Shown here piece after piece: positions 1 through 64,000 of a DNA stretch of 64,000 nt. The position numbers and the translations under genes were made by a program. Every line of letters begins with the position of its first letter. Position 1 is the first letter of the stretch. This stretch comes from Acidobacterium sp. S8 (GTDB taxonomy: Bacteria; Acidobacteriota; Terriglobia; Terriglobales; Acidobacteriaceae), in the NCBI RefSeq assembly GCF_009765985.1, contig NZ_LMUM01000037.1:604913-668912 (forward strand), read 5' to 3'. The notes beneath the pieces were generated by a model, which had not been told where the DNA came from, searched no databases, and saw only the letters and a list, made by a program, of their open reading frames with translations.

Positions 1-1253
1 ATATGGAACCACTCGCTGTTTCGCACCTTCTGGCGTGCCTCGGCGGCTGATCCTGGTCCGACATTATGTTCCTTCAGCCACTTGTTGAGATCGTAATAGA
101 AATACTGCTTGCTCCAGAGCATGCCGGCCAACGCCTGCCGCATAACAAGAGCACGATCCGGATCGGCCATGACTGCGGGCGGCGTGATGCTTCGGTAAAA
201 TTCGTCCGCCTCTTTCTTACGTTCGGCGAAGATCTCGTCGAAATCGTTGAAGGGCTTTTCCGGTACATCCCGAAGCGGGTGTGCTAGCCTCAGACGCACA
301 ACCTGCGTCTCTCCCGGACCGATGTTCAGTACGTAAAGCGGACATGCCTTGGTCCCCGTCCTCGCCGGGTTTACCGCCTGAGTATTGCCATTCACGACGA
401 AGTCGTTGATGCCATCCTTGACATAGGGCGAAGCATTCTGGCCGCCGAACAGTCGCGCGTTGTTGGTCTCGTTCTCGGTGAACAGAAGCGGTGGCGCCCC
501 CTCGCAGTAGAGCTTGTAGTCGAGAAACGATTCGTGAGAGACCAGTTCGCTGTGATGAGTCGAGATCACGCTCACACCGTTCATTTGCTGCTCTGCCAGA
601 ATAGGTTTGACGGCGTCCTTTTCCCATGACCAGGTATTGCGGAACCAAAGGGTCGGCAACACGTGCAGCGTGGCGGCTTCAGTGCCGCGGTTAGCAACGC
701 TGATTTTTATGCACAAGTCGTCCGATCCGGCTTTGGCATATTCAACAAATACGTCGAAGTAACGGTTCTCGTTGAAGACGCCGGTGTCGAGCAACTCATA
801 CTCCAGCGCCTGGCGTCCGCGATCGCGATTTGTCTCAATCAGGTCCAAATATGGATACGCCGCCTGCGGATACTTGTAGAGGTACTTCATGTAGGAGTGT
901 GTGGGTGTGCTGTCGAGATAGAAGTAGTACTCTTTCACGTCTTCGCCGTGATTGCCTTCGCTGTTCGTCAATCCGAAGAGACGCTCCTTAAGGATCGCAT
1001 CCTTGCCGTTCCAGAGAGCCAGCGCGAAGCAGAGAATCTGGTGATTGTCGGAAATGCCTGCCAGACCATCTTCACCCCAGCGATACGCTCGCGACCTCGC
1101 CTGATCGTGCGTGAAGTAATTCCAGGCGTTCCCGTCCTCGCTATAGTCTTCTCGCACGGTTCCCCATTGCCGTTCACTTAGGTAGGGACCCCACTTCTTC
1201 CACGAGATCTCTTTCGAGCGGGCTTCATCCAGTCGGCGCTGTTCCTTGGTCAT
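1..1253 (-). CDS. GH63/MGH1-type glucosidase, N-terminal 417 residues (cut by window edge)
   Basis: The frame is open from an ATG at 1253 to the left edge, so the C-terminus lies outside the window. The N-terminus (MTKEQRRLDEAR, KKWGPYLSERQWGTVREDYS) and the stretch around YRWGEDGLAGISDNHQ are hallmarks of the large bacterial 'glucosidase' proteins of the GH63/MGH1-like (alpha/alpha)6-barrel group, usually about 870-900 aa. These are predicted to hydrolyse alpha-glucosides. No signal peptide is visible, so the enzyme is probably cytoplasmic. The catalytic acids are expected in the missing C-terminal half, so activity cannot be judged here. Several plus-strand frames inside this gene are antisense shadows. 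The family call is firm; the substrate is unknown. Confidence 0.85.
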   Translation of the reverse strand, partial: MTKEQRRLDEARSKEISWKKWGPYLSERQWGTVREDYSEDGNAWNYFTHDQARSRAYRWGEDGLAGISDNHQILCFALALWNGKDAILKERLFGLTNSEGNHGEDVKEYYFYLDSTPTHSYMKYLYKYPQAAYPYLDLIETNRDRGRQALEYELLDTGVFNENRYFDVFVEYAKAGSDDLCIKISVANRGTEAATLHVLPTLWFRNTWSWEKDAVKPILAEQQMNGVSVISTHHSELVSHESFLDYKLYCEGAPPLLFTENETNNARLFGGQNASPYVKDGINDFVVNGNTQAVNPARTGTKACPLYVLNIGPGETQVVRLRLAHPLRDVPEKPFNDFDEIFAERKKEADEFYRSITPPAVMADPDRALVMRQALAGMLWSKQYFYYDLNKWLKEHNVGPGSAAEARQKVRNSEWFH

Positions 1254-1511
1254 CGATCTCTCCTCTGGCGGTCGCCCAATTCAAAACGCCAATTCGATCG
1301 GGCAAGGCAGGAGCCATTATTTCCCGATCTGCCCAAAGATCGCAACAAGGGGGGGATGAATATGTTCGATGATGGATTCGACGAATTCTGCCCATTCGGT
1401 CGCGGGTCATTGTTCCCCATCTCCTCATCCGTAGCCACCTTTAGTGTGTTCGACTGACTTCGCCCCTTCCATGGCGGACTCGACTTTTCATTCCCAGATT
1501 CAATCGATAGA

Positions 1512-2152
1512 TCAATCAGAAACAGGTAGAGTGATGATGCATTTGGCTCCGGCTCGCGTCTTTTCATCAAACCTGATATCTCCCCCATTCGATCGATGAC
1601 AAGCTTCGCAACAGAGAGGCCCAGGCCGGATCCGCTCTTCGAAGAGACACTTTCCGCGGTACTGGTGAAGAAGCGTTCAAACACTCGCTGATGATCGTCA
1701 GACGCAATTCCGGGACCTTCATCCTGGAAAGCAATGAGCAGCATAGGAGCAGGAGCTTCTGAACGAGAGTAGGAGATTGTCAGGGTTGAGTTATTCGGGG
1801 AGAATTTGAGGGCATTGTGAAGGACATTGAGAAATGCGGTACGCAAGAGACTTCGATTTGCTTGTACCTTTGCCAGTCCAATCAATTCACTCTCGCGGCT
1901 GACGGAGATATGACGTTCCTCCATGGTGACTTCGAGCAAGCTCAAAACTTCATCTACAAGTGCTGAGACTAAAAGGATGGTCCTGCATTTGCAGACCCCG
2001 TCTATCCATCCCTGCGCATCGCTATCGACCGCATGCGTGCCAGCGAGCTTAGACTGACCGAAAAAAGAGGTGGTCTCAAACCTCATTACGGCGCTTACTT
2101 CCAACCAGATGATTGCTCCAAGCATCTGGATCGATCTGAACAGCGGCAACAA
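1512..2152 (-). pseudogene. Decayed sensor histidine kinase (C-terminal ATPase domain remnant)
   Basis: Only the HATPase_c part of a two-component kinase can be read: N box (NVLHNALKFSP), G1 box (DEGPGIA), F box (ERFFTS) and G2 box (GSGLGLS). After VIDRM the frame breaks at a run of five G on the minus strand (1582-1586). Restoring one G gives a normal kinase C-terminus (GGDIRFDEKTRAGAKCIITL, then PVSD and a stop at 1512). Upstream of about 1960 the sequence does not read as a dimerisation domain and no H box is found, so the front is also lost or frame-shifted. Without the correction the frame runs on as nonsense to 1250. This is probably a pseudogene; an assembly error could explain the single frameshift but not the missing front half. 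Confidence 0.7.
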
Positions 2153-2293
2153 CTACTTTCTGACCGTAATGTACAGGGAAGGTCAGGAAGTTATTCGACG
2201 ACTTCCGCGCAATCCGGTTGCATGGCAAAAATGTGACGCAGTCGACCCGACTCGATATCACTGGGTGCTCGCTTGGTCCAAGGTGCCGCAAAA

Positions 2294-2346
2294 CGATCTA
2301 TTTTGGATCGAAATGGATTGACAATGAAATAATATGACGATAGTGT
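2294..2346 (+). promoter_or_regulatory. Predicted promoter and dyad operator of the deoxysugar operon
   Basis: A perfect -35 (TTGACA, 2318-2323) is followed after 17 nt by a weak -10 (TAGTGT, 2341-2346). Just upstream is a short inverted repeat, CGATC-7 nt-GATCG (2294-2310), next to the -35, a plausible regulator site; the nearby DeoR protein is the obvious candidate. The promoter position argues against a GTG start at 2345 and favours the ATG at 2366. Confidence 0.45.
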
Positions 2347-2365
2347 GTCATTTGGCTGTCGGCAA

Positions 2366-3289
2366 ATGCATACTTCAAAACAAGAATTAATTTCCGATAT
2401 TATCCGCAAAGCCCTCCGGAATTGTCTCGAGGCAAATGAAAGTGGGCTTCCTCATAGTCATGAACCTGTCGAGCTCTTTCATTCGTCGGTTGCGACTGAG
2501 ATCAAAGAAGAGATCATACGGGCCGGGAAAAAGCTCTGGGAACGGCAATATGTGGATGGCAATGGCGGCAATATTTCCGCACGGCTGTCCTCAAAGTACG
2601 TCATTTGCACGCCAACTCTTTGCAGCAAAGCCGATCTCACGATGGATGACTTTTCGCTGATCGATATGGAGAATCGTCAGATTATTGGAACCAGGCCGCA
2701 AAGCAGTGAAATGCTTCTCCATCTCGAAATCTACAAGACAGTGCCGATTGCAAATGCCGTTATTCATTGTCATCCGCCTTATGCCACAGCTCATGCCATT
2801 GCGGGCGTTGTCCCTCCGGGTAACCTTGTACCGGAGCAGGAGGTATTCGTCGGTCCGCTTGCTTTGACGCCGTACGAGACTCCGGGCACGATGGAGTTTG
2901 CACGTACTATTCTTCCGATTGTGAAACAGCACAACACCATTCTTCTTGCGAATCACGGCGTCGTTTGCTGGGCTGATACGGTGACTCATGCAGAGTGGTA
3001 TGTCGAGGTTGTGGATACCTATTGCAAGACTGTCATGATCGCATCGCAACTTAAATCTCCGCTGCCGGAGATCCCGCCAGATAAAATCGCTGATCTGCTT
3101 GCCATCAAGCGGCGGCTTGGTCTTCCAGATGCGCGCCTTCCTTTGCCCCCCGACAGCACTACAATATTCGAAAGTGATACAGAAAGCGGCTGCTCGCTGT
3201 CTTCAATTCAACCGACGAAGGAAGAGGTCGAACAGCTTGTCGCCTCATTGGCTGCCCAGGTACGTGCCTTCATCGAAAAGGGTGCATGA
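2366..3289 (+). CDS. Class II aldolase (fuculose/rhamnulose-1-phosphate aldolase type)
   Basis: A zinc-dependent class II aldolase/adducin-family protein of 307 aa. It is predicted to split a 1-phospho-ketodeoxysugar (L-fuculose-1-P or L-rhamnulose-1-P) into dihydroxyacetone phosphate and L-lactaldehyde in the cytoplasm. Visible family marks are the GNGGNISARL phosphate-binding loop near residue 65 and the zinc histidines in HCHPP (H134, H136) and NHGVV (H197). It has an N-terminal extension of about 40 residues and a C-terminal tail beyond the usual ~215-aa core. The ATG at 2366 is preferred over the GTG at 2345, which lies in the likely -10 element. The stop overlaps the next start (ATGA), showing translational coupling with the kinase. 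Family firm; fucose versus rhamnose is unresolved. Confidence 0.85.
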   Translation: MHTSKQELISDIIRKALRNCLEANESGLPHSHEPVELFHSSVATEIKEEIIRAGKKLWERQYVDGNGGNISARLSSKYVICTPTLCSKADLTMDDFSLIDMENRQIIGTRPQSSEMLLHLEIYKTVPIANAVIHCHPPYATAHAIAGVVPPGNLVPEQEVFVGPLALTPYETPGTMEFARTILPIVKQHNTILLANHGVVCWADTVTHAEWYVEVVDTYCKTVMIASQLKSPLPEIPPDKIADLLAIKRRLGLPDARLPLPPDSTTIFESDTESGCSLSSIQPTKEEVEQLVASLAAQVRAFIEKGA

Positions 3290-4785
3290 TCCACAAAGCG
3301 AAATTCATAGCTGCTGACCTGGGAGCATCCAGCGGCAGAGTGATGGTCGGCCAGTGGGATGGCAAACAATTTTCGCTTGAAGAGTTACACCGCTTTCCCA
3401 ATGGCGGAGTAAGCCTCGATAGCGGCCTTTACTGGGATGTGCTGGGAATCTGGAGTCATCTGCAGGAAGGCTTGAAAAAGTATCACGCCCGCTATGACGA
3501 TTCGCCGGAAGGCATCGGCATCGACGCGTGGGGCGTGGACTTCGGCCTTCTCGATAAGCGCGGTCGCCTCATCGGCAATCCGGTTCATTATAGAGATGGA
3601 AGAACGCGAGGCGTGGTCGAGCGCTTTTTTCAGTTATTCTCTGAGCGCGATACGTTTTCGGCGACTGGCACGCAGACGATGGCTATCAACACACTCTTTC
3701 AGCTTTACAGTATGGTGTTGGAAAGGGATCCTCAACTTCAACAGGCTGACACCCTGCTCATGATTCCGGATCTGCTGCTATATTTTTTGAGCGGTGAAAA
3801 GAATGTTGAATATACCGAGGCGACTACGACGCAGCTATACAGCTTCTCGAAGAGTAGTTGGTCGGAAGAGATTCTTCTCAAGGCTGGTATCCCGACGTCG
3901 CTTTTTCCACAAGTAATCATGCCGGGCACGATTGTTGGATCAGTGAGCAAAAGCGTGCTGCGCGATTGCGGCTTTGTGAGCCCGATTCCGGCGCTTTCCG
4001 TAGCTTCACATGACACTGCAAGCGCTGTGGCGGCGATTCCTCATATGGATGGAGACAGCGTTTTCATTAGCAGCGGAACATGGAGCCTTGTTGGAACGGA
4101 GATAGCCGAGCCCAACCTCTCCGAAAACGCAAGAGAATTGCACTTTACCAATGAAGGCGGCGCCGATGGCAAAGTGCTGCTGATGAAGAATGTGACCGGA
4201 TTTTGGATTCTGCAGGAGTGCATGCGTCGCTGGAAACTACAGGGTCACGACTTCGGGTGGGCTGATATGATTCGTGCGGCAACTGCGGCAAAGCCTTTGC
4301 GTAGCTTTTTCGATCCAGATGAGGAATGCTTTCAAGTACAGGACGACATGCCCAAAGCTATCCAGGAATATTGTCGGGCAACGGGACAATTCGTGCCAGA
4401 CAGCGTTGGTGAGATTGCGCGGAGTGCCTTTGAAAGCCTGAGCCTGAAATATAGATCCGTTATTGAGCAATTAGAGCTTCTCATTCAGAAAAAGATCGCA
4501 ACGATCCGGATTGTCGGGGGCGGTTCGCTCAATACGTTTCTCTGCCAGATGACGGCGAATGCCTGCAATCGGCTGGTCATAAGTGGCCCTGCCGAGGCGT
4601 CTGCACTCGGAAACGTAATGATGCAAGCGGTCGCCACCGGGTATCTGCCACATTTATCGGCAGCCAGAGTTGCGCTCGCAGATTCCGTTCAGTGTTGCTC
4701 ATTCGAACCACATACCAGCGATGCCTGGGATGAAGCCTACATGCGATGCGAACATTTGCAGAAGGATATGACCCGAGAGAATTAA
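3286..4785 (+). CDS. rhaB: Rhamnulokinase-like FGGY sugar kinase
   Basis: A 499-aa FGGY-family carbohydrate kinase with rhamnulokinase signatures: ADLGASSGRVM at residues 9-19, IDAWGVDFG, PVHYRDGRTRG, SHDTASAVAAIP, ISSGTWSLVG and FTNEGG. The family phosphorylates L-rhamnulose (some members L-fuculose) at O1 with ATP in the cytoplasm. Its start overlaps the aldolase stop (ATGA). It is followed 10 nt later by an L-fucose isomerase rather than a rhamnose isomerase, so the real substrate here may be L-fuculose or a broader set of 6-deoxyketoses. RhaB-type sequence is clear; the physiological substrate is inferred from the neighbours. Confidence 0.88.
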   Translation: MIHKAKFIAADLGASSGRVMVGQWDGKQFSLEELHRFPNGGVSLDSGLYWDVLGIWSHLQEGLKKYHARYDDSPEGIGIDAWGVDFGLLDKRGRLIGNPVHYRDGRTRGVVERFFQLFSERDTFSATGTQTMAINTLFQLYSMVLERDPQLQQADTLLMIPDLLLYFLSGEKNVEYTEATTTQLYSFSKSSWSEEILLKAGIPTSLFPQVIMPGTIVGSVSKSVLRDCGFVSPIPALSVASHDTASAVAAIPHMDGDSVFISSGTWSLVGTEIAEPNLSENARELHFTNEGGADGKVLLMKNVTGFWILQECMRRWKLQGHDFGWADMIRAATAAKPLRSFFDPDEECFQVQDDMPKAIQEYCRATGQFVPDSVGEIARSAFESLSLKYRSVIEQLELLIQKKIATIRIVGGGSLNTFLCQMTANACNRLVISGPAEASALGNVMMQAVATGYLPHLSAARVALADSVQCCSFEPHTSDAWDEAYMRCEHLQKDMTREN

Positions 4786-4795
4786 GGAGAATTCC

Positions 4796-6436
4796 ATGTC
4801 GTCGTATACGATCCCCGCGGTGAAAGCGCCGTCACCGATTGCTGAAAAAGAAGTGCTGCTGGTGGCGAGCGGAGACCTGCGCCAATCGGCGAATAAAGTT
4901 TGCTGGCCGGCCCAGGCCGCAATGGAGCAACAGCTGATCGAAGCCTTCAAACAGGAAGGTATCACCATAAGGCGAGCCCACCCTTATATAGAGGAGTTGG
5001 AGCATGGCTTCATCTACAACCAGCGCATGGGTATGGACGTATTTGCGACGATTGATCCCAATGCACCCGTCATTGTCGCGGAGGCCGTATGGCAATACAG
5101 TCACAATGTGGTGGCTGGATTGCAGAGCCATCGCGGCCCTATTCTTACCGTCGCCAATTGGTCGGGACAGTGGCCCGGCCTGGTTGGCATGCTGAATCTT
5201 AATGGCTGTCTGCATAAAGCCGGCGTAGCGTTCAGTACCCTCTGGAGCAAAAACTTCGATGACAAATTTTTCCGCGATGGGTTGCGGCAATGGTTAAAGC
5301 AGAAAAAAATCCAGCATGATTTGAGCCACGTGCGCGCTCTCGATATCGAAGATTTGCCAAAACCAGAGACGCAACTGGGAGTTGCGCTCGCGAAAACCCT
5401 TCAGGCCCGTAAGGCCATCTTCGGTGTCTTCGATGAAGGCTGTATGGGAATGTCGAACGCGATCGTTGAAGACTATCTGTTGAATTCGGCTGGGATATAT
5501 AAGGAACGATTGAGCCAGTCGGCGCTGGTGGTTGCGATGCGGGATGTTTCCGACGCAGAGGCGCAAGCGATTCGGACGTGGCTCGATAAGGCGGGGATGA
5601 CTTTCCGCACAGGAATGAATGAAGAGACCGAACTTACTGACCGTCAAATCCTCGAACAGTGCAAGATGTACATCGCCGCTTTGCGGATAGCCGACGCATT
5701 TGGATGCGATGCTATCGGCATTCAGTATCAGCAGGGATTAAAAGATTTAACGCCTGCCTCTGATCTAGTCGAAGGTTTGTTGAACAATGTCGAGCGTCCA
5801 CCCGCTTTTGATCAAAACGGCAAGGAGCTATTCGCAGGAAAGGCGCTCCCTCATTTCAATGAGGTGGATGAGTGTGCCGGGTTGGATGCTCTGGTCACGA
5901 ATCGAGTGTGGGACGCGATGGGATTTGATCCGGCAACGACACTCCATGACGTGCGCTGGGGCGAACACTATAAAGGAGAAGGGATCGACGATTTCGTTTG
6001 GCTCTTCCAGATATCGGGCGCGGCACCCGCATCGCACTTCAAAGGTGGATATAAACAGGCACTAAGCGAGCGGCAGCCGCCTATGTATTTCCGGTTGGGC
6101 GGCGGAACGCTGAAGGGAATATGCAAGCCGGGAACCATCGTTTGGAGCCGCGTGTTTGTGGAAGGCGGAAAGCTGCACGTGGACATGGGACTGGCGACCG
6201 TCGTCGAACTACCCGAGGCCGAGACGGAGCGTCGATGGCAGTCGGTGACTTCGCAATGGCCCATCATGCAAGCCGTTCTTCATGGTGTGAACCGCGATCA
6301 GTTCATGGCGCGACATCGCGCAAATCATATGAACGTAGCCTATGCGCCAAGTCTCGAAGATGCTAAAAAAGCTCTTGCTGCAAAGGCGGCCATGATGGCG
6401 GAGCTGGGACTTCAGGTGAACTTGTGCGGGATCTAG
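4796..6436 (+). CDS. fucI: L-fucose isomerase family protein
   Basis: A 546-aa protein of the L-fucose/L-arabinose isomerase superfamily, predicted to convert L-fucose to L-fuculose (possibly also D-arabinose) with a divalent metal. Family-like stretches include VAEAVWQYSHNVV, TVANWSGQWPGLVGMLNL, FGVFDEGCMGMSNAIVEDY, AIGIQYQQGLKDLTPASDL, the C-terminal GGGTLKGICKPGTIVWSRVF, and a late HRANHMNVAY histidine region. It is shorter than the E. coli enzyme, which is about 590 aa. A good ribosome site (AAGGAG) lies 7 nt before the ATG. As the third gene after the aldolase and kinase, it supplies the first step of the same cytoplasmic pathway. Confidence 0.85.
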   Translation: MSSYTIPAVKAPSPIAEKEVLLVASGDLRQSANKVCWPAQAAMEQQLIEAFKQEGITIRRAHPYIEELEHGFIYNQRMGMDVFATIDPNAPVIVAEAVWQYSHNVVAGLQSHRGPILTVANWSGQWPGLVGMLNLNGCLHKAGVAFSTLWSKNFDDKFFRDGLRQWLKQKKIQHDLSHVRALDIEDLPKPETQLGVALAKTLQARKAIFGVFDEGCMGMSNAIVEDYLLNSAGIYKERLSQSALVVAMRDVSDAEAQAIRTWLDKAGMTFRTGMNEETELTDRQILEQCKMYIAALRIADAFGCDAIGIQYQQGLKDLTPASDLVEGLLNNVERPPAFDQNGKELFAGKALPHFNEVDECAGLDALVTNRVWDAMGFDPATTLHDVRWGEHYKGEGIDDFVWLFQISGAAPASHFKGGYKQALSERQPPMYFRLGGGTLKGICKPGTIVWSRVFVEGGKLHVDMGLATVVELPEAETERRWQSVTSQWPIMQAVLHGVNRDQFMARHRANHMNVAYAPSLEDAKKALAAKAAMMAELGLQVNLCGI

Positions 6437-6480
6437 CAGGGAACTCCGATCTGTAAAAAGAAGATTCAATGGAGACGAAG

Positions 6481-6687
6481 ATGAGCGTGGTACAAACCGC
6501 TGCGAGGCAATATTCCACGTTGATTGATGAGAACGCGATCGACGATGATCGCTATGCTCAATCCGGCGACGGAATCCACCCCAGATTCGTGATCCATGTC
6601 GGATCGGATCATAGGTGGAATTCCTGGTTGTCTACCTGTCCGTTATCCTCCAATAAAATTCATTTTCACTTCTTTCAACGGCTATAA
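6481..6687 (+). CDS. Small hypothetical protein or gene remnant
   Basis: A 68-codon frame starting at ATG 6481 with a fair ribosome site (GGAGA, 7 nt upstream). It fills the 259-nt gap between the isomerase and the DeoR gene. The product resembles nothing I recognise. It has no signal peptide or membrane helix and an unusual, His- and Ser-rich C-terminal half. It could be a truncated N-terminus of a lost gene, or chance coding in a leader. Listed mainly so the gap is accounted for. Confidence 0.22.
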   Translation: MSVVQTAARQYSTLIDENAIDDDRYAQSGDGIHPRFVIHVGSDHRWNSWLSTCPLSSNKIHFHFFQRL

Positions 6688-6695
6688 TCGCCACC

Positions 6696-7451
6696 ATGAG
6701 GCAGGCAGAACGCATATTAAAGGTGCAGGAACTCTTCACAAAGCAGGAATTTGTGAACTTCGAGGAGCTGTGTAAAAGCTTCAATGCTTCAAAATCAAGC
6801 ATCCGTCGTGACCTGATGGAACTGGAACGGAAGGGAGTGTTGAGGAGAGTGCATGGGGGCGCGATTTCGCTCCAGACCAGAGATGAGGTCATGGATTTCG
6901 GGCGTCTCTCGATCAGTTCTCACGATGAAAAAACGAGCATCGGGAAGGTTGCCGCCTCCCTCGTGGAGGACGGCCAGACGGTGATTATGGGCGGTGGTTC
7001 CACTGTCGCCGAAGTGGCCAAGAACCTGATCGGCAAATCCGTTCAGATCATCACCAACTCCATTCCGGTCGCGCAAATCTTCTGGGACAGCAAGCAGGTG
7101 GAGGTGACACTCACCGGAGGCTATCTTTTTCCAAGGCTCGGCGTGCAACTCGGACCTATTTGCGAGAGGATGCTAAACAGCGTTTCCGCAGACATCCTCA
7201 TTATGGGAATTCGGGGTATCACAAGCGTGGGCATCAGCGATTCCAACAGTCTGATCGTGGAATCTCTTCGCACGATGATTAAAGCGGCCCGCAAGGTCAT
7301 CATCGTAGCCGACCATTCAAAATTCGGTCGCGACGCAATGATTCACGTTGCGAGCCTGAGCGATGTAGACCAGATAGTAACGGACAGCAAAATCTCTCGC
7401 GAATTCCAGGAAATGCTGCGCGAGAACCAAGTGGAGTGTCTCATTGCATAA
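6696..7451 (+). CDS. DeoR/GlpR-family transcriptional regulator
   Basis: A 251-aa regulator with the DeoR winged helix at the N-terminus (residues 1-57, with SSIRRDLMELERKGVLRRVHGG) and a C-terminal DeoRC sugar-phosphate sensor domain. The sensor shows VIMGGGSTVAEVAKNL, ITNSIPVAQIF, LTGGYL and VIIVADHSKFG. Members normally repress sugar catabolic operons and are released by a phosphorylated sugar. It lies downstream of and co-directional with the aldolase-kinase-isomerase genes and upstream of the GH172 gene. It is therefore likely to control one or both, possibly through the dyads at 2294-2310 or 7504-7515. Confidence 0.88.
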   Translation: MRQAERILKVQELFTKQEFVNFEELCKSFNASKSSIRRDLMELERKGVLRRVHGGAISLQTRDEVMDFGRLSISSHDEKTSIGKVAASLVEDGQTVIMGGGSTVAEVAKNLIGKSVQIITNSIPVAQIFWDSKQVEVTLTGGYLFPRLGVQLGPICERMLNSVSADILIMGIRGITSVGISDSNSLIVESLRTMIKAARKVIIVADHSKFGRDAMIHVASLSDVDQIVTDSKISREFQEMLRENQVECLIA

Positions 7452-7503
7452 TCTCTCTCCCGATTTCAACTGCTCCTGACCGTTACTTTCCCTGTAATGA
7501 ATC

Positions 7504-7515
7504 TTTGAATTCAAA
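7504..7515. promoter_or_regulatory. 12-bp perfect palindrome upstream of GH172 gene
   Basis: TTTGAATTCAAA is a perfect self-complementary 12-mer in the AT-rich spacer between the regulator and the secreted GH172 gene. It is a reasonable operator candidate for the neighbouring DeoR protein, but this rests on symmetry and position alone. Confidence 0.3.
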
Positions 7516-7573
7516 ATAAATCATAAAAATTCTTGACTTCTTATAAGAGTTCTCCATATAAGGAGGCAATCTT

Positions 7574-8767
7574 ATGGGAAAGTCACAGCATCGCTCCTGC
7601 TTCCGACACACTTATAAACTTCCTATTGCCATTCTGGTGGCCTTGGGCACCTTTCTTGCCTGCGGCAACACGGGATTCTCACAGACTTCGGCTTCTGATA
7701 TGGGGTCGCTGGCCACTCTTACGCCGGATGTAAATTCACGCATGGTATCCCCTGAGAATCCCACCGGGCAAAAAGGCAAAGGCGCCATGGCAACACCGAA
7801 TCCGGCCGATCCGGACCTCTCGTTTTCAATTGCAGCCTCAGATCTGGGAAAAGGCTGGAAAGTGAGACCGTTCATTAAGGTCGCCGCCCATAGTACGGTC
7901 ACAATCATGGATGTGGACGGCCCGGGAACAATCGAACATATCTGGATGGCCTCCAGTGCTGATTTTCGAGGGGTGGGGCGCGCCAGCGTACTCCGATTTT
8001 ACTGGGACAACGAGACTACGCCGTCGGTAGAAACTCCGATGACGGATTTCTTTGCCATCGGTCACGATTTGTTCGCGCCTGTGAATTCAGCGGCGGTTGT
8101 AGACGTACCGCAGGCTTCGATGAATTGCTATTGGCCGATGCCGTTTCGCAAGCATGCGCGTATCACTTTCACCAATGACGGGGACAAGGAACTTCCGCTT
8201 CTAACCTTCCAGATCGATTACAAAGAAGGGCCGATAGCCGCGAATGAAGGGTACTTCCATGCCCAGTGGCGAAGAGCCACGACAAGCCGCACCAATCCGT
8301 CTTACACGATTCTCGATAGCCTCAAAGGTGAAGGCCGATACGTCGGCACCTTCCTTTCATGGACACAATTGTCAGATGGATGGTTCGGAGAAGGCGAGGT
8401 AAAGTTCTTCATCGACGGAGACGCTGAGAATCCAACGATTGTGGGAACCGGAACGGAAGACTATTTTGGGGCCGACTGGGGTTTTCCCGCCATTTACTCA
8501 ACGCCGTATGTCGGGAACGTTCTTGACTTCAAGGCGAAAAATAACGGGCTCGGTGTGCCGAAATGGAGTTTGTACCGCTGGCATATTGCAGACCCCATTG
8601 TTTTCCATAAGGATTTGAAGGTCACAATTCAGGCTTTGGGCTGGTGGCCAAATGGGAAGTACCAACCTCTGGCGGATGATGTTGCATCTGTCGCGTACTG
8701 GTACCAGAAGGAACCGCATACGCCGTTCCCCGCATTTCCGCCACTATCGGAGCGCTGGCCGCGTTGA
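7574..8767 (+). CDS. Secreted GH172 (DUF2961) glycoside hydrolase
   Basis: A 397-aa exported protein of the DUF2961 family, now GH172. Characterised members act on fructose dianhydrides, D-arabinofuranosides and related furanosides. The N-terminus is a Sec signal peptide (basic start, hydrophobic stretch about residues 15-34, then a Ser/Gln-rich region). The jelly-roll fold is reflected in VDGPGTIEHIWMAS, LRFYWDNETTPSVETP, FFAIGHD and the TGTEDYFGADWGF motif. A strong ribosome site (AAGGAGG, 8 nt before ATG) fixes the start. The gene stands alone after the regulator. It may release sugars feeding the upstream pathway, but the substrate cannot be read from sequence. Confidence 0.85.
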   Translation: MGKSQHRSCFRHTYKLPIAILVALGTFLACGNTGFSQTSASDMGSLATLTPDVNSRMVSPENPTGQKGKGAMATPNPADPDLSFSIAASDLGKGWKVRPFIKVAAHSTVTIMDVDGPGTIEHIWMASSADFRGVGRASVLRFYWDNETTPSVETPMTDFFAIGHDLFAPVNSAAVVDVPQASMNCYWPMPFRKHARITFTNDGDKELPLLTFQIDYKEGPIAANEGYFHAQWRRATTSRTNPSYTILDSLKGEGRYVGTFLSWTQLSDGWFGEGEVKFFIDGDAENPTIVGTGTEDYFGADWGFPAIYSTPYVGNVLDFKAKNNGLGVPKWSLYRWHIADPIVFHKDLKVTIQALGWWPNGKYQPLADDVASVAYWYQKEPHTPFPAFPPLSERWPR

Positions 8768-8797
8768 CAGATGGCGGCGTTCAACAAAGGTGCGCTC

Positions 8798-9505
8798 CTA
8801 AGACTGCTCTGTAGGAACAACAATCTGCTTGGCGTTTGCTGTAATATTCGGACTCAGCCAGCGGAAGAGCCAGGTCGCTGCAGCGGCACCAGCAAGCTGC
8901 GCAAAGATAAATCCGAATACGTCGTGAGGACGAATCCCCGCGAAAGTGTTCGTCAGCGATCGTGCAATTGTGACCGCTGGGTTCGCGAAGGAAGTCGAAC
9001 CCGTAAACCAGTATGCTGCTGTGATGTATGCGCCTACCGCATAAGGAATACTCGATATCTGCGTTCGTGAGCAGCCCCAGATCACGGCTAACAGGCCGAA
9101 CGTAGCAATGAATTCGCTGAATAACTGTGCTGGTCCACTTCGAATATGCGTGGACAGGGAGATGATTGGGAGCCCGAACATGCCGTGCGCAGCAAGGGCG
9201 CCGGTAACAGCTCCGATGCATTGCGCAAGGATGTAGGTAGGAACGGCTCGCCATGGCAGGCCATGTTGGGTAGCATCTGCGAGCGTAACTGCCGGGTTGA
9301 AATGCGCTCCCGAGATAGGTCCGAATGTGAGGATGAGCGCAACTAATGCAGCTCCAGTAGCGATTGTGTTTGCCAGTAATGCAATCGCGATATTTCCGTT
9401 TGACAGGCGCTCAGCCATGATGCCCGAACCCACGACGGCAGCCACGAGCATCCCTGTACCGATCGCTTCAGCCGTCGCACATTTCCACAAACTTGCTGTG
9501 AGCAA
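8798..9505 (-). CDS. Aquaporin / MIP-family channel
   Basis: An integral membrane channel of the major intrinsic protein family with six helices. Both half-helix NPA signatures are intact (HFNPAVTLAD and FANPAVTIAR). Family members pass water or small neutral solutes. The open frame extends to 9613, into the upstream gene. A TTG at 9505, with GAGG 8 nt before it, gives a normal N-terminus just ahead of the first helix and a typical length near 236 aa, so I prefer that start. It is the last gene of a minus-strand unit after the GH116 glycosidase and COG0523 GTPase. Confidence 0.85.
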   Translation of the reverse strand: MLTASLWKCATAEAIGTGMLVAAVVGSGIMAERLSNGNIAIALLANTIATGAALVALILTFGPISGAHFNPAVTLADATQHGLPWRAVPTYILAQCIGAVTGALAAHGMFGLPIISLSTHIRSGPAQLFSEFIATFGLLAVIWGCSRTQISSIPYAVGAYITAAYWFTGSTSFANPAVTIARSLTNTFAGIRPHDVFGFIFAQLAGAAAATWLFRWLSPNITANAKQIVVPTEQS

Positions 9506-9540
9506 CTTCTTTACCTCGTAGATTCCGAGTAGCGTTCTAA

Positions 9541-10626
9541 TTAGGAGACCCGCAATGCATGTGGAGCATCGGTTACGCGGCGTTCCGGTTTCGGTGGCGA
9601 TGGATGGAAGCAACTGATTTCTAGATCACTGAAATGTGCGTCTATGGAGTCGAGATTTCGCTCAACGATTTTCTGAACTAGTTCCGCTTTTCCCAAAACG
9701 CGAAGATTCAGAAGCAGATTATGTTTCAGGGAGGGTGACGCGTCGAGCGTCCCTTCGACAGCTGGTTCTTCTCCGTTCGCACAAATAGCTGCTTTCACAA
9801 ATCCGGCGGCCGATTGAATAATCGCTTTTAAATGAACGATTATGATGCCTGAGGCAGTGAAATCGGAATCCAAACGATCCAGAAACGGGCCCAAAACAAC
9901 AGCCGGCGAGGCAGCTTCTGTCAATTCAATGTCGACATGAAGGTTCAGCCACGCTAACGCTGCTTCGGCGCGAGCATACTCCTCATAATCGATGTCAAGA
10001 ACTCTACTTCCGGCGGAAAGATTGCCGGAAAGGACCTCATCAAGCCACGCGGCCACGCCCTGTCCGGTTTTCGCACTTATTTGCCGCACAGAACGGCCCG
10101 GAATCTCCGGATAATCCTGACTCAGATCGGACTTCGTGAAGCAGAGGATGTCGGCTTCCTGTAGCTGCTTATGAAACAAAAATTTCATGTTAGCTTCGCC
10201 ATCCTCGCGAAGCAGTTCTCTGGCACGCGCAGGATCCACCAAAACGGTAAAGGGGGCGAGCCGGTAGGTTTCGGTGTATTCGCGCAAAGGCAGCAGCGTA
10301 GTGGCCGAAATATCGGTACAGCTTCCTACCGGTTCCGCAAAGATCACATCCGGGGAATGCTGGCGCAGAGCATCGATCTCATGAATAAGGTCTGAGAACC
10401 TGCAGCAGAAACAACCACCCGTTACTTCTCCGTGGTTCAGGCCATGCAGTGCAGACAGTTCGGTATCGACCAGCGCGTCGCCCTGATCGTTCAGGATCAA
10501 AGCGCTTCGTAAGCCACGTTTTTCCAATTCCTGCGCGGCGGACAGCAAGAGAGTTGTCTTTCCAGCACCAAGAAATCCACCGACGACAACAATCCAGGGC
10601 TTTGACACCGAGGCGTGCTGATTCAT
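9541..10626 (-). CDS. COG0523 (CobW/ZNG-like) P-loop GTPase
   Basis: A 361-aa member of the G3E GTPase group: Walker A GFLGAGKTT at residues 17-25, the signature metal-binding GCFCC at 71-75, an AEPVG switch region and TKSD (164-167) as base-recognition motif. The C-terminal part (about 200-330) corresponds to the CobW_C domain. COG0523 proteins act in the cytoplasm as metallochaperones or in metal homeostasis, often for zinc, cobalt or nitrile hydratase. Its start overlaps the GH116 stop (ATGA). A metal role linked to a glycosidase and an aquaporin is not an expected pairing, so its client is unknown. Confidence 0.85.
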   Translation of the reverse strand: MNQHASVSKPWIVVVGGFLGAGKTTLLLSAAQELEKRGLRSALILNDQGDALVDTELSALHGLNHGEVTGGCFCCRFSDLIHEIDALRQHSPDVIFAEPVGSCTDISATTLLPLREYTETYRLAPFTVLVDPARARELLREDGEANMKFLFHKQLQEADILCFTKSDLSQDYPEIPGRSVRQISAKTGQGVAAWLDEVLSGNLSAGSRVLDIDYEEYARAEAALAWLNLHVDIELTEAASPAVVLGPFLDRLDSDFTASGIIIVHLKAIIQSAAGFVKAAICANGEEPAVEGTLDASPSLKHNLLLNLRVLGKAELVQKIVERNLDSIDAHFSDLEISCFHPSPPKPERRVTDAPHALRVS

Positions 10627-13361
10627 GCGTGCATCTCTAGCTGAAGGTCGTTACCTTCGGTTATGACAAGTTGTTCATTAAGCTGAAAGGTAGTTCTACC
10701 GTCCCGCTGGCTGGCGGAATGTTTGTAGGTTTTGCCATTGCTGCGAGCGGCTACGGCGGTACCAGTCCCAGAGATTTCGCAGGATCGGCAGGGAAGTTTT
10801 CCAGCGAGTACACGAAGAGTAAAGCGTGTGCCACCTCCTGCAATCGGCTGATAAGAGAATGTTCCCCAGCCTGTGCCAGTTGACCAGAAACAATCGAACT
10901 CTTTGTGAGGAATTCTTGGCACTGCGATGATAGATGATTGACGTCCATCGAACTGAAAACCACTCAGCGCGACTACGCTGGTCCATGAAGCCATTGCGCG
11001 AGCATAGTGATGGCCGCATTCTGCTTCATCCCAGGGGTTGCGTTTTTCGCCATCATAGCGCGCGCGAATATTGTGGATGCACTCGACTCCCTGATTCGGC
11101 ATATCGGAGTAGATCATCAGCGCGGCCGTGCAATGTTCAAAGCCCGTCATTACCTCGGCAAAATAAGGAAACGGTATACGTGGTCGAGGGGCGGTTCCAT
11201 AATCGCTGATGACCAACGCAGCTTCATCGTTCAGGGCAAACGTTCGCTGGACAGTATCGTGATCTACAAGAGAACGTTTGTAGTTGTATTTGTAGATTGA
11301 CTGCAGTGTAGTCGAGATGTTTTTTTGCGATACAAGAAGTCCGAGGCCCATGACATGAGCCAGATACTGGCCGACAAGCTGATCGATGAGACAGCCCTCG
11401 CCTACCTGATATTCAGGGCGTTCGGGATCGAAACCATCTGAGCCAATCTGGAGAACCGGATTGATTTCATCTTTTCTATAGGGCTGAATTTTTTGGATGT
11501 AGAATTCGCCGTTAAACAGGTTCGCGTCGATCCACTCGCTGCCGGTCTCAAAAAGATCGCGATATTCTTTGGCCGAGGAAGTATCCCCCACAGCCTGCGC
11601 CATCTCTTCGCATGCGCGCAACGCGCCCAGATAATAAATGCTGCACATGGGATTCGGGCCAAAGAATGCCACATCATAAGTATTGTTTTGTACGCCGTCT
11701 AGGACGCCTCTTTTGTGGGGGTCCCATCCTCCTGAAACCCAGCTGAAAGCGATTGCTTTCTTGACCCGGGGCCACATCGCCTGCATCCATGCATCGTCTC
11801 CCGAGAGTTTCCAGTCCAGGTAAGCATGCATGATCTGACCCATGTGTCCGTCGGTGGCAACAATATCGTCGCGCGTTTCTCCGTCAGGGAGAACCTGGCG
11901 CGCTCGAATGGCTCCCTCATCGCCTTCGGAAAAGCCGAAAGCCGCCTTCCGCAGGGAACGGGCCAGCGATGGAAAGAGAAACGCAGTTGCAGTCTCGTAG
12001 TTCCAGACATGTGTGCAATTTCCATAACAGCAACCGATCGTGTCATCGCTGCCTTCAAATCCGTGAAACTCGCCGTCCGCAGTGCGAAAGCAGGTGGTGG
12101 ATGCCAGAGTAGAAAGATTCGCGCTGGCAGCCTCTTTGATAACGGCTGGCAATGTGCTCTTTCTGAAAGCCTCCGCGAAAGCCCGTGTGCGATTTTCGAG
12201 CCGTTCCATATTTTTAGCTGTGAAGAGCGCGGACTCCCATGCATCGTGAAAGCGAGTCGCATAAAAATTGCCGATAACGGTTTTTTCTTTCCCCGACGGA
12301 GCAGTCCATCCACACCATGCCGGTGTGCGATTGGGGAAATGCCACGCCAGCAGGAAAGTAAATTGCGCGGATTGGCCGGGTGCGATTGTTCGGTGCTGAC
12401 AGAGAGCGCCCACAGAGCCATATGGATCAGACTCCGCTCCAAGTTGTCCCTCAGCAGAAAATGCATCCCAGAAAAGCAACGGAGAGTTCCACCATCTGCC
12501 CTTAGGCCATCCACGCCAATGCGTTATGGTCAGGTCTCTTTCCGGTACGGCTGCGAGTACGAAGGACCCGTACATCGGGTCGCTGCTATCCAGACCGGGA
12601 TTGCTCATTTTCAATCCTGCAAGTTCGCCTGCGGTCAGATATTCGTTCACCCGTTTCTGTTCATTTTCCTTATTGGCGTTGCTGATTACGGGATTGTCGA
12701 TTGAAAATACAATGCCAACCTTGGCAGGACGAGAGCCGGGATTGGTCACACGATAGCGCAGAATCGCTACGGGCAACCCTGAGTCATCGGGGTCATGAGG
12801 AATGAAGGGTGAGAACGCATCGAGCTCAACGTGAACTGGCAGCTGCGAATCTTCAAAGTCAATGTGCGCGAGAGGATATTCACCAGTGAATGTCGCCCCC
12901 TGCAGCCGGCTCAAACCTGGCGAGTTCTTTGAGCCTAATCCATCCTGACCTTCATATGGAGGAAGAATGCGTGCCTCGAGAACGCGTGCGACAGGCTTTT
13001 CATTGCCTGATTGAACCCAGATCGCTGGAAATGCATATGAAGGTGAAGCTCCTGTCGCGGGCCGGTTAAATATCTCCCAATCCCGAAGCTGTCCCCGTCC
13101 GCCGAGTCCAAGACTTCCCGCTCCCACACCACCCAGCGGAAACGAGATCATCTTCAATCCGTTGCCGCGAAATATCCGGGGATAAGAAATGTCTGCTGCT
13201 GTTCCGCCGTTGAGAGCATCAATGGCGGAAACGCTTTGGGTGGACGTGGCTTCTGTTGTTTGGGCAAAGGATGACCAAGGACCAATCTGTGTGGCGGCTC
13301 CCACAGCTCCGGCGGCTTGCTTCAGGAACTGCCGGCGTGGCAGCGTACTCTTAAGGCTCAT
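10623..13361 (-). CDS. Tat-exported GH116 glycosidase (glucosylceramidase-like)
   Basis: A 912-aa protein with a twin-arginine leader (PRRQFLKQA) and an Ala-rich hydrophobic stretch, so export is in folded form. The N-terminal beta-domain (about 45-370, starting LKMISFPLGGVGAGSLGLGG) and the (alpha/alpha)6 barrel (about 390-800) match GBA2_N and DUF608 of GH116. That family contains bacterial beta-glucosidases/xylosidases and the eukaryotic bile-acid beta-glucosidase GBA2. By comparison with what I remember of GBA2, the likely nucleophile is E436 in GFEG and the likely acid D563 in NNTYD. It is first in a three-gene unit and divergent from the TonB receptor. Substrate is unknown; glucosylceramide is only one option. 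Confidence 0.85.
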   Translation of the reverse strand: MSLKSTLPRRQFLKQAAGAVGAATQIGPWSSFAQTTEATSTQSVSAIDALNGGTAADISYPRIFRGNGLKMISFPLGGVGAGSLGLGGRGQLRDWEIFNRPATGASPSYAFPAIWVQSGNEKPVARVLEARILPPYEGQDGLGSKNSPGLSRLQGATFTGEYPLAHIDFEDSQLPVHVELDAFSPFIPHDPDDSGLPVAILRYRVTNPGSRPAKVGIVFSIDNPVISNANKENEQKRVNEYLTAGELAGLKMSNPGLDSSDPMYGSFVLAAVPERDLTITHWRGWPKGRWWNSPLLFWDAFSAEGQLGAESDPYGSVGALCQHRTIAPGQSAQFTFLLAWHFPNRTPAWCGWTAPSGKEKTVIGNFYATRFHDAWESALFTAKNMERLENRTRAFAEAFRKSTLPAVIKEAASANLSTLASTTCFRTADGEFHGFEGSDDTIGCCYGNCTHVWNYETATAFLFPSLARSLRKAAFGFSEGDEGAIRARQVLPDGETRDDIVATDGHMGQIMHAYLDWKLSGDDAWMQAMWPRVKKAIAFSWVSGGWDPHKRGVLDGVQNNTYDVAFFGPNPMCSIYYLGALRACEEMAQAVGDTSSAKEYRDLFETGSEWIDANLFNGEFYIQKIQPYRKDEINPVLQIGSDGFDPERPEYQVGEGCLIDQLVGQYLAHVMGLGLLVSQKNISTTLQSIYKYNYKRSLVDHDTVQRTFALNDEAALVISDYGTAPRPRIPFPYFAEVMTGFEHCTAALMIYSDMPNQGVECIHNIRARYDGEKRNPWDEAECGHHYARAMASWTSVVALSGFQFDGRQSSIIAVPRIPHKEFDCFWSTGTGWGTFSYQPIAGGGTRFTLRVLAGKLPCRSCEISGTGTAVAARSNGKTYKHSASQRDGRTTFQLNEQLVITEGNDLQLEMHA

Positions 13362-13747
13362 AATTGCTCCATCTGGGCTCTGGTGTACAACCTTAATATT
13401 GCTGCAAAGTGAATGTGAATTATTGTGGTGCGGAGTTAAATCGCCCCAATTTCGTCCAGCTCATCTTCTCGGAAATTCATTCAAATTGCCATTTAAAGGG
13501 TTCTCAATTTCGCTTTCCTGAGACGGATGCTCGAAAGCCGTCCGCTCTCGAGCGTATGTTTTTGCCATCAACCTGAGGCGATAGGTTCAATAAATATCAC
13601 AATCGTTCTTAATATTTCAATTAATACCTTGACAGTTTCATCTTGTTTCTTCTAATTCTTATCTGGTTCAAAATTCGCCGTCGATTTCTTTCGATAGCGT
13701 GGCCTCGAGCCAATAGAAAAAGAAAAGAAGTTTCTTGTGAGGACTAC
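13362..13747. promoter_or_regulatory. Divergent intergenic region, GH116 operon / TonB receptor
   Basis: 386 nt without a gene. For the receptor, TTGACA (13629-13634) and TAATTC (13653-13658) are spaced by 18 nt and form a fair promoter about 90 nt before the ATG at 13748. No clear promoter for the minus-strand GH116 gene could be picked out, and no obvious dyad operator was seen. Confidence 0.4.
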
Positions 13748-16700
13748 ATGCGCAGAAATCTTACGAAACTGCTTACAGTTACGCTTGCCGTTATTGCGAT
13801 CGCGTTTCTCAGTACCAGCCCTTCTTTAGAAGCCCAGACCGCGACAGGAACAATCGTCGGAACAGTTCGGGACTCGACAGGGAACGTGGTGCCTGGCGCA
13901 GAAGTCCATCTTCTGAACAAGGCAACAAACCAATCGGCCACAACCACCTCAAATAATCTTGGCTATTATTCGTTTCCAATTCTGAAACCCGCTATGTATC
14001 AACTTTCGGTAAAAGCTGCGGGGTTCAAAGAATTCATTCAAGATAATGTTCAGCTTGATGTGGCGATGACCTTGACGGTAGACCTGGCCGTTGAAGTGGG
14101 CGCCGTGACCGAGTCGGTAGTCGTTACTGGTGCCCCGCCCGTACTGGAAACGCAGACATCCTCTCTTGGCGAGGTGATTGGGAATAAATCAGTAGTCGAT
14201 CTGCCCTTGAATGGACGCAACTCTTATGGCTTTGCCTCGCTGGTGCCCGGAGTGATCGCGCCGTCCGGTTTTTCCCAGGCTGCCTTCGATGAATATAACG
14301 ATCAGTTCATTTCTATCAACGGTTCGCGCCCGAACCAAAATACCTTTCTTCTGGATGGCGGCATCAATTCTGAACCGGCCTTCACAGGCCCCGGTTACTT
14401 CCCAATCGTTGACCTTGTTGAGGAATATAAGGTGCAGACCAACAACCTTGGTGCTGAGTTCTCGAATACAGGCGGGGGCGCTTTTAATGTAATCACGAAG
14501 TCCGGCACCAATCAATTTCATGGGTCGGCATGGGAATTTTTCCGTACCACTGGCTTGGCCGCAAACGATTTCTTCTCGAATCGCGCGGGCTTAGCGCGAG
14601 CGAAATTTCAATTCAATCAGTTTGGCGCCACGCTTGGTGGCCCCATACGTAAAGATAAGACCTTCTTTTTCATAGCTTATGAGGGAATTCGCTGGATTCA
14701 GGCAGGCTCCGCTGTCGGAACTTTGCCGACCGCAGCGCAACGCACGGGAGATTTCTCCAGCACCTATAACAGCCAGGGTCAGGTAATCCCAATTTATAAC
14801 CCATATTCAACCGTCCCTGACCCTGCCAATCCCGGTCAGTATATAAGGACGCAGTATCCAGGAAACAAAATACCTTCGGGTCAGATTGATCCAGTCGCCG
14901 CCGCTTTATTGGCCTATCTGCCGTTGCCCAACCAGCCAGGCGACTCGGTCACGGGAGCAAACAATTACTACACAAATTACAGCTCACCGATTCATGAGAA
15001 CTCTTTTTCACTGCGTATTGACCACGCTTTTACCCCGACACAAAAGCTTTTTGGACGCTACTCGATTAACGATACAAGTCAGACGCGGCCTAATCTTTAC
15101 GGAAGTTCATCGCCAAATTATGTGATCAGCAATCCCACTGCAGGAAATGATTTTCTTCGGCAACAGCAAATTACGGTCGACTATACCAATGCGTTTACTC
15201 CAAATGCTGTACTCGATCTGAACAGCAGCTACGTTCGGTACTACATCGGACGCAGAATTCCGGGATATGATGTCAGTCCCACCGTTGTCGGCCTGCCATC
15301 TTACTTCGACACATTGGCGCAGTCATACACGCCATGTTTTCCCAGTGTTGGTGTCAGCGGCTTAGGACTGAATCTATCATTGGGAAATATCGGTGGCGGC
15401 CTCATGGGCGGCGGTTGCTATACCCTCGGAGATGTTTATCCCGATTTGCATGAGTACGGTGGCCTCACGCTGGTCCACGGCTCCCACACATTCAAAATGG
15501 GAGGAAATTTTGGAATTCAGTGGCTCGCTACACCACGTTATGAACCAGCCGGTCCATCCTTCAATTTCAGTCCAAACTTCACACAGGGGCCGAATCCGAT
15601 TACTTCGGCTGGATCCGGCGTCGGTCTGGCATCCATGCTCGCGGGAACAGGCTCAGGCAATACAAGTAGCGGCGGTCCTAACCAATACCTTTCCAGCAAA
15701 TACTACGGGGCATATTTTCAGGATGATTGGCGTCTGAATCCGAAACTGACGCTGAACCTTGGCATTCGATACGACTACAGTGCTCCCTGGGTGGAGCGGT
15801 TTAATCGATTCACCGACTGGAACTCCACCGCCGTATCTCCGCTGCAGGTATCCACCCTTCCTCAATTGACCGGCGGCCTGGAATTCCCCGGCACTAATGG
15901 GCTCTCCCGTTATGAATTCAATCCATTCCGCAAAGAAGTGCAGCCCAGATTAGGCTTCGCCTATGCTGCTACAGATCGCATAGCGATCCGCGGCGGCTAT
16001 GGAATCTTCTTTGCCCCGCTTGGTGGAGCTGGATTCAATGGTAACTCTGTACCGAATACGGGTTATTTAGCTTCAACGAATTGGGTGGGTACGCTCGATA
16101 ACGTTACACCGCTGAATACATTGTCCAATCCGTTCCCGCAGGGCTTTATATTACCGACGAACAGTACACTCGGTCTCGCAACTCAGCTTGGTCAGTCGGT
16201 TGTAGGTATGCAACGGAATCGTCCGGTTTCTTACGCCCAGCAGTGGAATCTGGATGTGCAGACGAACGTAGGTGCAAATTTCGTGCTGGATATCGCGTAC
16301 GCTGGCGGCAGAGGCGTTCACCTTTATGGCGACTTTAACCCAAATCAGATGCCTGACCAGTATCTGGCTATGGGAGATGATTTGAATACGCAAGTCCAGA
16401 ATCCCTTTTATGGACAGATTACAAGCGGTTCTCTCAGCAGTCCGACTGTTGCTAGAAGCCAACTTCTAAGGCCATATCCGCAATTCAGTAGCGTTACCTT
16501 AGGCAACAGTTCTTTTTTCGGAGCGTCAGACTACAACGCATTGCAGGTGAAGGTTGAAAGAAGGTTTGCTGACGGCTTCAGCCTCTCGGGCTCTTATACG
16601 TTTTCAAAACTGATGGACAATTTACCATCATCAGAAACAGGATTTCCCGGTGGCGCATTTTCCGGAGGGGGAACGCAGGACTGGTACAATCTGCGTGCCG

Positions 16701-17275
16701 AGTGGTCCGTTGCCGAGTTCAACACGCCTCATGTTCTTACCGTCAATGGTATCTATGAGCTTCCTTTTGGCAAGGGTAAGCGATTCCTGAACAACAGTAA
16801 CGTTGCCAACTACATTGTCGGCGGCTGGCAGTTGAACGGAATTACATCGCTGATCAGCGGAACTCCGCTGGGAGTTTATACAGCAACGAACACACTGTAT
16901 AACTATGGCGGATCGCAACGAGCTAATTGGGACGGGACTTCTCCCGCAAAAGGCGGGAAGGTCTCCGACAAGCTCGATAACTATTTCAACGTCAGCGCCT
17001 TCAGTCAGCCAGCTCCGTTTACCTATGGCAACTCGCCTCGCCTGTTTAGCGGACTCCTGTCTCCAGGCACTGTTTCAACTGATCTGTCAGGAATCAAAAA
17101 AATTCCTATCTATGAAAATCTTTCAGGTGAATTTCGCGCAGAGGCATTCAATATCTTCAACCATCCAGTGTTTGGTCCTCCCGACACCACGTTGGGGGAC
17201 GGAACTACAGGAATCGTCAACAGCCAGGTAAACCTTCCCAGACAGATACAGCTGGCGCTCAAGCTGATCTGGTAA
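13748..17275 (+). CDS. Oar-like TonB-dependent receptor with CarboxypepD_reg domain
   Basis: An outer-membrane receptor of 1175 aa. The true start is ATG 13748 (GAGG 9 nt upstream). It gives a clean signal peptide (MRRNLTKLLTVTLAVIAIAF, cleavage after LEAQ), whereas the longer frame from 13643 would overlap the promoter. Next come a carboxypeptidase-regulatory beta-sandwich (about 33-115, GTIVGTVRDSTGNVVPGAEV), a plug domain (about 130-240, LPLNGRNSYG and ITKSGTNQFHGSAWEF) and a long barrel ending in LALKLIW. Such receptors import oligosaccharides or other large substrates and are abundant in Acidobacteriota. It is flanked by the GH116 and sugar ABC genes, suggesting a glycan ligand. Confidence 0.9.
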   Translation: MRRNLTKLLTVTLAVIAIAFLSTSPSLEAQTATGTIVGTVRDSTGNVVPGAEVHLLNKATNQSATTTSNNLGYYSFPILKPAMYQLSVKAAGFKEFIQDNVQLDVAMTLTVDLAVEVGAVTESVVVTGAPPVLETQTSSLGEVIGNKSVVDLPLNGRNSYGFASLVPGVIAPSGFSQAAFDEYNDQFISINGSRPNQNTFLLDGGINSEPAFTGPGYFPIVDLVEEYKVQTNNLGAEFSNTGGGAFNVITKSGTNQFHGSAWEFFRTTGLAANDFFSNRAGLARAKFQFNQFGATLGGPIRKDKTFFFIAYEGIRWIQAGSAVGTLPTAAQRTGDFSSTYNSQGQVIPIYNPYSTVPDPANPGQYIRTQYPGNKIPSGQIDPVAAALLAYLPLPNQPGDSVTGANNYYTNYSSPIHENSFSLRIDHAFTPTQKLFGRYSINDTSQTRPNLYGSSSPNYVISNPTAGNDFLRQQQITVDYTNAFTPNAVLDLNSSYVRYYIGRRIPGYDVSPTVVGLPSYFDTLAQSYTPCFPSVGVSGLGLNLSLGNIGGGLMGGGCYTLGDVYPDLHEYGGLTLVHGSHTFKMGGNFGIQWLATPRYEPAGPSFNFSPNFTQGPNPITSAGSGVGLASMLAGTGSGNTSSGGPNQYLSSKYYGAYFQDDWRLNPKLTLNLGIRYDYSAPWVERFNRFTDWNSTAVSPLQVSTLPQLTGGLEFPGTNGLSRYEFNPFRKEVQPRLGFAYAATDRIAIRGGYGIFFAPLGGAGFNGNSVPNTGYLASTNWVGTLDNVTPLNTLSNPFPQGFILPTNSTLGLATQLGQSVVGMQRNRPVSYAQQWNLDVQTNVGANFVLDIAYAGGRGVHLYGDFNPNQMPDQYLAMGDDLNTQVQNPFYGQITSGSLSSPTVARSQLLRPYPQFSSVTLGNSSFFGASDYNALQVKVERRFADGFSLSGSYTFSKLMDNLPSSETGFPGGAFSGGGTQDWYNLRAEWSVAEFNTPHVLTVNGIYELPFGKGKRFLNNSNVANYIVGGWQLNGITSLISGTPLGVYTATNTLYNYGGSQRANWDGTSPAKGGKVSDKLDNYFNVSAFSQPAPFTYGNSPRLFSGLLSPGTVSTDLSGIKKIPIYENLSGEFRAEAFNIFNHPVFGPPDTTLGDGTTGIVNSQVNLPRQIQLALKLIW

Positions 17276-17286
17276 CGCACTCCGCG

Positions 17287-17323
17287 GCGGGTTAGTTAAC
17301 GCATGCTAACCCGCTTTCTTTTC
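17287..17323 (+). terminator. Rho-independent terminator of the TonB receptor gene
   Basis: A perfect 9-bp stem, GCGGGTTAG (17287-17295) with CTAACCCGC (17306-17314), a 10-nt loop, then TTTCTTTTC. It begins 12 nt after the receptor stop codon. Confidence 0.85.
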
Positions 17324-17377
17324 TGGAATTCTCTTGCAGACTACCAATTTTGCTTTTCTGAAAAAGCATTCTTAATA

Positions 17378-18349
17378 TTAGAGCGCTTCGGGATCGATCG
17401 CCTGCTTGTACAGTGTGGGAGCGTTCTCCGGAGTTACCATCGTCGACTTCATCGTGTAAGTTTTGTCTGGCGTAAAGCCAGGCTCATGGAGAATACGCAG
17501 CGAAATTTCTATCGCTTTATCTACACAAAGTGGATAAATGAAGGTCGCTTGCAGAATGCCATCCATCACTTTCTTAATTCCACCGGATGGACCGCCTAGA
17601 CCGTCGACGCCGACAAACGTAATACCTTTATCGCGGCCCAACTCTCTTGCAGCAAGATAGCCACCTATTGCCATAGGGTCATTGTGTCCATAGACCACAT
17701 CGACCTGCGGTTCGACGCGCAATACTTCAGTCATTCGGTCTTTCGCTTCAGACTGATTCCAATTTGCCACCGGATCTGCCACAATTTTAATTTCCGGATA
17801 AGACTTGAATATCTCACACGCCCCGCTGTCTCTATGTATCTCGCCTTCGACGCCGAGCAATCCTCTAAGGGCAACGATGTTCCCCTTAGGCGTCCCATAC
17901 CGATGAGTAAGGCTTTTAACAATGAAATCTCCCGCCATTCTGCCGATCTCTTCGTTGTCCGCGCGAATGTAGGTCGTATAGTTTGGCTGCATAATATCGC
18001 GTTCCAGACAGATGACGGGGATCTTCGCATCCATGGCATCGCCCATGACTGCCGTCAGGGCGGCGCGTTCATTGGGCGCAACGATAAGTATGTCTGGCCT
18101 TTGCCTAATAAATGTTTCTACCTGCGCAATCTGCCTATTGTTATCCTGCTGCGCGTCTGCAACGACAAGTGCCATGTCAGAATGCTGCGCAACCAGACGT
18201 TGCATAAGCGATCTTTGGGCGGCACGATACGGCTCGGCGTTGTTGGCGTTACTGAACGCGACGACACGTTTGCCCTTCAGCTTCGCTGTACGACATCCGC
18301 TGATCAACAAAGAGGAGACGAAGGCCGTAGTAAACTCTCTACGATTCAT
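17378..18349 (-). CDS. Sugar ABC transporter substrate-binding lipoprotein
   Basis: A 323-aa periplasmic-binding protein of the ribose/xylose type (Peripla_BP_4). It has a lipoprotein signal (MNRREFTTAF... with LISGC lipobox, C19), so it is anchored to a membrane. Recognisable elements are VVAFSNANNAEPYRAAQRS, DILIVAPNERAALTAVM, IPVICLERDI and VVYGHNDPMAIGGYLAARELG. The frame can start at GTG 18352, but ATG 18349, 3 nt after the permease stop, is more natural. It follows the permease in the same unit and works with the ATPase encoded divergently at 19513. The bound sugar is unknown; nearby genes suggest an amino sugar. Confidence 0.87.
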   Translation of the reverse strand: MNRREFTTAFVSSLLISGCRTAKLKGKRVVAFSNANNAEPYRAAQRSLMQRLVAQHSDMALVVADAQQDNNRQIAQVETFIRQRPDILIVAPNERAALTAVMGDAMDAKIPVICLERDIMQPNYTTYIRADNEEIGRMAGDFIVKSLTHRYGTPKGNIVALRGLLGVEGEIHRDSGACEIFKSYPEIKIVADPVANWNQSEAKDRMTEVLRVEPQVDVVYGHNDPMAIGGYLAARELGRDKGITFVGVDGLGGPSGGIKKVMDGILQATFIYPLCVDKAIEISLRILHEPGFTPDKTYTMKSTMVTPENAPTLYKQAIDPEAL

Positions 18350-18351
18350 CA

Positions 18352-19362
18352 CTAGGCAGCTTTTCCTTCTCTCTGCACCACTACGGCAAGCACAATGATG
18401 ATGGCCTTGATCATCATTTCGACATTGCTGTCTACATTGTTCAGGCGCAGCATATTTGTCAGCACACCCATGATCAATGTGCCAAGAACTGTTCCCAGGA
18501 TTGATCCTTTGCCCCCTGAAAGACGCGTACCCCCGATGACAACTGCGGCGATCGCGTCCAACTCATACGCCGTGCCGGCATTTGGGTTTCCCTGATGATT
18601 GGCTGCGGCATACAGGACGCCGGCATACCCAGTGAGCAGCCCAGAAAGGGCATAAACCCATATCTTCACCGACTGAATCGGCAACCCAGTGTAATGAGCC
18701 GCCTTCTCGTTGTCTCCGATCGCACGTACATATCTACCAAAAACCGTTCGCGTGAGAAGGATGCCAAAGATTCCGGCCAACACTGCATAGGAACCAATGA
18801 CCAGTGTCTTTGTGCGAAAGATGGCGGCGAATCGGGATGCAGCATCCGTACCGAAGCCGAGGTCGATGTTCTCGTTATTGCTTCCCCACTTTGCCAGGCC
18901 ACGCACACCGATCATCGAAGCAAGTGTCACGATGAATGGCTGCACTCGAAGCTTCGCAATTGCCAGTCCATTCAGTGCGCCTAAAGCTGTCGTCAATGCG
19001 ATTGCGGTCCCAATAGCAAGAAACAGATGCAGAGCGAATGACGTGCCAACCCAATAACGTGTCAGGCACATCGCAGTTGCCGCACTCGAAAAGGCGAGTA
19101 GACTGCCGACGCTGAGATCGATGCCGGCAGTCAGAATGACGAAAGTCATTGACAGCGAGATAATTCCAATCAGCGAAATCTGTCGCAAAACGTCGGTCAG
19201 GTTTCCTAGTTGGAAAAAGATATTTGAACCGCTGAAAGTGACGGGACTGGTGATACCCGCTAATGCCACGATTCCCAGCAGGGCGAGAAAACTCCGTGCC
19301 TCAAAACTGGACCGCGGGCCGAATGGATTCATCCTCTGGACCAGGGATTTTATCTCTGGCAC
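18352..19362 (-). CDS. Sugar ABC transporter permease (RbsC-like)
   Basis: A 336-aa inner-membrane permease of the BPD_transp_2 family with about 8-10 hydrophobic helices. It carries the conserved cytoplasmic loop (IGDNEKAAHYTGLPIQSVKIWVYALSG) and the late GGTRLSGGKGSILGT motif that contacts the ATPase. It forms the membrane channel of a CUT2-type importer with the lipoprotein gene just downstream and the double-NBD ATPase on the other strand. Splitting a CUT2 importer across a divergent promoter is less common than a single operon; the 150-nt spacer (19363-19512) must drive both halves. Confidence 0.88.
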   Translation of the reverse strand: MPEIKSLVQRMNPFGPRSSFEARSFLALLGIVALAGITSPVTFSGSNIFFQLGNLTDVLRQISLIGIISLSMTFVILTAGIDLSVGSLLAFSSAATAMCLTRYWVGTSFALHLFLAIGTAIALTTALGALNGLAIAKLRVQPFIVTLASMIGVRGLAKWGSNNENIDLGFGTDAASRFAAIFRTKTLVIGSYAVLAGIFGILLTRTVFGRYVRAIGDNEKAAHYTGLPIQSVKIWVYALSGLLTGYAGVLYAAANHQGNPNAGTAYELDAIAAVVIGGTRLSGGKGSILGTVLGTLIMGVLTNMLRLNNVDSNVEMMIKAIIIVLAVVVQREGKAA

Positions 19363-19512
19363 GTATCTTGCTCCTGGAAGCGCTGCACGTTGATGGAAGC
19401 CTCTTTCGGCACTCAGTATACCTGTTTCGGTGCAAATTGATTTATATAGTTTTATATTGATTCACCGTTGCTCATCGCGCGCCGTTCTTGATACCGTGGA
19501 GATCACTTAGCG

Positions 19513-20994
19513 ATGACTGATCTATTAAACGTCGAAGGTGTCAGCAAGCATTACGGGGGCATCTACGCACTGAAAAATGCCTGTTTTTCTCTGCGAGCCG
19601 GAGAAGTTCATGCCTTGATGGGGGAGAATGGCGCGGGAAAAAGCACCCTTGCCCGGGTGGTTGCCGGCGCGACGCGCGCGAACACGGCAACTATAAAGAT
19701 AGAAGGCCAGCCCGTGGCCATTCGAACGCCGCTCGACGCGCAAACGCTCGGCATCGGCATCATCTATCAAGAGCTGGATCTCTTTCAGCACCAAACCATC
19801 GCCGAGAATATGGTGGTTAGGAATACGCGCTTTCGTGAAGACGCCTTTACCAGCAAAAGCAGGATGAAGGTGTTCTGCCTTCCTTATCTGCGGCAGGTCG
19901 GGCTGGATCACCTGGATACCGGGCGCATGGTTTCTTCTCTATCGATCGGAGAAATGCAGCTTCTTGCAATTGCCCGAGCGCTCAGCATGGAAGCCCGCAT
20001 TATTCTGATGGATGAACCGACAAGCTCGCTGATGGACGATGCAGTCGAGCGGCTCTTTGCTCTGATCGAAAAGCTCAAAGCAAGTGGCGTTGCGATTGTC
20101 TATGTCTCTCACAAGATGGATGAGATCTTTCGTATCTGTGATCGCATCACTGTGCTGCGCGATGGGGTAACGATCGACACGCGAGAGATCGCCGAAACAA
20201 ACGTTCAGGAAGTCATTGAGATGATGGTTGGCCGCAAGGTCGACCCGAGTGCACGGTCGCATCGTCATCTTTCCGATTCGGTATTGATGTCTGTCTCGGG
20301 CCTGACAACGAAAAAACTAAAAGGAATCTCCTTTGATCTGTACCGTGGTGAGGTTTTAGGAATAGCCGGTTTAGTTGGAGCGGGCAGAAGCGAGCTGGGC
20401 GCAGCTCTATTCGGGCTTGATCGCCTTTCGGCTGGAACAGTGGAGCTGGACGGCAGAGCGTTCCATCCGCGTTCGGCGACGGATGCGATGCGTCGCGGGA
20501 TGGGACTGGTTCCTGAAGACCGCAAGCTCGAAGGGCTCATGATGCAGATGAGCATCCTCGAGAACGGTACGATGGCGGTTCTACCGCGTATGCAGAGCCT
20601 GGGATTTATCGATAAGAAGCTGGAAGAGCGGGAGATGCAATCGATCCATACGCGACTCGCGCTAAAGTTCACCTCTTTGACCGATCCGGTTGCGAGCCTG
20701 AGTGGAGGAAATCAGCAGAAGACCTTGCTTGCGCGATGGCTACTGTTGAATCCCGATGTGCTCTTTTTGGATGATCCTGCGCGTGGCATCGATGTTGCTG
20801 CGAAGCAGGATATTTATCGCATGATCGATGAGCTGGCTGCACGCGGTAAGGGGGTGCTGTTGGTAAGTTCCGAGTTGCCTGAACTCCTGCGCTGCTGCGA
20901 CCGCATTCTCGTGCTGAATAACGGAAGGCTCACGGCCACGCTGCCGGCAGCGACAACACAGGAGTGTATTATGACCGCCGCCACGCAAAGATAG
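19513..20994 (+). CDS. CUT2 sugar ABC transporter ATP-binding protein (RbsA/MglA-like)
   Basis: A 493-aa cytoplasmic ATPase with two fused nucleotide-binding domains. The first has Walker A GENGAGKST (37-45), signature LSIGEMQL and Walker B IILMDEPTSSL. The second has the degenerate Walker A GLVGAGRSE, LSGGNQQKTLLARWL and VLFLDDPARGIDV, the usual pattern for RbsA/XylG/MglA proteins. It powers the importer formed with the divergent permease and binding lipoprotein. Convergent with the ROK kinase gene that follows. Confidence 0.9.
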   Translation: MTDLLNVEGVSKHYGGIYALKNACFSLRAGEVHALMGENGAGKSTLARVVAGATRANTATIKIEGQPVAIRTPLDAQTLGIGIIYQELDLFQHQTIAENMVVRNTRFREDAFTSKSRMKVFCLPYLRQVGLDHLDTGRMVSSLSIGEMQLLAIARALSMEARIILMDEPTSSLMDDAVERLFALIEKLKASGVAIVYVSHKMDEIFRICDRITVLRDGVTIDTREIAETNVQEVIEMMVGRKVDPSARSHRHLSDSVLMSVSGLTTKKLKGISFDLYRGEVLGIAGLVGAGRSELGAALFGLDRLSAGTVELDGRAFHPRSATDAMRRGMGLVPEDRKLEGLMMQMSILENGTMAVLPRMQSLGFIDKKLEEREMQSIHTRLALKFTSLTDPVASLSGGNQQKTLLARWLLLNPDVLFLDDPARGIDVAAKQDIYRMIDELAARGKGVLLVSSELPELLRCCDRILVLNNGRLTATLPAATTQECIMTAATQR

Positions 20995-21054
20995 ACATAA
21001 TCGCCCAGGCGCGCCCACAGTAGTCGTGGCAAGAGCGACGAGTGAACTGCACCT

Positions 21055-22074
21055 TTATGTTGCTTCGACTTTTATTCGAAGGGATTCTGCAATATCGAGG
21101 GCAAAGCGCACCGCACCTATCAATTGTGCATCCGGTCCCAACATGCTGAGCACCACTTGGGGCGGTCTCCGCATGTTCAACTGCTCCAGCATGATACGAG
21201 TGGCATGGCAGAGTGCTGGATGCGAGCCTACTCCACCTCCCAGTACAAAAAGCGGACAATTCAGCACCAGGAACATGTTGTGGATGACAAGTGACAGCAT
21301 GTGCGCGGATTGCTGGAGAAGGGCCTTTGCCAGAGGATCGCCTTCCAGCGCGTGATCAAATATCTGTGTTGCATTCAGATCCCTGGCGAGAGGGGTATTT
21401 TGCGCGCTCCACAGATTCTGCCACTGCACTTTAATGCCGTTGCCCCCGATCATGCTCTCGAGAGATCCAGGTTTGCCAGGTTCACGTGGAGTATCTGGTG
21501 TTCCAGGCACTCGCATGTAGCCGATTTCGCCAGCAGCCCAATTGTTCCCGCGAAAAGGACGACCATTCAGCACAATACCGGATCCAAGGCCGGTACCAAT
21601 GGCCAGAAATACAAAATCCTGCACATCTCTTGCCGCGCCTGCCCAGTTTTCCCCGATGGCGGCGAGGTTTACATCGTTGTCTACTGCTGACGGTACATTG
21701 AGCGCATCTTCAAGCAGAGCACGCAGAGGAACATCGCGCCAGCCCAGGAGATAAGAAGTTGCAATGACGATGCCTTCGCTGACGTCAGTAATTCCGGGCG
21801 CGCCAGCGGCAATAGACTTAAGCGCATGGCGTGGTGCAGAGACCTCTTGAAGTAGCTGCTCCACGCCATCGCAAACGAGACGCATGACAGCATCTAGGCT
21901 GTTGAATCCGGCGACGGAGGATGACTGCTTTGCCACAATCATGCCGTTCAGATCGGCGAGTGCGAGGCGCAGATTTGTTCCTCCAATATCCACGCCGACG
22001 ACATAGCCAGTATCCGTCGTTGATAAGGTCTTTTGGTTCACAGTGAGTATGCCGCCGTTCTGTTGCTGGTTCAT
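21055..22074 (-). CDS. ROK-family sugar kinase lacking the usual zinc motif
   Basis: A 339-aa ROK protein without an HTH domain, so a likely cytoplasmic sugar kinase (glucose, N-acetylglucosamine or similar). The ATP-binding motif DIGGTNLRLAL (about 29-39), the catalytic Asp in DNDVNLAA and the IGTGLGSGIVLNG loop are present. The ROK zinc site is missing: instead of GH plus CxCGxxGCxE it reads GEIGYMRVPG...GKPGSLESMIGG. Its closest visible relative in the window is the ROK regulator at 24838, which lacks the same residues and shares GWRxVPLRA and NDVNLAA. Last gene of the SIS-MFS-kinase unit, where it probably phosphorylates the imported sugar. Confidence 0.82.
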   Translation of the reverse strand: MNQQQNGGILTVNQKTLSTTDTGYVVGVDIGGTNLRLALADLNGMIVAKQSSSVAGFNSLDAVMRLVCDGVEQLLQEVSAPRHALKSIAAGAPGITDVSEGIVIATSYLLGWRDVPLRALLEDALNVPSAVDNDVNLAAIGENWAGAARDVQDFVFLAIGTGLGSGIVLNGRPFRGNNWAAGEIGYMRVPGTPDTPREPGKPGSLESMIGGNGIKVQWQNLWSAQNTPLARDLNATQIFDHALEGDPLAKALLQQSAHMLSLVIHNMFLVLNCPLFVLGGGVGSHPALCHATRIMLEQLNMRRPPQVVLSMLGPDAQLIGAVRFALDIAESLRIKVEAT

Positions 22075-22134
22075 TCTTAAACGCTATCCCTGATCGTTAG
22101 AGGTGTTCTGATCGTAGCTCTTTTGTTGTCTCAG

Positions 22135-23511
22135 CTATTGCGCAATCGCATTGGGTACGGAACTAATGCTTTCCAGTTCACGGCCCTTGGTTTCGGGAAC
22201 GACAAAGCGTACGAAGAGCAACGTTATGATGCAAAAGATTCCATAGATGATGAAGGTCCAGCTGTTCCCCGCGGCTTTGATGAGAGACAGAAAGGTAAGC
22301 GAGACGAGAAAGTTGGATGCGCCGGAACCAATTGATGCCGCAGCCACGCCGCGGCCACGCACTCGCAGAGGAAAGACCTCGGAAACAAGAATCCACGCGA
22401 TGGGCCCCATGCTGAATGCAAAGCACGTAATGTAGATCATGAGACAGATGGTGGCTACAACCCCCGGCGCCGCTCCGAATGCTGCTTGATTATGGAATGA
22501 ATATGCCAGCAGGAAGAGCGAAACAGTCATACCTCCGACTCCGACGTAAAGCAACGGTTTGCGCCCTACTCGGTCCACCAGCACCAGCGCAATGATAGTT
22601 GCCAGCACATTGGTGACCGCAACTAGCAGAGTGGCAAAGATGGCATTCTTATCCGAGGCGATGCCAGCGCGCGAAAAAATCTGCGGTCCGTAATAAATGA
22701 TGGTGTTGATGCCGGTGACCTGCTGCAGGACCGTGAAGCCGACAGCGATCACGAGAGACTTGCGAACTGTGGGACTCCATAGCACGCTCCAGCGGCGTTC
22801 CATCTTTATCTGCAAAGCGAAGCGGATATCTTCGAGAAGGAGTGCCGCGCCGGCTTCATCGGTGTAGGCGCGCAGTACGGACTGTGCCTCAGCGATTCGA
22901 TTCTGTGCAAAGAGCCATCGGGGGCTTTCGGGAAGAGTGAGAATAAGCACGACGAACAGAGCGGCAGGAACGGCTCCGATGCCAAACATCCATCGCCATG
23001 CATGTTGCCCGGCCAGCCAGTAACCTGCCAGATCCGCGAAGGCAATACCTAACGTAAGCGCGAATTGATATAGCCCGATGAGCATGCCTCGGGATGCCGG
23101 CGGCGCCAGTTCGGATACATAAACGGGTGCGGTGACAGAGGTGAAGCCGATAGCGATTCCTAATAGCCCACGGGCCACGATCAATGTGGCAACATTCGGC
23201 GATAGGGGAGCAAGAAGTGAGCCGACGAGAAAGATACAACCGCCCCATAACAATGTGGCGCGCCTACCGATACGATCCGCGATACTGCCGCCAGCAAGCG
23301 CTCCAGACATTGCGCCGACGAGCACCACGCTCACAACTAACTCTTCCATTTGCGTGGAAAGCGCAAAGGATTCGCGCACGAAAATCAGCGCGGCCGCGAT
23401 GATCCCCATATCGAATCCGTAGAGAATGCCACCAAGCCCTGCGATGAGGGACACTCTCCCAATAAAGCCTCGTCTAACGTGTGTTTGTGGAACAGTTTCC
23501 GAATCGGACAA
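22135..23511 (-). CDS. MFS sugar porter (XylE/GalP-like)
   Basis: A 458-aa, 12-helix major-facilitator sugar:proton symporter. Sugar-porter signatures are all present: GFDMGIIAAAL in helix 1, GGSIADRIGRR in loop 2-3, PESPRWL after helix 6, QQVTGINTIIYYGPQIF in helix 7, DRVGRKPLLYVGV in loop 8-9 and PETKGRELE at the C-terminus. It sits between the SIS gene and the ROK kinase, 32 nt and 60 nt apart, so the three are likely co-transcribed. Together they import, phosphorylate and process one sugar. The exact sugar is unknown. Confidence 0.9.
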   Translation of the reverse strand: MSDSETVPQTHVRRGFIGRVSLIAGLGGILYGFDMGIIAAALIFVRESFALSTQMEELVVSVVLVGAMSGALAGGSIADRIGRRATLLWGGCIFLVGSLLAPLSPNVATLIVARGLLGIAIGFTSVTAPVYVSELAPPASRGMLIGLYQFALTLGIAFADLAGYWLAGQHAWRWMFGIGAVPAALFVVLILTLPESPRWLFAQNRIAEAQSVLRAYTDEAGAALLLEDIRFALQIKMERRWSVLWSPTVRKSLVIAVGFTVLQQVTGINTIIYYGPQIFSRAGIASDKNAIFATLLVAVTNVLATIIALVLVDRVGRKPLLYVGVGGMTVSLFLLAYSFHNQAAFGAAPGVVATICLMIYITCFAFSMGPIAWILVSEVFPLRVRGRGVAAASIGSGASNFLVSLTFLSLIKAAGNSWTFIIYGIFCIITLLFVRFVVPETKGRELESISSVPNAIAQ

Positions 23512-23542
23512 GTTCCCTCTCAGTCGGCAAAAATTCTCATGC

Positions 23543-24646
23543 TCATTGTTCCATCACTCCATATTGAAACCGCGGCGGCAGACGGCATCCTGACTTCTCT
23601 ACCATGCCAAGTGTGAGTGCCTGCGGCACCAGCAGGGAAGTGATGCCTTCCCAAGGCTCGGGGACCGTAGTGATGCGGACAGGAAATAACTGGCTGGTCG
23701 CTTTGTGATCCTCAGTAGAAACGAGGACGACCTTTCCGCCACGGCGATTACACTCTTCAGCGAGTTTGACTCCGAGCCCGGCAACTCTTCCTAGAGCGAA
23801 GATGATCGCTACATGTGAAGCATCCACATCCAGGTTCGGGCCATGACGGAAACCCGCGCCCGTATGCGCCGCGGCGCGGTGGCCGCTCATTTCGCGGATA
23901 CAGAGCGCGCTCATGATAGCCCCGCCGTACGCTGCGCCACGGCCGATGATCTCTATGTTGGCTGCACCCCTGCAAAAAGCCTCAATCTCACCGCGCAAAG
24001 CGAAGACCGGATCAAGATTAGCCGTGAAAGCCTCCGCCGCACGATCAGCTTCTTCCTGCCAGGGGCGACCGAGTATTTCGGATGACAGAATAATGGCGGC
24101 GGCCGTGGCGTTCGTGTAAGTCTTCGTCGCGTTGCCATATTCAGGGCCAGCCATGATCGGAAGCTTATTTTCTGCCAGCTTCCAGCAGGTGCTTGCCAGA
24201 TTATTGCAGATCAATCCGCGCGGCTCATCATCGCCTGCTTTGAATAGCTCTACCAGTTCTGCGCTCTCGCCAGAGGTAGTGAGAAGCACGGACAATGCCG
24301 CATCTGCCCATATTGGCCTAGCATAATGGAGCCATTCCCCGGCATCTTCCGAGAATGAAAGCCTCCCGTGTGTCTGCAAGAGAACAGATCCGCCAAAGGA
24401 AGAGCAATAGGACGCCCCCATACCGATGAAGAGGACGGGTCCCTTTCTCCTGGCGAGCTCGCTGAGCTTCTTCAGCTCTGCGCGAATCACCGGATCGCTG
24501 CGATAAGCCTGGAGCAGTTCGTGAAGTTTTTGAGGCTGTTCACGGCATTCAATTTCGAGGATCTGCGTTCCGCTGGCTTTGAGCAGTTCTTTCGGAGGCT
24601 CGATTCCGCCAATCCAGCGGGGCGCTTGCTGATTTGTTTCGCTCAT
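23543..24646 (-). CDS. Double-SIS-domain sugar-phosphate isomerase/deaminase (GlmS-C/AgaS-like)
   Basis: A 367-aa cytoplasmic protein with two SIS subdomains. The first (about 45-190) has VLFIGMGASYCSSFGGSVLL and VLLTTSGESAELVELF; the second (about 205-340) has IEIIGRGAAYGGAIMSALCIREMS and the AHTGAGFRHGPNLDVD stretch of GlmS-type isomerases. The N-terminus (EPPKELLKA) resembles the peptide linker before GlmS/AgaS SIS domains, but no glutaminase domain is present. It likely acts on an aminosugar phosphate, fitting the ROK kinase and the GH20 hexosaminidase nearby. It heads the minus-strand unit and faces the ROK regulator across a 191-nt spacer. Confidence 0.82.
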   Translation of the reverse strand: MSETNQQAPRWIGGIEPPKELLKASGTQILEIECREQPQKLHELLQAYRSDPVIRAELKKLSELARRKGPVLFIGMGASYCSSFGGSVLLQTHGRLSFSEDAGEWLHYARPIWADAALSVLLTTSGESAELVELFKAGDDEPRGLICNNLASTCWKLAENKLPIMAGPEYGNATKTYTNATAAAIILSSEILGRPWQEEADRAAEAFTANLDPVFALRGEIEAFCRGAANIEIIGRGAAYGGAIMSALCIREMSGHRAAAHTGAGFRHGPNLDVDASHVAIIFALGRVAGLGVKLAEECNRRGGKVVLVSTEDHKATSQLFPVRITTVPEPWEGITSLLVPQALTLGMVEKSGCRLPPRFQYGVMEQ

Positions 24647-24837
24647 TCTGTCTGAGCCGTGGAGGGGCTCTACTTCCTAATGTTTATTTACTATCATCCA
24701 GAAGTATGTCGGAGCAAGAGCTTGTTTACACAGAAAAGGCTTTGGAGAACGATGATCTGCTGCGGCAATCTTAGGTGACTGTGTGAGCGTGGCTAGCTTA
24801 TAGTAACCGTGAGACTGCTGCTGTTTCCAAGTATTCA

Positions 24838-26052
24838 GTGAAGAAAAAAAACATTCCAATTGGCAGGCCCTCCGTACTGCGCCACACTAATGCACAGAGC
24901 ATTCTGAAGCTGCTGCGCGAGTGCGGCTCCTGTTCCAGGGCCGACCTCGTGCGTGCGTCCGGGCTCAGCGCACCGACAGTCACAAACGTAGTAAAAGACT
25001 TGCTGTCAAATAACCTTATCGAACACTTGGGGGAAGGTGAGTCCAGCGGTGGACGGCCGCCGGATATGATCCGTTTCAAGGCGGAACGGGGATGTCTGTT
25101 AGCTTTGGAAATTTCTGCGGAGAATATTTCCTTTCTCCTCACCGATCTGAACGGAAGCGAACTCGCTACACACAAATTCTCACTCGCAAAACGCCGGACT
25201 ACGCCGGAGGCCATCTGCGCTTACATCGCGGAAGAGTTGAGAGTTCTTTTCCGAAAACAGAAAAAAACCAAGGAACAACTACTGGCTGTGGTGGTCGGTG
25301 TGCCGGCGATCACGAACGTCGAGGCCGGCAATATACTCTCGATCAGCACGTTGGAGGGCTGGCGTTCCGTGCCTTTGCGCGCGATGCTCACAAAGATCAC
25401 GAATTGTCTGGTTATCGTGGAAAATGACGTGAACCTTGCTGCACAGGGCGAACAATATTGCGGTGCCGCGCAGCAAGAAAAAGATTTTGTCCTCATCAAT
25501 ATTGGGACCAATGTCGGCGCGGGTATTTTCCTCGGCGGCAAAATTCATCATGGCTCTCAATGGTCTGCCGGAGAGATTGCTTATCTTCGACTTCCTTCGA
25601 TCTCGCGAAGACAACCCACCATTCATGAGTTTGGAGAACTCGAAACGGTTCTTACCAGCTCAGGAATTCTGAAGAGTTGGTATGAGCGGAACGGAAAAGT
25701 GCTGCATGGCACGAAACCGAATGATAGAAAAATGGATGCGGTTGGAGTCCTGAATCTGGCGAAAGCCGGAGACGACCGGGCGGAGAAAATCATCCGCCAG
25801 CGAGCAGAAATCATCGCCGACATCGTCATCAATCTCTCTCTCATTCTGAATCCGGGCCTCATTCTTCTGAGTGGAGAGGTTGGAGAGCACCCAGTATTAA
25901 TTGACTTTGTACGTCACCAATTAGATGGTAGCGAGTTTGCAGTGACAAAAATCGGGTCGGGAACACCGGGCAATCGCGCCGTACTATGGGGCGCAATTTC
26001 ATTAGCGTTAGAAACGCTTCCTTCTGTTCTGCTTCCTCAGCCCGAAATGTAG
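24838..26052 (+). CDS. ROK-family transcriptional regulator (NagC/XylR type)
   Basis: A 404-aa repressor. The N-terminal winged HTH (about 10-75, with NAQSILKLLRECGSCSRADL, SAPTVTNVVKDLLSNNLIE and GRPPDMIRF) precedes a ROK kinase-like effector domain (about 90-395; NDVNLAAQG, INIGTNVGAGIFLGG). The ROK zinc ligands are absent: GEIAYLRLPS is followed by no CxCGxxGCxE. The start is GTG with a lysine-rich beginning and no clear ribosome site. Divergent from the SIS-MFS-kinase unit, whose promoter it probably controls; sugar or sugar phosphate binding would lift repression. Confidence 0.85.
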   Translation: MKKKNIPIGRPSVLRHTNAQSILKLLRECGSCSRADLVRASGLSAPTVTNVVKDLLSNNLIEHLGEGESSGGRPPDMIRFKAERGCLLALEISAENISFLLTDLNGSELATHKFSLAKRRTTPEAICAYIAEELRVLFRKQKKTKEQLLAVVVGVPAITNVEAGNILSISTLEGWRSVPLRAMLTKITNCLVIVENDVNLAAQGEQYCGAAQQEKDFVLINIGTNVGAGIFLGGKIHHGSQWSAGEIAYLRLPSISRRQPTIHEFGELETVLTSSGILKSWYERNGKVLHGTKPNDRKMDAVGVLNLAKAGDDRAEKIIRQRAEIIADIVINLSLILNPGLILLSGEVGEHPVLIDFVRHQLDGSEFAVTKIGSGTPGNRAVLWGAISLALETLPSVLLPQPEM

Positions 26053-26229
26053 GCTGAACGATGGCATTAAGTCTATTACCGGATCTCGGCCCGCGGCAGC
26101 GTTGACAGTCTATTTTTGGTGTGGTCCACTTGCAAGCATACAGGCTTTCTTAACGAACCTTAGAAACACTATGTTGATTACTTTTTCCGAGAACCGTCGT
26201 AATCGGTGTTTGCCGAGTGGAGACATGGA

Positions 26230-27366
26230 ATGAGTAGGTTTTTTACTTTTATCCTGGTATCGCTTATATCGCTAACTCTGCATGGTCAGCAGTCTCATCC
26301 CATCCTGGCACTCGGCTCTCCCGCGCCTGACTTTGCTCTTCCCGGTGTGGACGGGAAGATTCATAAGCTAAGTGACTATGCCGCCAGCCCTATTCTGGTT
26401 GTGGTTTTTACGTGTAATCATTGCCCCATCGCTCAGATGTATGAACATCGCATTGAGCAACTATACGAGGACTATGGGAAGCGCGGTGTGGCTGTTGTCG
26501 CGATTCAAGGTAACGACCCTAAAGCTCTCACGATCGAAGAGCTAGACTCGTCCGACATGAGTGACACGCTCGACGAGATGAAGGTCCGCGTGCAGTATAA
26601 GCATCTGCCCTATCCCTATCTATATGACGGCGCGACCCAAACAGTCACACGCGCCTATGGTCCGCAGGCCACACCCCATGTCTTTATTTTCGACAAAGAC
26701 CGTCGCCTTCGTTATGAAGGTCGCATGGACAACAGCTACCGGATCGAAATGGTCAAAACGCAGGATGCGCGCAACGCCATCGACGCGCTTTTGGCCAACA
26801 AGCAAGTCTCTGTAACGCACACAAATGTTTTCGGTTGCTCAACAAAGTGGCAGGAGAAAGAAGCCAATCGTGAGGCGTCGGAGCATAAGTTGGAAGCTCA
26901 GCCGGTCAACGTAGAGCTTGTCGATGCAGCCGGACTGAAGAAGCTGCGCGCTAACGCCAGTGGTCATGTGACGCTCATCAGCTTCTGGGCAACATGGTGC
27001 GGCTCCTGTGTGGCGGAATTCTCCGATCTCCAAGACACGTTTCGCATGTATAGCGATCGCGACTTCGACCTGGTAACGGTTTCTGCGAACATGCCTGATG
27101 AGAAGGCGGGAGTGCTGCGATTTCTGGAGAAGAAACACGCTACCAGCCGAAATCTGTTGTTTGCTTCCGATGACACTGCAACTCTGCAGGCAGCGTTCGA
27201 TCCAAAGTGGCAGTCGGCCGTTCCCTATACGGTACTGCTCGGTGCGGATGGCAAAGTTCTATACAGCACGCTCGGCTCGGTAGATCTGCTGGAATTACGC
27301 AGGAAGATTCTTGCTGCCGTTCCTTCTGAGTACATCGGCTTCAATAAATACTGGACAACTAACTGA
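26230..27366 (+). CDS. Exported protein with two tandem thioredoxin-fold domains
   Basis: ATG 26230 with GGAG upstream gives a 378-aa exported protein with a Sec signal (MSRFFTFILVSLISLTL, then HGQQ). The GTG at 26206 would place extra residues before it. The first domain (about 27-190) is AhpC/TSA-like: SPAPDFALPGVDGKIHKLSDY, then CNHC (C62, C65) and a conserved GPQATPHVFIFD. The second (about 215-370) is TlpA/ResA-like with WATWCGSC (C257, C260). Both CxxC pairs are intact, so a periplasmic thiol-disulfide role is likely. It lies between the ROK regulator and the GH20 gene and ends at a terminator; its link to sugar use is unclear. Confidence 0.82.
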   Translation: MSRFFTFILVSLISLTLHGQQSHPILALGSPAPDFALPGVDGKIHKLSDYAASPILVVVFTCNHCPIAQMYEHRIEQLYEDYGKRGVAVVAIQGNDPKALTIEELDSSDMSDTLDEMKVRVQYKHLPYPYLYDGATQTVTRAYGPQATPHVFIFDKDRRLRYEGRMDNSYRIEMVKTQDARNAIDALLANKQVSVTHTNVFGCSTKWQEKEANREASEHKLEAQPVNVELVDAAGLKKLRANASGHVTLISFWATWCGSCVAEFSDLQDTFRMYSDRDFDLVTVSANMPDEKAGVLRFLEKKHATSRNLLFASDDTATLQAAFDPKWQSAVPYTVLLGADGKVLYSTLGSVDLLELRRKILAAVPSEYIGFNKYWTTN

Positions 27367-27392
27367 TTGCCTCAGCATATTGTGACAAGAAT

Positions 27393-27425
27393 GGGTCGAC
27401 TCTCAACGCGGGTCGGCCTTTTTTT
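27393..27425 (+). terminator. Rho-independent terminator after the thioredoxin-fold gene
   Basis: GGTCGAC (27394-27400) pairs with GTCGGCC (27412-27418) with one G-T wobble across an 11-nt loop, followed by seven T (27419-27425). It separates the thioredoxin-fold gene from the GH20 gene, so the latter needs its own promoter or read-through. Confidence 0.7.
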
Positions 27426-27464
27426 CGTCGTGGTCAGAATTGGCATCGGGAGACAAATTTGAAA

Positions 27465-29498
27465 ATGCATCGTGAATTGAGTCGATTTGGAGCAGCCGCC
27501 CTCCTGCTGGCAGCTGCATTATCCTGTGGGGCTGCGGAACTAAATCTTATTCCTTGGCCTTCGCAGATCACGCAACAGGAAGGTCTCCTGGCCCTCGATA
27601 ATTCCCCGCGAATCGAGCTTATTGGCGGAGATGAGCGTGTTCATCACGCGCTTGATCGATTTATGCGAAATCTCACTGCGCACACCGGCTTCCCTTTCGA
27701 TAGACACTTTCCCGGAACCCCTGATGGTCCTTCTTTCGTCATCCAGTGTGCCGGCCCTGGACTTCGCGTTCAGGCGGTCGAAGAAGATGAGAGCTATCAT
27801 CTAGTGATCAACAGCAAAGGAATCGAACTTACGGCGGCCAATCCTCTTGGAGCTATGCACGGCCTCGAAACCGTGCTTCAGCTGGTGAAATCGGGGCCGC
27901 AAGGGTGGGTTCTCCCTTATGTTCGCATCGATGATACGCCGCGTTTTGCATGGCGCGGCCTCATGATCGACGTATCACGGCACTTCATGCCGCTCGATGC
28001 GATTGAACGCAATGTCGATGGTATGGCTGCGGTCAAGCTGAACATTCTGCATCTGCACCTCTCCGACGACGAAGGCTTTCGTGTCGAAAGCAAGCGATGC
28101 CCAAGGCTTACCAGGGTTGCCTCTGATGGGCTTTTCTATACGCAGGACCAGATACATGAGTTGATAGCGTATGCGCGTAATCGCGGTGTGCGCGTGGTTC
28201 CCGAATTCGATGTGCCAGGTCACGCGGTGAGCTGGCTGGTTGCATACCCTCAAATTGCCTCAGGACCTGCGCCTCAGGGATTGGTCCGTTCGCAGCGTGA
28301 CAATCTGCGGCCTCCACTCGATCCGACTCAAGATGCCACTTACAAGCTGCTCGATAAGGTTTTCGGAGAAATGGAAAAACTCTTTCCTGACCGATACTTT
28401 CACATCGGCGGCGACGAGGTTGACGGTAAGTATTGGGATAAAGGCGCACACATCCAGACGTGGATGCATGAGCACAACATTCAAGATAATCATGCTCTGC
28501 AGACATACTTCACAAAGCGTGTGCAGGCTATCGTTCAAAAGCACGGCAAGCAGATGGAAGGATGGGACGAGATCCTCGCCGGAGACTTACCGAAAGACTC
28601 GCTCATTCAATCCTGGAGAGGCGCGAACTCGCTGGCCGATGCCGCAAAGCTGGGCTATAAAACGGTGCTATCCGCCGGTTACTATCTCGATCTTCAATAT
28701 CCCGCATCGCAGCACTATGCTGTCGATCCTCTGAGCGGTGAGAGTGCATCGCTCTCAGCTGAAGAAAAGTCGAGGATTCTCGGTGGAGAAGCCGCACAGT
28801 GGACCGAGTACGTCACACCGGAGATTCTCGATAACCGGATATGGCCGCGGCTTGGCGCCATCGCCGAACGGCTGTGGTCTCCAGCATCAGTGACAGACGT
28901 CGATTCGATGTATCGCCGTCTGGCTGTTCTCAGCCGTAATCTGGAATGGCTAGACCTCGAGCAGCGCACCAGCAGCGTCAGAATGATGGACCGGATCGAG
29001 AATGACGATATGCCCCCCAAACTACTTGAGACACTGGCAATGGCCGTTGAACCGGTAAAGGAATACGAACGCGAAAAGACGCAAGTCTACGATGTAGAAG
29101 CTCCATTGAACCATATGGTAGACGCGGTTCCACCGGAAAGCGATCAGGCAAGGCAGATCAACGCGTTGGCGCAGCGTGCGATCCACGATCCTTCTGTTCG
29201 ACCAGAGCTGCGAACATTGTTAATCCAGTGGCGCGATAACGATGCCCAGATTGAGCCGTATCTAGCCACATCCGCGCTGCGGCAACCGTTGGTTCCGTTG
29301 TCACAAGGTCTTTCGGAATTGGGGACACTTGGCTTGTCGGCACTCGACGCTGTCGAATCCGGGCATCCTGTCACTCAAGATCAGCATAAAGAACAACTGG
29401 CTGATATCGAGAAAAGCGTGGCGCCTCACGCGGAATTGCTTCTCGTTGTCGCTCCAGCAATCCGCACCCTCGTCGCAGCCGAGCCTGTCGATCCATAG
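27465..29498 (+). CDS. Secreted GH20 beta-N-acetylhexosaminidase
   Basis: A 677-aa exported enzyme. ATG 27465 gives a signal peptide (MHRELSRFGAAALLLAAALS, Cys near residue 21); TTG 27459 is closer to the GGGAGAC ribosome site and is an alternative. A GH20b-type domain (about 25-145) precedes the TIM barrel (about 150-480), which starts FAWRGLMIDVSRHFMPLD. It contains the catalytic Asp-Glu pair in FHIGGDEVDGKYW (about residues 317-318). GH20 enzymes remove terminal beta-GlcNAc or GalNAc from chitooligosaccharides and glycans. The last 180 residues are helical with no recognised domain. Context of ROK, SIS and sugar transporters supports amino-sugar scavenging. Confidence 0.9.
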   Translation: MHRELSRFGAAALLLAAALSCGAAELNLIPWPSQITQQEGLLALDNSPRIELIGGDERVHHALDRFMRNLTAHTGFPFDRHFPGTPDGPSFVIQCAGPGLRVQAVEEDESYHLVINSKGIELTAANPLGAMHGLETVLQLVKSGPQGWVLPYVRIDDTPRFAWRGLMIDVSRHFMPLDAIERNVDGMAAVKLNILHLHLSDDEGFRVESKRCPRLTRVASDGLFYTQDQIHELIAYARNRGVRVVPEFDVPGHAVSWLVAYPQIASGPAPQGLVRSQRDNLRPPLDPTQDATYKLLDKVFGEMEKLFPDRYFHIGGDEVDGKYWDKGAHIQTWMHEHNIQDNHALQTYFTKRVQAIVQKHGKQMEGWDEILAGDLPKDSLIQSWRGANSLADAAKLGYKTVLSAGYYLDLQYPASQHYAVDPLSGESASLSAEEKSRILGGEAAQWTEYVTPEILDNRIWPRLGAIAERLWSPASVTDVDSMYRRLAVLSRNLEWLDLEQRTSSVRMMDRIENDDMPPKLLETLAMAVEPVKEYEREKTQVYDVEAPLNHMVDAVPPESDQARQINALAQRAIHDPSVRPELRTLLIQWRDNDAQIEPYLATSALRQPLVPLSQGLSELGTLGLSALDAVESGHPVTQDQHKEQLADIEKSVAPHAELLLVVAPAIRTLVAAEPVDP

Positions 29499-29538
29499 GG
29501 ATTGACAGGTGGCTTTAGCGTTTCTTACGGAGAAATAA

Positions 29539-30351
29539 TCAAGGGGCCACATCCTGATGAGCTGCCCAGAAAATTGAATTCCGAAAGATGGTAGCGAAGG
29601 CAGTGTTCTCGAATAAATCCGGGTGGTGCCCCATAAAGATATAAATGTTTCTCGCTTTGTAGTGTTCGTTCGTCCAGATGACGGGATGGTCGCCACCCAT
29701 CTTGATCTTCGTATCTGGCGAGTAGGTATTTTCATCCACCGTCGCCAGAACATGCACATTGGGACGAGGAGATTTGTCCCATGTGTACCATTCCTCATGC
29801 TTGATGACGAAAGGCGTAGTGACACCATTCATCACGGGGTGAGACGTATCTTCAACCGTCACTGTGCCATCGGCGAAGCTGGGAATATAGTCCTTGAAAC
29901 GGATGCCTCCCATGAAATCTGAGAACCAGGGCCACATCTTGAAGCCATCGAACTCGCCAAGCAGCGTGGCATGATGGAATCCGATCCATCCTCCTCGACC
30001 CGCTTCTATGTATTTGATAAATGCGGCTGCTGCTGTTGGCGTCCAATTGTAAGGCGGATAGTTGAGCTGAATAAATAACTGGTAATGAGATAAGAATGCG
30101 TCATCAATCTTGTCGGTATTTTGAATGTAGTCGACAGTGAAGTTATGTTCAACCGCTTCTCTGTTCAGCCATACCTTTGCCGCTTCCACGAAAGGCTGGT
30201 GAATGCCTCCAGCCTCGGCGAGCGCAACGACTCGAAATGTCGGAGCTGCGGGGTTGGGGGCAGCGGCTTTAGCCATGCCAATGCAGGCGAATAGCAGAAT
30301 GAACAGCCATATCTCAGAATTTCGTAACGAAAGACGCAATTTGCGCTGCAC
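29539..30351 (-). CDS. Exported ThuA-like domain protein
   Basis: A 270-aa protein with an N-terminal hydrophobic signal (about 12-28, cleavage near AKAAA) and one ThuA-like class I glutamine-amidotransferase-like domain. Family features are DAFLSHYQLFIQLNYPPYNW, IEAGRGGWIGFHHATL, HPVMNG, KHEEWYTWDKSPRPNVHVLATV and HPVIWTNEHYKARNIYIFMGHHPD. ThuA domains occur in sugar-catabolic loci; their chemistry is poorly defined, and a 3-keto-glycoside or trehalose link has been proposed. Tandem paralogue of the gene at 30493. Convergent with the GH20 gene, 40 nt away. Confidence 0.85.
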   Translation of the reverse strand: MQRKLRLSLRNSEIWLFILLFACIGMAKAAAPNPAAPTFRVVALAEAGGIHQPFVEAAKVWLNREAVEHNFTVDYIQNTDKIDDAFLSHYQLFIQLNYPPYNWTPTAAAAFIKYIEAGRGGWIGFHHATLLGEFDGFKMWPWFSDFMGGIRFKDYIPSFADGTVTVEDTSHPVMNGVTTPFVIKHEEWYTWDKSPRPNVHVLATVDENTYSPDTKIKMGGDHPVIWTNEHYKARNIYIFMGHHPDLFENTAFATIFRNSIFWAAHQDVAP

Positions 30352-30492
30352 GATCCCTCCCGATTTGTCGTTTTACTAACTTTTAAATGAAGACTCAAGT
30401 CATGATGGAGCACTCGCCGGCATATTATTTTGGTCTCGGTGGTGTCATCTCCAGAGCCAAAATAGTCGTTGTTGCACAGGATTTCTCCGAGG

Positions 30493-31254
30493 TCATGAAC
30501 GTCGGCCACCGAGCCACAGTAACGCATTTTCGAAAAATCGATTCTGTTTAGGATCGGCAAAAATCTTGTCGCCATGGCCCATGTTCGTATAGAGCATCTT
30601 GTATTTTTTGTTGATCCAGGTAACGGGAATGTCACCGCCCGCAAGGGTGTCTTTGAATCCCAACGGATAATTGGAAGGCGCGAGCGTCATTAAAACCTTG
30701 ATATCAGGATTCTGGCGTGGATCCGGCTTCCAGCTATACCATTCGTTAGCGGGCGAGAGCAAACTCGTCGGCAGCCCCTGAACCGTGGGATGCGATGGAT
30801 CGTCAATGTTCAATGTTGCAGGCAGCGGCGGCCAGCTATTGCCATAAAAGACGGTTCCCAGGAAATCAGCAAACCATGGCCAGGTCTCGCGGCTATCCAT
30901 CCAACCGGCGATATGAAAGCCAAGCCACGCTCCTCCCTGCTCCATGTAGTTCTGAAAGGCAATGCGCTGCGACGCAGTGGACGGAAACTCATCCAGCCAC
31001 ACGACGACCTGATATTGTTTCAGCGCAATCGGATTCAAATCATCCCAGTTCGACGTTGCCTTGAATTCGAAGTTGTCTCGTTTGGCCATCGCCTCAAAAA
31101 ACGGAATGGCCTGCATGGCAAAATCTACGTGGTCTTTCTCTACATGCGTGGAATAGAAGGCAAGCACATGAAATGGTTTGTCCTGGCCAAAAGCGGCGGC
31201 CGCTACAAAGAGAGAAACAGCCAGGAAACAAAGAGACCGCATGCGCGAAATCAT
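30493..31254 (-). CDS. Second exported ThuA-like domain protein
   Basis: Reading from ATG 31254, about 253 aa with a signal peptide (MISRMRSLCFLAVSLFVAAA, cleavage near FGQ); the open frame reaches 31299. A ThuA domain is visible: HVLAFYSTHVEKDHVDFA, YQVVVWLDEFPS, MEQGGAWLGFHIAGW, HPTVQGLP, NEWYSWKPDPRQNPDIKVLMTL and PVTWINKKYKMLYTNMGHGD. It shares domain layout and many motifs with the gene downstream but is clearly diverged, so the duplication is old. Both are exported and sit between the GH20 gene and a YVTN propeller; their substrate is unknown. Confidence 0.82.
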   Translation of the reverse strand: MISRMRSLCFLAVSLFVAAAAFGQDKPFHVLAFYSTHVEKDHVDFAMQAIPFFEAMAKRDNFEFKATSNWDDLNPIALKQYQVVVWLDEFPSTASQRIAFQNYMEQGGAWLGFHIAGWMDSRETWPWFADFLGTVFYGNSWPPLPATLNIDDPSHPTVQGLPTSLLSPANEWYSWKPDPRQNPDIKVLMTLAPSNYPLGFKDTLAGGDIPVTWINKKYKMLYTNMGHGDKIFADPKQNRFFENALLWLGGRRS

Positions 31255-31401
31255 GGAGAGCCTTCCTTGCCAGTGCGAACAAGTTTTACCGCTCGACATC
31301 GGACTTTCTAATGTTCAATAATATAGTTCCACAACGAGGTATATCGCAACGTGAACCTCCGATCCTGCAATTGCCTGTCATTTTCAACCTCTTGCTATTC
31401 C

Positions 31402-32475
31402 ATGACCTGCGTTCGCATCGCGATTGCCCTGGTCGCGTTGGTTTCTGCGACGTTTGCGGTGCATGTAGAAGGTGAGGCACCGCAAGGCAGGCTGATTACC
31501 AGTCTCGCTGTGGCCATCAATCCAGCAACTCACAAGGTCTACGCCGTGAATGAGGGCGCAGGTACAGTAGTCGTAACGGATGAGACGAGCGGCTCGACTA
31601 GATCGGTCAAAGTAGGCGCCGCCCCCATAGCTCTTGCCATAAATCGAACGACAAACCGAATCTACGTTCTCAATACTGAAAGCGGCACTATCAGCGTGAT
31701 TGATGGCAGGTCCGACGAGGTAGTAGCGACCATCAAAGTAGAAGCCACTCCATATGTGTTGGCGGTAGACGAAACCAGCGACAAAATTTATGTAACTTAC
31801 ACCTATAGTAGCGTTGTGACCGTCATCGACGACGCAGCCAATACAAGGCGATCGTTCAAGGTCGGCAGCGCAGATGGTATAGCGCTGGATTCCCCCGACC
31901 ATGCGATGTTTCTCACAACCTACGAAGACCCCAATATCAGAATTGTGGATGTTACAAACGGAACCACCAGCAAAGTGCTGGTGGGGCCGCATATCTGGGG
32001 TCTCGTCTTCGATGCCTCGTCACACACGCTCTATCTGGCTCACACTGGAACCGCCGATATCGTCGCCCTGAATGAAAAGACTCATGACGTATACGCCATT
32101 CCTGTTGGTGAAATCCCCTGCGCGGTTGCTATCAATCCCTCTACGCATACACTCTATGCCGTGAATTATGGCAGTGAGACTGTGAGCGTCATCGACACTG
32201 GAAAGCGAAAAGTGATTGCCACGCTGCATGTAGGCGAGCACCCCCAGGCTGTAGCGGTTGATGTCACACGCAACCGGATCTATGTTGCAAACGTGCATGG
32301 CAATAGCGTGACGGTGATCGATGGCGTTAAGAATACAGTGATTGGAACGCATGACGCCGGGATAAATCCGTATGCGCTCGCAGTCGACGCGACTACCGGC
32401 TATGTATATGCCGCGAATTACGGTGAACCACCAGCTACCGCTATCAACGGACCGGACATAGCAAAACAGAAGTGA
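31402..32475 (+). CDS. Secreted YVTN-type beta-propeller protein
   Basis: A propeller of about 357 aa made of roughly 42-residue repeats of the YVTN/YncE kind (VAINPATHKVYAVNEGAGTV, LAINRTTNRIYVLNTESGTI, VAVDVTRNRIYVANVHGNSV). The frame opens at GTG 31351, but ATG 31402 gives a compact signal peptide (MTCVRIAIALVALVSATFAV). Such propellers are cell-surface or periplasmic binding scaffolds with no fixed activity. The gene stands alone on the plus strand, divergent from the second ThuA gene and convergent with the unknown protein at 32490. Confidence 0.8.
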   Translation: MTCVRIAIALVALVSATFAVHVEGEAPQGRLITSLAVAINPATHKVYAVNEGAGTVVVTDETSGSTRSVKVGAAPIALAINRTTNRIYVLNTESGTISVIDGRSDEVVATIKVEATPYVLAVDETSDKIYVTYTYSSVVTVIDDAANTRRSFKVGSADGIALDSPDHAMFLTTYEDPNIRIVDVTNGTTSKVLVGPHIWGLVFDASSHTLYLAHTGTADIVALNEKTHDVYAIPVGEIPCAVAINPSTHTLYAVNYGSETVSVIDTGKRKVIATLHVGEHPQAVAVDVTRNRIYVANVHGNSVTVIDGVKNTVIGTHDAGINPYALAVDATTGYVYAANYGEPPATAINGPDIAKQK

Positions 32476-32489
32476 GTCAACCAGCTCTT

Positions 32490-33557
32490 TTATTTCAATG
32501 AGGGGCGAACTCTCGCTGTGACGCCGACCGTTATATAAGTGACGTCTGGAATTGTTTGCTGCGCAGCCTCAATAACATTGAGACTGCTGGTGTTTGCGGG
32601 AACAATGAGACCGTCCTTAATGATGAGGCCCGCCTGCTGCCTGCTGAAGGAGGGGACATGGGCATTCGGAATGATCACATACATTCCCTGTTTCAGCCGC
32701 ATCTTCGATCCTTCGAAAGAATCTCGTGCCTCTTTGGTTGCATAGATATAGGTATCTGAACTCTGAAACAGCCAATCAGTGTTCGCATCCTTTGTAAGTC
32801 CCGCCACGATTTTGTCCACCGTATAAAGAGCGGTCACGGCGATGGCGGGAAATCCAAGACCGAGGATTGGCAAGAGCACGCCACGAGAGCTACAAATGGT
32901 GTCGAAGAGCTGCATCCAACGGCTTTTACGGTGCTGTAGGAAAAAGTTCCAGGTCCACGTTCCTCCACCCTTGGGAAAGTTCACACTTGTCAGCTTGCCC
33001 CAGGTTGTTCCCGGATCAAAAGTCATATCTTTCAGCGGGGGAAGCTTTTTGTTTTCTGGCAAGAATGCCGCAATCGCTGTCCAGGCCAGCCGTTCCGTGA
33101 GTGACGGCATCGGTGTCGATTGTTGCAAATCGATGCGGAGAGACCCTCCGTCCAAATTTGTAAAACGTGTCTGATCCTGCGTAGATGGACGTATATGGTC
33201 TACATTTACGAGGACGTTGGCATCGCCGCGGTCGGCCAATCCGACGTCTCCGATGTCGCTGCCGGTGAGAAAGCCTTTGTCTTTGTCGTAGTAGATGCAA
33301 ACAGCACGAGGTGCAACGCCGCCAGGGGTGATTGATCTTGCTGTTCCGTAATCCGGGTTGCGGATATCTTCGCTCCAGAAGTTATAAGCCGCTTCTGCCT
33401 TGGGGGAAGACTGTTCACTCGAATCATCCGGCTTCGGCGAAGTTTGACCCAACCCCTCCATTGGAAATCCTGAAGAGTAAATCGCAGAAAGTGCGCCGAT
33501 CGAGGATAGCGTGGTGATTAGGTCTCTACGGCTGGCTTTTATAGTTTTCAAGTTCAT
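32490..33557 (-). CDS. Hypothetical Tat-like exported protein
   Basis: Reading from ATG 33557, about 355 aa; the open frame extends to 33644 but the longer N-terminus looks non-coding. It starts with a twin-arginine-like leader (ASRRDLITTLSSIGALSAI). I do not recognise the family. The body holds a polar N-terminal half (EDIRNPDYGTARSITPGGVA, VCIYYDKDKGFLTG), an aromatic-rich centre (GGGTWTWNFFLQHRKSRWM) and a hydrophobic segment (LLPILGLGFPAIAVTALYTV) that may be a membrane helix. The next gene in the unit, the ceramidase-like protein, ends 90 nt upstream of this start. An envelope function is likely, but none can be named. Confidence 0.65.
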   Translation of the reverse strand: MNLKTIKASRRDLITTLSSIGALSAIYSSGFPMEGLGQTSPKPDDSSEQSSPKAEAAYNFWSEDIRNPDYGTARSITPGGVAPRAVCIYYDKDKGFLTGSDIGDVGLADRGDANVLVNVDHIRPSTQDQTRFTNLDGGSLRIDLQQSTPMPSLTERLAWTAIAAFLPENKKLPPLKDMTFDPGTTWGKLTSVNFPKGGGTWTWNFFLQHRKSRWMQLFDTICSSRGVLLPILGLGFPAIAVTALYTVDKIVAGLTKDANTDWLFQSSDTYIYATKEARDSFEGSKMRLKQGMYVIIPNAHVPSFSRQQAGLIIKDGLIVPANTSSLNVIEAAQQTIPDVTYITVGVTARVRPSLK

Positions 33558-33646
33558 CGTCACGTGCGTATCCGTCCTGTTGATCGCGAATAAGTTTGAT
33601 CTGAGAGAAGAACGATTGTTGGGTCCTTCAGTAGTTCCCTCCACGA

Positions 33647-34597
33647 TTAAGAGAATGCTGACAAATCGTCACCGGTGTCATAGTGCCAGTAAAAATAAAG
33701 GAAGACAGCCATCGCACCCGCTAAGGGATGCCACAACAGGCCGTGTGGCTGCGGACCCGTTGGGCTGCACATAAATCTGCCGGTCTGGGAGAAGATCCAG
33801 AAAAATGTAGCCACTCCGATACAGGCTACTGCTGACCACCATCTCCAGGTTGGCTTCTCACTTTTTTGAACCCATATCACTATTTGCAATGCGAGATAGG
33901 CCACCACCTGAATCACAATCAGAATCAGCGAGATTGGTGTGGCGGGATTCTTCTCCGATAGATATTCACCAAAGCCTGTGAAGAAAGCAACAGCGAGTAG
34001 ATAGCCTGTCCAAATCAGCCACTCTGGGACTGAGGTTAATAAGCGGCGCAGCGTATAGAAAATCAAAAATTCCACGTAAAGATACATCGATAGATCGTCG
34101 GTAATGCCGCCCCACTCCTTAATAGCTCCGTGGAACCACATACTTCCCAATCCGAGAAACAAGACCACGAAGATGTAGACGTCGGGAAATAAGGTATTTG
34201 ATCCTACTAAGTTGCTGGCGCCGTCTCGGCGAGACCAGTAGACACCGAAAGCTACGATGAGTGATGTGGCAATAGAATAAAGATTGAACCATGTATTCTG
34301 TTTCTGACGGACGCCCGGCTTTCCTTGTGCCGCGTCGGAAAGTGAAAACGCCTCGCAATAGCAGGTATTGTCGGACGCTACCTTTTTGACTTCAAGCTGA
34401 TAATTTTTTTGTGCCTGCGCCGAAGCGTGAGCTGACGGTGCAATCAGTGCGCTCTCTGGAAGCTGCTTATCAGACCCCCATACGCAATTGTTGATGTCTC
34501 CAGGCCAGCCTGCCAGCACAAAAATTAGAAATAAACCAACTAAGACAAGAGTCCCGATTCCCCAAACATAGAACCCCGAATACATACGGTCAAACAT
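33647..34597 (-). CDS. CREST-superfamily membrane protein (alkaline-ceramidase-like)
   Basis: A 316-aa polytopic membrane protein with about seven helices and a polar loop (30-100) after the first. Key motifs match the ceramidase/PAQR/Per1 (CREST) superfamily: KQKQNTWFNLYSIATSLIV, GLGSMWFHGAIKEWGGITDDLS and HGLLWHPLAG. The spacing S152-H156-D167 equals that recalled for the Ser-His-Asp set of human alkaline ceramidases; H285 and H290 would be the remaining zinc ligands, though these are 5 apart instead of the usual 4. It would be an intramembrane zinc-dependent amidase or hydrolase acting on a lipid. Lipid substrate unknown. Confidence 0.7.
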   Translation of the reverse strand: MFDRMYSGFYVWGIGTLVLVGLFLIFVLAGWPGDINNCVWGSDKQLPESALIAPSAHASAQAQKNYQLEVKKVASDNTCYCEAFSLSDAAQGKPGVRQKQNTWFNLYSIATSLIVAFGVYWSRRDGASNLVGSNTLFPDVYIFVVLFLGLGSMWFHGAIKEWGGITDDLSMYLYVEFLIFYTLRRLLTSVPEWLIWTGYLLAVAFFTGFGEYLSEKNPATPISLILIVIQVVAYLALQIVIWVQKSEKPTWRWWSAVACIGVATFFWIFSQTGRFMCSPTGPQPHGLLWHPLAGAMAVFLYFYWHYDTGDDLSAFS

Positions 34598-34677
34598 CCG
34601 ATATCTCCTTCGAACGAGATATTCCTTTACATGCCACCGTCATCAGGATCCACTTCTCCCGCTGCAATGTTGATTTA

Positions 34678-35877
34678 TTAAAAGGAGTACGAAATTCCAA
34701 TGAGCGGTACCGCAGTAGCTCTCAAGCCCGCGTTGTTTAGTTTGAGGGCTACATTAGCCGTGATGAGGACGTTATTCCAGGGATTTGCCTTGACGCCTAA
34801 AGCCAGGTTTGCGGTCGTATACGAGCCGTTTTCCTGCACGATCGTATTAAACGACTGTGGTGCATTGTTGACCTGTACGGTCACGCTTTTTGGAGTAGAA
34901 ACCTGCGGAGCGTTGAAGAAAAGCTGGCCGAGAAAATCAGCGGTAACTGTGACACGTTTTGTTGCTCCGATATCCGCTCCTGCATTGTAGGTAAAAAACC
35001 CTGGTAACAAGTCCCTATGACCCGTCTGATTTGTCGCAAGAATGGAATGGCTGTTGTACTGGTATGCCAGCACAACGTGAGGTGTCACTCTATCACGACG
35101 CGAAATTATTAGGTAGGGTTTCAAGCCGTAGGCTCCTGAGCCTAGAAAATTCTCTGCATCGCCGGACGGCAGCCGCACTTCACCACCTATCGCCAGGTCG
35201 AATTTTTCGCGCATGAGAATTCTGTCTTTAGCTGAGAAGACCACATCGCCTGCACCACTTGCTGCACCGGGAAGATATTCGGAGAAGTGAGCCGATGCGT
35301 CGCTAATCGTGCTGTATTCCGTTCCTTGTGAACCGACGCCTAACGAGACACGTGAAAAAGGAACCGCGATCGAAACATCAAGCCGGTTAGTGACCCCAAA
35401 GGTACCGGCCGCAACATATTGATTGATAGTTGAGCTTACACGGGTCGTTGGATTCGTAATCACCTGCGGATTTTGAGAAGACGGAAAGTAAAAGAGGATG
35501 GAAAGGTTTTTCAGATCGTTGTTGTCAATCTGGCTAAATGAGAAGCGTTGATAGTTCACTGAAAAGTAGGCCTTGCCGCGTCCGATGGTTTCGGCACGTT
35601 CGGTCAGCACAGGGCCAAAGCTTTGTTGAGATTGTGCATAGACGCCCGTGGACTTGTCGAAAGTAAATAGAAATCCTGACGCCATCGAGGGCAGCGGCAG
35701 CTGCGTGACCTGGGTTCCGAAGGCTGTGTTAAAGAAGTTAAAAGTAGACGAGGTCGTATGCAGAGCGGTCGGGATGAGACAGACAAGTTTTGTGTTGCCA
35801 CACGCGGTCTGTCCCATCGCGACCGATTGCGCGAGAGTCAGTGCAAGCGCGGCATTCGCCAGAATACGAATCAGCAT
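34678..35877 (-). CDS. Outer-membrane beta-barrel protein
   Basis: A 399-aa exported protein with a clear signal peptide (MLIRILANAALALTLAQSVA, then MGQ) and no further helices. It has alternating amphipathic strands typical of an outer-membrane barrel (YFSVNYQRFSF, VTNRLDVSIAVPFSRVSLGV, FDLAIGGEVRLPSGDAENF) and ends in GISYSF, a terminal-Phe insertion signal. It resembles the broad 'transporter/MetA-phenol-pathway-like' barrel group. It lies between the giant YVTN/Ig protein gene and the CREST gene on the same strand; the grouping of barrel, surface protein and membrane enzyme suggests an envelope function. Confidence 0.75.
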   Translation of the reverse strand: MLIRILANAALALTLAQSVAMGQTACGNTKLVCLIPTALHTTSSTFNFFNTAFGTQVTQLPLPSMASGFLFTFDKSTGVYAQSQQSFGPVLTERAETIGRGKAYFSVNYQRFSFSQIDNNDLKNLSILFYFPSSQNPQVITNPTTRVSSTINQYVAAGTFGVTNRLDVSIAVPFSRVSLGVGSQGTEYSTISDASAHFSEYLPGAASGAGDVVFSAKDRILMREKFDLAIGGEVRLPSGDAENFLGSGAYGLKPYLIISRRDRVTPHVVLAYQYNSHSILATNQTGHRDLLPGFFTYNAGADIGATKRVTVTADFLGQLFFNAPQVSTPKSVTVQVNNAPQSFNTIVQENGSYTTANLALGVKANPWNNVLITANVALKLNNAGLRATAVPLIGISYSF

Positions 35878-35967
35878 GCTTCTTGTCCTCAGCTGGCCGT
35901 CAATAGCATGTGACGCCAGATCCTACGTATCTCTCAAAGTGGCCCTTGGAAAATCTCTGAACCGACA

Positions 35968-38625
35968 TTACTGCGTCGGGCTTACTGTTAACGGCACGAT
36001 CAGCGAAATTTGTATAAAGCCTGACGTGTTCGAATTCACCGGATTATCAACGATGGTTATCTGGTAATTCCCCGCTGGTGTGGAAGATGGCGGCGTCGCC
36101 GCCGGAAGTGTAAAGCCACCACCGCAACCAACGAGTTGCAAAAGCAGTCCAGCTACAAGCACCTGCGCTCCATACCGTATCAGGGCTCTCCTACGTGACA
36201 ACCTCTTTCCCAAACCAAAACACCAGAAGAACAGTCCGGGTAATGGGAGGCACACTGCATAGAGCCATGCTCTTCTATCGAGAGAGTTTGCATTCGCAGC
36301 CGCTAATCCGTTCGTCTGGATGTTGATTGTTACACTTGTTGGTACGCTGGAAAGCGTCACCGGCGCCGGCGTCGATCCGCAGGATATTCCTATCGCCGAT
36401 GCGTCCTGCACATTCCCGCTGGAATCCGTAACCGTAGTGCACTCGAATGTTACCTGCTCCGTTGGGCTGGGTGGCGGCGACGTCATGTTCCGCGTGAAAC
36501 TGGTGCTCTGTCCCGAAAAAGCTCCCGGAACCTGAGAAGCGGGAACGAGGGCCGTTGAGTTGCTGATTGCTCCTTGCAGGCCAAGAGAATCCGTGGTGTT
36601 AACCGTAATCATGTAATTGGATTGGAGAGGCAAGCTGTATGTATGTGTCGCCGTCAGAGATCCACCGGCTCCTGACGAGGGTGCTGACCCATCTTTCCAG
36701 TCGATGGAGGTAGTGAGCGGTGAGTTCTGCGGATCAGTGCAGTTGGCGATAGCGCGCACTGTGAACTGCGTCATAAAAGTCGACGTTTCCGTTCCCTGTA
36801 GAGAAAGAGTGCATGTAGGGACAAAGTTCACAGTGATTGTTGCCGTGCTGCTCTGTGCAGTCGCTGATTGCCCCTGTACCAAAGAGCTCACCAAAACCCA
36901 ATAACTGGTCGTAGCAGTAAGTACAGGGGTGGTGTATGAGCTGCCAGTGGCGCCTGGAATAGGCGTCGAGGTGTCGCCACTCTGTCCCTGATACCACTGA
37001 TAGGCGAGCGGCGGTGTACCGGTCGCCGCAACTGTGAGTGTGGCGGGCTGCCCGGATGTAACGGGCTGGCTGACGGGTTGAGTCGTGATTGTAGGCGGCA
37101 CATAAGGATTGACAGTGATCGTCGCGTTCTTACTTCGTACGGATGCTCCCGCGACACGGTTGGCGACCATCACCGCATAGGTTGTTGTCGCAGTTAACGG
37201 AGGAGTGGTGTAGGTGCTTGAGGTGGCGCCTTGGATCGGCGAAGGCGAAGTGCCGTTCAGGGCATACCACTGATAACTGAACGGAGCCGTACCCTCTACG
37301 GTTACAGACAAAGTCGCAGACTGGCCATAATCGATGGTTTGGCCGATCGGCTCACTTGTGATCGTTGCGGGAATCGATGGCATCGCTGCGACACCCTGGG
37401 GATCAAATCCGACGTTCAGCGTGGTCGTGATTGCGCCCGTACCCGTATCAATGATTGATACCGTGTCGGTAGCAGTCTGATCACTGTTGTTGCAACAGTT
37501 TGTTACATATACAGAGGTGCCATCGGCAGAGACCGCCACACCTGTCGGACCACTGCCGACCGTTGTGCTGCCAATGAAACTGTTATGACTCGGATCGAAT
37601 AAAAACACCTGATTTCCCGAAGTCGAATCGGAGTACGTAGCTGCATACAGGACACCGGCGGGCGTAACACCAAACCCATAATTTGAAGGTGAGAGAAATG
37701 GTGTGACTGGTGGGGGGGGTGATAACGGGGGCAGCGGAATAGTAGACACAGTATCATCAGCAGTGCTGATGCACGCAACTACGAGATTCGAAGTCGAAGA
37801 GGTCGAAGTCGAAGAGGTCAAAGTCGACATACAGGCGCGCGAGCCATCCGGGGTCACAACTATGGAGGCCGCGTGGAAAGCTACGGTTCCTTCGATCGGA
37901 ATCTGTTTTATGACCGTGTGCGACGCTACGGAGACTTTGTCGGCGCAGGCGATTGTTGCGCCAGTGTTCTGCGGATCAGAACAAGTGTCCGCTACGTAAG
38001 CAACGGTGCCATCAGGAGTGAAGGCGATCGCGGTGGGATCTTTTAGCGGAGTAGCGGCGGCATCCGAGAGTGTAGTGATGGTGGCCGTTATAGCCGGCAA
38101 ATTTTTGCTGGGGTCAACGGTGGTATCAATAATGTCTATTCCAACAAATCCTATGTAGGAATAGTAGCCTCCCGGCTCTGTGACCCAGGCTTGTTTTCCA
38201 TCAGGGGTGATGGCTATACCGCCGGGCAACTCGGGACTCTGAAGGGCAACGGTTGGACCAAGAGTATTCGTGTCTGTGGCGATCAGCGTAACCGATCCCT
38301 GATTGAAATTTGTATTACCGACATAAACGTAGGCATTGTCCGGTGTTATAGCGACTGCGCCGGGTTCGGCAGCGGCACCACTCCCACCGGTAATGTCGAC
38401 GGTGGCTATTACTGTTTTCGTGGCAGCGTTTATTACTGAAACAGTGTCATCACTTTCGTTGGCAACATATACGCATGGATAATTTGCCGTATATGGGGCG
38501 CAACCGACCGTTTGTCCTCGAGCGCATGGCTGGAACAGAGTCGCTGCCGCGAGCACCACGCTACAGGCAATCGCTGTTGCATGAATACAAGCTGCGACCG
38601 GTTTCGAATTACGCTCATTCGTCAC
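35968..38625 (-). CDS. Large secreted YVTN/Ig-like surface protein
   Basis: From GTG 38625 (GGAG 8 nt upstream) about 885 aa; the frame reaches GTG 38664. A signal peptide is followed by YVTN propeller repeats (about 45-425: YVANESDDTVSVINAATKTV, YVTNCCNNSDQ). Two Ig-like repeats follow (SEPIGQTIDYGQSATLSVTV and TQPVSQPVTSGQPATLTVAA), then a PKD-like stretch. Near the C-terminus is a hydrophobic, Arg-rich segment (WLYAVCLPLPGLFFWCFGLG, then RRRALIR) and LLQLVGCGGG, then a short beta tail. This layout recurs in Acidobacteriota surface proteins, where the segment probably anchors the chain. Likely a surface adhesin or scaffold. Confidence 0.82.
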   Translation of the reverse strand: MTNERNSKPVAACIHATAIACSVVLAAATLFQPCARGQTVGCAPYTANYPCVYVANESDDTVSVINAATKTVIATVDITGGSGAAAEPGAVAITPDNAYVYVGNTNFNQGSVTLIATDTNTLGPTVALQSPELPGGIAITPDGKQAWVTEPGGYYSYIGFVGIDIIDTTVDPSKNLPAITATITTLSDAAATPLKDPTAIAFTPDGTVAYVADTCSDPQNTGATIACADKVSVASHTVIKQIPIEGTVAFHAASIVVTPDGSRACMSTLTSSTSTSSTSNLVVACISTADDTVSTIPLPPLSPPPPVTPFLSPSNYGFGVTPAGVLYAATYSDSTSGNQVFLFDPSHNSFIGSTTVGSGPTGVAVSADGTSVYVTNCCNNSDQTATDTVSIIDTGTGAITTTLNVGFDPQGVAAMPSIPATITSEPIGQTIDYGQSATLSVTVEGTAPFSYQWYALNGTSPSPIQGATSSTYTTPPLTATTTYAVMVANRVAGASVRSKNATITVNPYVPPTITTQPVSQPVTSGQPATLTVAATGTPPLAYQWYQGQSGDTSTPIPGATGSSYTTPVLTATTSYWVLVSSLVQGQSATAQSSTATITVNFVPTCTLSLQGTETSTFMTQFTVRAIANCTDPQNSPLTTSIDWKDGSAPSSGAGGSLTATHTYSLPLQSNYMITVNTTDSLGLQGAISNSTALVPASQVPGAFSGQSTSFTRNMTSPPPSPTEQVTFECTTVTDSSGNVQDASAIGISCGSTPAPVTLSSVPTSVTINIQTNGLAAANANSLDRRAWLYAVCLPLPGLFFWCFGLGKRLSRRRALIRYGAQVLVAGLLLQLVGCGGGFTLPAATPPSSTPAGNYQITIVDNPVNSNTSGFIQISLIVPLTVSPTQ
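37790..37828. repeat. 15-bp tandem repeat inside the YVTN/Ig gene
   Basis: GAAGTCGAAGAGGTC occurs at 37790-37804 and 37805-37819, followed by a diverged partial copy to 37828. On the coding (minus) strand it gives a Ser/Thr run (STSSTSTSST). It keeps the frame, so copy-number change would lengthen or shorten a loop of the propeller without inactivating the gene. Confidence 0.8.
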
Positions 38626-38781
38626 GACTCTTGCTCCATTGCTGCTATAGAAGAAGAGGCCCACGTACAGGGGAGCGAATCTACAGCACCGTTACTTTGG
38701 TGTCAAACAAATAATGGAAACAGCTTGAAGTAGGTTATTGCGCTGGTTGGTAAATGATGTCCAGCATCTATTACCAAATAC

Positions 38782-40065
38782 CTACTTCGGCCTGACATCA
38801 TTGACGAGCCAGGATCCCTGCTGGTTTTTCGTGAGCAGGATTTCAACTGAATTCACCTGCGGAGGCTGTCGCTTTCCTGCCCAGGTATAGACCATCCATT
38901 GATCGCACTTTACCTTGGCAGTACCAGCATCGTGCGTTTCGACTATGTTTCTCAACTGCACTCTTACGGCCTTGAGTCCCGGAGCGCTAATCCCATGATT
39001 GAGTGCCTTCTCCTGTGCCCTGGACAGAGAAGGCCACACTGCTTTCATCAAATGCATGTCCATCGACGCATAGGCATCCTCATACTTGTCGAGGCTGGCC
39101 CCGATTGCATCTTTCTCCGGGTCAACTGAAGGAGGAGGCAGGTATGAGATATTTGACGGCGAAGGCTGCACTTCTCCAGCATGGCCGACCCGATAAAAAA
39201 CGAAGTCTCCTTCGTCGTGAAGTGAGTCGCGAATGGGAGTGTATGTTGGCGTCTGCGTCGATCTTGCTGCCACTTGAATCCGGACGTGAGAGAAGAGTTC
39301 TTCAGCAGTAAATTCGTCCGCTGGAGGAGCAGTTAGATTCCGCAGCAGAACATTCGCGAAGACCGAATGATTTGTAGGGCCCCATTGCCCGTCGTTGTCC
39401 TGAACCGGTTCGTCTCCACCGCTGGACATAACATTTCTTGATTTTCTGTCCAGCATCCTCTCCAGGTAGGCCGAATGATCTTCAAGATTAGTAGCCGGGC
39501 CGGCGCCCCCTGCGCCCCGCGAAAGCATTCCCGAGTAACAGCTATCGGAGATGATCAGAACATGGCGCGCCGGTACGGCTTTGGCTGTACCCGTAATCTC
39601 GGTGGCAATGATCCAGCGGGAATAAGTATCTGTGTTGGCATCGACAGGCGCCCAGTAAGCCTGGTCTACATCTTTGTCGTAAAATCCATGCCCGGCATAA
39701 TAGATCAATAATTCATCATTCTCGGTCAACGTGCGACGGTAATGATCCAGAGCTCCGATGATCTGGTCTCTCGTCGCATCTATCAACAACTGAGTGTTGA
39801 ATCCGTACTCATTCTTGAGGGTCTGTTCTACCTCTTTTGCATCGTTTAGTGGGGTTTCTAAGGGAGGCAGATAAGGATTGCTGCGGATGCCGATCACTAA
39901 GGCATAAAAATTGGGTCGGCCTGTCTGCGTCGGCGTGGGATTGGCCGCCTTCAGGCTGACGATACCGCGATCCTGAGCATTGGCTGGTAAAGTCGCGGTG
40001 GCCAACGCGATCAGGCTGGCGAAGAGCGCGAGGTAACTACGGTGCGGGATGGCAATTCTGTACAT
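38782..40065 (-). CDS. Secreted caspase-like protease (peptidase C14) with SnoaL-like C-terminus
   Basis: A 427-aa exported protein (signal MYRIAIPHRSYLALFASLIA, cleavage near ANAQ). The caspase-like p20 domain (about 52-280) carries the dyad His126 in IYYAGHGFYD and Cys176 in IISDSCYSGM, as in metacaspases/orthocaspases. These usually cut after Arg or Lys. The C-terminal part (about 310-427: YEDAYASMDMHLMKAVWPSL, QWMVYTWAGKR, WLVNDVRPK) looks like a SnoaL/NTF2-like domain. A hairpin (ACCTC-8 nt-GAGGT, 40071-40088) overlaps the ribosome site. It sits a few kb from a second caspase-like gene and the contractile injection locus. Export to the periplasm argues against a purely cytoplasmic suicide role. 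Confidence 0.85.
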   Translation of the reverse strand: MYRIAIPHRSYLALFASLIALATATLPANAQDRGIVSLKAANPTPTQTGRPNFYALVIGIRSNPYLPPLETPLNDAKEVEQTLKNEYGFNTQLLIDATRDQIIGALDHYRRTLTENDELLIYYAGHGFYDKDVDQAYWAPVDANTDTYSRWIIATEITGTAKAVPARHVLIISDSCYSGMLSRGAGGAGPATNLEDHSAYLERMLDRKSRNVMSSGGDEPVQDNDGQWGPTNHSVFANVLLRNLTAPPADEFTAEELFSHVRIQVAARSTQTPTYTPIRDSLHDEGDFVFYRVGHAGEVQPSPSNISYLPPPSVDPEKDAIGASLDKYEDAYASMDMHLMKAVWPSLSRAQEKALNHGISAPGLKAVRVQLRNIVETHDAGTAKVKCDQWMVYTWAGKRQPPQVNSVEILLTKNQQGSWLVNDVRPK

Positions 40066-40565
40066 AAAACCTCACATTTGCGAGGTGTCGTTTCACCGAA
40101 ATGCGTAATCGCAAAAGGGTGAACTGATGTTCTTGGATATGTTATTCATCGCGTCCATAACGGAAGTCGCGCATTGCGATGAATGACAAGTTCTTCTGTA
40201 GACTCGTGCACTTTCTCGAAGGGTTTCATGGCGCAAATATCGAGCGCCTTGCGGATTCGACTCTTATCATCGATTCGCGCCCCTTGTTCGTGGACGTGTA
40301 CAAACGATAGTGACAGACGGCAGACAGCGAACAAAAAGAGCAGCCGATGTCGACTCTTTTGCAACTGAGTCACTCCGTCGACTTGATAACCAGGGAACTT
40401 CCAAGCATGGTGACGTCAACAGGGCCGGATTCCGAGCTACTCTCGTCACGCTCAGGAATGTGATACATACGATAGTGCTCTTCTGCGGGTTTTGTTACAA
40501 CATTTTTTTGCTTTGGACAGATTACGTTACAACAAGAAACAAACTTTCAATTAAAACTACTAATC
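40066..40565. other. 500-nt intergenic region upstream of the caspase-like gene
   Basis: No convincing gene on either strand; short frames here have no family resemblance. Two direct copies of GTTACAACA (40494-40502 and 40526-40534) sit 23 nt apart in an AT-rich patch. A small hairpin (40071-40088) lies over the ribosome site of the minus-strand caspase gene. The direct repeats could be a regulator site, but nothing confirms this. Confidence 0.5.
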
Positions 40566-41207
40566 TCACTGGTCTGAATCCACGAGGACGACGAAGCTAC
40601 TGCTGGATTTGTCGCCCAGTTGCTGTGCCAGGGCGTTAGCGCCTTGCTCGGTTGGTTCCAGGCCGGCCAGGACGCACCACGTCTGATCACCGGCTCGATA
40701 CACCAACCTGGCGGTACCGAACTTCGCATTCATCTGATCGCGAAGTTGCTCAGCGGCTGCGCGATCCGCGAAGGCGCCCACCTGAACGGCGAACATGTCG
40801 ACACCACGCGTGGGCGGTTCGCTCACGATTTTAAGCGTCACATTGGCAATGCCGGGCATAGAAATTGCTTGTGCGGCGGCATGCGACAGGTCGATGATCC
40901 TTCCCTGCACGAAAGGACCTCGATCATTGATCTTGACCTGAACCTTCTGCCCATTGTCCAGCCTGTCCACTTCGACCACCGTACCGAGTGGAAGAGTGCG
41001 ATGAGCGGCCGTGAGTTTCTCCATGTCGTAGATCTCGCCGCTGGCTGTAGGGCGTCCATTGAATGGAACGCCATACCAACTCGCGACCCCGTTCAATGCA
41101 TCTTGAACTGGCTGCGTGGCCTTGGATTTACAGCCTACGAGTGAGAGAAAAGAGAGGGCGCAAACCGTCCCCAATATCGCTACCGGCATGAGCCGTTGAG
41201 GGCGCAA
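40566..41207 (-). CDS. rlpA: RlpA-like septal lytic transglycosylase with SPOR domain
   Basis: A lipoprotein with lipobox LSLVGC, a double-psi beta-barrel RlpA domain (GVASWYGVPFNGRPTASGEI, AAHRTLPLGTVVEVDRLDNG, INDRGPFVQGRIIDLSHAAA) and a C-terminal SPOR domain (FAVQVGAFADRAAAEQLRDQ). RlpA proteins cleave naked glycan strands at the septum, and SPOR binds such strands. The open frame starts at TTG 41270, overlapping the caspase-like gene stop. TTG 41207, with AAGGAG 9 nt upstream, gives a normal lipoprotein leader; ATG 41189 is another option. Coupled to the 670-aa caspase-like gene upstream. Confidence 0.85.
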   Translation of the reverse strand: MRPQRLMPVAILGTVCALSFLSLVGCKSKATQPVQDALNGVASWYGVPFNGRPTASGEIYDMEKLTAAHRTLPLGTVVEVDRLDNGQKVQVKINDRGPFVQGRIIDLSHAAAQAISMPGIANVTLKIVSEPPTRGVDMFAVQVGAFADRAAAEQLRDQMNAKFGTARLVYRAGDQTWCVLAGLEPTEQGANALAQQLGDKSSSSFVVLVDSDQ

Positions 41208-41266
41208 TAGTTGATTCTCCTTCCAAAAACCGCCTTTGGGGCGCAATATTGGGTCGATTAATGCAC

Positions 41267-43279
41267 TCAATGCGCGCGTTTTATGACCAAAACTCTCTGC
41301 GTTACCGTCCAGGTGCCTAAACTGGTTGGACCGGACGAAACCGGCGCAATCCCACGGGAAACTCCAGTGGAAGCCATCAATAATTCCTGGAGAGGATCTA
41401 ATTCTCCAGTTGGTACATCTTCGACACTGCGAATCTTACCTTGAGTAAGCGGTGTTAAATCAATGGGTTTAGTGCTCGCAAATACTTTAAGAATGTCGGT
41501 CTCTTTTGTGCGCCCCTTGGAAATAAATGTCTTGAAAGACTCTGACATGGTCGACCCTGGCTGCAGAACAGCCTTCGCGCCTCGCTCACTTGGATACACA
41601 ACAGCGATGCTTCCATCGCTGGAGAGATCCAATATCGCAACGTACAGATCTCGATCGAAATTATTCTTGAGCGAAGCCTCAACGACTTCCCCCTCGTTAA
41701 CACCCATGTCCGGACGTCCAACCCTCGCCATCACATCTCGGGTCTGACTGCCTTTTAAAGTGAATGCTAAGTCAATGCCTGATTGAGGGTTATTTAAACT
41801 GAGCACGTTAAACCACGCAGCCCATGATTTCAGCTGGCTTACAACGTGATCCGTAAAATCCGCATCGGTTACAGGGACGGGCGGAGACAGCGTCGAAGCG
41901 TCTGCACCAAGCGTTTGAATGACATTTCCCGATTGCCTCAGCTGCATATTGCAAAGTGTTGGCTTATCTACAACTTCGATGTATTTGATAGTTTGCAGCG
42001 CATCTCGAATCGATTGCAGGGGCTGCGAGTTCCCATCGATAAAGAGACGCATCCGTAAATTTCCAAAGCGGTGCTGCCGTTCTACGGCTCGGGAAGCTGG
42101 CGCAATCTTGTCGCCGGAAATCTGGCGGGCCTCTGAACTAATCGGACTGACCGAAATAATCTGTACACTTCCGATCACCCTCTCAGGAGCTGCAAACTTT
42201 TTGCTGCCAGGCGGATAGACTTCGTAGATGGATCCGACCGTCGCGCCGGCGACCTGTCCAACCCCGAGTGTGACCCGGTGGGGGTCCAGCAGCGAAGGCG
42301 CTGCGGTGATGTAAACTCGCGCGACACTACTGCCATCACCGAAGACATATTGATCGGGCTCCGCACCTTCGAGGGAGGGATCCTGCGTCGGATAATTAGC
42401 TTTAACATTGCCGATTACACTGTCCATAATGTCGCGATACGTGGCTCCCGCTTTCGCAACACGAAGTTGTTGAACGAGAAAGTGTGTCAGCGCACCCTGC
42501 TCGGCACCGTCGCTGTAGTGCTCAAAGGCACTCTCCCGTGAAGATGCCGCCGAGATAGCTGCGAACTTCGGGGAGTCCGATGTGTCGACCACACCCACTT
42601 GTCGCGTGGCAGATGTGTTAGCTGCAAGCTCCCGCGACAAGGGCCGCGTGTCAGGCGGAATTGAACGCACACGCGCCCCCCGCACTAAGGTGCCTGAGTG
42701 ACAACTATCAAGAATAAAGGTTAAGTTTTTAGTTTTTGCCGCAAGCTGGACCAGGAGAGGATGTAGCTCCGTTCCGCTGATGTCGAAAACTTTCCCTTCA
42801 GGATCTCTCGAGTCATAGGGAACAATGGTTTCATCCATACCGCTGATTTTGGTTCCGGAAACATCTTTCATCTGCGATCCGTGGCTACTGATATCGAAGA
42901 CGACAATGTCTCCGGGTTGCGCTTTGTCAATCAGGTGCGTCTTGATCGCACCCAGTATTGCGGCGTGGGTCGCTTGGGCGTTTGTCAAAACCAGGATATT
43001 TTCAGGAGGAAATTCAAACTTTCCGATCAGCACCTGCCGCATGTTTTCAACATCGTTTACCGAGCCGGCCAGGGGCGAAACGCTCTCTGGATGCTCATAA
43101 TCATTGATGCCGACGAGAAGCGCATATTTCTTAGGTGTGTTGTCAGGCGCTGCCTCCGCCGCTCTCCCAGGTCTTGCGCTATCCGATTCGGCAGCGTGAA
43201 AGGAAGGAAGACGAACGAGGCAGGCGACAAGGAAAACTGCCAATGCGAATCCAGTCAAACTCAAGAATTGCCTTCTCAT
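41267..43279 (-). CDS. Secreted caspase-like protease with DUF4384 domain
   Basis: A 670-aa exported protein (signal MRRQFLSLTGFALAVFLVAC). The caspase-like domain (about 50-320) has KYALLVGINDY, catalytic His133 in DISSHGSQ and Cys193 in ILDSCHSGT, and the acidic DETIVPYDSRDP loop typical of metacaspase-type enzymes. A middle region (330-510) is unassigned. A DUF4384-like beta domain follows (about 520-600: VVEASLKNNFDRDLYVAILD, then DGSIAVVYPS). Such proteins are thought to be secreted or envelope-located proteases, with unknown targets. It ends where the RlpA frame begins and follows the NlpC-like gene by 22 nt, so cell-wall hydrolases and the protease appear to be one unit. Confidence 0.85.
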   Translation of the reverse strand: MRRQFLSLTGFALAVFLVACLVRLPSFHAAESDSARPGRAAEAAPDNTPKKYALLVGINDYEHPESVSPLAGSVNDVENMRQVLIGKFEFPPENILVLTNAQATHAAILGAIKTHLIDKAQPGDIVVFDISSHGSQMKDVSGTKISGMDETIVPYDSRDPEGKVFDISGTELHPLLVQLAAKTKNLTFILDSCHSGTLVRGARVRSIPPDTRPLSRELAANTSATRQVGVVDTSDSPKFAAISAASSRESAFEHYSDGAEQGALTHFLVQQLRVAKAGATYRDIMDSVIGNVKANYPTQDPSLEGAEPDQYVFGDGSSVARVYITAAPSLLDPHRVTLGVGQVAGATVGSIYEVYPPGSKKFAAPERVIGSVQIISVSPISSEARQISGDKIAPASRAVERQHRFGNLRMRLFIDGNSQPLQSIRDALQTIKYIEVVDKPTLCNMQLRQSGNVIQTLGADASTLSPPVPVTDADFTDHVVSQLKSWAAWFNVLSLNNPQSGIDLAFTLKGSQTRDVMARVGRPDMGVNEGEVVEASLKNNFDRDLYVAILDLSSDGSIAVVYPSERGAKAVLQPGSTMSESFKTFISKGRTKETDILKVFASTKPIDLTPLTQGKIRSVEDVPTGELDPLQELLMASTGVSRGIAPVSSGPTSLGTWTVTQRVLVIKRAH

Positions 43280-43300
43280 ATAAGCCTCGAGATAAGCGCC

Positions 43301-43972
43301 TTAGTCGTCTATGCCCTTATATTGCAATGCAATGTACTTCGTGACATGAGACCACGTAGTCCGGTGGCATATCACCCTGGCCGCACTGCCTGATGCCTCG
43401 CAGATATTCAATGTGCCGTCCGGGTTATAGCCGGTGAACAGAACGACATGCGAGCCTGGTTTGTTCAAAACATCGCCCGGTTTCAGGTCTGTGAATACGT
43501 TGGCTCTCAGCCTCCCCGCGATCGTGCGAAGATTGCTGGTGCTGTAAGCGTGACCCGACACCGGCAGCCCCCAGCAAAGAGTTACGAAGCCAGAGCAATC
43601 AATTCCCGCCGTACAAGCCAAAACACCATACCGGCTGTGGCCGCCCGCTGCCAATCCTTTAGCCAGCTTTTGATCGAAGAGCTCCGGACCGTCCACTCCT
43701 CCCCAGCTATAAGGTATGCCGGTCACATGCTGACCGTTCGTCCAATCGCTCTTATAACTTCTCGAGCACGAGGCATGGAGATTTTGGGATCCACAGGTCC
43801 ACGAATGAGCAGCCAGTTGTTTCGCTCGCGCCACTACTTCTGCTCTTGTGGTGGTAGGCAGCCGGGCAATCAGACTCGTCTGGGTGTTGCTCGACGAAAT
43901 GCAAGTCAGCGAAACATATACAACCAGAAGAGACGGCCAGAGGCGCGACCGCAGTCCTAAATCTTTCATCAT
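43301..43972 (-). CDS. NlpC/P60-like exported cysteine hydrolase
   Basis: About 223 aa from ATG 43972 (or 43969) with a hydrophobic leader (LWPSLLVVYVSLTCIS). The frame reaches 44011 but that would overlap the upstream gene. The core reads GIPYSWGGVDGPELFDQ, then GIDCSGFVTLCWGLP with the probable catalytic Cys, then LKPGDVLNKPGSHVVLFTGY with the catalytic His, as in NlpC/P60 and CHAP peptidoglycan endopeptidases. Extra Cys residues (SWTCGSQNLHASCSRS) may form disulfides. It most likely cuts peptide stems of peptidoglycan in the periplasm, next to an RlpA-type transglycosylase. Confidence 0.78.
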   Translation of the reverse strand: MMKDLGLRSRLWPSLLVVYVSLTCISSSNTQTSLIARLPTTTRAEVVARAKQLAAHSWTCGSQNLHASCSRSYKSDWTNGQHVTGIPYSWGGVDGPELFDQKLAKGLAAGGHSRYGVLACTAGIDCSGFVTLCWGLPVSGHAYSTSNLRTIAGRLRANVFTDLKPGDVLNKPGSHVVLFTGYNPDGTLNICEASGSAARVICHRTTWSHVTKYIALQYKGIDD

Positions 43973-43982
43973 CCAGAATCCT

Positions 43983-44804
43983 TCAGTTTGTATCCCAGAT
44001 ATTGATTTCAACTTCGGTGCTGGTTGTCATCAGCTGGTAAATTCTGCCCTTACGAACTCGGATCTCGTCCACTGGAGGAATGTAATAGTCGAGTGGGAGT
44101 TTTGAAGTCTCGCTAAGAAGGCTTCCGTTTGCGGCGTACTTGCGAACGGTCTTGTTCACGTTTATTCCATCTGCTGATTCTCCCGATGAGCTCTCGAGCG
44201 CGATGTATATGTTGCCGGTGTTATCGACCCCCACGCTTTCAAGAGACACCAGGCTCAGGCCTGGTTGGTTCAATTGAACACTGATCGGACTTCCCTTAGG
44301 ATTCGATACCAATCCGCTCGTCGTAGTGAGCTTGTGGGCCTGCGTCGACTCGAGCGAAGGAGGCATCTCTCCCGTAACAGGTTTTCCTTCGCGATTGAAT
44401 GCATGAAACTGGCCTGTATTGGCCTCACGAACTAACGCATTGCCATCAGGCAGGACACGAATACTGTCAGCTGCAAAGCCTATGTTCCATGCTTGACGGA
44501 ATTTCCCTTGAGGGTCGAAGATCACGACCCGATTGTGCAGGGGATCGCTAATCAAAATATTCTCTTCTTCGAAAATATCGAAACCGTTGGGCCCTTCGGG
44601 AAGCTCTTCCGCAGCTCCTGGTGATGCTGCCAGCACTGTGGAATTATTTCCCGACACTTCTTGAGAACCTAAGACGGCAAGAGGTATCCGAACAACTCGG
44701 GTGATTGGAATTGTTCGAGCTTCAACTTGCGGACGTCCTTCACCGCCACTCTCCAATAGAAGCGCGGAGGTGAGAAGTATGACGACGCCAAACAATCGAG
44801 TCAT
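43983..44804 (-). CDS. Secreted NHL-like beta-propeller protein
   Basis: A 273-aa protein with a signal peptide (MTRLFGVVILLTSALLLESG) and NHL/6-bladed-propeller-like repeats (NGFDIFEEENILISDPLHNR, VVIFDPQGKFRQAWNIGFAA, DSIRVLPDGNALVREANTGQ, VGVDNTGNIYIALESSSGES). No catalytic motif is seen. It is the first gene of the minus-strand unit that continues into the NlpC-like hydrolase, the caspase-like protease and RlpA, and it is divergent from the injection-system operon. A binding or assembly role in the periplasm is likely. Confidence 0.7.
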   Translation of the reverse strand: MTRLFGVVILLTSALLLESGGEGRPQVEARTIPITRVVRIPLAVLGSQEVSGNNSTVLAASPGAAEELPEGPNGFDIFEEENILISDPLHNRVVIFDPQGKFRQAWNIGFAADSIRVLPDGNALVREANTGQFHAFNREGKPVTGEMPPSLESTQAHKLTTTSGLVSNPKGSPISVQLNQPGLSLVSLESVGVDNTGNIYIALESSSGESADGINVNKTVRKYAANGSLLSETSKLPLDYYIPPVDEIRVRKGRIYQLMTTSTEVEINIWDTN

Positions 44805-45133
44805 CTAAATACCGACACCAGGCAGCGACCAAGCATATCCCACTTCTCCCCGCTCGTCCAAATATTCTTAGCGACCGCATCCGGCCACAGAGTCCACCGA
44901 GCGCACCTGCTTCAAGAAGACTCACTAGCTAAGTGATGAAGGCTTTTGACGCAGGGCGATTTTATCTTGACATTGAAGACTGCCCAGATTATCTTTTGCG
45001 GCACTGACCGTCACTCGCTATGTGTTTACGCTAACGGCGATAGCAAGTAATTTCTTTGTCTGCACCCCAGACTCTCAGGCCCCGCAATTCGATTTAAGTA
45101 AGTCAGTAATCATCAGGCCACCGAAGAAAAATT
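44805..45133. promoter_or_regulatory. Divergent regulatory region upstream of the CIS operon
   Basis: 329 nt without a gene between the NHL-like gene (minus) and the CIS operon (plus). TTGACA (44967-44972), a 17-nt spacer and TATCTT (44990-44995) form a good housekeeping-type promoter pointing into the CIS operon, leaving a leader of about 130 nt. No minus-strand promoter was clear. The leader has no recognised riboswitch. Confidence 0.5.
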
Positions 45134-45817
45134 ATGGTCGCTCAACCGGACAAATTGTTGATGGATTGGACGGCTCACGTGCACTCGGAAATCCCTGTGT
45201 CTCTCGCTCCACCAAGTGCGAAAGTATCGGGGCGAGGTATCGGTCTCTACCTGCTGGAGTTGCTTCATATGCCACCGCCCTCCACCACGAAGCGGCCTCC
45301 CCTGCAACTGAGCCTGCGATATCTGGTGACAGCCTGGTCAGACTCACCTGAGGATGCACATCAGATTCTTATCGATCTCGCATTTGCTGCTCTTTCCAGT
45401 ACAGATCCTCAAATGGAAATGGAAGCCGTTCCTCTGACGGTATGGACAGCACTTTGTGTACCGCCGATGCCGGCCTTTATCTTGCGCGTTCCTCTGAGAC
45501 AGGAGCGCCCGGAAGCGGATGTGAAGATAGTTCGCCAGCCAGTGCAGATCGCGACCTCGACTATGATTCAACTGCATGGTGTCGTCCTGGGTCCAGAGGA
45601 CATACCGCTCGCCGACTCGCGGGTGGAGATACCAGCGATGAAACTCAAAGCCAACGCCAACCATAAAGGCCGATTTTTCTTTCCTGCCGTCCCTGCAGAA
45701 GGTCCCAAGATATTACGAGTGAGAGCTCGAGGGCGCGAACTTTCTGTTCGTTGCGAAAAGAGCTTTCCTGACCAAAATGATCCGTTAGTCATACACTTCA
45801 GCCCATTGGAGAGTTGA
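45134..45817 (+). CDS. CIS cap/terminator-like protein (DUF4255, Afp16/Pvc16-like) with carboxypeptidase-regulatory domain
   Basis: A 227-aa protein. The N-terminal two thirds match the DUF4255 (Pvc16_N) family: LSLRYLVTAWSDSPEDAHQI, LIDLAFAALSSTDPQMEMEA, and PAFILRVPLRQERPEADVKI. The last 70 residues form a small beta-sandwich like CarboxypepD_reg domains (LHGVVLGPEDIPLADSRVEI, then NHKGRFFFPAVPAEGPKI). In characterised CIS the N-terminal domain caps the tube and stops sheath growth. First gene of the operon, with a single nucleotide before the sheath gene. No extra domain that would suggest an effector is seen. Confidence 0.78.
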   Translation: MVAQPDKLLMDWTAHVHSEIPVSLAPPSAKVSGRGIGLYLLELLHMPPPSTTKRPPLQLSLRYLVTAWSDSPEDAHQILIDLAFAALSSTDPQMEMEAVPLTVWTALCVPPMPAFILRVPLRQERPEADVKIVRQPVQIATSTMIQLHGVVLGPEDIPLADSRVEIPAMKLKANANHKGRFFFPAVPAEGPKILRVRARGRELSVRCEKSFPDQNDPLVIHFSPLES

Positions 45818-45818
45818 G

Positions 45819-47063
45819 ATGCCACTGTCGAAATATAGATACCCGGGTATCTTCATGGAAGAGGTTGCCTCTGGAGCGAAATCAATCCAGGCGGTTGGCA
45901 CCAGCACAGGCGCCTTTATAGGTCAGGCTCCCGATGCGAGCGCCCATCTGAATCAGGCGTTTCCGATCAACAACTGGTCGCAGTTTATAAAAGAATTTGT
46001 GCCTGCTGACGGCGGCGTCAGCACGCCTCTGTCTCACGCTGTCGCGGGCTTCTACCAGAATGGTGGACAACGCTGCTATATCGTGAACATCCCCGCCGGA
46101 GACGCTATTGCGGGAATGGACAGACCGCAGCGAACCGGTCTTAAATTGCTGCAGGAAATTGATGAAATTTCTATTCTCGCGTGCCCGGGATATTCGGATG
46201 CTGCTTCCTATGAAGCCATGCTTTCTTATGCCGAAAACTCCGGCAATTGTGTCGCTATCCTGGACCCCCCTCTAAACGTGCCAGATATCGACCTTCTGAA
46301 GGTCGTCGGTACCGCTTCAGCACCGACGAAGCCAGCCAAGAAAGACCCGGATTCTCCAGGGGGAACTGCTGTCTCTCCGGCACCACCGACTGGGCTTCGT
46401 CCTCGAGTTAGCGCCAACGGTTCCGGCACACTCTACTTTCCCAGCATCGTCGTAGCAGATGCGCTTTCAGCCAAGGGAGACTTAGTGGAAGTTCCGCCCT
46501 CGGGGCATATTGCTGGGATTTGGGCGCGTACAGATGGAGAACGAGGTTGTCATAAGGCCCCGGCGAATATGTCCGTGCGCGGCGCTCTGAATCTCACTTA
46601 TCGCGTCACAAACGAGGAGCAGGCAGAGTTGAACTCCAGCGGTATTAACGTGATCCGCTTTTTTTCACGCGACGGGACGCTGGTGTGGGGCGCTCGAACG
46701 CTCGCCGAAGAAGCCAGTGAATGGCGTTATCTGAATGTTCGGCGCCTGATCAACATGATCAAGGAATCCATTCGTCGCAGCACAAGATGGGTAGTCTTCG
46801 AGCCAAACGCTGTGCCTACGTGGAAATCGATTCGATTTCAAGTGGAACAGTTCCTGCAACTCGTTTGGCGGGATGGCGCTCTTGTGGGCGCTTCGCCGGA
46901 AGAAGCCTTTTTTGTGAAATGCGATGCAGAAACGAATCCGCCCGAAGTAGTCGATGCCGGGCAGCTCGTTGTCCTTATCGGCGTAGCGCCGGTGAAGCCC
47001 GCGGAATTCATCATTTTCCGAATCGGGCAACATGCCGGCGGCGCTACTTCAGAAACTCTCTAG
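45819..47063 (+). CDS. Contractile tail sheath protein
   Basis: A 414-aa phage-tail-sheath-family protein. The N-terminus (YPGIFMEEVASGAKSIQAVG, then TSTGAFIGQAP) and C-terminal core (GARTLAEEASEWRYLNVRRL, RWVVFEPNAVPTWKSIRFQV, then FLQLVWRDGALVGASPEEAF) are typical. The C-terminal strand that links subunits ends EFIIFRIGQH. It forms the contracting outer tube that drives the inner tube through a membrane. This is the only sheath gene in the window, while Afp/PVC loci have three, so the sheath is built from one subunit type. A Pro/Lys-rich insert (about 165-195) is a surface loop. Confidence 0.93.
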   Translation: MPLSKYRYPGIFMEEVASGAKSIQAVGTSTGAFIGQAPDASAHLNQAFPINNWSQFIKEFVPADGGVSTPLSHAVAGFYQNGGQRCYIVNIPAGDAIAGMDRPQRTGLKLLQEIDEISILACPGYSDAASYEAMLSYAENSGNCVAILDPPLNVPDIDLLKVVGTASAPTKPAKKDPDSPGGTAVSPAPPTGLRPRVSANGSGTLYFPSIVVADALSAKGDLVEVPPSGHIAGIWARTDGERGCHKAPANMSVRGALNLTYRVTNEEQAELNSSGINVIRFFSRDGTLVWGARTLAEEASEWRYLNVRRLINMIKESIRRSTRWVVFEPNAVPTWKSIRFQVEQFLQLVWRDGALVGASPEEAFFVKCDAETNPPEVVDAGQLVVLIGVAPVKPAEFIIFRIGQHAGGATSETL

Positions 47064-47084
47064 CTCAAATGCAAGGAGACCGTG

Positions 47085-47564
47085 ATGGCCGAAGCTGCTG
47101 AAGGAGCACCTAAAAACGAGTCCGGGGCTCAGCCGGGCACCTTTCTCGATCCGTACCGCTCTTACAATTTCCAGCTCCTTATCCAGGGAGTGGTAGAAGG
47201 TCATTTCACCCAATGCAGCAATATGTCCATTGACGTCGAAGCGATCTCATACCGAGAAGGCGGGATATCGCAAATCGTCCATCGCCTGCCGGGGCAGGTG
47301 AAGTATAGCGATATTACGCTTCGTTACGGACTCACTAGCTCGTCTGATTTATTCGACTGGATGATGAGCGCAGTGAAGGGCAAGGTTGAAAGAAAAGATG
47401 TTCACATAGTGATGCTGGATGCAGACGGCGTCGAAGAGAAAATGCGCTGGAGCCTGGGAAAAGCATGGGCTTCATCCTGGCGAGCCGCCCCCCTCGACGC
47501 TCTCGGACGCGATGTTGCCATTGAGGAGTTGACACTGGTTTATGAATCCATCGACCGGTCATAA
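47085..47564 (+). CDS. CIS inner tube protein
   Basis: A 159-aa Hcp/gp19-type tube protein (phage tail region family). ATG 47085 is preferred over GTG 47082 because AAGGAGA lies 7 nt before it. Diagnostic stretches are FLDPYRSYNFQLLIQGVVEG, HFTQCSNMSIDVEAISYREG, HRLPGQVKYSDITLRYGLTS and the C-terminal ELTLVYESIDR. Hexamers stack into the tube pushed out by sheath contraction and can carry cargo in the lumen. It is the only tube gene visible here; Afp and PVC carry several. It overlaps the next gene by 23 nt. Confidence 0.92.
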   Translation: MAEAAEGAPKNESGAQPGTFLDPYRSYNFQLLIQGVVEGHFTQCSNMSIDVEAISYREGGISQIVHRLPGQVKYSDITLRYGLTSSSDLFDWMMSAVKGKVERKDVHIVMLDADGVEEKMRWSLGKAWASSWRAAPLDALGRDVAIEELTLVYESIDRS

Positions 47565-48879
47565 AGATCTTCTATCGGGCGACGTCTTGGTGCGGGCTGT
47601 TGCGCGCAAACTCAGGAACTGGCTGAACAACTATCTCATGGAACATGAATCGTCCGGGGTAGAACAGTTGGTCAGTGATGAAGCTATGCGAACATCCGAT
47701 CCGACAGATCCATCAGTTGCAGAGATGGAAGGATCACCGTTGCGACCGGGCCAATCGCTAGATTCTCCTGATCCTCACTCTTATAGGACGTCAGGCGGCC
47801 CTCCAGAAGACTGGCTGGAACGCGTTCGTAAGGGCGCTCCGGAATTATTGCTTCATCCGGATGAAGGCGGCACGCCGTATCAATCGGTATATGGGCAAAG
47901 TCTGCCGACGCAGATAAGCATGGCCGCTCCGAGATCAACTCCGACACAGATGTCTTCAAATGCAAGTTCCGTGTCATCTGACTCTAAAGCCCCATCTCCA
48001 ATCGAGGTGGACATAAGAGAAAGAGCCATCGAGTTTCCTGGCCTGAAGAGTTCGCTGAAGCGAACAACAATGGACCGCATGTTTTCGTATTTCTCGCGAA
48101 AAAGTAATTCGAGATCGGAGGCAAACGACCCGGCACCTTCCGAGCTTGATTCCGTGAATACGATGCCAGCGCCCTCCGCATTGGAATTTTCAGAAGCGAG
48201 CCCGCATCTCGATCGAAAATCGTTTTCCCGAAAGAGTGCGAAGCCAAGCTTCGTGCGACCACAGCTTGAGGAAGGCAATGTTTTGCCGCCCCAGGCGCCA
48301 GTTGCCCCATCACCGCGAAATATCGATAACCGCCGCACAGATGGCGGCTATCGCCCTTTGCATTCAGACTCAAACAACCGCGGAGTAAATCCCGCCGCCG
48401 TTCGGGTGAATTTTCCCGGAGCTGCTGCACCTATTGCATCTGCAACGTCCTCACACGAGAATGCGTCGTCCCTTCCGGTTAGAGTCCAAAATGGGGATAC
48501 CCAGGTACCACGGCCCGTTTCAAAGATCGGACAACCAAAGATGCCGCCGTCATTCAGCTGGGGCGCGCATCAACAGAAGCCTTATCCAACCTCTGAGAGT
48601 CTTGCCGGTTCCACGTACCGTCGCACGCCGGAACCCGCGCAGATTGACAGGAGATCGGCCCAATCCAAGCCGTCGTTTCCTCCTCTTGGCGCGCCAGGGC
48701 ATCACGCGACAACATGGGAGTCTTCGCTTCTTCGATCCGATGTCCTTCAAGACATCAGGCCAGATCTGTGGCCGGATCTACCTGAGGATCCGCGCCCACC
48801 GCAGCAGAATTTCGAAACTACAGCACGCGAATTGGATCGCTCCAAAAGGCTCAGTAGCGAGCAACAGGGAGACTACTGA
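47542..48879 (+). CDS. Large disordered protein between tube and LysM genes, unknown function
   Basis: A 445-aa protein with two short conserved-looking ends and a long low-complexity middle. Residues 10-48 are predicted helical (VLVRAVARKLRNWLNNYLME). Residues about 60-400 are rich in Ser, Pro, Arg and Asn, with no domain. The last 45 residues carry RPDLWPDLPEDPRPP and a charged tail. It starts inside the tube gene and its stop overlaps the LysM gene start by one base, so it is translated with the structural genes. By position it corresponds to Afp6, which is far smaller. Candidate roles are tape measure or ruler, baseplate adaptor, or lumen cargo; none is proven. Confidence 0.75.
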   Translation: MNPSTGHKDLLSGDVLVRAVARKLRNWLNNYLMEHESSGVEQLVSDEAMRTSDPTDPSVAEMEGSPLRPGQSLDSPDPHSYRTSGGPPEDWLERVRKGAPELLLHPDEGGTPYQSVYGQSLPTQISMAAPRSTPTQMSSNASSVSSDSKAPSPIEVDIRERAIEFPGLKSSLKRTTMDRMFSYFSRKSNSRSEANDPAPSELDSVNTMPAPSALEFSEASPHLDRKSFSRKSAKPSFVRPQLEEGNVLPPQAPVAPSPRNIDNRRTDGGYRPLHSDSNNRGVNPAAVRVNFPGAAAPIASATSSHENASSLPVRVQNGDTQVPRPVSKIGQPKMPPSFSWGAHQQKPYPTSESLAGSTYRRTPEPAQIDRRSAQSKPSFPPLGAPGHHATTWESSLLRSDVLQDIRPDLWPDLPEDPRPPQQNFETTARELDRSKRLSSEQQGDY

Positions 48880-49631
48880 TGGAACGGGCCTCTTTTTTAG
48901 TTGAAAAAACTGGCGACCGCATCGACTGCCTGTTGAATCCGGAAAATGTCGTTGTTCGTCGTCTCGCCGGTATCCAGCACCGCCATTCATCGAGCGGACC
49001 GATCACCGGCGGCAATTTGAAGGATGACCCTCTTCTCTACACGGGCGGAGGCATGACGGAGATCTTCCTTGATCTTTTGTTCGACACTTCTCTGACCAAC
49101 GATGCGACCACTTCTGAAGACGTTCGTGATTTGACTCTCCCGTTGGCCAAGCTTGCTGAAGGTGTCGAAGAGGAAGATAACGCCCAGCAGTTATCGATCG
49201 TCCGCTTTGTTTGGGGAAAGAAGTGGAATGTCCTTGGAGTTGTAGCCGCACTCGCCGAACGCCTGGAATATTTCAACGCGGATGGAGCTCCTCAGCGTTC
49301 CTGGCTGCGAATGCGTTTTGTGCGAGTGAGCAGCTCTTCTCAGGAATCTGAAGATAATTGGAGCGACGATGTCTCCCCGACGGAATTACCTGACGCCGAC
49401 GATGTGCCACTTGAAAATCTCAAGTTTTATGAAATGACTGGCACGGGTCAGGATGGTGGACAAGGGGTAGGCAGCACCGAGCGCATCGACGAAATCGCTC
49501 GGCGTGTCTATGGAAATCCCCTATGGTGGCGGCGCATCGCTAACTTCAACAATATCGATGATCCTTGGAAGATTGCTCCCGGCACACTTCTTAGCATTCC
49601 GCCAGATTCTGCCGCGGGAGGATCTGCATGA
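48879..49631 (+). CDS. CIS tube-initiator/LysM protein (Afp7-like)
   Basis: A 250-aa protein. The N-terminal tube-like domain (about 1-150: KTGDRIDCLLNPENVVVRRL, then GMTEIFLDLLFDTS) is the adaptor that seats the tube on the spike. The C-terminal LysM motif (about 200-245: IARRVYGNPLWWRRIANFNN, then PGTLLSIPP) is the signature of this eCIS component, used to recognise the baseplate or peptidoglycan. Its start shares one base with the previous stop, and its stop overlaps the spike gene (ATGA). Confidence 0.9.
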   Translation: MERASFLVEKTGDRIDCLLNPENVVVRRLAGIQHRHSSSGPITGGNLKDDPLLYTGGGMTEIFLDLLFDTSLTNDATTSEDVRDLTLPLAKLAEGVEEEDNAQQLSIVRFVWGKKWNVLGVVAALAERLEYFNADGAPQRSWLRMRFVRVSSSSQESEDNWSDDVSPTELPDADDVPLENLKFYEMTGTGQDGGQGVGSTERIDEIARRVYGNPLWWRRIANFNNIDDPWKIAPGTLLSIPPDSAAGGSA

Positions 49632-51148
49632 GCAGCGTCGCCACTCTTCCCCAATTTACTCTCGAGCTGAACGGAAGCTCATTACCACAAGGGTCTGTGG
49701 AGGCATTAACTGAGGTTCGGGTACAGCAGGCGTTGTCGCAACCAGCCCTGTGTGAGTTGACCTTTCAAATCGGGCGTGATCCATTGCCAGGAATCTTGAG
49801 CATTTCAACCGGAGCTCGCCTTCGACTTACCGTTGCGCCTGGCGCCTCACTTTTATTCGACGGTGAAGTAACCGCGATCGAATACACATATGAGCCTGCT
49901 TATCAGCGAGTCATTCGCATTCGCGGTTACGACGTATTACATCGCCTTCGGAAACGGCAACCGGTAAGAGTGCATGTTCAAATCACACCGGCAGATTTGT
50001 CCCGAGACCTGGTCGCTGACTTGTCATTAACGGTAACCGCTAGCGAGACGGGACCAATGATTCCCCGAATCATTCAATACAAGCAATCCGATTTTGAGAT
50101 GCTTGCCGAAGTAACAAGGCGACTGGGCCTGTATTTTACTTTGCGCGACGATGTACTCCATCTCATCACCCTTGAGGGCATAGATGATCCAATACCGCTG
50201 AAGTTAGGCACCTCATTGCTAGAGGCACGCGTTGAAGTCAACGCTGAGTCAGCCTGCCGGTCGGTCACAGCCCGCGGCTGGGATGCCGCGAGAGTGGAAG
50301 AACACGAAGGCGTTGCCGAACAGGCGCGCTCAGGGCGCGACGTGACTGTACAAGCGGCTCCTGGCAACTTCGGTGAGGATGGCAAGCGGGCCGTGGTGGG
50401 CGAAGTCCTTCCCGATGACATTCACGCTGAAGCTGTGGCACAGGCTGAGTTGGATCTTAGGACAGCAAAAGAGGTCACGTTCTGGGGCATTGCAGAAGGC
50501 AACGCCGAACTCATGCCGGGTACTCGCGTGAATGTTACTGGTGTTGCGTCGGCACTCGAAGGTCAGTATTCACTCACGACGGTTACGCACCTGTTCAATC
50601 GAAAGGCCGGGTTTACATCTGAAATTTCTACCGCGCCTTCAACATTCAAAAGCAATGCCAGGCCGCCATCCGCCACATGGGGTCTCGTTACCCAGGTAGA
50701 CGATCCAGAGTATCTGGGACGAGTGCAGGTTTCGCTCCCCGCCCTTGGCGACGTCGAAACAGGTTGGCTGGGCGTCCTTGCTGCCGGTGCGGGAGGAGGC
50801 AAAGGTATCGTTGCAATGCCGGATGTGGGCGATCAGGTTCTGGTGCTATTCCTCGATGGCGATACGTCCTCTGGTCTCGTGCTCGGCGGACTCTACGGCC
50901 TGCATGGCCCGGAAGACTATGGTGTGGAGGGCTCTTCGATTCGTCGCTATACTTTTTGCACTTCGGGTGGCCAGAAGATCCGCCTCGATGATACCGGCCA
51001 ATCGATTCGCATTGAGAACAAGGGAGGCAGTTTTGTTGAGTTGTCTCCAGAGAAGGTTCAGTTGCACTCCGAGGTCAATCTGGAGATCGACGCGCCGGGC
51101 CGAGAGGTCACAATTACCGGCAAGACCATTGACTTCAGGCAAGGTTGA
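49628..51148 (+). CDS. VgrG-like central spike (Afp8-like)
   Basis: A 506-aa spike protein of the phage D / VgrG type. The N-terminal gp27-like part (about 1-340: TLELNGSSLPQGSVEALTEV, HRLRKRQPVRVHVQITPADL) is followed by the OB-fold (about 345-425: WGLVTQVDDPEYLGRVQVSL, then AMPDVGDQVLVLFLDGDTSS). The C-terminal beta-helix (about 440-506: KIRLDDTGQSIRIENKGGSF) is short, so the spike has no fused toxin. Trimers form the puncturing needle. Overlaps the LysM gene by ATGA and abuts the tip gene with no gap. Confidence 0.92.
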   Translation: MSSVATLPQFTLELNGSSLPQGSVEALTEVRVQQALSQPALCELTFQIGRDPLPGILSISTGARLRLTVAPGASLLFDGEVTAIEYTYEPAYQRVIRIRGYDVLHRLRKRQPVRVHVQITPADLSRDLVADLSLTVTASETGPMIPRIIQYKQSDFEMLAEVTRRLGLYFTLRDDVLHLITLEGIDDPIPLKLGTSLLEARVEVNAESACRSVTARGWDAARVEEHEGVAEQARSGRDVTVQAAPGNFGEDGKRAVVGEVLPDDIHAEAVAQAELDLRTAKEVTFWGIAEGNAELMPGTRVNVTGVASALEGQYSLTTVTHLFNRKAGFTSEISTAPSTFKSNARPPSATWGLVTQVDDPEYLGRVQVSLPALGDVETGWLGVLAAGAGGGKGIVAMPDVGDQVLVLFLDGDTSSGLVLGGLYGLHGPEDYGVEGSSIRRYTFCTSGGQKIRLDDTGQSIRIENKGGSFVELSPEKVQLHSEVNLEIDAPGREVTITGKTIDFRQG

Positions 51149-51484
51149 ATGCTCGTCATTACGGAAGATGCGGGGGTGTTTTGCAAGCATGGACCGGGCA
51201 AGGTGTCGAACAAGCCCAGTCAGAACTGGCTGACTATTGCCGGGAGAAGAATTCTTGTAGAAAGCGATCCCGAAGGAAGATCGATCTCGGGCTGTCCGAG
51301 TGTAGTACCTTTTAAGCCCTGTCTTGTAACGCTGAAAGTAATAACTGGCTATTCGAACTTCATCCGGGCCGACGGCCATCGAATTTGTTTGCAGTCTGTC
51401 ACTGGATTTACCGATGGCACTCCGCCAGGGGTGGTGAAGTACGAAGTGAGATCCGCAGGGCAGAATTTTGTATCGGAGATATAA
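51149..51484 (+). CDS. PAAR-like spike tip (Afp10-like)
   Basis: A 111-aa protein directly after the spike gene, starting with the base after its stop codon. It has a Cys/His-containing N-terminal part (FCKHGPGKVSN, SGCPSVVPFKPCLVTLKVIT) and a conserved end (SNFIRADGHRICLQSVTGFT, then DGTPPGVVKYEVRSAGQNFV). This is close to the small conserved tip proteins of eCIS loci, which sharpen the VgrG trimer with a PAAR-like cone. Its stop overlaps the gp25 start (TAATG). Tip assignment rests mainly on position and length. Confidence 0.72.
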   Translation: MLVITEDAGVFCKHGPGKVSNKPSQNWLTIAGRRILVESDPEGRSISGCPSVVPFKPCLVTLKVITGYSNFIRADGHRICLQSVTGFTDGTPPGVVKYEVRSAGQNFVSEI

Positions 51485-51918
51485 TGAACGGCCGTTACCA
51501 GGCTTGGCGCTTTGTACACCCCGATTTTGATCCAACAGAGAACGCCGCGGGATTGCGTGTCTCCAATCGTGGCGGCATCGATATGGTGGATGAGCATGCG
51601 TCCGTCCGGCAGGCGATTCTTCTCCTCCTTTCCACTCGGCCGGGAGAGCGAGTCATGCGTCCGAACTATGGCTGTAATCTTCACCGGCTCATCTTTGCTC
51701 CCAATGATGAAACCACTGCTGGACTTGCTATCCATTACGTAGAACAGGCCATTCAGCGGTGGGAAACGCGCATTAAATTGCTTCGCATCGATGCAACAAA
51801 ATCTGCCGAAGTGACAGTATCCGGAGTTCTGGAGATCACCTTCGAGTACAAAGTGCTGTCCACCCAGCGAACAGACCGTCTAACATATCCGTTTGATCTG
51901 ATGGGAGAGCGTGCCTGA
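51484..51918 (+). CDS. gp25-like baseplate wedge protein (Afp9-like)
   Basis: The 144-aa product starts at ATG 51484, overlapping the tip gene stop; the longer frame from 51385 would overlap that gene. It shows the gp25 core: MVDEHASVRQAILLLLSTRP, then GERVMRPNYGCNLHRLIFAP, including the usual Glu/Arg pair around RPGERVMRP that joins sheath and baseplate. The C-terminal half (IRIDATKSAEVTVSGVLEIT) is the helper beta-domain. Its stop shares a base with the gpJ start (TGATG). Confidence 0.92.
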   Translation: MNGRYQAWRFVHPDFDPTENAAGLRVSNRGGIDMVDEHASVRQAILLLLSTRPGERVMRPNYGCNLHRLIFAPNDETTAGLAIHYVEQAIQRWETRIKLLRIDATKSAEVTVSGVLEITFEYKVLSTQRTDRLTYPFDLMGERA

Positions 51919-54503
51919 TGCCGTTTCCCTCTCCAAATCTGGATGACCGCACCTTCACTCAATTGGTCGAAGAAGCGCGGCAGAAAATCATGGCCAGCTG
52001 TCCAACATGGACCGATCTGTCCGTGGGCGATCCCGGAATGGCGTTGGTGGATGTCTTCGCTTTTCTCACCGAAACGATGATTTACCGCCTCAATCGAGTT
52101 CCGGACAAAGCATATGTTGAATTCCTCAAATTACTTGGCGTCAATGTACTCCCGCCTGGGGCTGCGCGGGTCCGTCTTGTCTTCAGCTTGAGAGCGCCCA
52201 TAGCAAGAGCCATTGAAATTCCCCGAGGCACTCGCGTGACTGTCGCCCGTGCTGATAGCAGTGGCTCGGCTCCGATATTCGTCACGGTTGATAACGCCTT
52301 AATACCTGCAGGCAAAACTGAGGTCGATGCCACCGCGCTTCATTGCGATCTGGTCGAAGCAGAGTTGCTGGGCAAGGGAACAGGTGCGCCTGGTCTCGTC
52401 GTTCAAGTCGCACGACCTCCCATTATCGCCCCCACAGAAGATGGGTTTGATCTTGTCGTAGGAGTCAAATCTGACGACTTGGATCTAACTGCACGGTCTG
52501 CCGGTCGGCAGTATGGAGAACAGTTTTACCGGACATGGAGAGAAGTCGAGAACTTTACGGAGGTAGGTGCGGACGGCTATGTGTACGTCGCTGACCGCAT
52601 GTCCGGCACGATTACCTTTGCGCCCGCTGTCAGAATGCGTAGCGAAACCGGATCGTTAGAAGAAGCAGCTCGCGCATTAGCCGCAGTCCCTCCGCTAAAT
52701 GAGGAGATACGCGCGTGGTATCGCCGGGGCGCGGGGCCAAATGGCAACGTTGCGGCAAACATGCTGACGGTGTTGAAAGATCCTATTGCCGGAGTCTCGG
52801 TGACGAATCCGGAAGCAGCGGTAGGGGGTCGTTCCGCGGAAACGATCGACAATGCTCTGCTGCGCGGACCGCAGGAATTGCATTCGCTGCAGAGGGCCGT
52901 CACCGCGCGCGATTTTGAACTCATAGCTGCCCGATCGGGCTCCGTCTCTCGGGCCCGTGCCTTTACTAAGGCTGCCCTCTGGACCTACGCACCTGCTGGA
53001 ACTGTGGAAGTCGTGTTGGTTCCTTACGTTGAGGAGGAGAACCGCAACGATGGTGTAAGTGCCGCTGAGATACGGGCTTTGCAGACAGATGAGGCGCGGG
53101 AGCAAATCCAGCGAGCACTCGATGAGCGGCGTCCCTTGGGTACGGCCTGCATTGTGACGTGGGCACGATACAAATCCGTGAAAGTCAAAGCTCGAGTCGT
53201 CAGCCACGTTGAGGAAGACTGTGCTGCACTCAAAAGCCGCGTTCTCGAGCGGCTTTATCAGATGATCAACCCGGTCCCCGCCGGCATATATCCTGGTTGG
53301 CGTTTTGGACAAGCGCTCAGAATTTCCAACATATATGACGCCGCGCTTGCTGAGCCTGGAGTGAGCTACGTCGACAACACCCAGTTCATCGTAGAAGAGG
53401 TCCCCGAGCGTGATATCGCATGCCTGGAGGCTGATTTCTTCCAACCGCAGACCTGGTATGCGGGCAAAGACGATACCGTTTATCGCTCCCTCGATGACGG
53501 GGAAGGCTGGGCTGCCGCGGGAAAGTTTGAGAATCAAACTGTCTTCGCCATCAAAGCTCACCCGGAGTTGCCGGGAGTAGTTGCTTTATCCACGCAAAGC
53601 TCGAATGATCAGCCAGGATCGCAGATCCATCTTTCCATCGATTGTGGCGATACTTGGATCGAGAAAGCCCGAGGAACTTACCTGGTCGAGGATATCGCTT
53701 GGACAACCCGCGATGGAGCGCCGGTCTTGCTGATGGCCACTGATGTTGGCCTCTACGAACTCGGAATGCAGGCAGATAGCTCGCCCATTCAGGTCTTTGT
53801 GCGCTCCGGCGATGAAGCTGTCGGATATTACTCCGTTATTGCCACGAAAGATTTCAGAGGCGATATCAGCGTTGCCATTGCAGCCAGAAATAGCGGAGGT
53901 ATTTTTCTTTCGAGTCAGGGCGGTAAAGGAAACACTTTTCGCAATATTGGTATGGCTGGAGAAGATGTCCGCGTTCTCGCCGTGCAAAAAGATGGCGCTC
54001 TGTCCTTTCTGTGGGCGGGCTTAGCAGCACCTGTAGTTGGCGACCCGGGCAAAGGTTGTTGTGCTTGGCAACTGTTAGGTGCCGACGATCCTGCGGATGG
54101 CTGGCAGACATTCAATAAAGACTGGACTGGCGGAAGCTGCGTGAACCTGGCCTTTTCAGGATCGAGGATCTTTGCCGGAACATACGATGCCGGAGTGATC
54201 ACCTTGGAGGAGAGAAACGATCGGGCTACCTGGCAGGCTCCGGATGTTGGCTGCGGACTCCCGATCGCATCCAAGCAACACCTTTTTCAACGGATCGACG
54301 CTCTTTCCTCTGACTCTCAGCGCGACGTGGTGCTCGCGGGTACGAAGTCCGGAATCTACCGCACAAATGATGATGGTCAGAGCTTCCAATTGTGCTCCAG
54401 CAAAGTATTCACCGATAAGGTGATGCTGCCAGCTAACTGGCTGTTTTGTTCCGGCGAGCATGAAATCGAGGTCGTATCCGAAGATGAAACAGGCGCAAAT
54501 TAA
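51918..54503 (+). CDS. Baseplate J-like protein fused to a C-terminal beta-propeller (Afp11-like)
   Basis: An 861-aa wedge protein. Residues 1-490 match 'putative baseplate assembly' gpJ proteins: DVFAFLTETMIYRLNRVPDK, VEFLKLLGVNVLPPGAARVR, RAVTARDFELIAARSGSVSR and WRFGQALRISNIYDAALAEP. A second module (about 505-850) is made of BNR/WD-like repeats with Asp-box-like signatures (YRSLDDGEGWAA, LSIDCGDTWIEKA, YRTNDDGQSFQ), suggesting a beta-propeller of six or seven blades. Typical gpJ baseplate proteins do not need this module. It would project from the baseplate and could bind sugars or a membrane partner. No fibre gene is visible, so it may substitute for one. Confidence 0.88.
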   Translation: MPFPSPNLDDRTFTQLVEEARQKIMASCPTWTDLSVGDPGMALVDVFAFLTETMIYRLNRVPDKAYVEFLKLLGVNVLPPGAARVRLVFSLRAPIARAIEIPRGTRVTVARADSSGSAPIFVTVDNALIPAGKTEVDATALHCDLVEAELLGKGTGAPGLVVQVARPPIIAPTEDGFDLVVGVKSDDLDLTARSAGRQYGEQFYRTWREVENFTEVGADGYVYVADRMSGTITFAPAVRMRSETGSLEEAARALAAVPPLNEEIRAWYRRGAGPNGNVAANMLTVLKDPIAGVSVTNPEAAVGGRSAETIDNALLRGPQELHSLQRAVTARDFELIAARSGSVSRARAFTKAALWTYAPAGTVEVVLVPYVEEENRNDGVSAAEIRALQTDEAREQIQRALDERRPLGTACIVTWARYKSVKVKARVVSHVEEDCAALKSRVLERLYQMINPVPAGIYPGWRFGQALRISNIYDAALAEPGVSYVDNTQFIVEEVPERDIACLEADFFQPQTWYAGKDDTVYRSLDDGEGWAAAGKFENQTVFAIKAHPELPGVVALSTQSSNDQPGSQIHLSIDCGDTWIEKARGTYLVEDIAWTTRDGAPVLLMATDVGLYELGMQADSSPIQVFVRSGDEAVGYYSVIATKDFRGDISVAIAARNSGGIFLSSQGGKGNTFRNIGMAGEDVRVLAVQKDGALSFLWAGLAAPVVGDPGKGCCAWQLLGADDPADGWQTFNKDWTGGSCVNLAFSGSRIFAGTYDAGVITLEERNDRATWQAPDVGCGLPIASKQHLFQRIDALSSDSQRDVVLAGTKSGIYRTNDDGQSFQLCSSKVFTDKVMLPANWLFCSGEHEIEVVSEDETGAN

Positions 54504-55017
54504 ACGGCTCCTACCCGACGTTTTCCAGCGAACTGCAACTCCGGGCAGCCCACTGCTCGCGATTCTTGACGCCATGGAAGCGATGCACGACCTGCCGGAG
54601 TCAATACTTGCTAACCTTGACCTTATCTTCGATCCACGCAGGGCTCCGGATCGCTTCGTTTCTTATCTTGCTGGATGGGTTGATCTGGGTGTAGTTTTAG
54701 AGGACGCCCGCGGGGGGGCTCGATCCACAGCCCCTTCCCTGTCTACTGGCTTGGGTCGCCTTCGAGAACTAACCGCGTCAGCTGCGAGACTGTCTGAGTG
54801 GCGAGGTACTCGAAAAGGGCTCCAGCTCTTTCTGGAGACGGCCACAGGCATGAATGGCTTTGAGATAGACGAACAGGTGAACGGGCTTGACGGCAAACCA
54901 AAACCGTTTCATCTCCGGGTTAAGGCGCCTAAAGTGCTCGTTCCGCACCGGCCTCTTATTGAAAAGATTATTGAACTTGAAAAACCCGCATATGTGACCT
55001 ATGAATTGGAGTTCTAG
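54484..55017 (+). CDS. Baseplate protein I (gpI, Afp12-like)
   Basis: A 177-aa phage-tail-I-family protein, the second wedge component. ATG 54484 (MKQAQIKRLLPDVFQRT) fits the family N-terminus better than the ATG at 54460. Further family traits are PGSPLLAILDAMEAMHDLPE, IFDPRRAPDRFVSYLAGWVD, LSEWRGTRKGLQLFLETATG and the end KPAYVTYELEF. It overlaps the gpJ gene by 20 nt and precedes the membrane-anchored PASTA protein gene by 20 nt with a good ribosome site (GGAGGAGAG). Confidence 0.9.
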   Translation: MKQAQIKRLLPDVFQRTATPGSPLLAILDAMEAMHDLPESILANLDLIFDPRRAPDRFVSYLAGWVDLGVVLEDARGGARSTAPSLSTGLGRLRELTASAARLSEWRGTRKGLQLFLETATGMNGFEIDEQVNGLDGKPKPFHLRVKAPKVLVPHRPLIEKIIELEKPAYVTYELEF

Positions 55018-55037
55018 ATCCGAGGTGGAGGAGAGAA

Positions 55038-55862
55038 ATGGCGAAGCTTTTTCAAATTACGCTTCCCGATGGTATGTCCGAGTTGAACCTCGACAGCCAG
55101 GGGCGGGCGACAGCGCAATATGTGATCGTGAACAAAAGTGCGCGTTCCCTTGACGCCCGGGCGGTTCTGGTTGCATTACCACAAAGCAATCCTTCTGATC
55201 CGAATCATCCCGTAAACAAGGGATGGGTCAAAATCGCCGGCAGCACTGATCAGCACATGGATGCGGACAAAAGCTGTACTTACACGGTCAACATTGCCGT
55301 TCCTCTTAAGACTCCCGCAGGAAAGAATGCGGCAGGAACATACAGCTTCCGTCTGGACGTTGTATCAGTTGCAAAAACGGATGAAGGAGATTCCAGCCAG
55401 CCCCTGAAGTTCACGGTTGCGAGTGTTGCGCCCCCGCAGCCCAAATGGGGTTTGATCGCTCTGATTGCGATAGTGGTAGTGTGCGTCATTGGCTTGCTCA
55501 TTTGGCTATTAAGCGGGTCCAAGCCAAAAACGACTAAAACCGGAAATTCAGGCGCCGGTTCTACAACGACGCAAACGGCTGCCCCATCTCCGGTTCCTGC
55601 AAATTTGGTTGGCATGAATTTACATGATGCAAGCGTTGCTTTGGGCAAGGCAAATCTTAGTGTCGGTGTCTTACAAGGAGATGGCAATATAGTTATTTCT
55701 ACAAGTCCCGTTGCAGGCGCGACAGCAAGTAATGGCAAGGTCGACTTGACAACCCAGTCCTCCACCGCCTGCACAGCGGCTACGCCATGTGTTTTCAAAG
55801 GAGTTCAGGCCACTGCACGAATACGCACTTTGGCTGGCCCAGCTCAATATCGTCCTCGGTGA
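55038..55862 (+). CDS. Membrane protein with N-terminal beta-domain and a PASTA domain (CIS-associated)
   Basis: A 274-aa protein right after the last baseplate gene. An N-terminal Ig-like beta-domain (1-130: TAQYVIVNKSARSLDARAVL, GTYSFRLDVVSVAKTDEGDS) has no signal peptide, so it is presumably cytoplasmic. One transmembrane helix follows (about 138-160: LIALIAIVVVCVIGLLIWLL). The outer part has a Ser/Thr linker and one PASTA domain (about 186-245: VPANLVGMNLHDASVALGKA), a fold that binds peptidoglycan fragments in kinases and penicillin-binding proteins. The topology would link a cytoplasmic CIS to the cell wall. The last 25 residues after PASTA fit no domain and may be altered. Confidence 0.72.
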   Translation: MAKLFQITLPDGMSELNLDSQGRATAQYVIVNKSARSLDARAVLVALPQSNPSDPNHPVNKGWVKIAGSTDQHMDADKSCTYTVNIAVPLKTPAGKNAAGTYSFRLDVVSVAKTDEGDSSQPLKFTVASVAPPQPKWGLIALIAIVVVCVIGLLIWLLSGSKPKTTKTGNSGAGSTTTQTAAPSPVPANLVGMNLHDASVALGKANLSVGVLQGDGNIVISTSPVAGATASNGKVDLTTQSSTACTAATPCVFKGVQATARIRTLAGPAQYRPR

Positions 55863-55918
55863 AAGGCTCTCCTGATGAATGGCATCTGTGTTCACATTTA
55901 GGGACTGGAGGTCAGGGA

Positions 55919-56458
55919 ATGGGAACGAAAGTGCTGGTGGTGGTTTTAGTAGTGGTTGTAGTCATTTTCGTAGTGTTTACGGTGATGGGTGCAAACACAA
56001 ACAAAAGCGTGAAAACAACAGGCAATCCGACCACAGATGCTTCTGGTTTCAATCCCGCGGACTACTCGCTGACAAACAGCCTGGGACCTGTGTTGGCAAA
56101 GTTCGGTCCTAAGCTCAGCGCTAAGCAAATGAAGCCATCTGCCACCAGCTTTAACTTGCAGACAAAGCCTACATTTGTGGTGACTGTCGCAGCTGATTCG
56201 AGCAATCAGTTCCGAACAGCCAAGTTTCAGATGCGTCCCGCCTCCGGCACTCCCTGCGCACTCATTTCTTATGTGGCTCTAAACCCACCGTCCAATGTAG
56301 ACAGCAGCCTGAAAAAACAGCAGTCCGATTCGAATTCGAAGAATAGTAGTAGCAAATATCAGCCTTCCATCGTGGTTCTCAGTGGTGGAGGAACCATCAC
56401 CGTGCAGCGAGGGTCAGGGGCACCCGCCGGTAGTTGTGTTGTAAGCCTGAATCAGTGA
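55919..56458 (+). CDS. Single-pass membrane protein, unknown (CIS-associated)
   Basis: A 179-aa product from ATG 55919 (GGAGG 8 nt upstream). The longer frame from 55787 overlaps the PASTA gene and reads as noise. A very hydrophobic N-terminal helix (residues 5-24: VLVVVLVVVVVIFVVFTVMG) anchors a beta-rich domain (about 60-179; KFQMRPASGTPCALISYVAL, PSIVVLSGGGTITVQRGSGA) with two Cys. A short Ser/Asn/Lys-rich insert separates two parts. I do not recognise the family. Same direction as the CIS genes and convergent with the 6-TM gene 6 nt later. Confidence 0.68.
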   Translation: MGTKVLVVVLVVVVVIFVVFTVMGANTNKSVKTTGNPTTDASGFNPADYSLTNSLGPVLAKFGPKLSAKQMKPSATSFNLQTKPTFVVTVAADSSNQFRTAKFQMRPASGTPCALISYVALNPPSNVDSSLKKQQSDSNSKNSSSKYQPSIVVLSGGGTITVQRGSGAPAGSCVVSLNQ

Positions 56459-56464
56459 AGCGAT

Positions 56465-57154
56465 CTACACGACGACTTTAATAACCGAGATGACTCCGCC
56501 GATCAAATAAATCACGATCCATATTCCCGCGAATGCACAAATTACAAGGGTTGCAACCTGATCTACGATGCTGACCAGAAAGCCCGGTACAAATCCATAT
56601 AGAAATGCGATCACAAGATTAGCTAAGAATGATGTCAGAATAATGAGGACCAGGCCCTTATTCTGCAGAAATCGCTGGTGCGATACGACAAGAGCAACAG
56701 CAAAGATGATCTTGGTGAGCATGATTAAGCTGAGCGCTATACGTGCCGTGCCTGTATCGAAACTTCCCCATATCGCAAAGTAGGCAATTGTTCCGAAGAT
56801 AGGCGCGAGCAGCAAACCTAACATCAGGAAAAGCATTGCCAGGCTCTTGAAAAAAGTGACGATGCACCCCAACAACAACAGGATGGCAACGATTACCGTC
56901 GCAATCCCCTGTACTTTACTTTGCACACGCTCGGGTACCAGCAGGGCGATACCGATAACCAGCGCCGTATAAAAGCTCAATCCGTCCAGAAAGGCCATGG
57001 AAGGAATGGCATATCCCTTGATGGATACATTTAAGGCGTTAGCGGAAGAGGAAACATTGCTTATCAGCGCTATGGAAGAAAGCTCGATCAGCACAGTAAT
57101 TCCGATAACGATCAGAGCAACCACAAAGACCGGTTTGCGCATGCCATCGAGCAC
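56465..57154 (-). CDS. Six-helix integral membrane protein, unknown
   Basis: A 229-aa protein made mostly of hydrophobic helices (about 9-32, 52-74, 82-102, 105-130, 138-160, 168-190 and 200-226), so six or seven passes. The loops are short and no catalytic motif is visible. I do not recognise the family. It is the only minus-strand gene among the CIS-linked membrane proteins and shares a 549-nt divergent region with the zincin-like gene. Location in the cluster suggests, but does not prove, a CIS link. Confidence 0.65.
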   Translation of the reverse strand: MLDGMRKPVFVVALIVIGITVLIELSSIALISNVSSSANALNVSIKGYAIPSMAFLDGLSFYTALVIGIALLVPERVQSKVQGIATVIVAILLLLGCIVTFFKSLAMLFLMLGLLLAPIFGTIAYFAIWGSFDTGTARIALSLIMLTKIIFAVALVVSHQRFLQNKGLVLIILTSFLANLVIAFLYGFVPGFLVSIVDQVATLVICAFAGIWIVIYLIGGVISVIKVVV

Positions 57155-57703
57155 TTGAACGAACCTCAGTGTAAGTCTTGAATGCGATTCAGTACTTAAC
57201 CTTATGATGCGACCATAAGAGCCAATAAAATATTTTCACATCGATATGGTTTCACCCGCAGCAACGAATTCTACTCTTGTTTAGCTGCTTTGCAATCGTG
57301 AAATATAGGATTTTTGATGAATGTAGTCGCGATAGTTGTTGCGTTGCAAGCAGCAGATTCTTCGGACGCAGCTTCCAACTTTTGATCTCGCCGAAAAAAT
57401 GATGTGCGTCAATTCAGGGATGGGTATATAGTGAACGCCGTGGTGAGGTAAGTTCTTATAAATGGGGCCGGGCGCCTGTCCGAAGTCATAATTATCGCGG
57501 CTGCGCAGAAACGATTTTGGTTATAACCTCACCACTCTTGTGAGATGACGGGCTCAACGCTGTGCGCATCCTGCATGCACAGCCGATTCGAACGAAACAC
57601 CGACTTCCTATCTAAGGTGTATTTCGCATCGAATCGTGATTTCGAACTAGGTTGATACATGCTGTTTTTAAGACGGCATCTCTCTCTCGGAGGTGAACCT
57701 TAA
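57155..57703. other. Long intergenic region with a cluster of inverted repeats (possible structured RNA or regulatory site)
   Basis: 549 nt without a gene. Three inverted repeats are packed into 57440-57636. The first is GTGGTGAGGT (57440-57449) with ACCTCACCAC (57526-57535), a perfect 10-bp closing stem around 76 nt. The second is GCTGTGC (57559-57565) with GCACAGC (57577-57583). The third, directly adjacent, is CGATTCGA (57584-57591) with TCGAATCG (57629-57636), which encloses further pairing (CGAAA/TTTCG, CACC/GGTG). None is followed by a T-run, so they are not simple terminators. It could be a leader structure of the zincin-like gene, a small RNA, or a set of operators. Confidence 0.5.
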
Positions 57704-58825
57704 ATGGTCGAGCGTATTTTCAATGATCCAATTGCTTGGGGGATTCTTGCAGCTTTCGCTGGTGTGGCCTTCCTCTTCTCGCTAATCTTCAAAGACAGAT
57801 TTGACAATGACACATCCGCCAGCGGCGCGACTTTACGAGGTCTCGAAGGCGCCATCCTCGCGGTGCTTGGCGGATTAATTGCGCGGGCCTTCATCAGTCT
57901 TCTGCTGGGAATGGCGAACAACTCGCCGGCCGCCGGATTAGCTATTGGTTGGGGTTTTTTCCTGATCCCCGGCATCGTCGATACGATCCCGTATCTCCTG
58001 CATAGCCAACCTTTATTGACCACCACTGAAAATCTGCTGTTGTTTGCAACGATGGTCGGCGGACTGTCTGGAATGGCAAGCGGCCTCTGGCGTATCTACG
58101 CGTGGGATGGCTTAGGCTGGATCGGGTTTCCACTCGATGTTACCTGGGCGCTTGCTGGCAATACCGTAGGCTGCCTCCTGCACATCATCAATTTCGTGGG
58201 CTATTGGGCCTCGCAGATTTTCTCAGATGGTTCGTGGGGTAATCACGGCACAGAGACCCGGGAGAACGCTCACCGATATGACAAGGGATTTGGTCTGAAA
58301 CCTGGTTTCGCGTTCACCCAGGGCGCGGTTATGAGCAATCTCGACGAGGCTCCTGGTCAAGACCTGTACCGGCATGAAAGAACTCATGTATGGCAGAATC
58401 GTGCTTTCGGTCCCATGTATACCCTTACCTACTTGGGATGGATGGCAGTCTGGCTTATCCCTTCAATATTTGCAGCGATCATTAAAATCGGCGTTTCCCG
58501 GACCTTCTCCGGACCAAAGGATTGGTGCTATTTCAACAACCCATGGGAAACGTGGGCTTACAAGGTTCAGAACGCGGAGCGCACCGATATCATCGGCAAT
58601 GATGATGAAGATCGGAAGATTATTTGGCCAGGTAAGTGGGTAATTGCCTGGTCCATCCCCTTCTTCCTGGTTGCTACCGTGTTAGCAGTTCTTGTAGTGA
58701 ACTCCGTGTGGGTAGACAGTGGAATGGCTGGTGCGACTGCGCAGACTCACTCCGCAGCACCAAAGTCTAAATCTCAACCACAGAGTAAGCCCCACGGTGC
58801 GCCTGCTCCGGCGAAGCACAAGTGA
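57704..58825 (+). CDS. Polytopic membrane protein with HExxH zincin-like motif
   Basis: A 373-aa protein with about seven membrane helices (near 12-30, 49-72, 78-100, 108-129, 145-172, 238-262 and 318-340). Between helices 5 and 6 is a soluble segment holding HERTH (H224, E225, H228) inside DLYRHERTHVWQNRAFGPMY, the pattern of a zinc metalloprotease active site. A late Glu (ETWAYKVQNAERTD, around 285) could be the third ligand. The upstream GFAFTQGAVMSNL strand is also family-like. The C-terminal tail is Pro/Ala/Lys-rich, ending PAPAKHK. Strong ribosome site (GGAGG). I know no named function; an intramembrane or membrane-bound protease is plausible. Confidence 0.72.
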   Translation: MVERIFNDPIAWGILAAFAGVAFLFSLIFKDRFDNDTSASGATLRGLEGAILAVLGGLIARAFISLLLGMANNSPAAGLAIGWGFFLIPGIVDTIPYLLHSQPLLTTTENLLLFATMVGGLSGMASGLWRIYAWDGLGWIGFPLDVTWALAGNTVGCLLHIINFVGYWASQIFSDGSWGNHGTETRENAHRYDKGFGLKPGFAFTQGAVMSNLDEAPGQDLYRHERTHVWQNRAFGPMYTLTYLGWMAVWLIPSIFAAIIKIGVSRTFSGPKDWCYFNNPWETWAYKVQNAERTDIIGNDDEDRKIIWPGKWVIAWSIPFFLVATVLAVLVVNSVWVDSGMAGATAQTHSAAPKSKSQPQSKPHGAPAPAKHK

Positions 58826-59158
58826 TCCCGGCAGTAAGAATGGCGAAAATGCAAGTTGACTCAGAGCCTTAAAAAACCTAAACGGTTAATGGCCAGGTGC
58901 GACAACTGGGATTACTAGGGAAGAGAAATCATCTTACCTGGAAGAAAAAGGTTATCTATCGATCGCGGTCATGCGGCTCATAAGATAAGTTACTTTGATG
59001 ACAGACTCCTCCCCCTGAAGACCTAGTCTGGATCATCTCTCTCTGAGCCACCCGAGTTAGAAGAGCTTTACATCTTGCCGTTTAGTTTCGCGTATTAGGC
59101 ACTCGCCGAGACGCTAAACAAGACGCTTGAAAAAATGAAAGTCGAGGAGGGAGTCAAA
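58826..59158. other. Intergenic region with a hairpin before the 4-TM gene
   Basis: 333 nt, no gene seen. A hairpin near the downstream gene has GTTTAG (59080-59085) pairing with CTAAAC (59114-59119). It continues with TTTCG (59086-59090) against CGAGA (59107-59111) after a 2-nt bulge. No T-run follows. The stem lies 27 nt before the GGAGGGAG ribosome site, so it could influence translation. No clear promoter was picked. Confidence 0.4.
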
Positions 59159-59599
59159 ATGTCAGTATGGAATTGGATTCAGCTGGCGGTGGCCATCATC
59201 GTCGCAATTGTGGCGTATCTTGGAAAGGGCTGGAGCAAATGGCTGGGATACGCAATGGTCTTCGGCGCCGGAGCTCTAATCATCGGCGTGAGCATCGTTC
59301 AACAGGATTATAGGTTTATAGGCTTTGGGATATTAGCGATAATAATGGTCCCGCTCGGGCTCATAGCCAATGCGACCGCCGAGTCTAAGGCCGATGACGA
59401 TACGCTGGGTGGGGAAATCAGCAATTTGCCTCCATGGGTTATGTGGGTCGCTGCGGTTCTCTTTGTAGGTGCCATCATCCCATTTTTTGTTCTAAAGGCA
59501 CCTCCGAACCTGAGCGGTGGAGTTCCTCAAACCCAGCAGACCGAATTACAGACGAAGCACGCGAATCCAAAGCCCGCCAAGGCGCCCGCCAAACATTAG
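59159..59599 (+). CDS. Small multi-pass membrane protein (CIS-associated)
   Basis: A 146-aa product from ATG 59159, with GGAGGGAG just upstream; the ATG at 59135 lies before the ribosome site. Four hydrophobic helices are seen (about 3-22, 28-48, 54-72 and 92-112). A polar loop (AESKADDDTLGGEISNL) lies before the last, and the C-terminal tail is Pro/Ala/Lys-rich, ending KAPAKH. The tail resembles that of the zincin-like protein at 57704 (PAPAKHK), hinting at a shared partner or localisation. Family unknown. Convergent with the signalling unit, 7 nt away. Confidence 0.65.
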   Translation: MSVWNWIQLAVAIIVAIVAYLGKGWSKWLGYAMVFGAGALIIGVSIVQQDYRFIGFGILAIIMVPLGLIANATAESKADDDTLGGEISNLPPWVMWVAAVLFVGAIIPFFVLKAPPNLSGGVPQTQQTELQTKHANPKPAKAPAKH

Positions 59600-59605
59600 T
59601 GACGG

Positions 59606-61060
59606 TTAATGCAATCGCGACGACTTCGGCAGCCATTCGCAAGGCAGCACGACTGATACGCACGTCCCCGATCCAGAGGGACGCGTGCTGCTACGCACCC
59701 GAATGTAGCCATGGTGTTCCTGTACGATCGTTGAGCTGAGCCAAAGCCCGATACCTGAGCCTCTCAGCTCCTTCGTCGTAAAAAAGGCCTCAAATACCCT
59801 TTTCAGGTTTTCAGGCGGGATGCCGATTCCACGATCGGAAATGGTCACACGAGCAGCTGGTTGACCAAGTCGATTGCCGATTAGACAGTGGGAAATTCTG
59901 AGCCGCAACACGGTGCCAGGTAAAGACGCCTCAACGGCATTGCGGATGAGATTGGAAAACACCTGACGCAGTTGAGCAGGAAAGCCTTGCACAAGAGTGC
60001 TCGTCTGCAACTCCTTGATAACCCGAATTCTCTTTTCGACAAGGGCCTGATTGTTGAGTGCGAGCACATCCGTCAGAATCTCCGCGGGGTTCACCTGTAC
60101 AGGCATTGAAGATTCACGATTGAACGATAGTATTTGTCGCGCGATTTTCGATACCCGGTCCAGCTCCCGTTGCGCCGAATCGAGATATTCCTGGGCAACC
60201 TCTGGCTTATCCAGTGAACTATGAAGTAGAAAAAGCAGATTGGTGATCGCTTCGAGCGGATTGTTAATCTCGTGGGCTATCGTATTCGCCATGCGTCCAG
60301 TGGCGGCGAGTCGCTCATTGATCAGAACTGCGGCCTCAGCCTTTTTACGCGCCGTAATTTCAGAAACGATCAAAATACTGCTGGTGTGAATCTCATCGAG
60401 GAAAACCGGATCCAGGCTGAATTCGAAATATCGATCCCTAAAATTTACTTCTGTAGAAACTACTTTCATTCGAGGATCAACGTCTACGCCAAATTGGCGG
60501 TACATGAGATCGCTCAGTGGATGTTTTTCAATTTCAAAGTACGGCTTCTCCAGCAACGCGGACAACGCGCGATTGCTTCTGCGAATGATTCCGTCGGAAT
60601 CCGCCAAAGCAACGCCTTCAGCCAGAGCGTCAAATGTAGCCTGCCATTGTCGTGCAGACAGTCTCGACTCAGATTCTGCACGATGCAGTCGTACGAGAGC
60701 CTTGACTGTAGCGATGAGGACATTGGGTTCAACCGGCTGGGTGAGATAAGCATCTGCTCCGCTCTCGAGAGCGTAGATTTTACTTTCATTATCGAGAAAC
60801 GCGGCAGAGAGCTGCACCACCGGTATGAAGTTTGTGTGCGGATTCGACTTGAGCCGGCGACAGACCTCATATCCAAGAATATCCGGAAGCTTTACGTCCA
60901 GAAGTATGACTGATGGATGGTGATTGGCAAGTTCGAGAGCTTCTTTTCCCGTAGATGCCTCAACCACCTCGTACCCGGCGCGCTTAAGGATATGCGCAAT
61001 GGTGTAGCGATTGGCATCACGATCGTCGACGATCAGTATCGTGGCCTGGTTACCCGTCAT
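59606..61060 (-). CDS. Response-regulator/PAS/histidine kinase (REC-PAS-HisKA-HATPase)
   Basis: A 484-aa cytoplasmic signalling protein. It has a receiver domain (1-125) with phospho-acceptor D55 in VILLDVKLPD, a PAS domain (about 135-240: FDALAEGVALADSDGIIRRS) and a HisKA domain with phospho-His263 in IAHEINNPLEA. The ATPase domain shows N box NLIRNAVEASL, G1 DRGIGIP, F FEAFFTTKE and G2 GSGIGLWLS. No output DNA-binding domain. Its start overlaps the hybrid kinase stop (ATGA). The receiver is probably fed by the preceding hybrid kinase, giving a phosphorelay. Confidence 0.9.
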   Translation of the reverse strand: MTGNQATILIVDDRDANRYTIAHILKRAGYEVVEASTGKEALELANHHPSVILLDVKLPDILGYEVCRRLKSNPHTNFIPVVQLSAAFLDNESKIYALESGADAYLTQPVEPNVLIATVKALVRLHRAESESRLSARQWQATFDALAEGVALADSDGIIRRSNRALSALLEKPYFEIEKHPLSDLMYRQFGVDVDPRMKVVSTEVNFRDRYFEFSLDPVFLDEIHTSSILIVSEITARKKAEAAVLINERLAATGRMANTIAHEINNPLEAITNLLFLLHSSLDKPEVAQEYLDSAQRELDRVSKIARQILSFNRESSMPVQVNPAEILTDVLALNNQALVEKRIRVIKELQTSTLVQGFPAQLRQVFSNLIRNAVEASLPGTVLRLRISHCLIGNRLGQPAARVTISDRGIGIPPENLKRVFEAFFTTKELRGSGIGLWLSSTIVQEHHGYIRVRSSTRPSGSGTCVSVVLPCEWLPKSSRLH

Positions 61061-63189
61061 TTGCTGATGCCTGCTGCTTCGATTATCTCCACCAGTGATT
61101 CAGGCAGTCCGTCTTCTGCAAGTTTACGTTTCGGATATACTACTGCGCCCATGTCGGAGATCAGATTCGATTCCTGGGGGGAAAGGTTTTTTGACGAGTG
61201 GATAATAACGGGCATCGACGCCGTGATTGCATTGGCCCGCAACTCGCGCAATACCTCAAGCCCATCCATCTCGGGCATGAGGATATCTAGGAACATGCCA
61301 TCGATGTGGTGATTTTCGATGAGCCGCAGCGCTTCGCGTCCATTGCGGGCCTCCAGAACACGATAGCCCAGCTTGGCCAGCATCTCCCCGACAAGATAGC
61401 GAGTCACCTCATCGTCGTCAATGACCGCGATCGTTTTCGCCTTATATCCTTCGACGAGTTCCTGAATCGTGCTTAACAGGGTGAATGGCACGACTGGCTT
61501 GGCGAGAAATGCATTAGCTCCAGCCTGTAAGGCCGCCGCAGGCTCATCGACAACGCTGACTACAAGCACGGGCCCGTTAAATCCGGTCGTTCGTAATTCC
61601 TCCAGGAAAAACAGGCAATCTTCTCGATCGATCAGGCGATCCATCACGACGAGTGCCGGAGCCAGACGTTTCAGCGCAGCTCTTGCTTCGTGAAGTGTGG
61701 CAGCAAACTCAAGGCGATATTTACTGTTCTTCAGAGAAGCTTCATAGACGAAAGTAGCTTCTCGATTGTCTTCGATGAATAAGATGACAGGCTGGGTGGT
61801 CTGATCTTCTTCCTTTTGATGCGCCGCCGTGGGCGGCAGCTTTCCAAAATGCAGCGGTATTTTCAGGGTGAAAGTTGAACCGGCGCCCGGAATACTTTCG
61901 GCTCCGAGTGAGCCTTCAAGAAGCTCAGCCAGTCGCCGGGAAAGCGGTAGGCCGAGGCCCGTGCCTTTCACCTGGCTCTGCAGTTCGTTTTCCACTTGGA
62001 TAAACTCTTCGAAGATCCGTTCTATATTTTCGGGCGCAATGCCGATACCCGTGTCCGCTACTTGGAAGATGATCATCCCACTGGCGATCCCTGTTTTAGC
62101 GGTAACGCGAACCTGACCGCGCCTTGTGAACTTGATTGCATTAGAGATGAGGTTGCGGAGAATCTGCGACACCTTTCCCTCATCGGTATAAAGCGGTGGG
62201 ATGTTCGGATCTGCTTCGAAAATCAGATCGAGATTGTTCCCCACAAGAAGAGGCTTCAAGACACCGCGTAATGCGCCGAAGATCTCCTGGACCTCAAAGT
62301 ATTTCGGCCGCACGTCGGTCTTGCCAGCTTCGACCTTGGCAAGATCGAGAAGATCATTCACAAGTTCCGATAATTCAGCGGCCGAGCGCTGAATATATGT
62401 GACCTGTTTTTCCTGTTCGTGTGAAAGCTCACCGTCTGATCGGTTCAGCAGGAGCCTGCTCAACGAAATGATGGAATTAAGCGGAGTTCGGAACTCGTGA
62501 GAAAGATTTGATAAAAAGCTCGTTTTCAGGTCCGAGATGCGTTTTAAGTCGTCGGCGTTTTGATCAAGTTCGGCATAGAGAGCTACGACTCCGCGGTTCG
62601 TGTCTTCCAGCTCCTGATTCAGTTCGGCAAGCCGGTCCTGTTTTTCACGCAGTTCTGCAAGAGTCTTGAGCAACTCCTGGTTCTGCCGCTCGATTTCGTC
62701 ATACGGTTCGGTTGAGTCGCTCTTGGCCAACCGGCTGGCGATATCTTTCGCTCGAACTGCATCCACACGCGGTGCTGAAGACGGCAACCATTTACCGAAC
62801 TCGATACGAGTCCCCGTGGCGGGAGCGGTGATTTTGAAATAGTCCATCAGGCGTCGGGTGCCGATGAGTCCCTTGCCTAGGCCAGTCTTCGAGACATACT
62901 GTCCATGGAAAATCTCCTGGAGATTTTCGATTCCGGATCCGGTATCGGTAACAAGAATGACGAAGAGCTGTGGCTTCGAGTCTCTGACGAGAAAATCTAC
63001 TGCGCCGCCGGTGGCATAACGATAGGCATTTCGTGCTAATTCAGAGGTAGCAGTAGCCAGTCGTATCTGCTCCTGGTGATCAAAACCGAGGAGCCCGGCT
63101 ATCTCTCTAGCCCGCTGCCGAGCATAGACAACGTGGCGTTCGTGCCGCAGACGAAGGGTAAATATGGGAAATTCCGACAAGCTGCTCAT
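61057..63189 (-). CDS. Hybrid histidine kinase with RsbW-like N-terminus and two receivers
   Basis: A 710-aa protein with an unusual order. Residues 1-135 form an RsbW/SpoIIAB-like ATPase (ATATSELARNAYRYATGG, DTGSGI, GLGKGLIGTRRLMD). A coiled coil follows (about 165-222), then HisKA with H231 in NLSHEFRTPLNSI and HATPase_c (about 330-455: NLISNAIKFTRRG, DTGIGIAPENI, GTGLGLPLSRRLAE). Two receivers follow: the first (about 470-585) has VVMDRLID, the second (about 590-705) has MFLDILMPEMDG. One nucleotide separates it from the upstream phosphatase gene. The anti-sigma-type ATPase joined to a kinase could let partner-switching feed a phosphorelay. Confidence 0.9.
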   Translation of the reverse strand: MSSLSEFPIFTLRLRHERHVVYARQRAREIAGLLGFDHQEQIRLATATSELARNAYRYATGGAVDFLVRDSKPQLFVILVTDTGSGIENLQEIFHGQYVSKTGLGKGLIGTRRLMDYFKITAPATGTRIEFGKWLPSSAPRVDAVRAKDIASRLAKSDSTEPYDEIERQNQELLKTLAELREKQDRLAELNQELEDTNRGVVALYAELDQNADDLKRISDLKTSFLSNLSHEFRTPLNSIISLSRLLLNRSDGELSHEQEKQVTYIQRSAAELSELVNDLLDLAKVEAGKTDVRPKYFEVQEIFGALRGVLKPLLVGNNLDLIFEADPNIPPLYTDEGKVSQILRNLISNAIKFTRRGQVRVTAKTGIASGMIIFQVADTGIGIAPENIERIFEEFIQVENELQSQVKGTGLGLPLSRRLAELLEGSLGAESIPGAGSTFTLKIPLHFGKLPPTAAHQKEEDQTTQPVILFIEDNREATFVYEASLKNSKYRLEFAATLHEARAALKRLAPALVVMDRLIDREDCLFFLEELRTTGFNGPVLVVSVVDEPAAALQAGANAFLAKPVVPFTLLSTIQELVEGYKAKTIAVIDDDEVTRYLVGEMLAKLGYRVLEARNGREALRLIENHHIDGMFLDILMPEMDGLEVLRELRANAITASMPVIIHSSKNLSPQESNLISDMGAVVYPKRKLAEDGLPESLVEIIEAAGISK

Positions 63190-63190
63190 T

Positions 63191-64000
63191 CTACTGGATG
63201 CGTGACACTATTATTGTCGCATCGTCGCGCCTTCTACTGAAATCTCGATAGAGAATGGCGGCAATTAACGCGGGATGCCGCTGCGCCAGACCCGGATATT
63301 GCTCCACGTTCCAACGAGTTCCAATACCATCCGAGAGCATCAGCAAAAAAGAGTTTGGCTCCCAAGTATAGGAAAAGGATTGAATTTTTGCCACCGAGTG
63401 CCCAACCGTGCCATTCATCGAAACCATATTCCGGGCCTTTCCCCTGGACAAGACTGCACCAGCGACATTGCCCGCTCCGGCAAAGTTTAATACGCCCTCG
63501 TTGTAGCGGATTTCGGCAATGGAAACTGCGGCCCCGCGGGTTTTCGTCAAAGCAGAATGGATATCCTTCAAAATCAGCTCCGGATGCCGGTCTGCGGTGA
63601 GGTGGAATATCTTGATTGCTTCCTCGGCCGCTTCGGACGCCAAGGGGCCGTGTCCAAGACCGTCGGCAACAATATAAATGCTCCGATCAGTAGTATGTTG
63701 AGCGCTCCAGGCGTCTCCATTTACGCGCTCGCCCGCAATCGGCACAGAGATTGCGCCGAAAGAAAGATGCGAAATAGCACTCTGATCGGTGGCAGTTCGA
63801 TAGACACGGGCGAAAAGTGCGGTTCCCCGTCCCGCGGCTGAGAATATCTGAAACTCTCCGGCAAGCCGCGAGATGGCTCCTAGCCCCTGGCCTGCCGTTC
63901 CTGCCGTGGAGTACCCGTCCTCGACAGCCATCTCGATATTCGGGATACCTTTGCCTTGATCGAGAGCAAAAATATCGAGGCCGACGCTGCCATGAATGGA
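63191..64000 (-). CDS. RsbT-like ATPase fused to PP2C/SpoIIE-type phosphatase (cut by window edge)
   Basis: The frame is open to the right edge, so the N-terminus lies outside; the internal ATG at 63931 is not the true start. The visible N-terminal part (LDQGKGIPNIEMAVEDGYST, AGQGLGAISRLAGEFQIFSA) is the end of an RsbT-like ATPase. The rest is a PP2C-type domain (FGAISVPIAGERVNGDAWSA, YIVADGLGHGPLASEAAEEA, LLMLSDGIGTRW, RRRDDATIIV). The usual metal Asp residues are seen in the GDAW, VADGLG, LSDGIG and RDDATI positions. This kind of fusion occurs in stressosome or partner-switching systems. Followed after 1 nt by the hybrid kinase. Confidence 0.88.
   Translation of the reverse strand, partial: SIHGSVGLDIFALDQGKGIPNIEMAVEDGYSTAGTAGQGLGAISRLAGEFQIFSAAGRGTALFARVYRTATDQSAISHLSFGAISVPIAGERVNGDAWSAQHTTDRSIYIVADGLGHGPLASEAAEEAIKIFHLTADRHPELILKDIHSALTKTRGAAVSIAEIRYNEGVLNFAGAGNVAGAVLSRGKARNMVSMNGTVGHSVAKIQSFSYTWEPNSFLLMLSDGIGTRWNVEQYPGLAQRHPALIAAILYRDFSRRRDDATIIVSRIQ

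What the first reader, a model, noticed from the sequence alone, without database searches (positions are those of the whole stretch)
55038..59599. Membrane-protein module attached to the CIS operon
Five genes after gpI encode membrane proteins: a PASTA-carrying single-pass protein, a single-pass beta protein, a 6-TM protein, a HERTH polytopic protein and a 4-TM protein. The PASTA protein's N-terminal domain lacks a signal peptide and its PASTA domain would face the cell wall, so it can bridge baseplate and peptidoglycan. I know of no described CIS with exactly this set.
Basis: partly seen in the sequence, partly recalled or inferred. Interest (0 to 1): 0.75.

Follow-up and report, generated by a model that had tools for sequence, protein, structure and literature searches.

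The report
Membrane anchor module of phage-tail injector
Three membrane-protein genes that travel with one branch of phage-tail-like injection machines in six bacterial phyla probably dock the machine to the cell's own membrane, in the gene slot where many related machines carry fibres for binding other cells.

Summary
After gpI come (1) a bitopic protein: cytosolic Ig/MSP-like domain, one TM, outer PASTA; (2) a small N-anchored protein; (3) a six-TM protein on the OPPOSITE strand, tail-to-tail with (2); then, after 549- and 333-bp gaps, a HExxH membrane protein and a 4-TM protein. Genes 1-3 are the conserved core. A scan blind to them (gpJ propeller patterns) gave 24 loci: Ig-TM lies within 570 bp after gpI in 22/24 and on another contig in the other two; the 6-TM gene is in 21/24 genomes, one copy each; the small gene in 18/24 loci. 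All three occur together in six phyla. Plasmid CIS of Deinococcus, Rhodovulum and Paracoccus repeat it. Of 12 CIS loci without the propeller, none has the small or 6-TM gene; one has a bitopic Ig-like protein after gpI. The 6-TM model has the cation-diffusion-facilitator fold without its metal motif. Ig-TM holds the place and predicted topology of Streptomyces CisA without detectable homology. Best reading: a membrane docking/trigger platform of an intracellular CIS lineage. Conservation is shown; docking, wall binding and triggering are inferred. HERTH and 4-TM are sporadic. The searches named found no description in print.

The parts
45134..55017 (+). CIS structural operon: Pvc16_N cap, sheath, tube, variable u445, CIS_tube, VgrG-like spike, u111, gp25, gpJ, gpI. 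No AAA+ ATPase, tape measure or fibre family matched in these ten proteins (rest of the genome not searched for them)
   Evidence: Pfam; NCBIfam
51918..54503 (+). gpJ (Cis11-type) with a C-terminal beta-propeller-like extension (about residues 500-861), candidate docking partner of the Ig-TM protein
   Evidence: Baseplate_J and weak Sortilin-Vps10 matches, TIGR02243; closest solved chain is 652 aa
54460..55017 (+). gpI (Tail_P2_I-like), last baseplate gene
55038..55862 (+). Core 1, Ig-TM-PASTA protein: cytosolic MSP/PapD-like Ig domain (1-130), TM (137-159), linker, PASTA (183-240)
   Evidence: within 570 bp after gpI in 22 of 24 loci
55919..56458 (+). Core 2, small bitopic protein: N-terminal TM plus about 130-residue extracytoplasmic domain; many relatives end in a GGxLxVxCx(2-5)CxVxL-like stretch
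56465..57154 (-). Core 3, six-TM protein, tail-to-tail with core 2; CDF (YiiP/ZnT) membrane-domain fold by model
57704..58825 (+). Accessory: polytopic HExxH...E (HERTH) protein, metallopeptidase-like motif
   Evidence: sporadic
59159..59599 (+). Accessory: 4-TM protein, seen in three Acidobacteriota loci only (window, G142/L086, L116)

Best explanation
Genes 1-3 encode the membrane docking and trigger platform of a distinct CIS lineage that works from inside the producing cell. Shown: the three genes are tied to CIS loci whose gpJ ends in a propeller, together in six phyla (a seventh, Chloroflexota, shows the Ig-TM gene only, on short contigs); the Ig-TM protein sits just after gpI, the slot that tail fibres or CisA hold in other CIS. 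Predicted from sequence or model: its Ig domain is cytosolic, one helix crosses the membrane, PASTA repeats face the wall; the small protein is N-anchored with an outer domain; the third is a six-helix CDF-fold membrane protein. Inferred, not shown: the cytosolic Ig (MSP/PapD-like) domain binds the baseplate, most likely the gpJ propeller and/or gpI; the outer domain holds or senses peptidoglycan; the 6-TM and small proteins form the membrane base through which the tube is driven; wall damage or contact passes through the Ig-TM protein to release sheath contraction. Firing may be outward (T6SS-like) or lethal to the producer (as for Streptomyces CIS); the data do not decide. HERTH and 4-TM are optional accessories.
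For: Scan blind to the module: 24 gpJ loci, Ig-TM within 570 bp after gpI in 22 of 24, in 25 of 25 genomes with the window's own; 6-TM in 21 of 24 genomes, one copy each; small protein in 18 of 24 loci. Replication in plasmids: the 5 of 72,556 records with a gpJ match over at least 80% of its length are all among the 6 records with a 6-TM match; the four opened carry all three genes. Specificity: 6-TM in 1 of 297 Acidobacteriota drawn; strong Ig-TM matches in 2 of 396, the same two with full-length gpJ; in 120 genomes of an Arthrobacter family, 6-TM in 4, three of them with propeller gpJ, none of the four with only non-propeller gpJ; small and 6-TM genes in 0 of 12 non-propeller CIS loci opened. 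One branch of a quick gpJ-core tree holds all 28 propeller rows (SH-aLRT 100). Ig-TM proteins show no N-terminal hydrophobic signal (31 of 31) and 23 of 31 carry PASTA. Analogy: CisA is encoded just downstream of baseplate genes, is bitopic N-in/C-out, is needed for contraction and is predicted to touch Cis11 (PMC12237407); a six-TM protein is the co-conserved putative anchor of haloarchaeal T6SS (PMC11566945).
Against: No binding, localisation or mutant data. Published cytoplasmic CIS of Deinococcota and Roseiflexus were seen unattached (PMC12998442), so membrane partners need not mean stable anchoring. The positive-inside signal for Ig-TM is weak (K+R higher on the N side in 17 of 31, lower in 10). 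Outer domains vary, so wall binding cannot be general. The Ig-like domain is not exclusive: G406, a CIS without the propeller and without the other two genes, has a 679-aa bitopic protein with a partial Ig match (E 6.2e-7) right after gpI. The next gene after gpI is not always Ig-TM: the small gene stands between in seven loci, HERTH in L075, an unrelated ORF in L082. A CDF fold would also suit an ion transporter. In Paracoccus (L132) and G496 the 6-TM gene lies apart from the Ig-TM gene, G496 shows no small-protein match, and in three MAGs no 6-TM was found. G649 has the module but no gpJ match at E<=1e-20; its contig ends beside the module.
Confidence: 0.6

Rival explanations
1. Damage-triggered self-killing: the module is a sensor, not a stable anchor. 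Free cytoplasmic particles are recruited only when the PASTA domain detects a broken wall, and firing kills the producer, as proposed for CisA in Streptomyces.
For: Closest solved sheath and gpJ chains are, from my recall, those of the S. coelicolor CIS; same slot and predicted topology as CisA; caspase-like genes upstream of the CIS and caspase/CHAT genes near L078, L079, L080.
Against: Caspase genes were seen at a few loci only; no stress data; no homology to CisA detected.
Confidence: 0.35
2. The Ig-TM protein is a modified tail fibre carried on the particle, as tCIS Cis13 ends in a TM helix, and the 6-TM protein is unrelated to assembly.
For: Fibre genes follow Tail_P2_I and Afp11/12 homologues in about 90% of cases (PMC12923769, passages); tCIS precedent (PMC8894136, passages).
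Against: No fibre family or DUF6519 (eBAP5) matched; the Ig domain resembles MSP/PapD folds; the tie with the 6-TM gene is left unexplained.
Confidence: 0.2
3. Immunity: the 6-TM and small proteins protect the producer from its own tube or effector.
For: 6-TM gene on the strand opposite to the CIS genes in 25 of 27 loci, hence probably its own promoter.
Against: One conserved copy per genome across phyla, whereas effector-immunity pairs usually vary; the Ig-TM protein is not explained.
Confidence: 0.12
4. Lysis/release cassette that frees particles as eCIS.
For: RlpA-like gene near the CIS in window, L080, L096.
Against: No holin or endolysin domain in the five proteins scanned; no fibre family matched for a released particle; a cytosolic Ig domain is not needed for lysis.
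Confidence: 0.08

Closest known systems
CisA of Streptomyces CIS (SCO4242; eLife 2025, PMC12237407)
   Same: Gene just downstream of baseplate genes; one TM; N cytosolic, C outside (predicted here); proposed adaptor between particle and membrane
   Different: No detectable homology. The protein at that place in Streptomyces sp. NBC_01324 has two zinc ribbons, a TM and an F5/8C-like domain; here Ig/MSP-like, TM, PASTA, plus two further conserved membrane genes
Haloarchaeal T6SS putative anchor Hbor_38620 (Sci Adv 2024, PMC11566945)
   Same: Six-TM protein co-conserved with one subset of CIS clusters
   Different: That one has a cytoplasmic domain of about 150 residues; this one is 229 aa without such a domain and comes with two bitopic partners. 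Sequences not compared
Thylakoid CIS Cis12/Cis13 (PMC8894136)
   Same: Intracellular CIS held at a membrane through baseplate/fibre-position proteins
   Different: There a fibre-like trimer ends in a TM helix; here a bitopic Ig-TM-PASTA protein
T6SS membrane complex TssJLM
   Same: Works like: membrane base for a contractile tail
   Different: No T6SS membrane family in Pfam matches the five window proteins
CDF transporters (YiiP, ZnT)
   Same: Membrane-domain fold of the 6-TM model
   Different: No C-terminal domain, no paired [HD]xxxD metal motif, no sequence similarity found
G406 post-gpI protein (679 aa, unnamed Acidobacteriota, L074)
   Same: Bitopic protein with a partial Ig-like match right after gpI of a CIS
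   Different: No PASTA hit in Pfam, no propeller gpJ, no small or 6-TM gene in the stretch

Membership tests
PASTA domain protein | Pfam PF03793 over curated cut-off | tested here: met
   29.5 bits vs 23.2; 23 of 31 relatives match at E<=0.01
CisA family | encoded directly after the gpI/baseplate genes | tested here: met
   window: 20 bp after gpI; compared with L135 and PMC12237407
CisA family | bitopic, N-terminus cytosolic, C-terminus outside | tested here: inconclusive
   predicted only: no N-terminal hydrophobic segment, TM starting at residue 103-155, charge bias weak
CisA family | sequence and domain homology | tested here: not met
   the CisA-position protein of NBC_01324, chosen by place and not by comparison with SCO4242, scores E 0.018-0.11 against the three profiles in one-sequence searches, and has zinc ribbons and F5/8C
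CDF (cation diffusion facilitator) | six-TM CDF membrane fold (on a predicted model) | tested here: met
   VIA-align Z 17.3, rmsd 2.9, 187 aligned to YiiP 8f6h; CDF entries fill ranks 1-32, first other row Z 5.9; Foldseek alone not significant, no row at E<=0.001
CDF (cation diffusion facilitator) | paired [HD]xxxD metal ligands in TM2 and TM5 (motif recalled) | tested here: not met
   no acidic/His i,i+4 pair in at least 15 of 21 rows; D57 alone invariant near TM2
CDF (cation diffusion facilitator) | sequence family match | tested here: not met
   no CDF hit in Pfam at E<=5 for 21 members nor in PDB sequences at E<=10
T6SS membrane complex | TssJ, TssL or TssM (IcmF) homologues | tested here: not met
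   no such Pfam match at E<=1 in the five window proteins; fold not compared
eCIS with tail fibre | fibre with eBAP1-5 N-domain after gpI | tested here: inconclusive
   no DUF6519 (eBAP5) or fibre family in the window genes scanned; models of eBAP1-4 not available
DUF4157 / eCIS_core (for HERTH) | PF13699 over cut-off | tested here: not met
   12.9 bits vs 22, E 0.13; HExxH itself conserved 8 of 8
CIS lineage with propeller gpJ | full-length gpJ match including C-terminal extension, one branch of the gpJ-core tree | tested here: met
   (quick tree)

The most novel reading that the evidence does not exclude
A further mode of CIS action: a multi-phylum lineage whose baseplate, through a gpJ propeller, is seated on a dedicated three-protein inner-membrane platform made of a wall-sensing Ig-TM-PASTA tether, a small anchored subunit and a CDF-fold gate, so that wall state outside controls firing of a machine inside. 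It would be a compact, independently evolved counterpart of the T6SS membrane complex, shared by monoderms and diderms; the bitopic Ig-like protein of G406 hints that such adaptors in the slot after gpI are wider still.
Probability: 0.4. Interest if true: 0.85.

Novelty: new variant of a known kind. Interest (0 to 1): 0.74.

Why it matters
How fibre-less intracellular CIS find a membrane and decide to fire is open. The cases with mutant data that I saw are CisA and the Cis13 helix of thylakoid CIS, and the 2026 fibre catalogue left loci without fibre candidates out of scope (PMC12923769, passages). Here is another, apparently unrelated solution with three conserved membrane genes, present in named Rhodovulum, Paracoccus, Arthrobacter and Deinococcus strains, so the question becomes directly testable. 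If PASTA senses wall damage, it would link peptidoglycan state to a contractile weapon or suicide device.

Tried and rejected
Sheath as marker in the family: 24 of 150 genomes hit; the four such loci I opened (L025-L028) hold no other recognisable part of this CIS beyond one weak CIS_tube match. PASTA protein in plasmids by tblastn with the window N-domain: no hit; the Rhodovulum N-domain finds the three Rhodovulum plasmids only. Weak Ig-domain hits in Actinomycetota: 31 of 168 genomes at E<=1e-3, two strong, both known CIS genomes; the four next best opened (L122-L125, 3.2-3.5 kb each) carry an N-terminal hydrophobic segment and no CIS gene in the stretch, so the fold is common but I do not count them in this family; the other 25 were not opened. 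G649, 6-TM without gpJ: contig ends beside the module (L115). AP014802.1, 6-TM hit without CIS genes: read as the remnant of a deleted locus because both flanks match DSM 1374. PHROGs, NCBIfam and PADLOC gave no convincing family for the module proteins; no phage match for the 6-TM protein. Promoter- and terminator-like sites not above shuffles. The careful tree did not finish; the quick tree was used, 7 truncated gpJ rows were dropped before it, and L098 and L099 were not given to it. Two comparison rows of that tree (L074, L046) had not been checked for the module when it was drawn; I checked them afterwards and found the partial Ig match in L074. In-print searches, all in the open-licence PMC library; subscription papers were not seen.
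Full report
What is there. The window (G000:C29:604913-668912) holds a compact CIS operon at 45134-55017: Pvc16_N cap, sheath, tube, a variable 445-aa gene, CIS_tube, VgrG-like spike, u111, gp25, gpJ and gpI. Pfam found no AAA+ ATPase, tape measure or fibre among these ten; the rest of the genome was not searched for them.

Conservation, near relatives. Of 150 genomes of the family, 3 match the PASTA protein (the window's own, G142, and G076 weakly at 1.9e-4) and 3 the HERTH protein (own, G142, and G077 at 3.7e-19 inside a 1989-aa ORF). Two of the four genomes of the genus in that draw, G070 and G119, have neither. G142 keeps the whole string in the same order and strands, with a second HERTH gene. 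G496, from another family of the same phylum, keeps gpJ-gpI-Ig-TM, with PASTA-like repeats, and a 6-TM homologue about 15 kb on, in the direction of the CIS genes; no small-protein match was seen there. A plasmid of Deinococcus sp. AJ005 has gpI-HERTH-PASTA-small protein and a convergent 6-TM gene.

Conservation, blind scan. A gpJ alignment of four rows was used on the genome collection (one genome for each of 84,980 species); the two patterns chosen lie in the C-terminal extension, so the scan knew nothing of the module. 89 stretches matched a pattern and 24 loci were confirmed, from Acidobacteriota, Gemmatimonadota, Actinomycetota, Pseudomonadota, Chloroflexota and Verrucomicrobiota. The Ig-TM protein lies within 570 bp after gpI in 22 of 24; in seven of these, all of the Arthrobacter type, the small gene stands between. 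In the other two, L076 and L082, the contigs stop 98 and 1365 bp after gpI, L082 with another ORF in that space, and the protein lies on another contig; genome-wide it is in 25 of 25 with the window's own. The 6-TM gene is in 18 of 24 loci and 21 of 24 genomes, one copy each; it was not found in G527, G528 and G545, whose CIS contigs are all under 7 kb. The small protein is in 18 of 24 loci at E<=1e-3. Its profile was trained on 14 sequences and also found it, in place, in 14 loci outside the training set (L087, L088, L091, L094, L095, L098, L115-L119, L131-L133; weakest L088, 3e-4). All three genes together are seen in Acidobacteriota, Gemmatimonadota, Actinomycetota, Pseudomonadota, Verrucomicrobiota and Deinococcota; in the two Chloroflexota MAGs only the Ig-TM gene. 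The full set of five is seen in three Acidobacteriota loci (window, G142, L116); HERTH also in L075, L078, L087; 4-TM nowhere else.

Controls. The 6-TM profile matches 1 of 297 Acidobacteriota drawn, the window's own. Of 396 Acidobacteriota, only G000 and G496 match the Ig-TM protein strongly and only they have full-length gpJ, though 86 have some gpJ match; eight further genomes match the Ig-TM profile weakly, between E 3e-5 and 0.01, over TM or PASTA stretches. In 120 genomes of an Arthrobacter family the 6-TM gene is in four; three have propeller gpJ; the fourth, G649, has no gpJ match at E<=1e-20 and its contig ends beside the module. Four genomes with only non-propeller gpJ lack it, and G536, with both kinds, has one copy. 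Twelve non-propeller loci were opened (L126-L130, L135-L139, L074/L141, L140). None shows the small or 6-TM profile (best small-protein E 0.28). For the Ig profile eleven are blank (best 0.11), but the twelfth, G406, has a 679-aa protein right after gpI with one TM (334-352) and a partial Ig match at residues 134-226 (E 6.2e-7), no PASTA: the Ig-like domain is thus not strictly bound to the propeller lineage. In 72,556 plasmids gpJ matches 53 records, 5 over at least 80% of its length, and all 5 are among the 6 with a 6-TM match (13 of the 53 gpJ records were not listed). Four of the five were opened and carry all three genes; the fifth, NZ_CP015422.1, was not opened but also matches the Ig domain. 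The sixth, AP014802.1, lacks the CIS genes between flanks shared with DSM 1374 and keeps a truncated 6-TM gene. A quick tree of the gpJ core puts all 28 propeller rows on one side of a branch against 12 comparison rows (SH-aLRT 100).

Anatomy. The window's Ig-TM protein is modelled at pLDDT 82.5, pTM 0.51, with a confident beta-sandwich, TM helix 137-159 and PASTA 183-240. Its N-domain resembles MSP (VAP), ASH and PapD-type folds (top rows E 3e-7 to 1e-4, one Ig-like superfold, so no function follows). Of 31 family members 23 carry PASTA; others carry TIG, Big_2, ricin-B, META or propeller domains; three Rhodobacterales members carry PASTA too. None of the 31 has a strong hydrophobic segment near its start, so the N-domain should be cytosolic; the charge rule agrees only weakly. 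The 6-TM protein is modelled at pLDDT 88.3, pTM 0.83. VIA-align puts CDF transporters at ranks 1-32, Z up to 17.3, and the first other entry at 5.9, though Foldseek alone was not significant and sequence shows nothing. The paired metal motif is absent; R6, D57, a K or R at 80, Q82, K148 and D198 are kept in 21 of 21. The gene is on the strand opposite to the CIS genes in 25 of 27 loci, with stops within 110 bp in 20 of 27 (G496 is not among the 27). HERTH keeps H224, E225, H228 and E282 in 8 of 8, a gluzincin-like motif (recalled), but is under the eCIS_core cut-off.

Mechanism. Fibre genes lie downstream of Tail_P2_I and Afp11/12 homologues in about 90% of cases (PMC12923769, passages). In Streptomyces that slot holds CisA, bitopic, needed for contraction, absent from the purified particle and predicted to touch Cis11, the gpJ homologue (PMC12237407, passages and Discussion). 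In haloarchaea a six-TM protein marks one subset, which includes the two systems seen at the membrane (PMC11566945, passages). In tCIS a fibre TM helix and a Cis12 extension hold the particle (PMC8894136, passages). Here slot, predicted topology and co-occurrence with an extended gpJ all point to docking at the producer's own membrane. That the propeller is the contact is my inference from co-occurrence; that PASTA reads wall state is inferred from what PASTA domains are known for (recalled). Whether firing is outward or suicidal is open. Related Deinococcota CIS were seen unattached (PMC12998442, passages and one section); the D. grandis locus that I opened, one of the strains whose particles they purified, lacks the module. 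Geller et al. 2021 (PMC8213781, passages) names DUF4157 as an eCIS core domain with HExxH, the nearest known company for HERTH.

Verdict. It is a new variant of a known kind: a membrane adaptor set for an apparently intracellular CIS lineage, not homologous by my tests to the CisA-position protein I compared or to T6SS membrane families in Pfam.

Noticed in passing
window 38782-43279 (-): Two caspase-like (Peptidase_C14) genes and an RlpA-like DPBB/SPOR gene upstream of the CIS; RlpA relatives stand beside the 6-TM gene in L080 and L096, caspase/CHAT genes near L078, L079, L080.
   Followed up: partly
window 47542-48879: Gene between tube and CIS_tube evolves fast (35.6% to G142 against 76-91% for its CIS neighbours), looks proline-rich in Deinococcus and Paracoccus, and has no known family; possible cargo or length factor.
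   Followed up: no
window 53415-54503: gpJ C-terminal extension (weak sortilin/BNR-type propeller match) marks the lineage; eleven of twelve comparison gpJ match the profile only up to about position 500, L074 up to 855 in a 680-aa protein.
   Followed up: partly
L074 10119-12158: G406 CIS without propeller has a 679-aa bitopic protein with partial Ig-like match right after gpI, a possible further type of membrane adaptor.
   Followed up: partly
L134 (AP014802.1) 11581-12168: Rhodovulum sulfidophilum DSM 2351 plasmid lacks the CIS genes kept by DSM 1374 and retains a truncated 6-TM gene: apparently a natural deletion.
   Followed up: partly
L135 12509-13618: CisA-position protein of a Streptomyces plasmid CIS has two zinc ribbons, a TM and an F5/8C NADase-translocation-like domain.
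   Followed up: partly
L024 9615-15584 (-): HERTH domain forms the C-terminus of a 1989-aa ORF in G077 with no CIS recognised in the stretch.
   Followed up: no
window 59606-63931 (-): Two histidine kinases with receiver domains and a SpoIIE-type phosphatase next to the module, on the opposite strand to the 4-TM gene.
   Followed up: no
L136 3056-8560: Deinococcus grandis pDEGR-1 CIS has several partial sheath-like ORFs on the strand opposite to gpJ, and no module.
   Followed up: no
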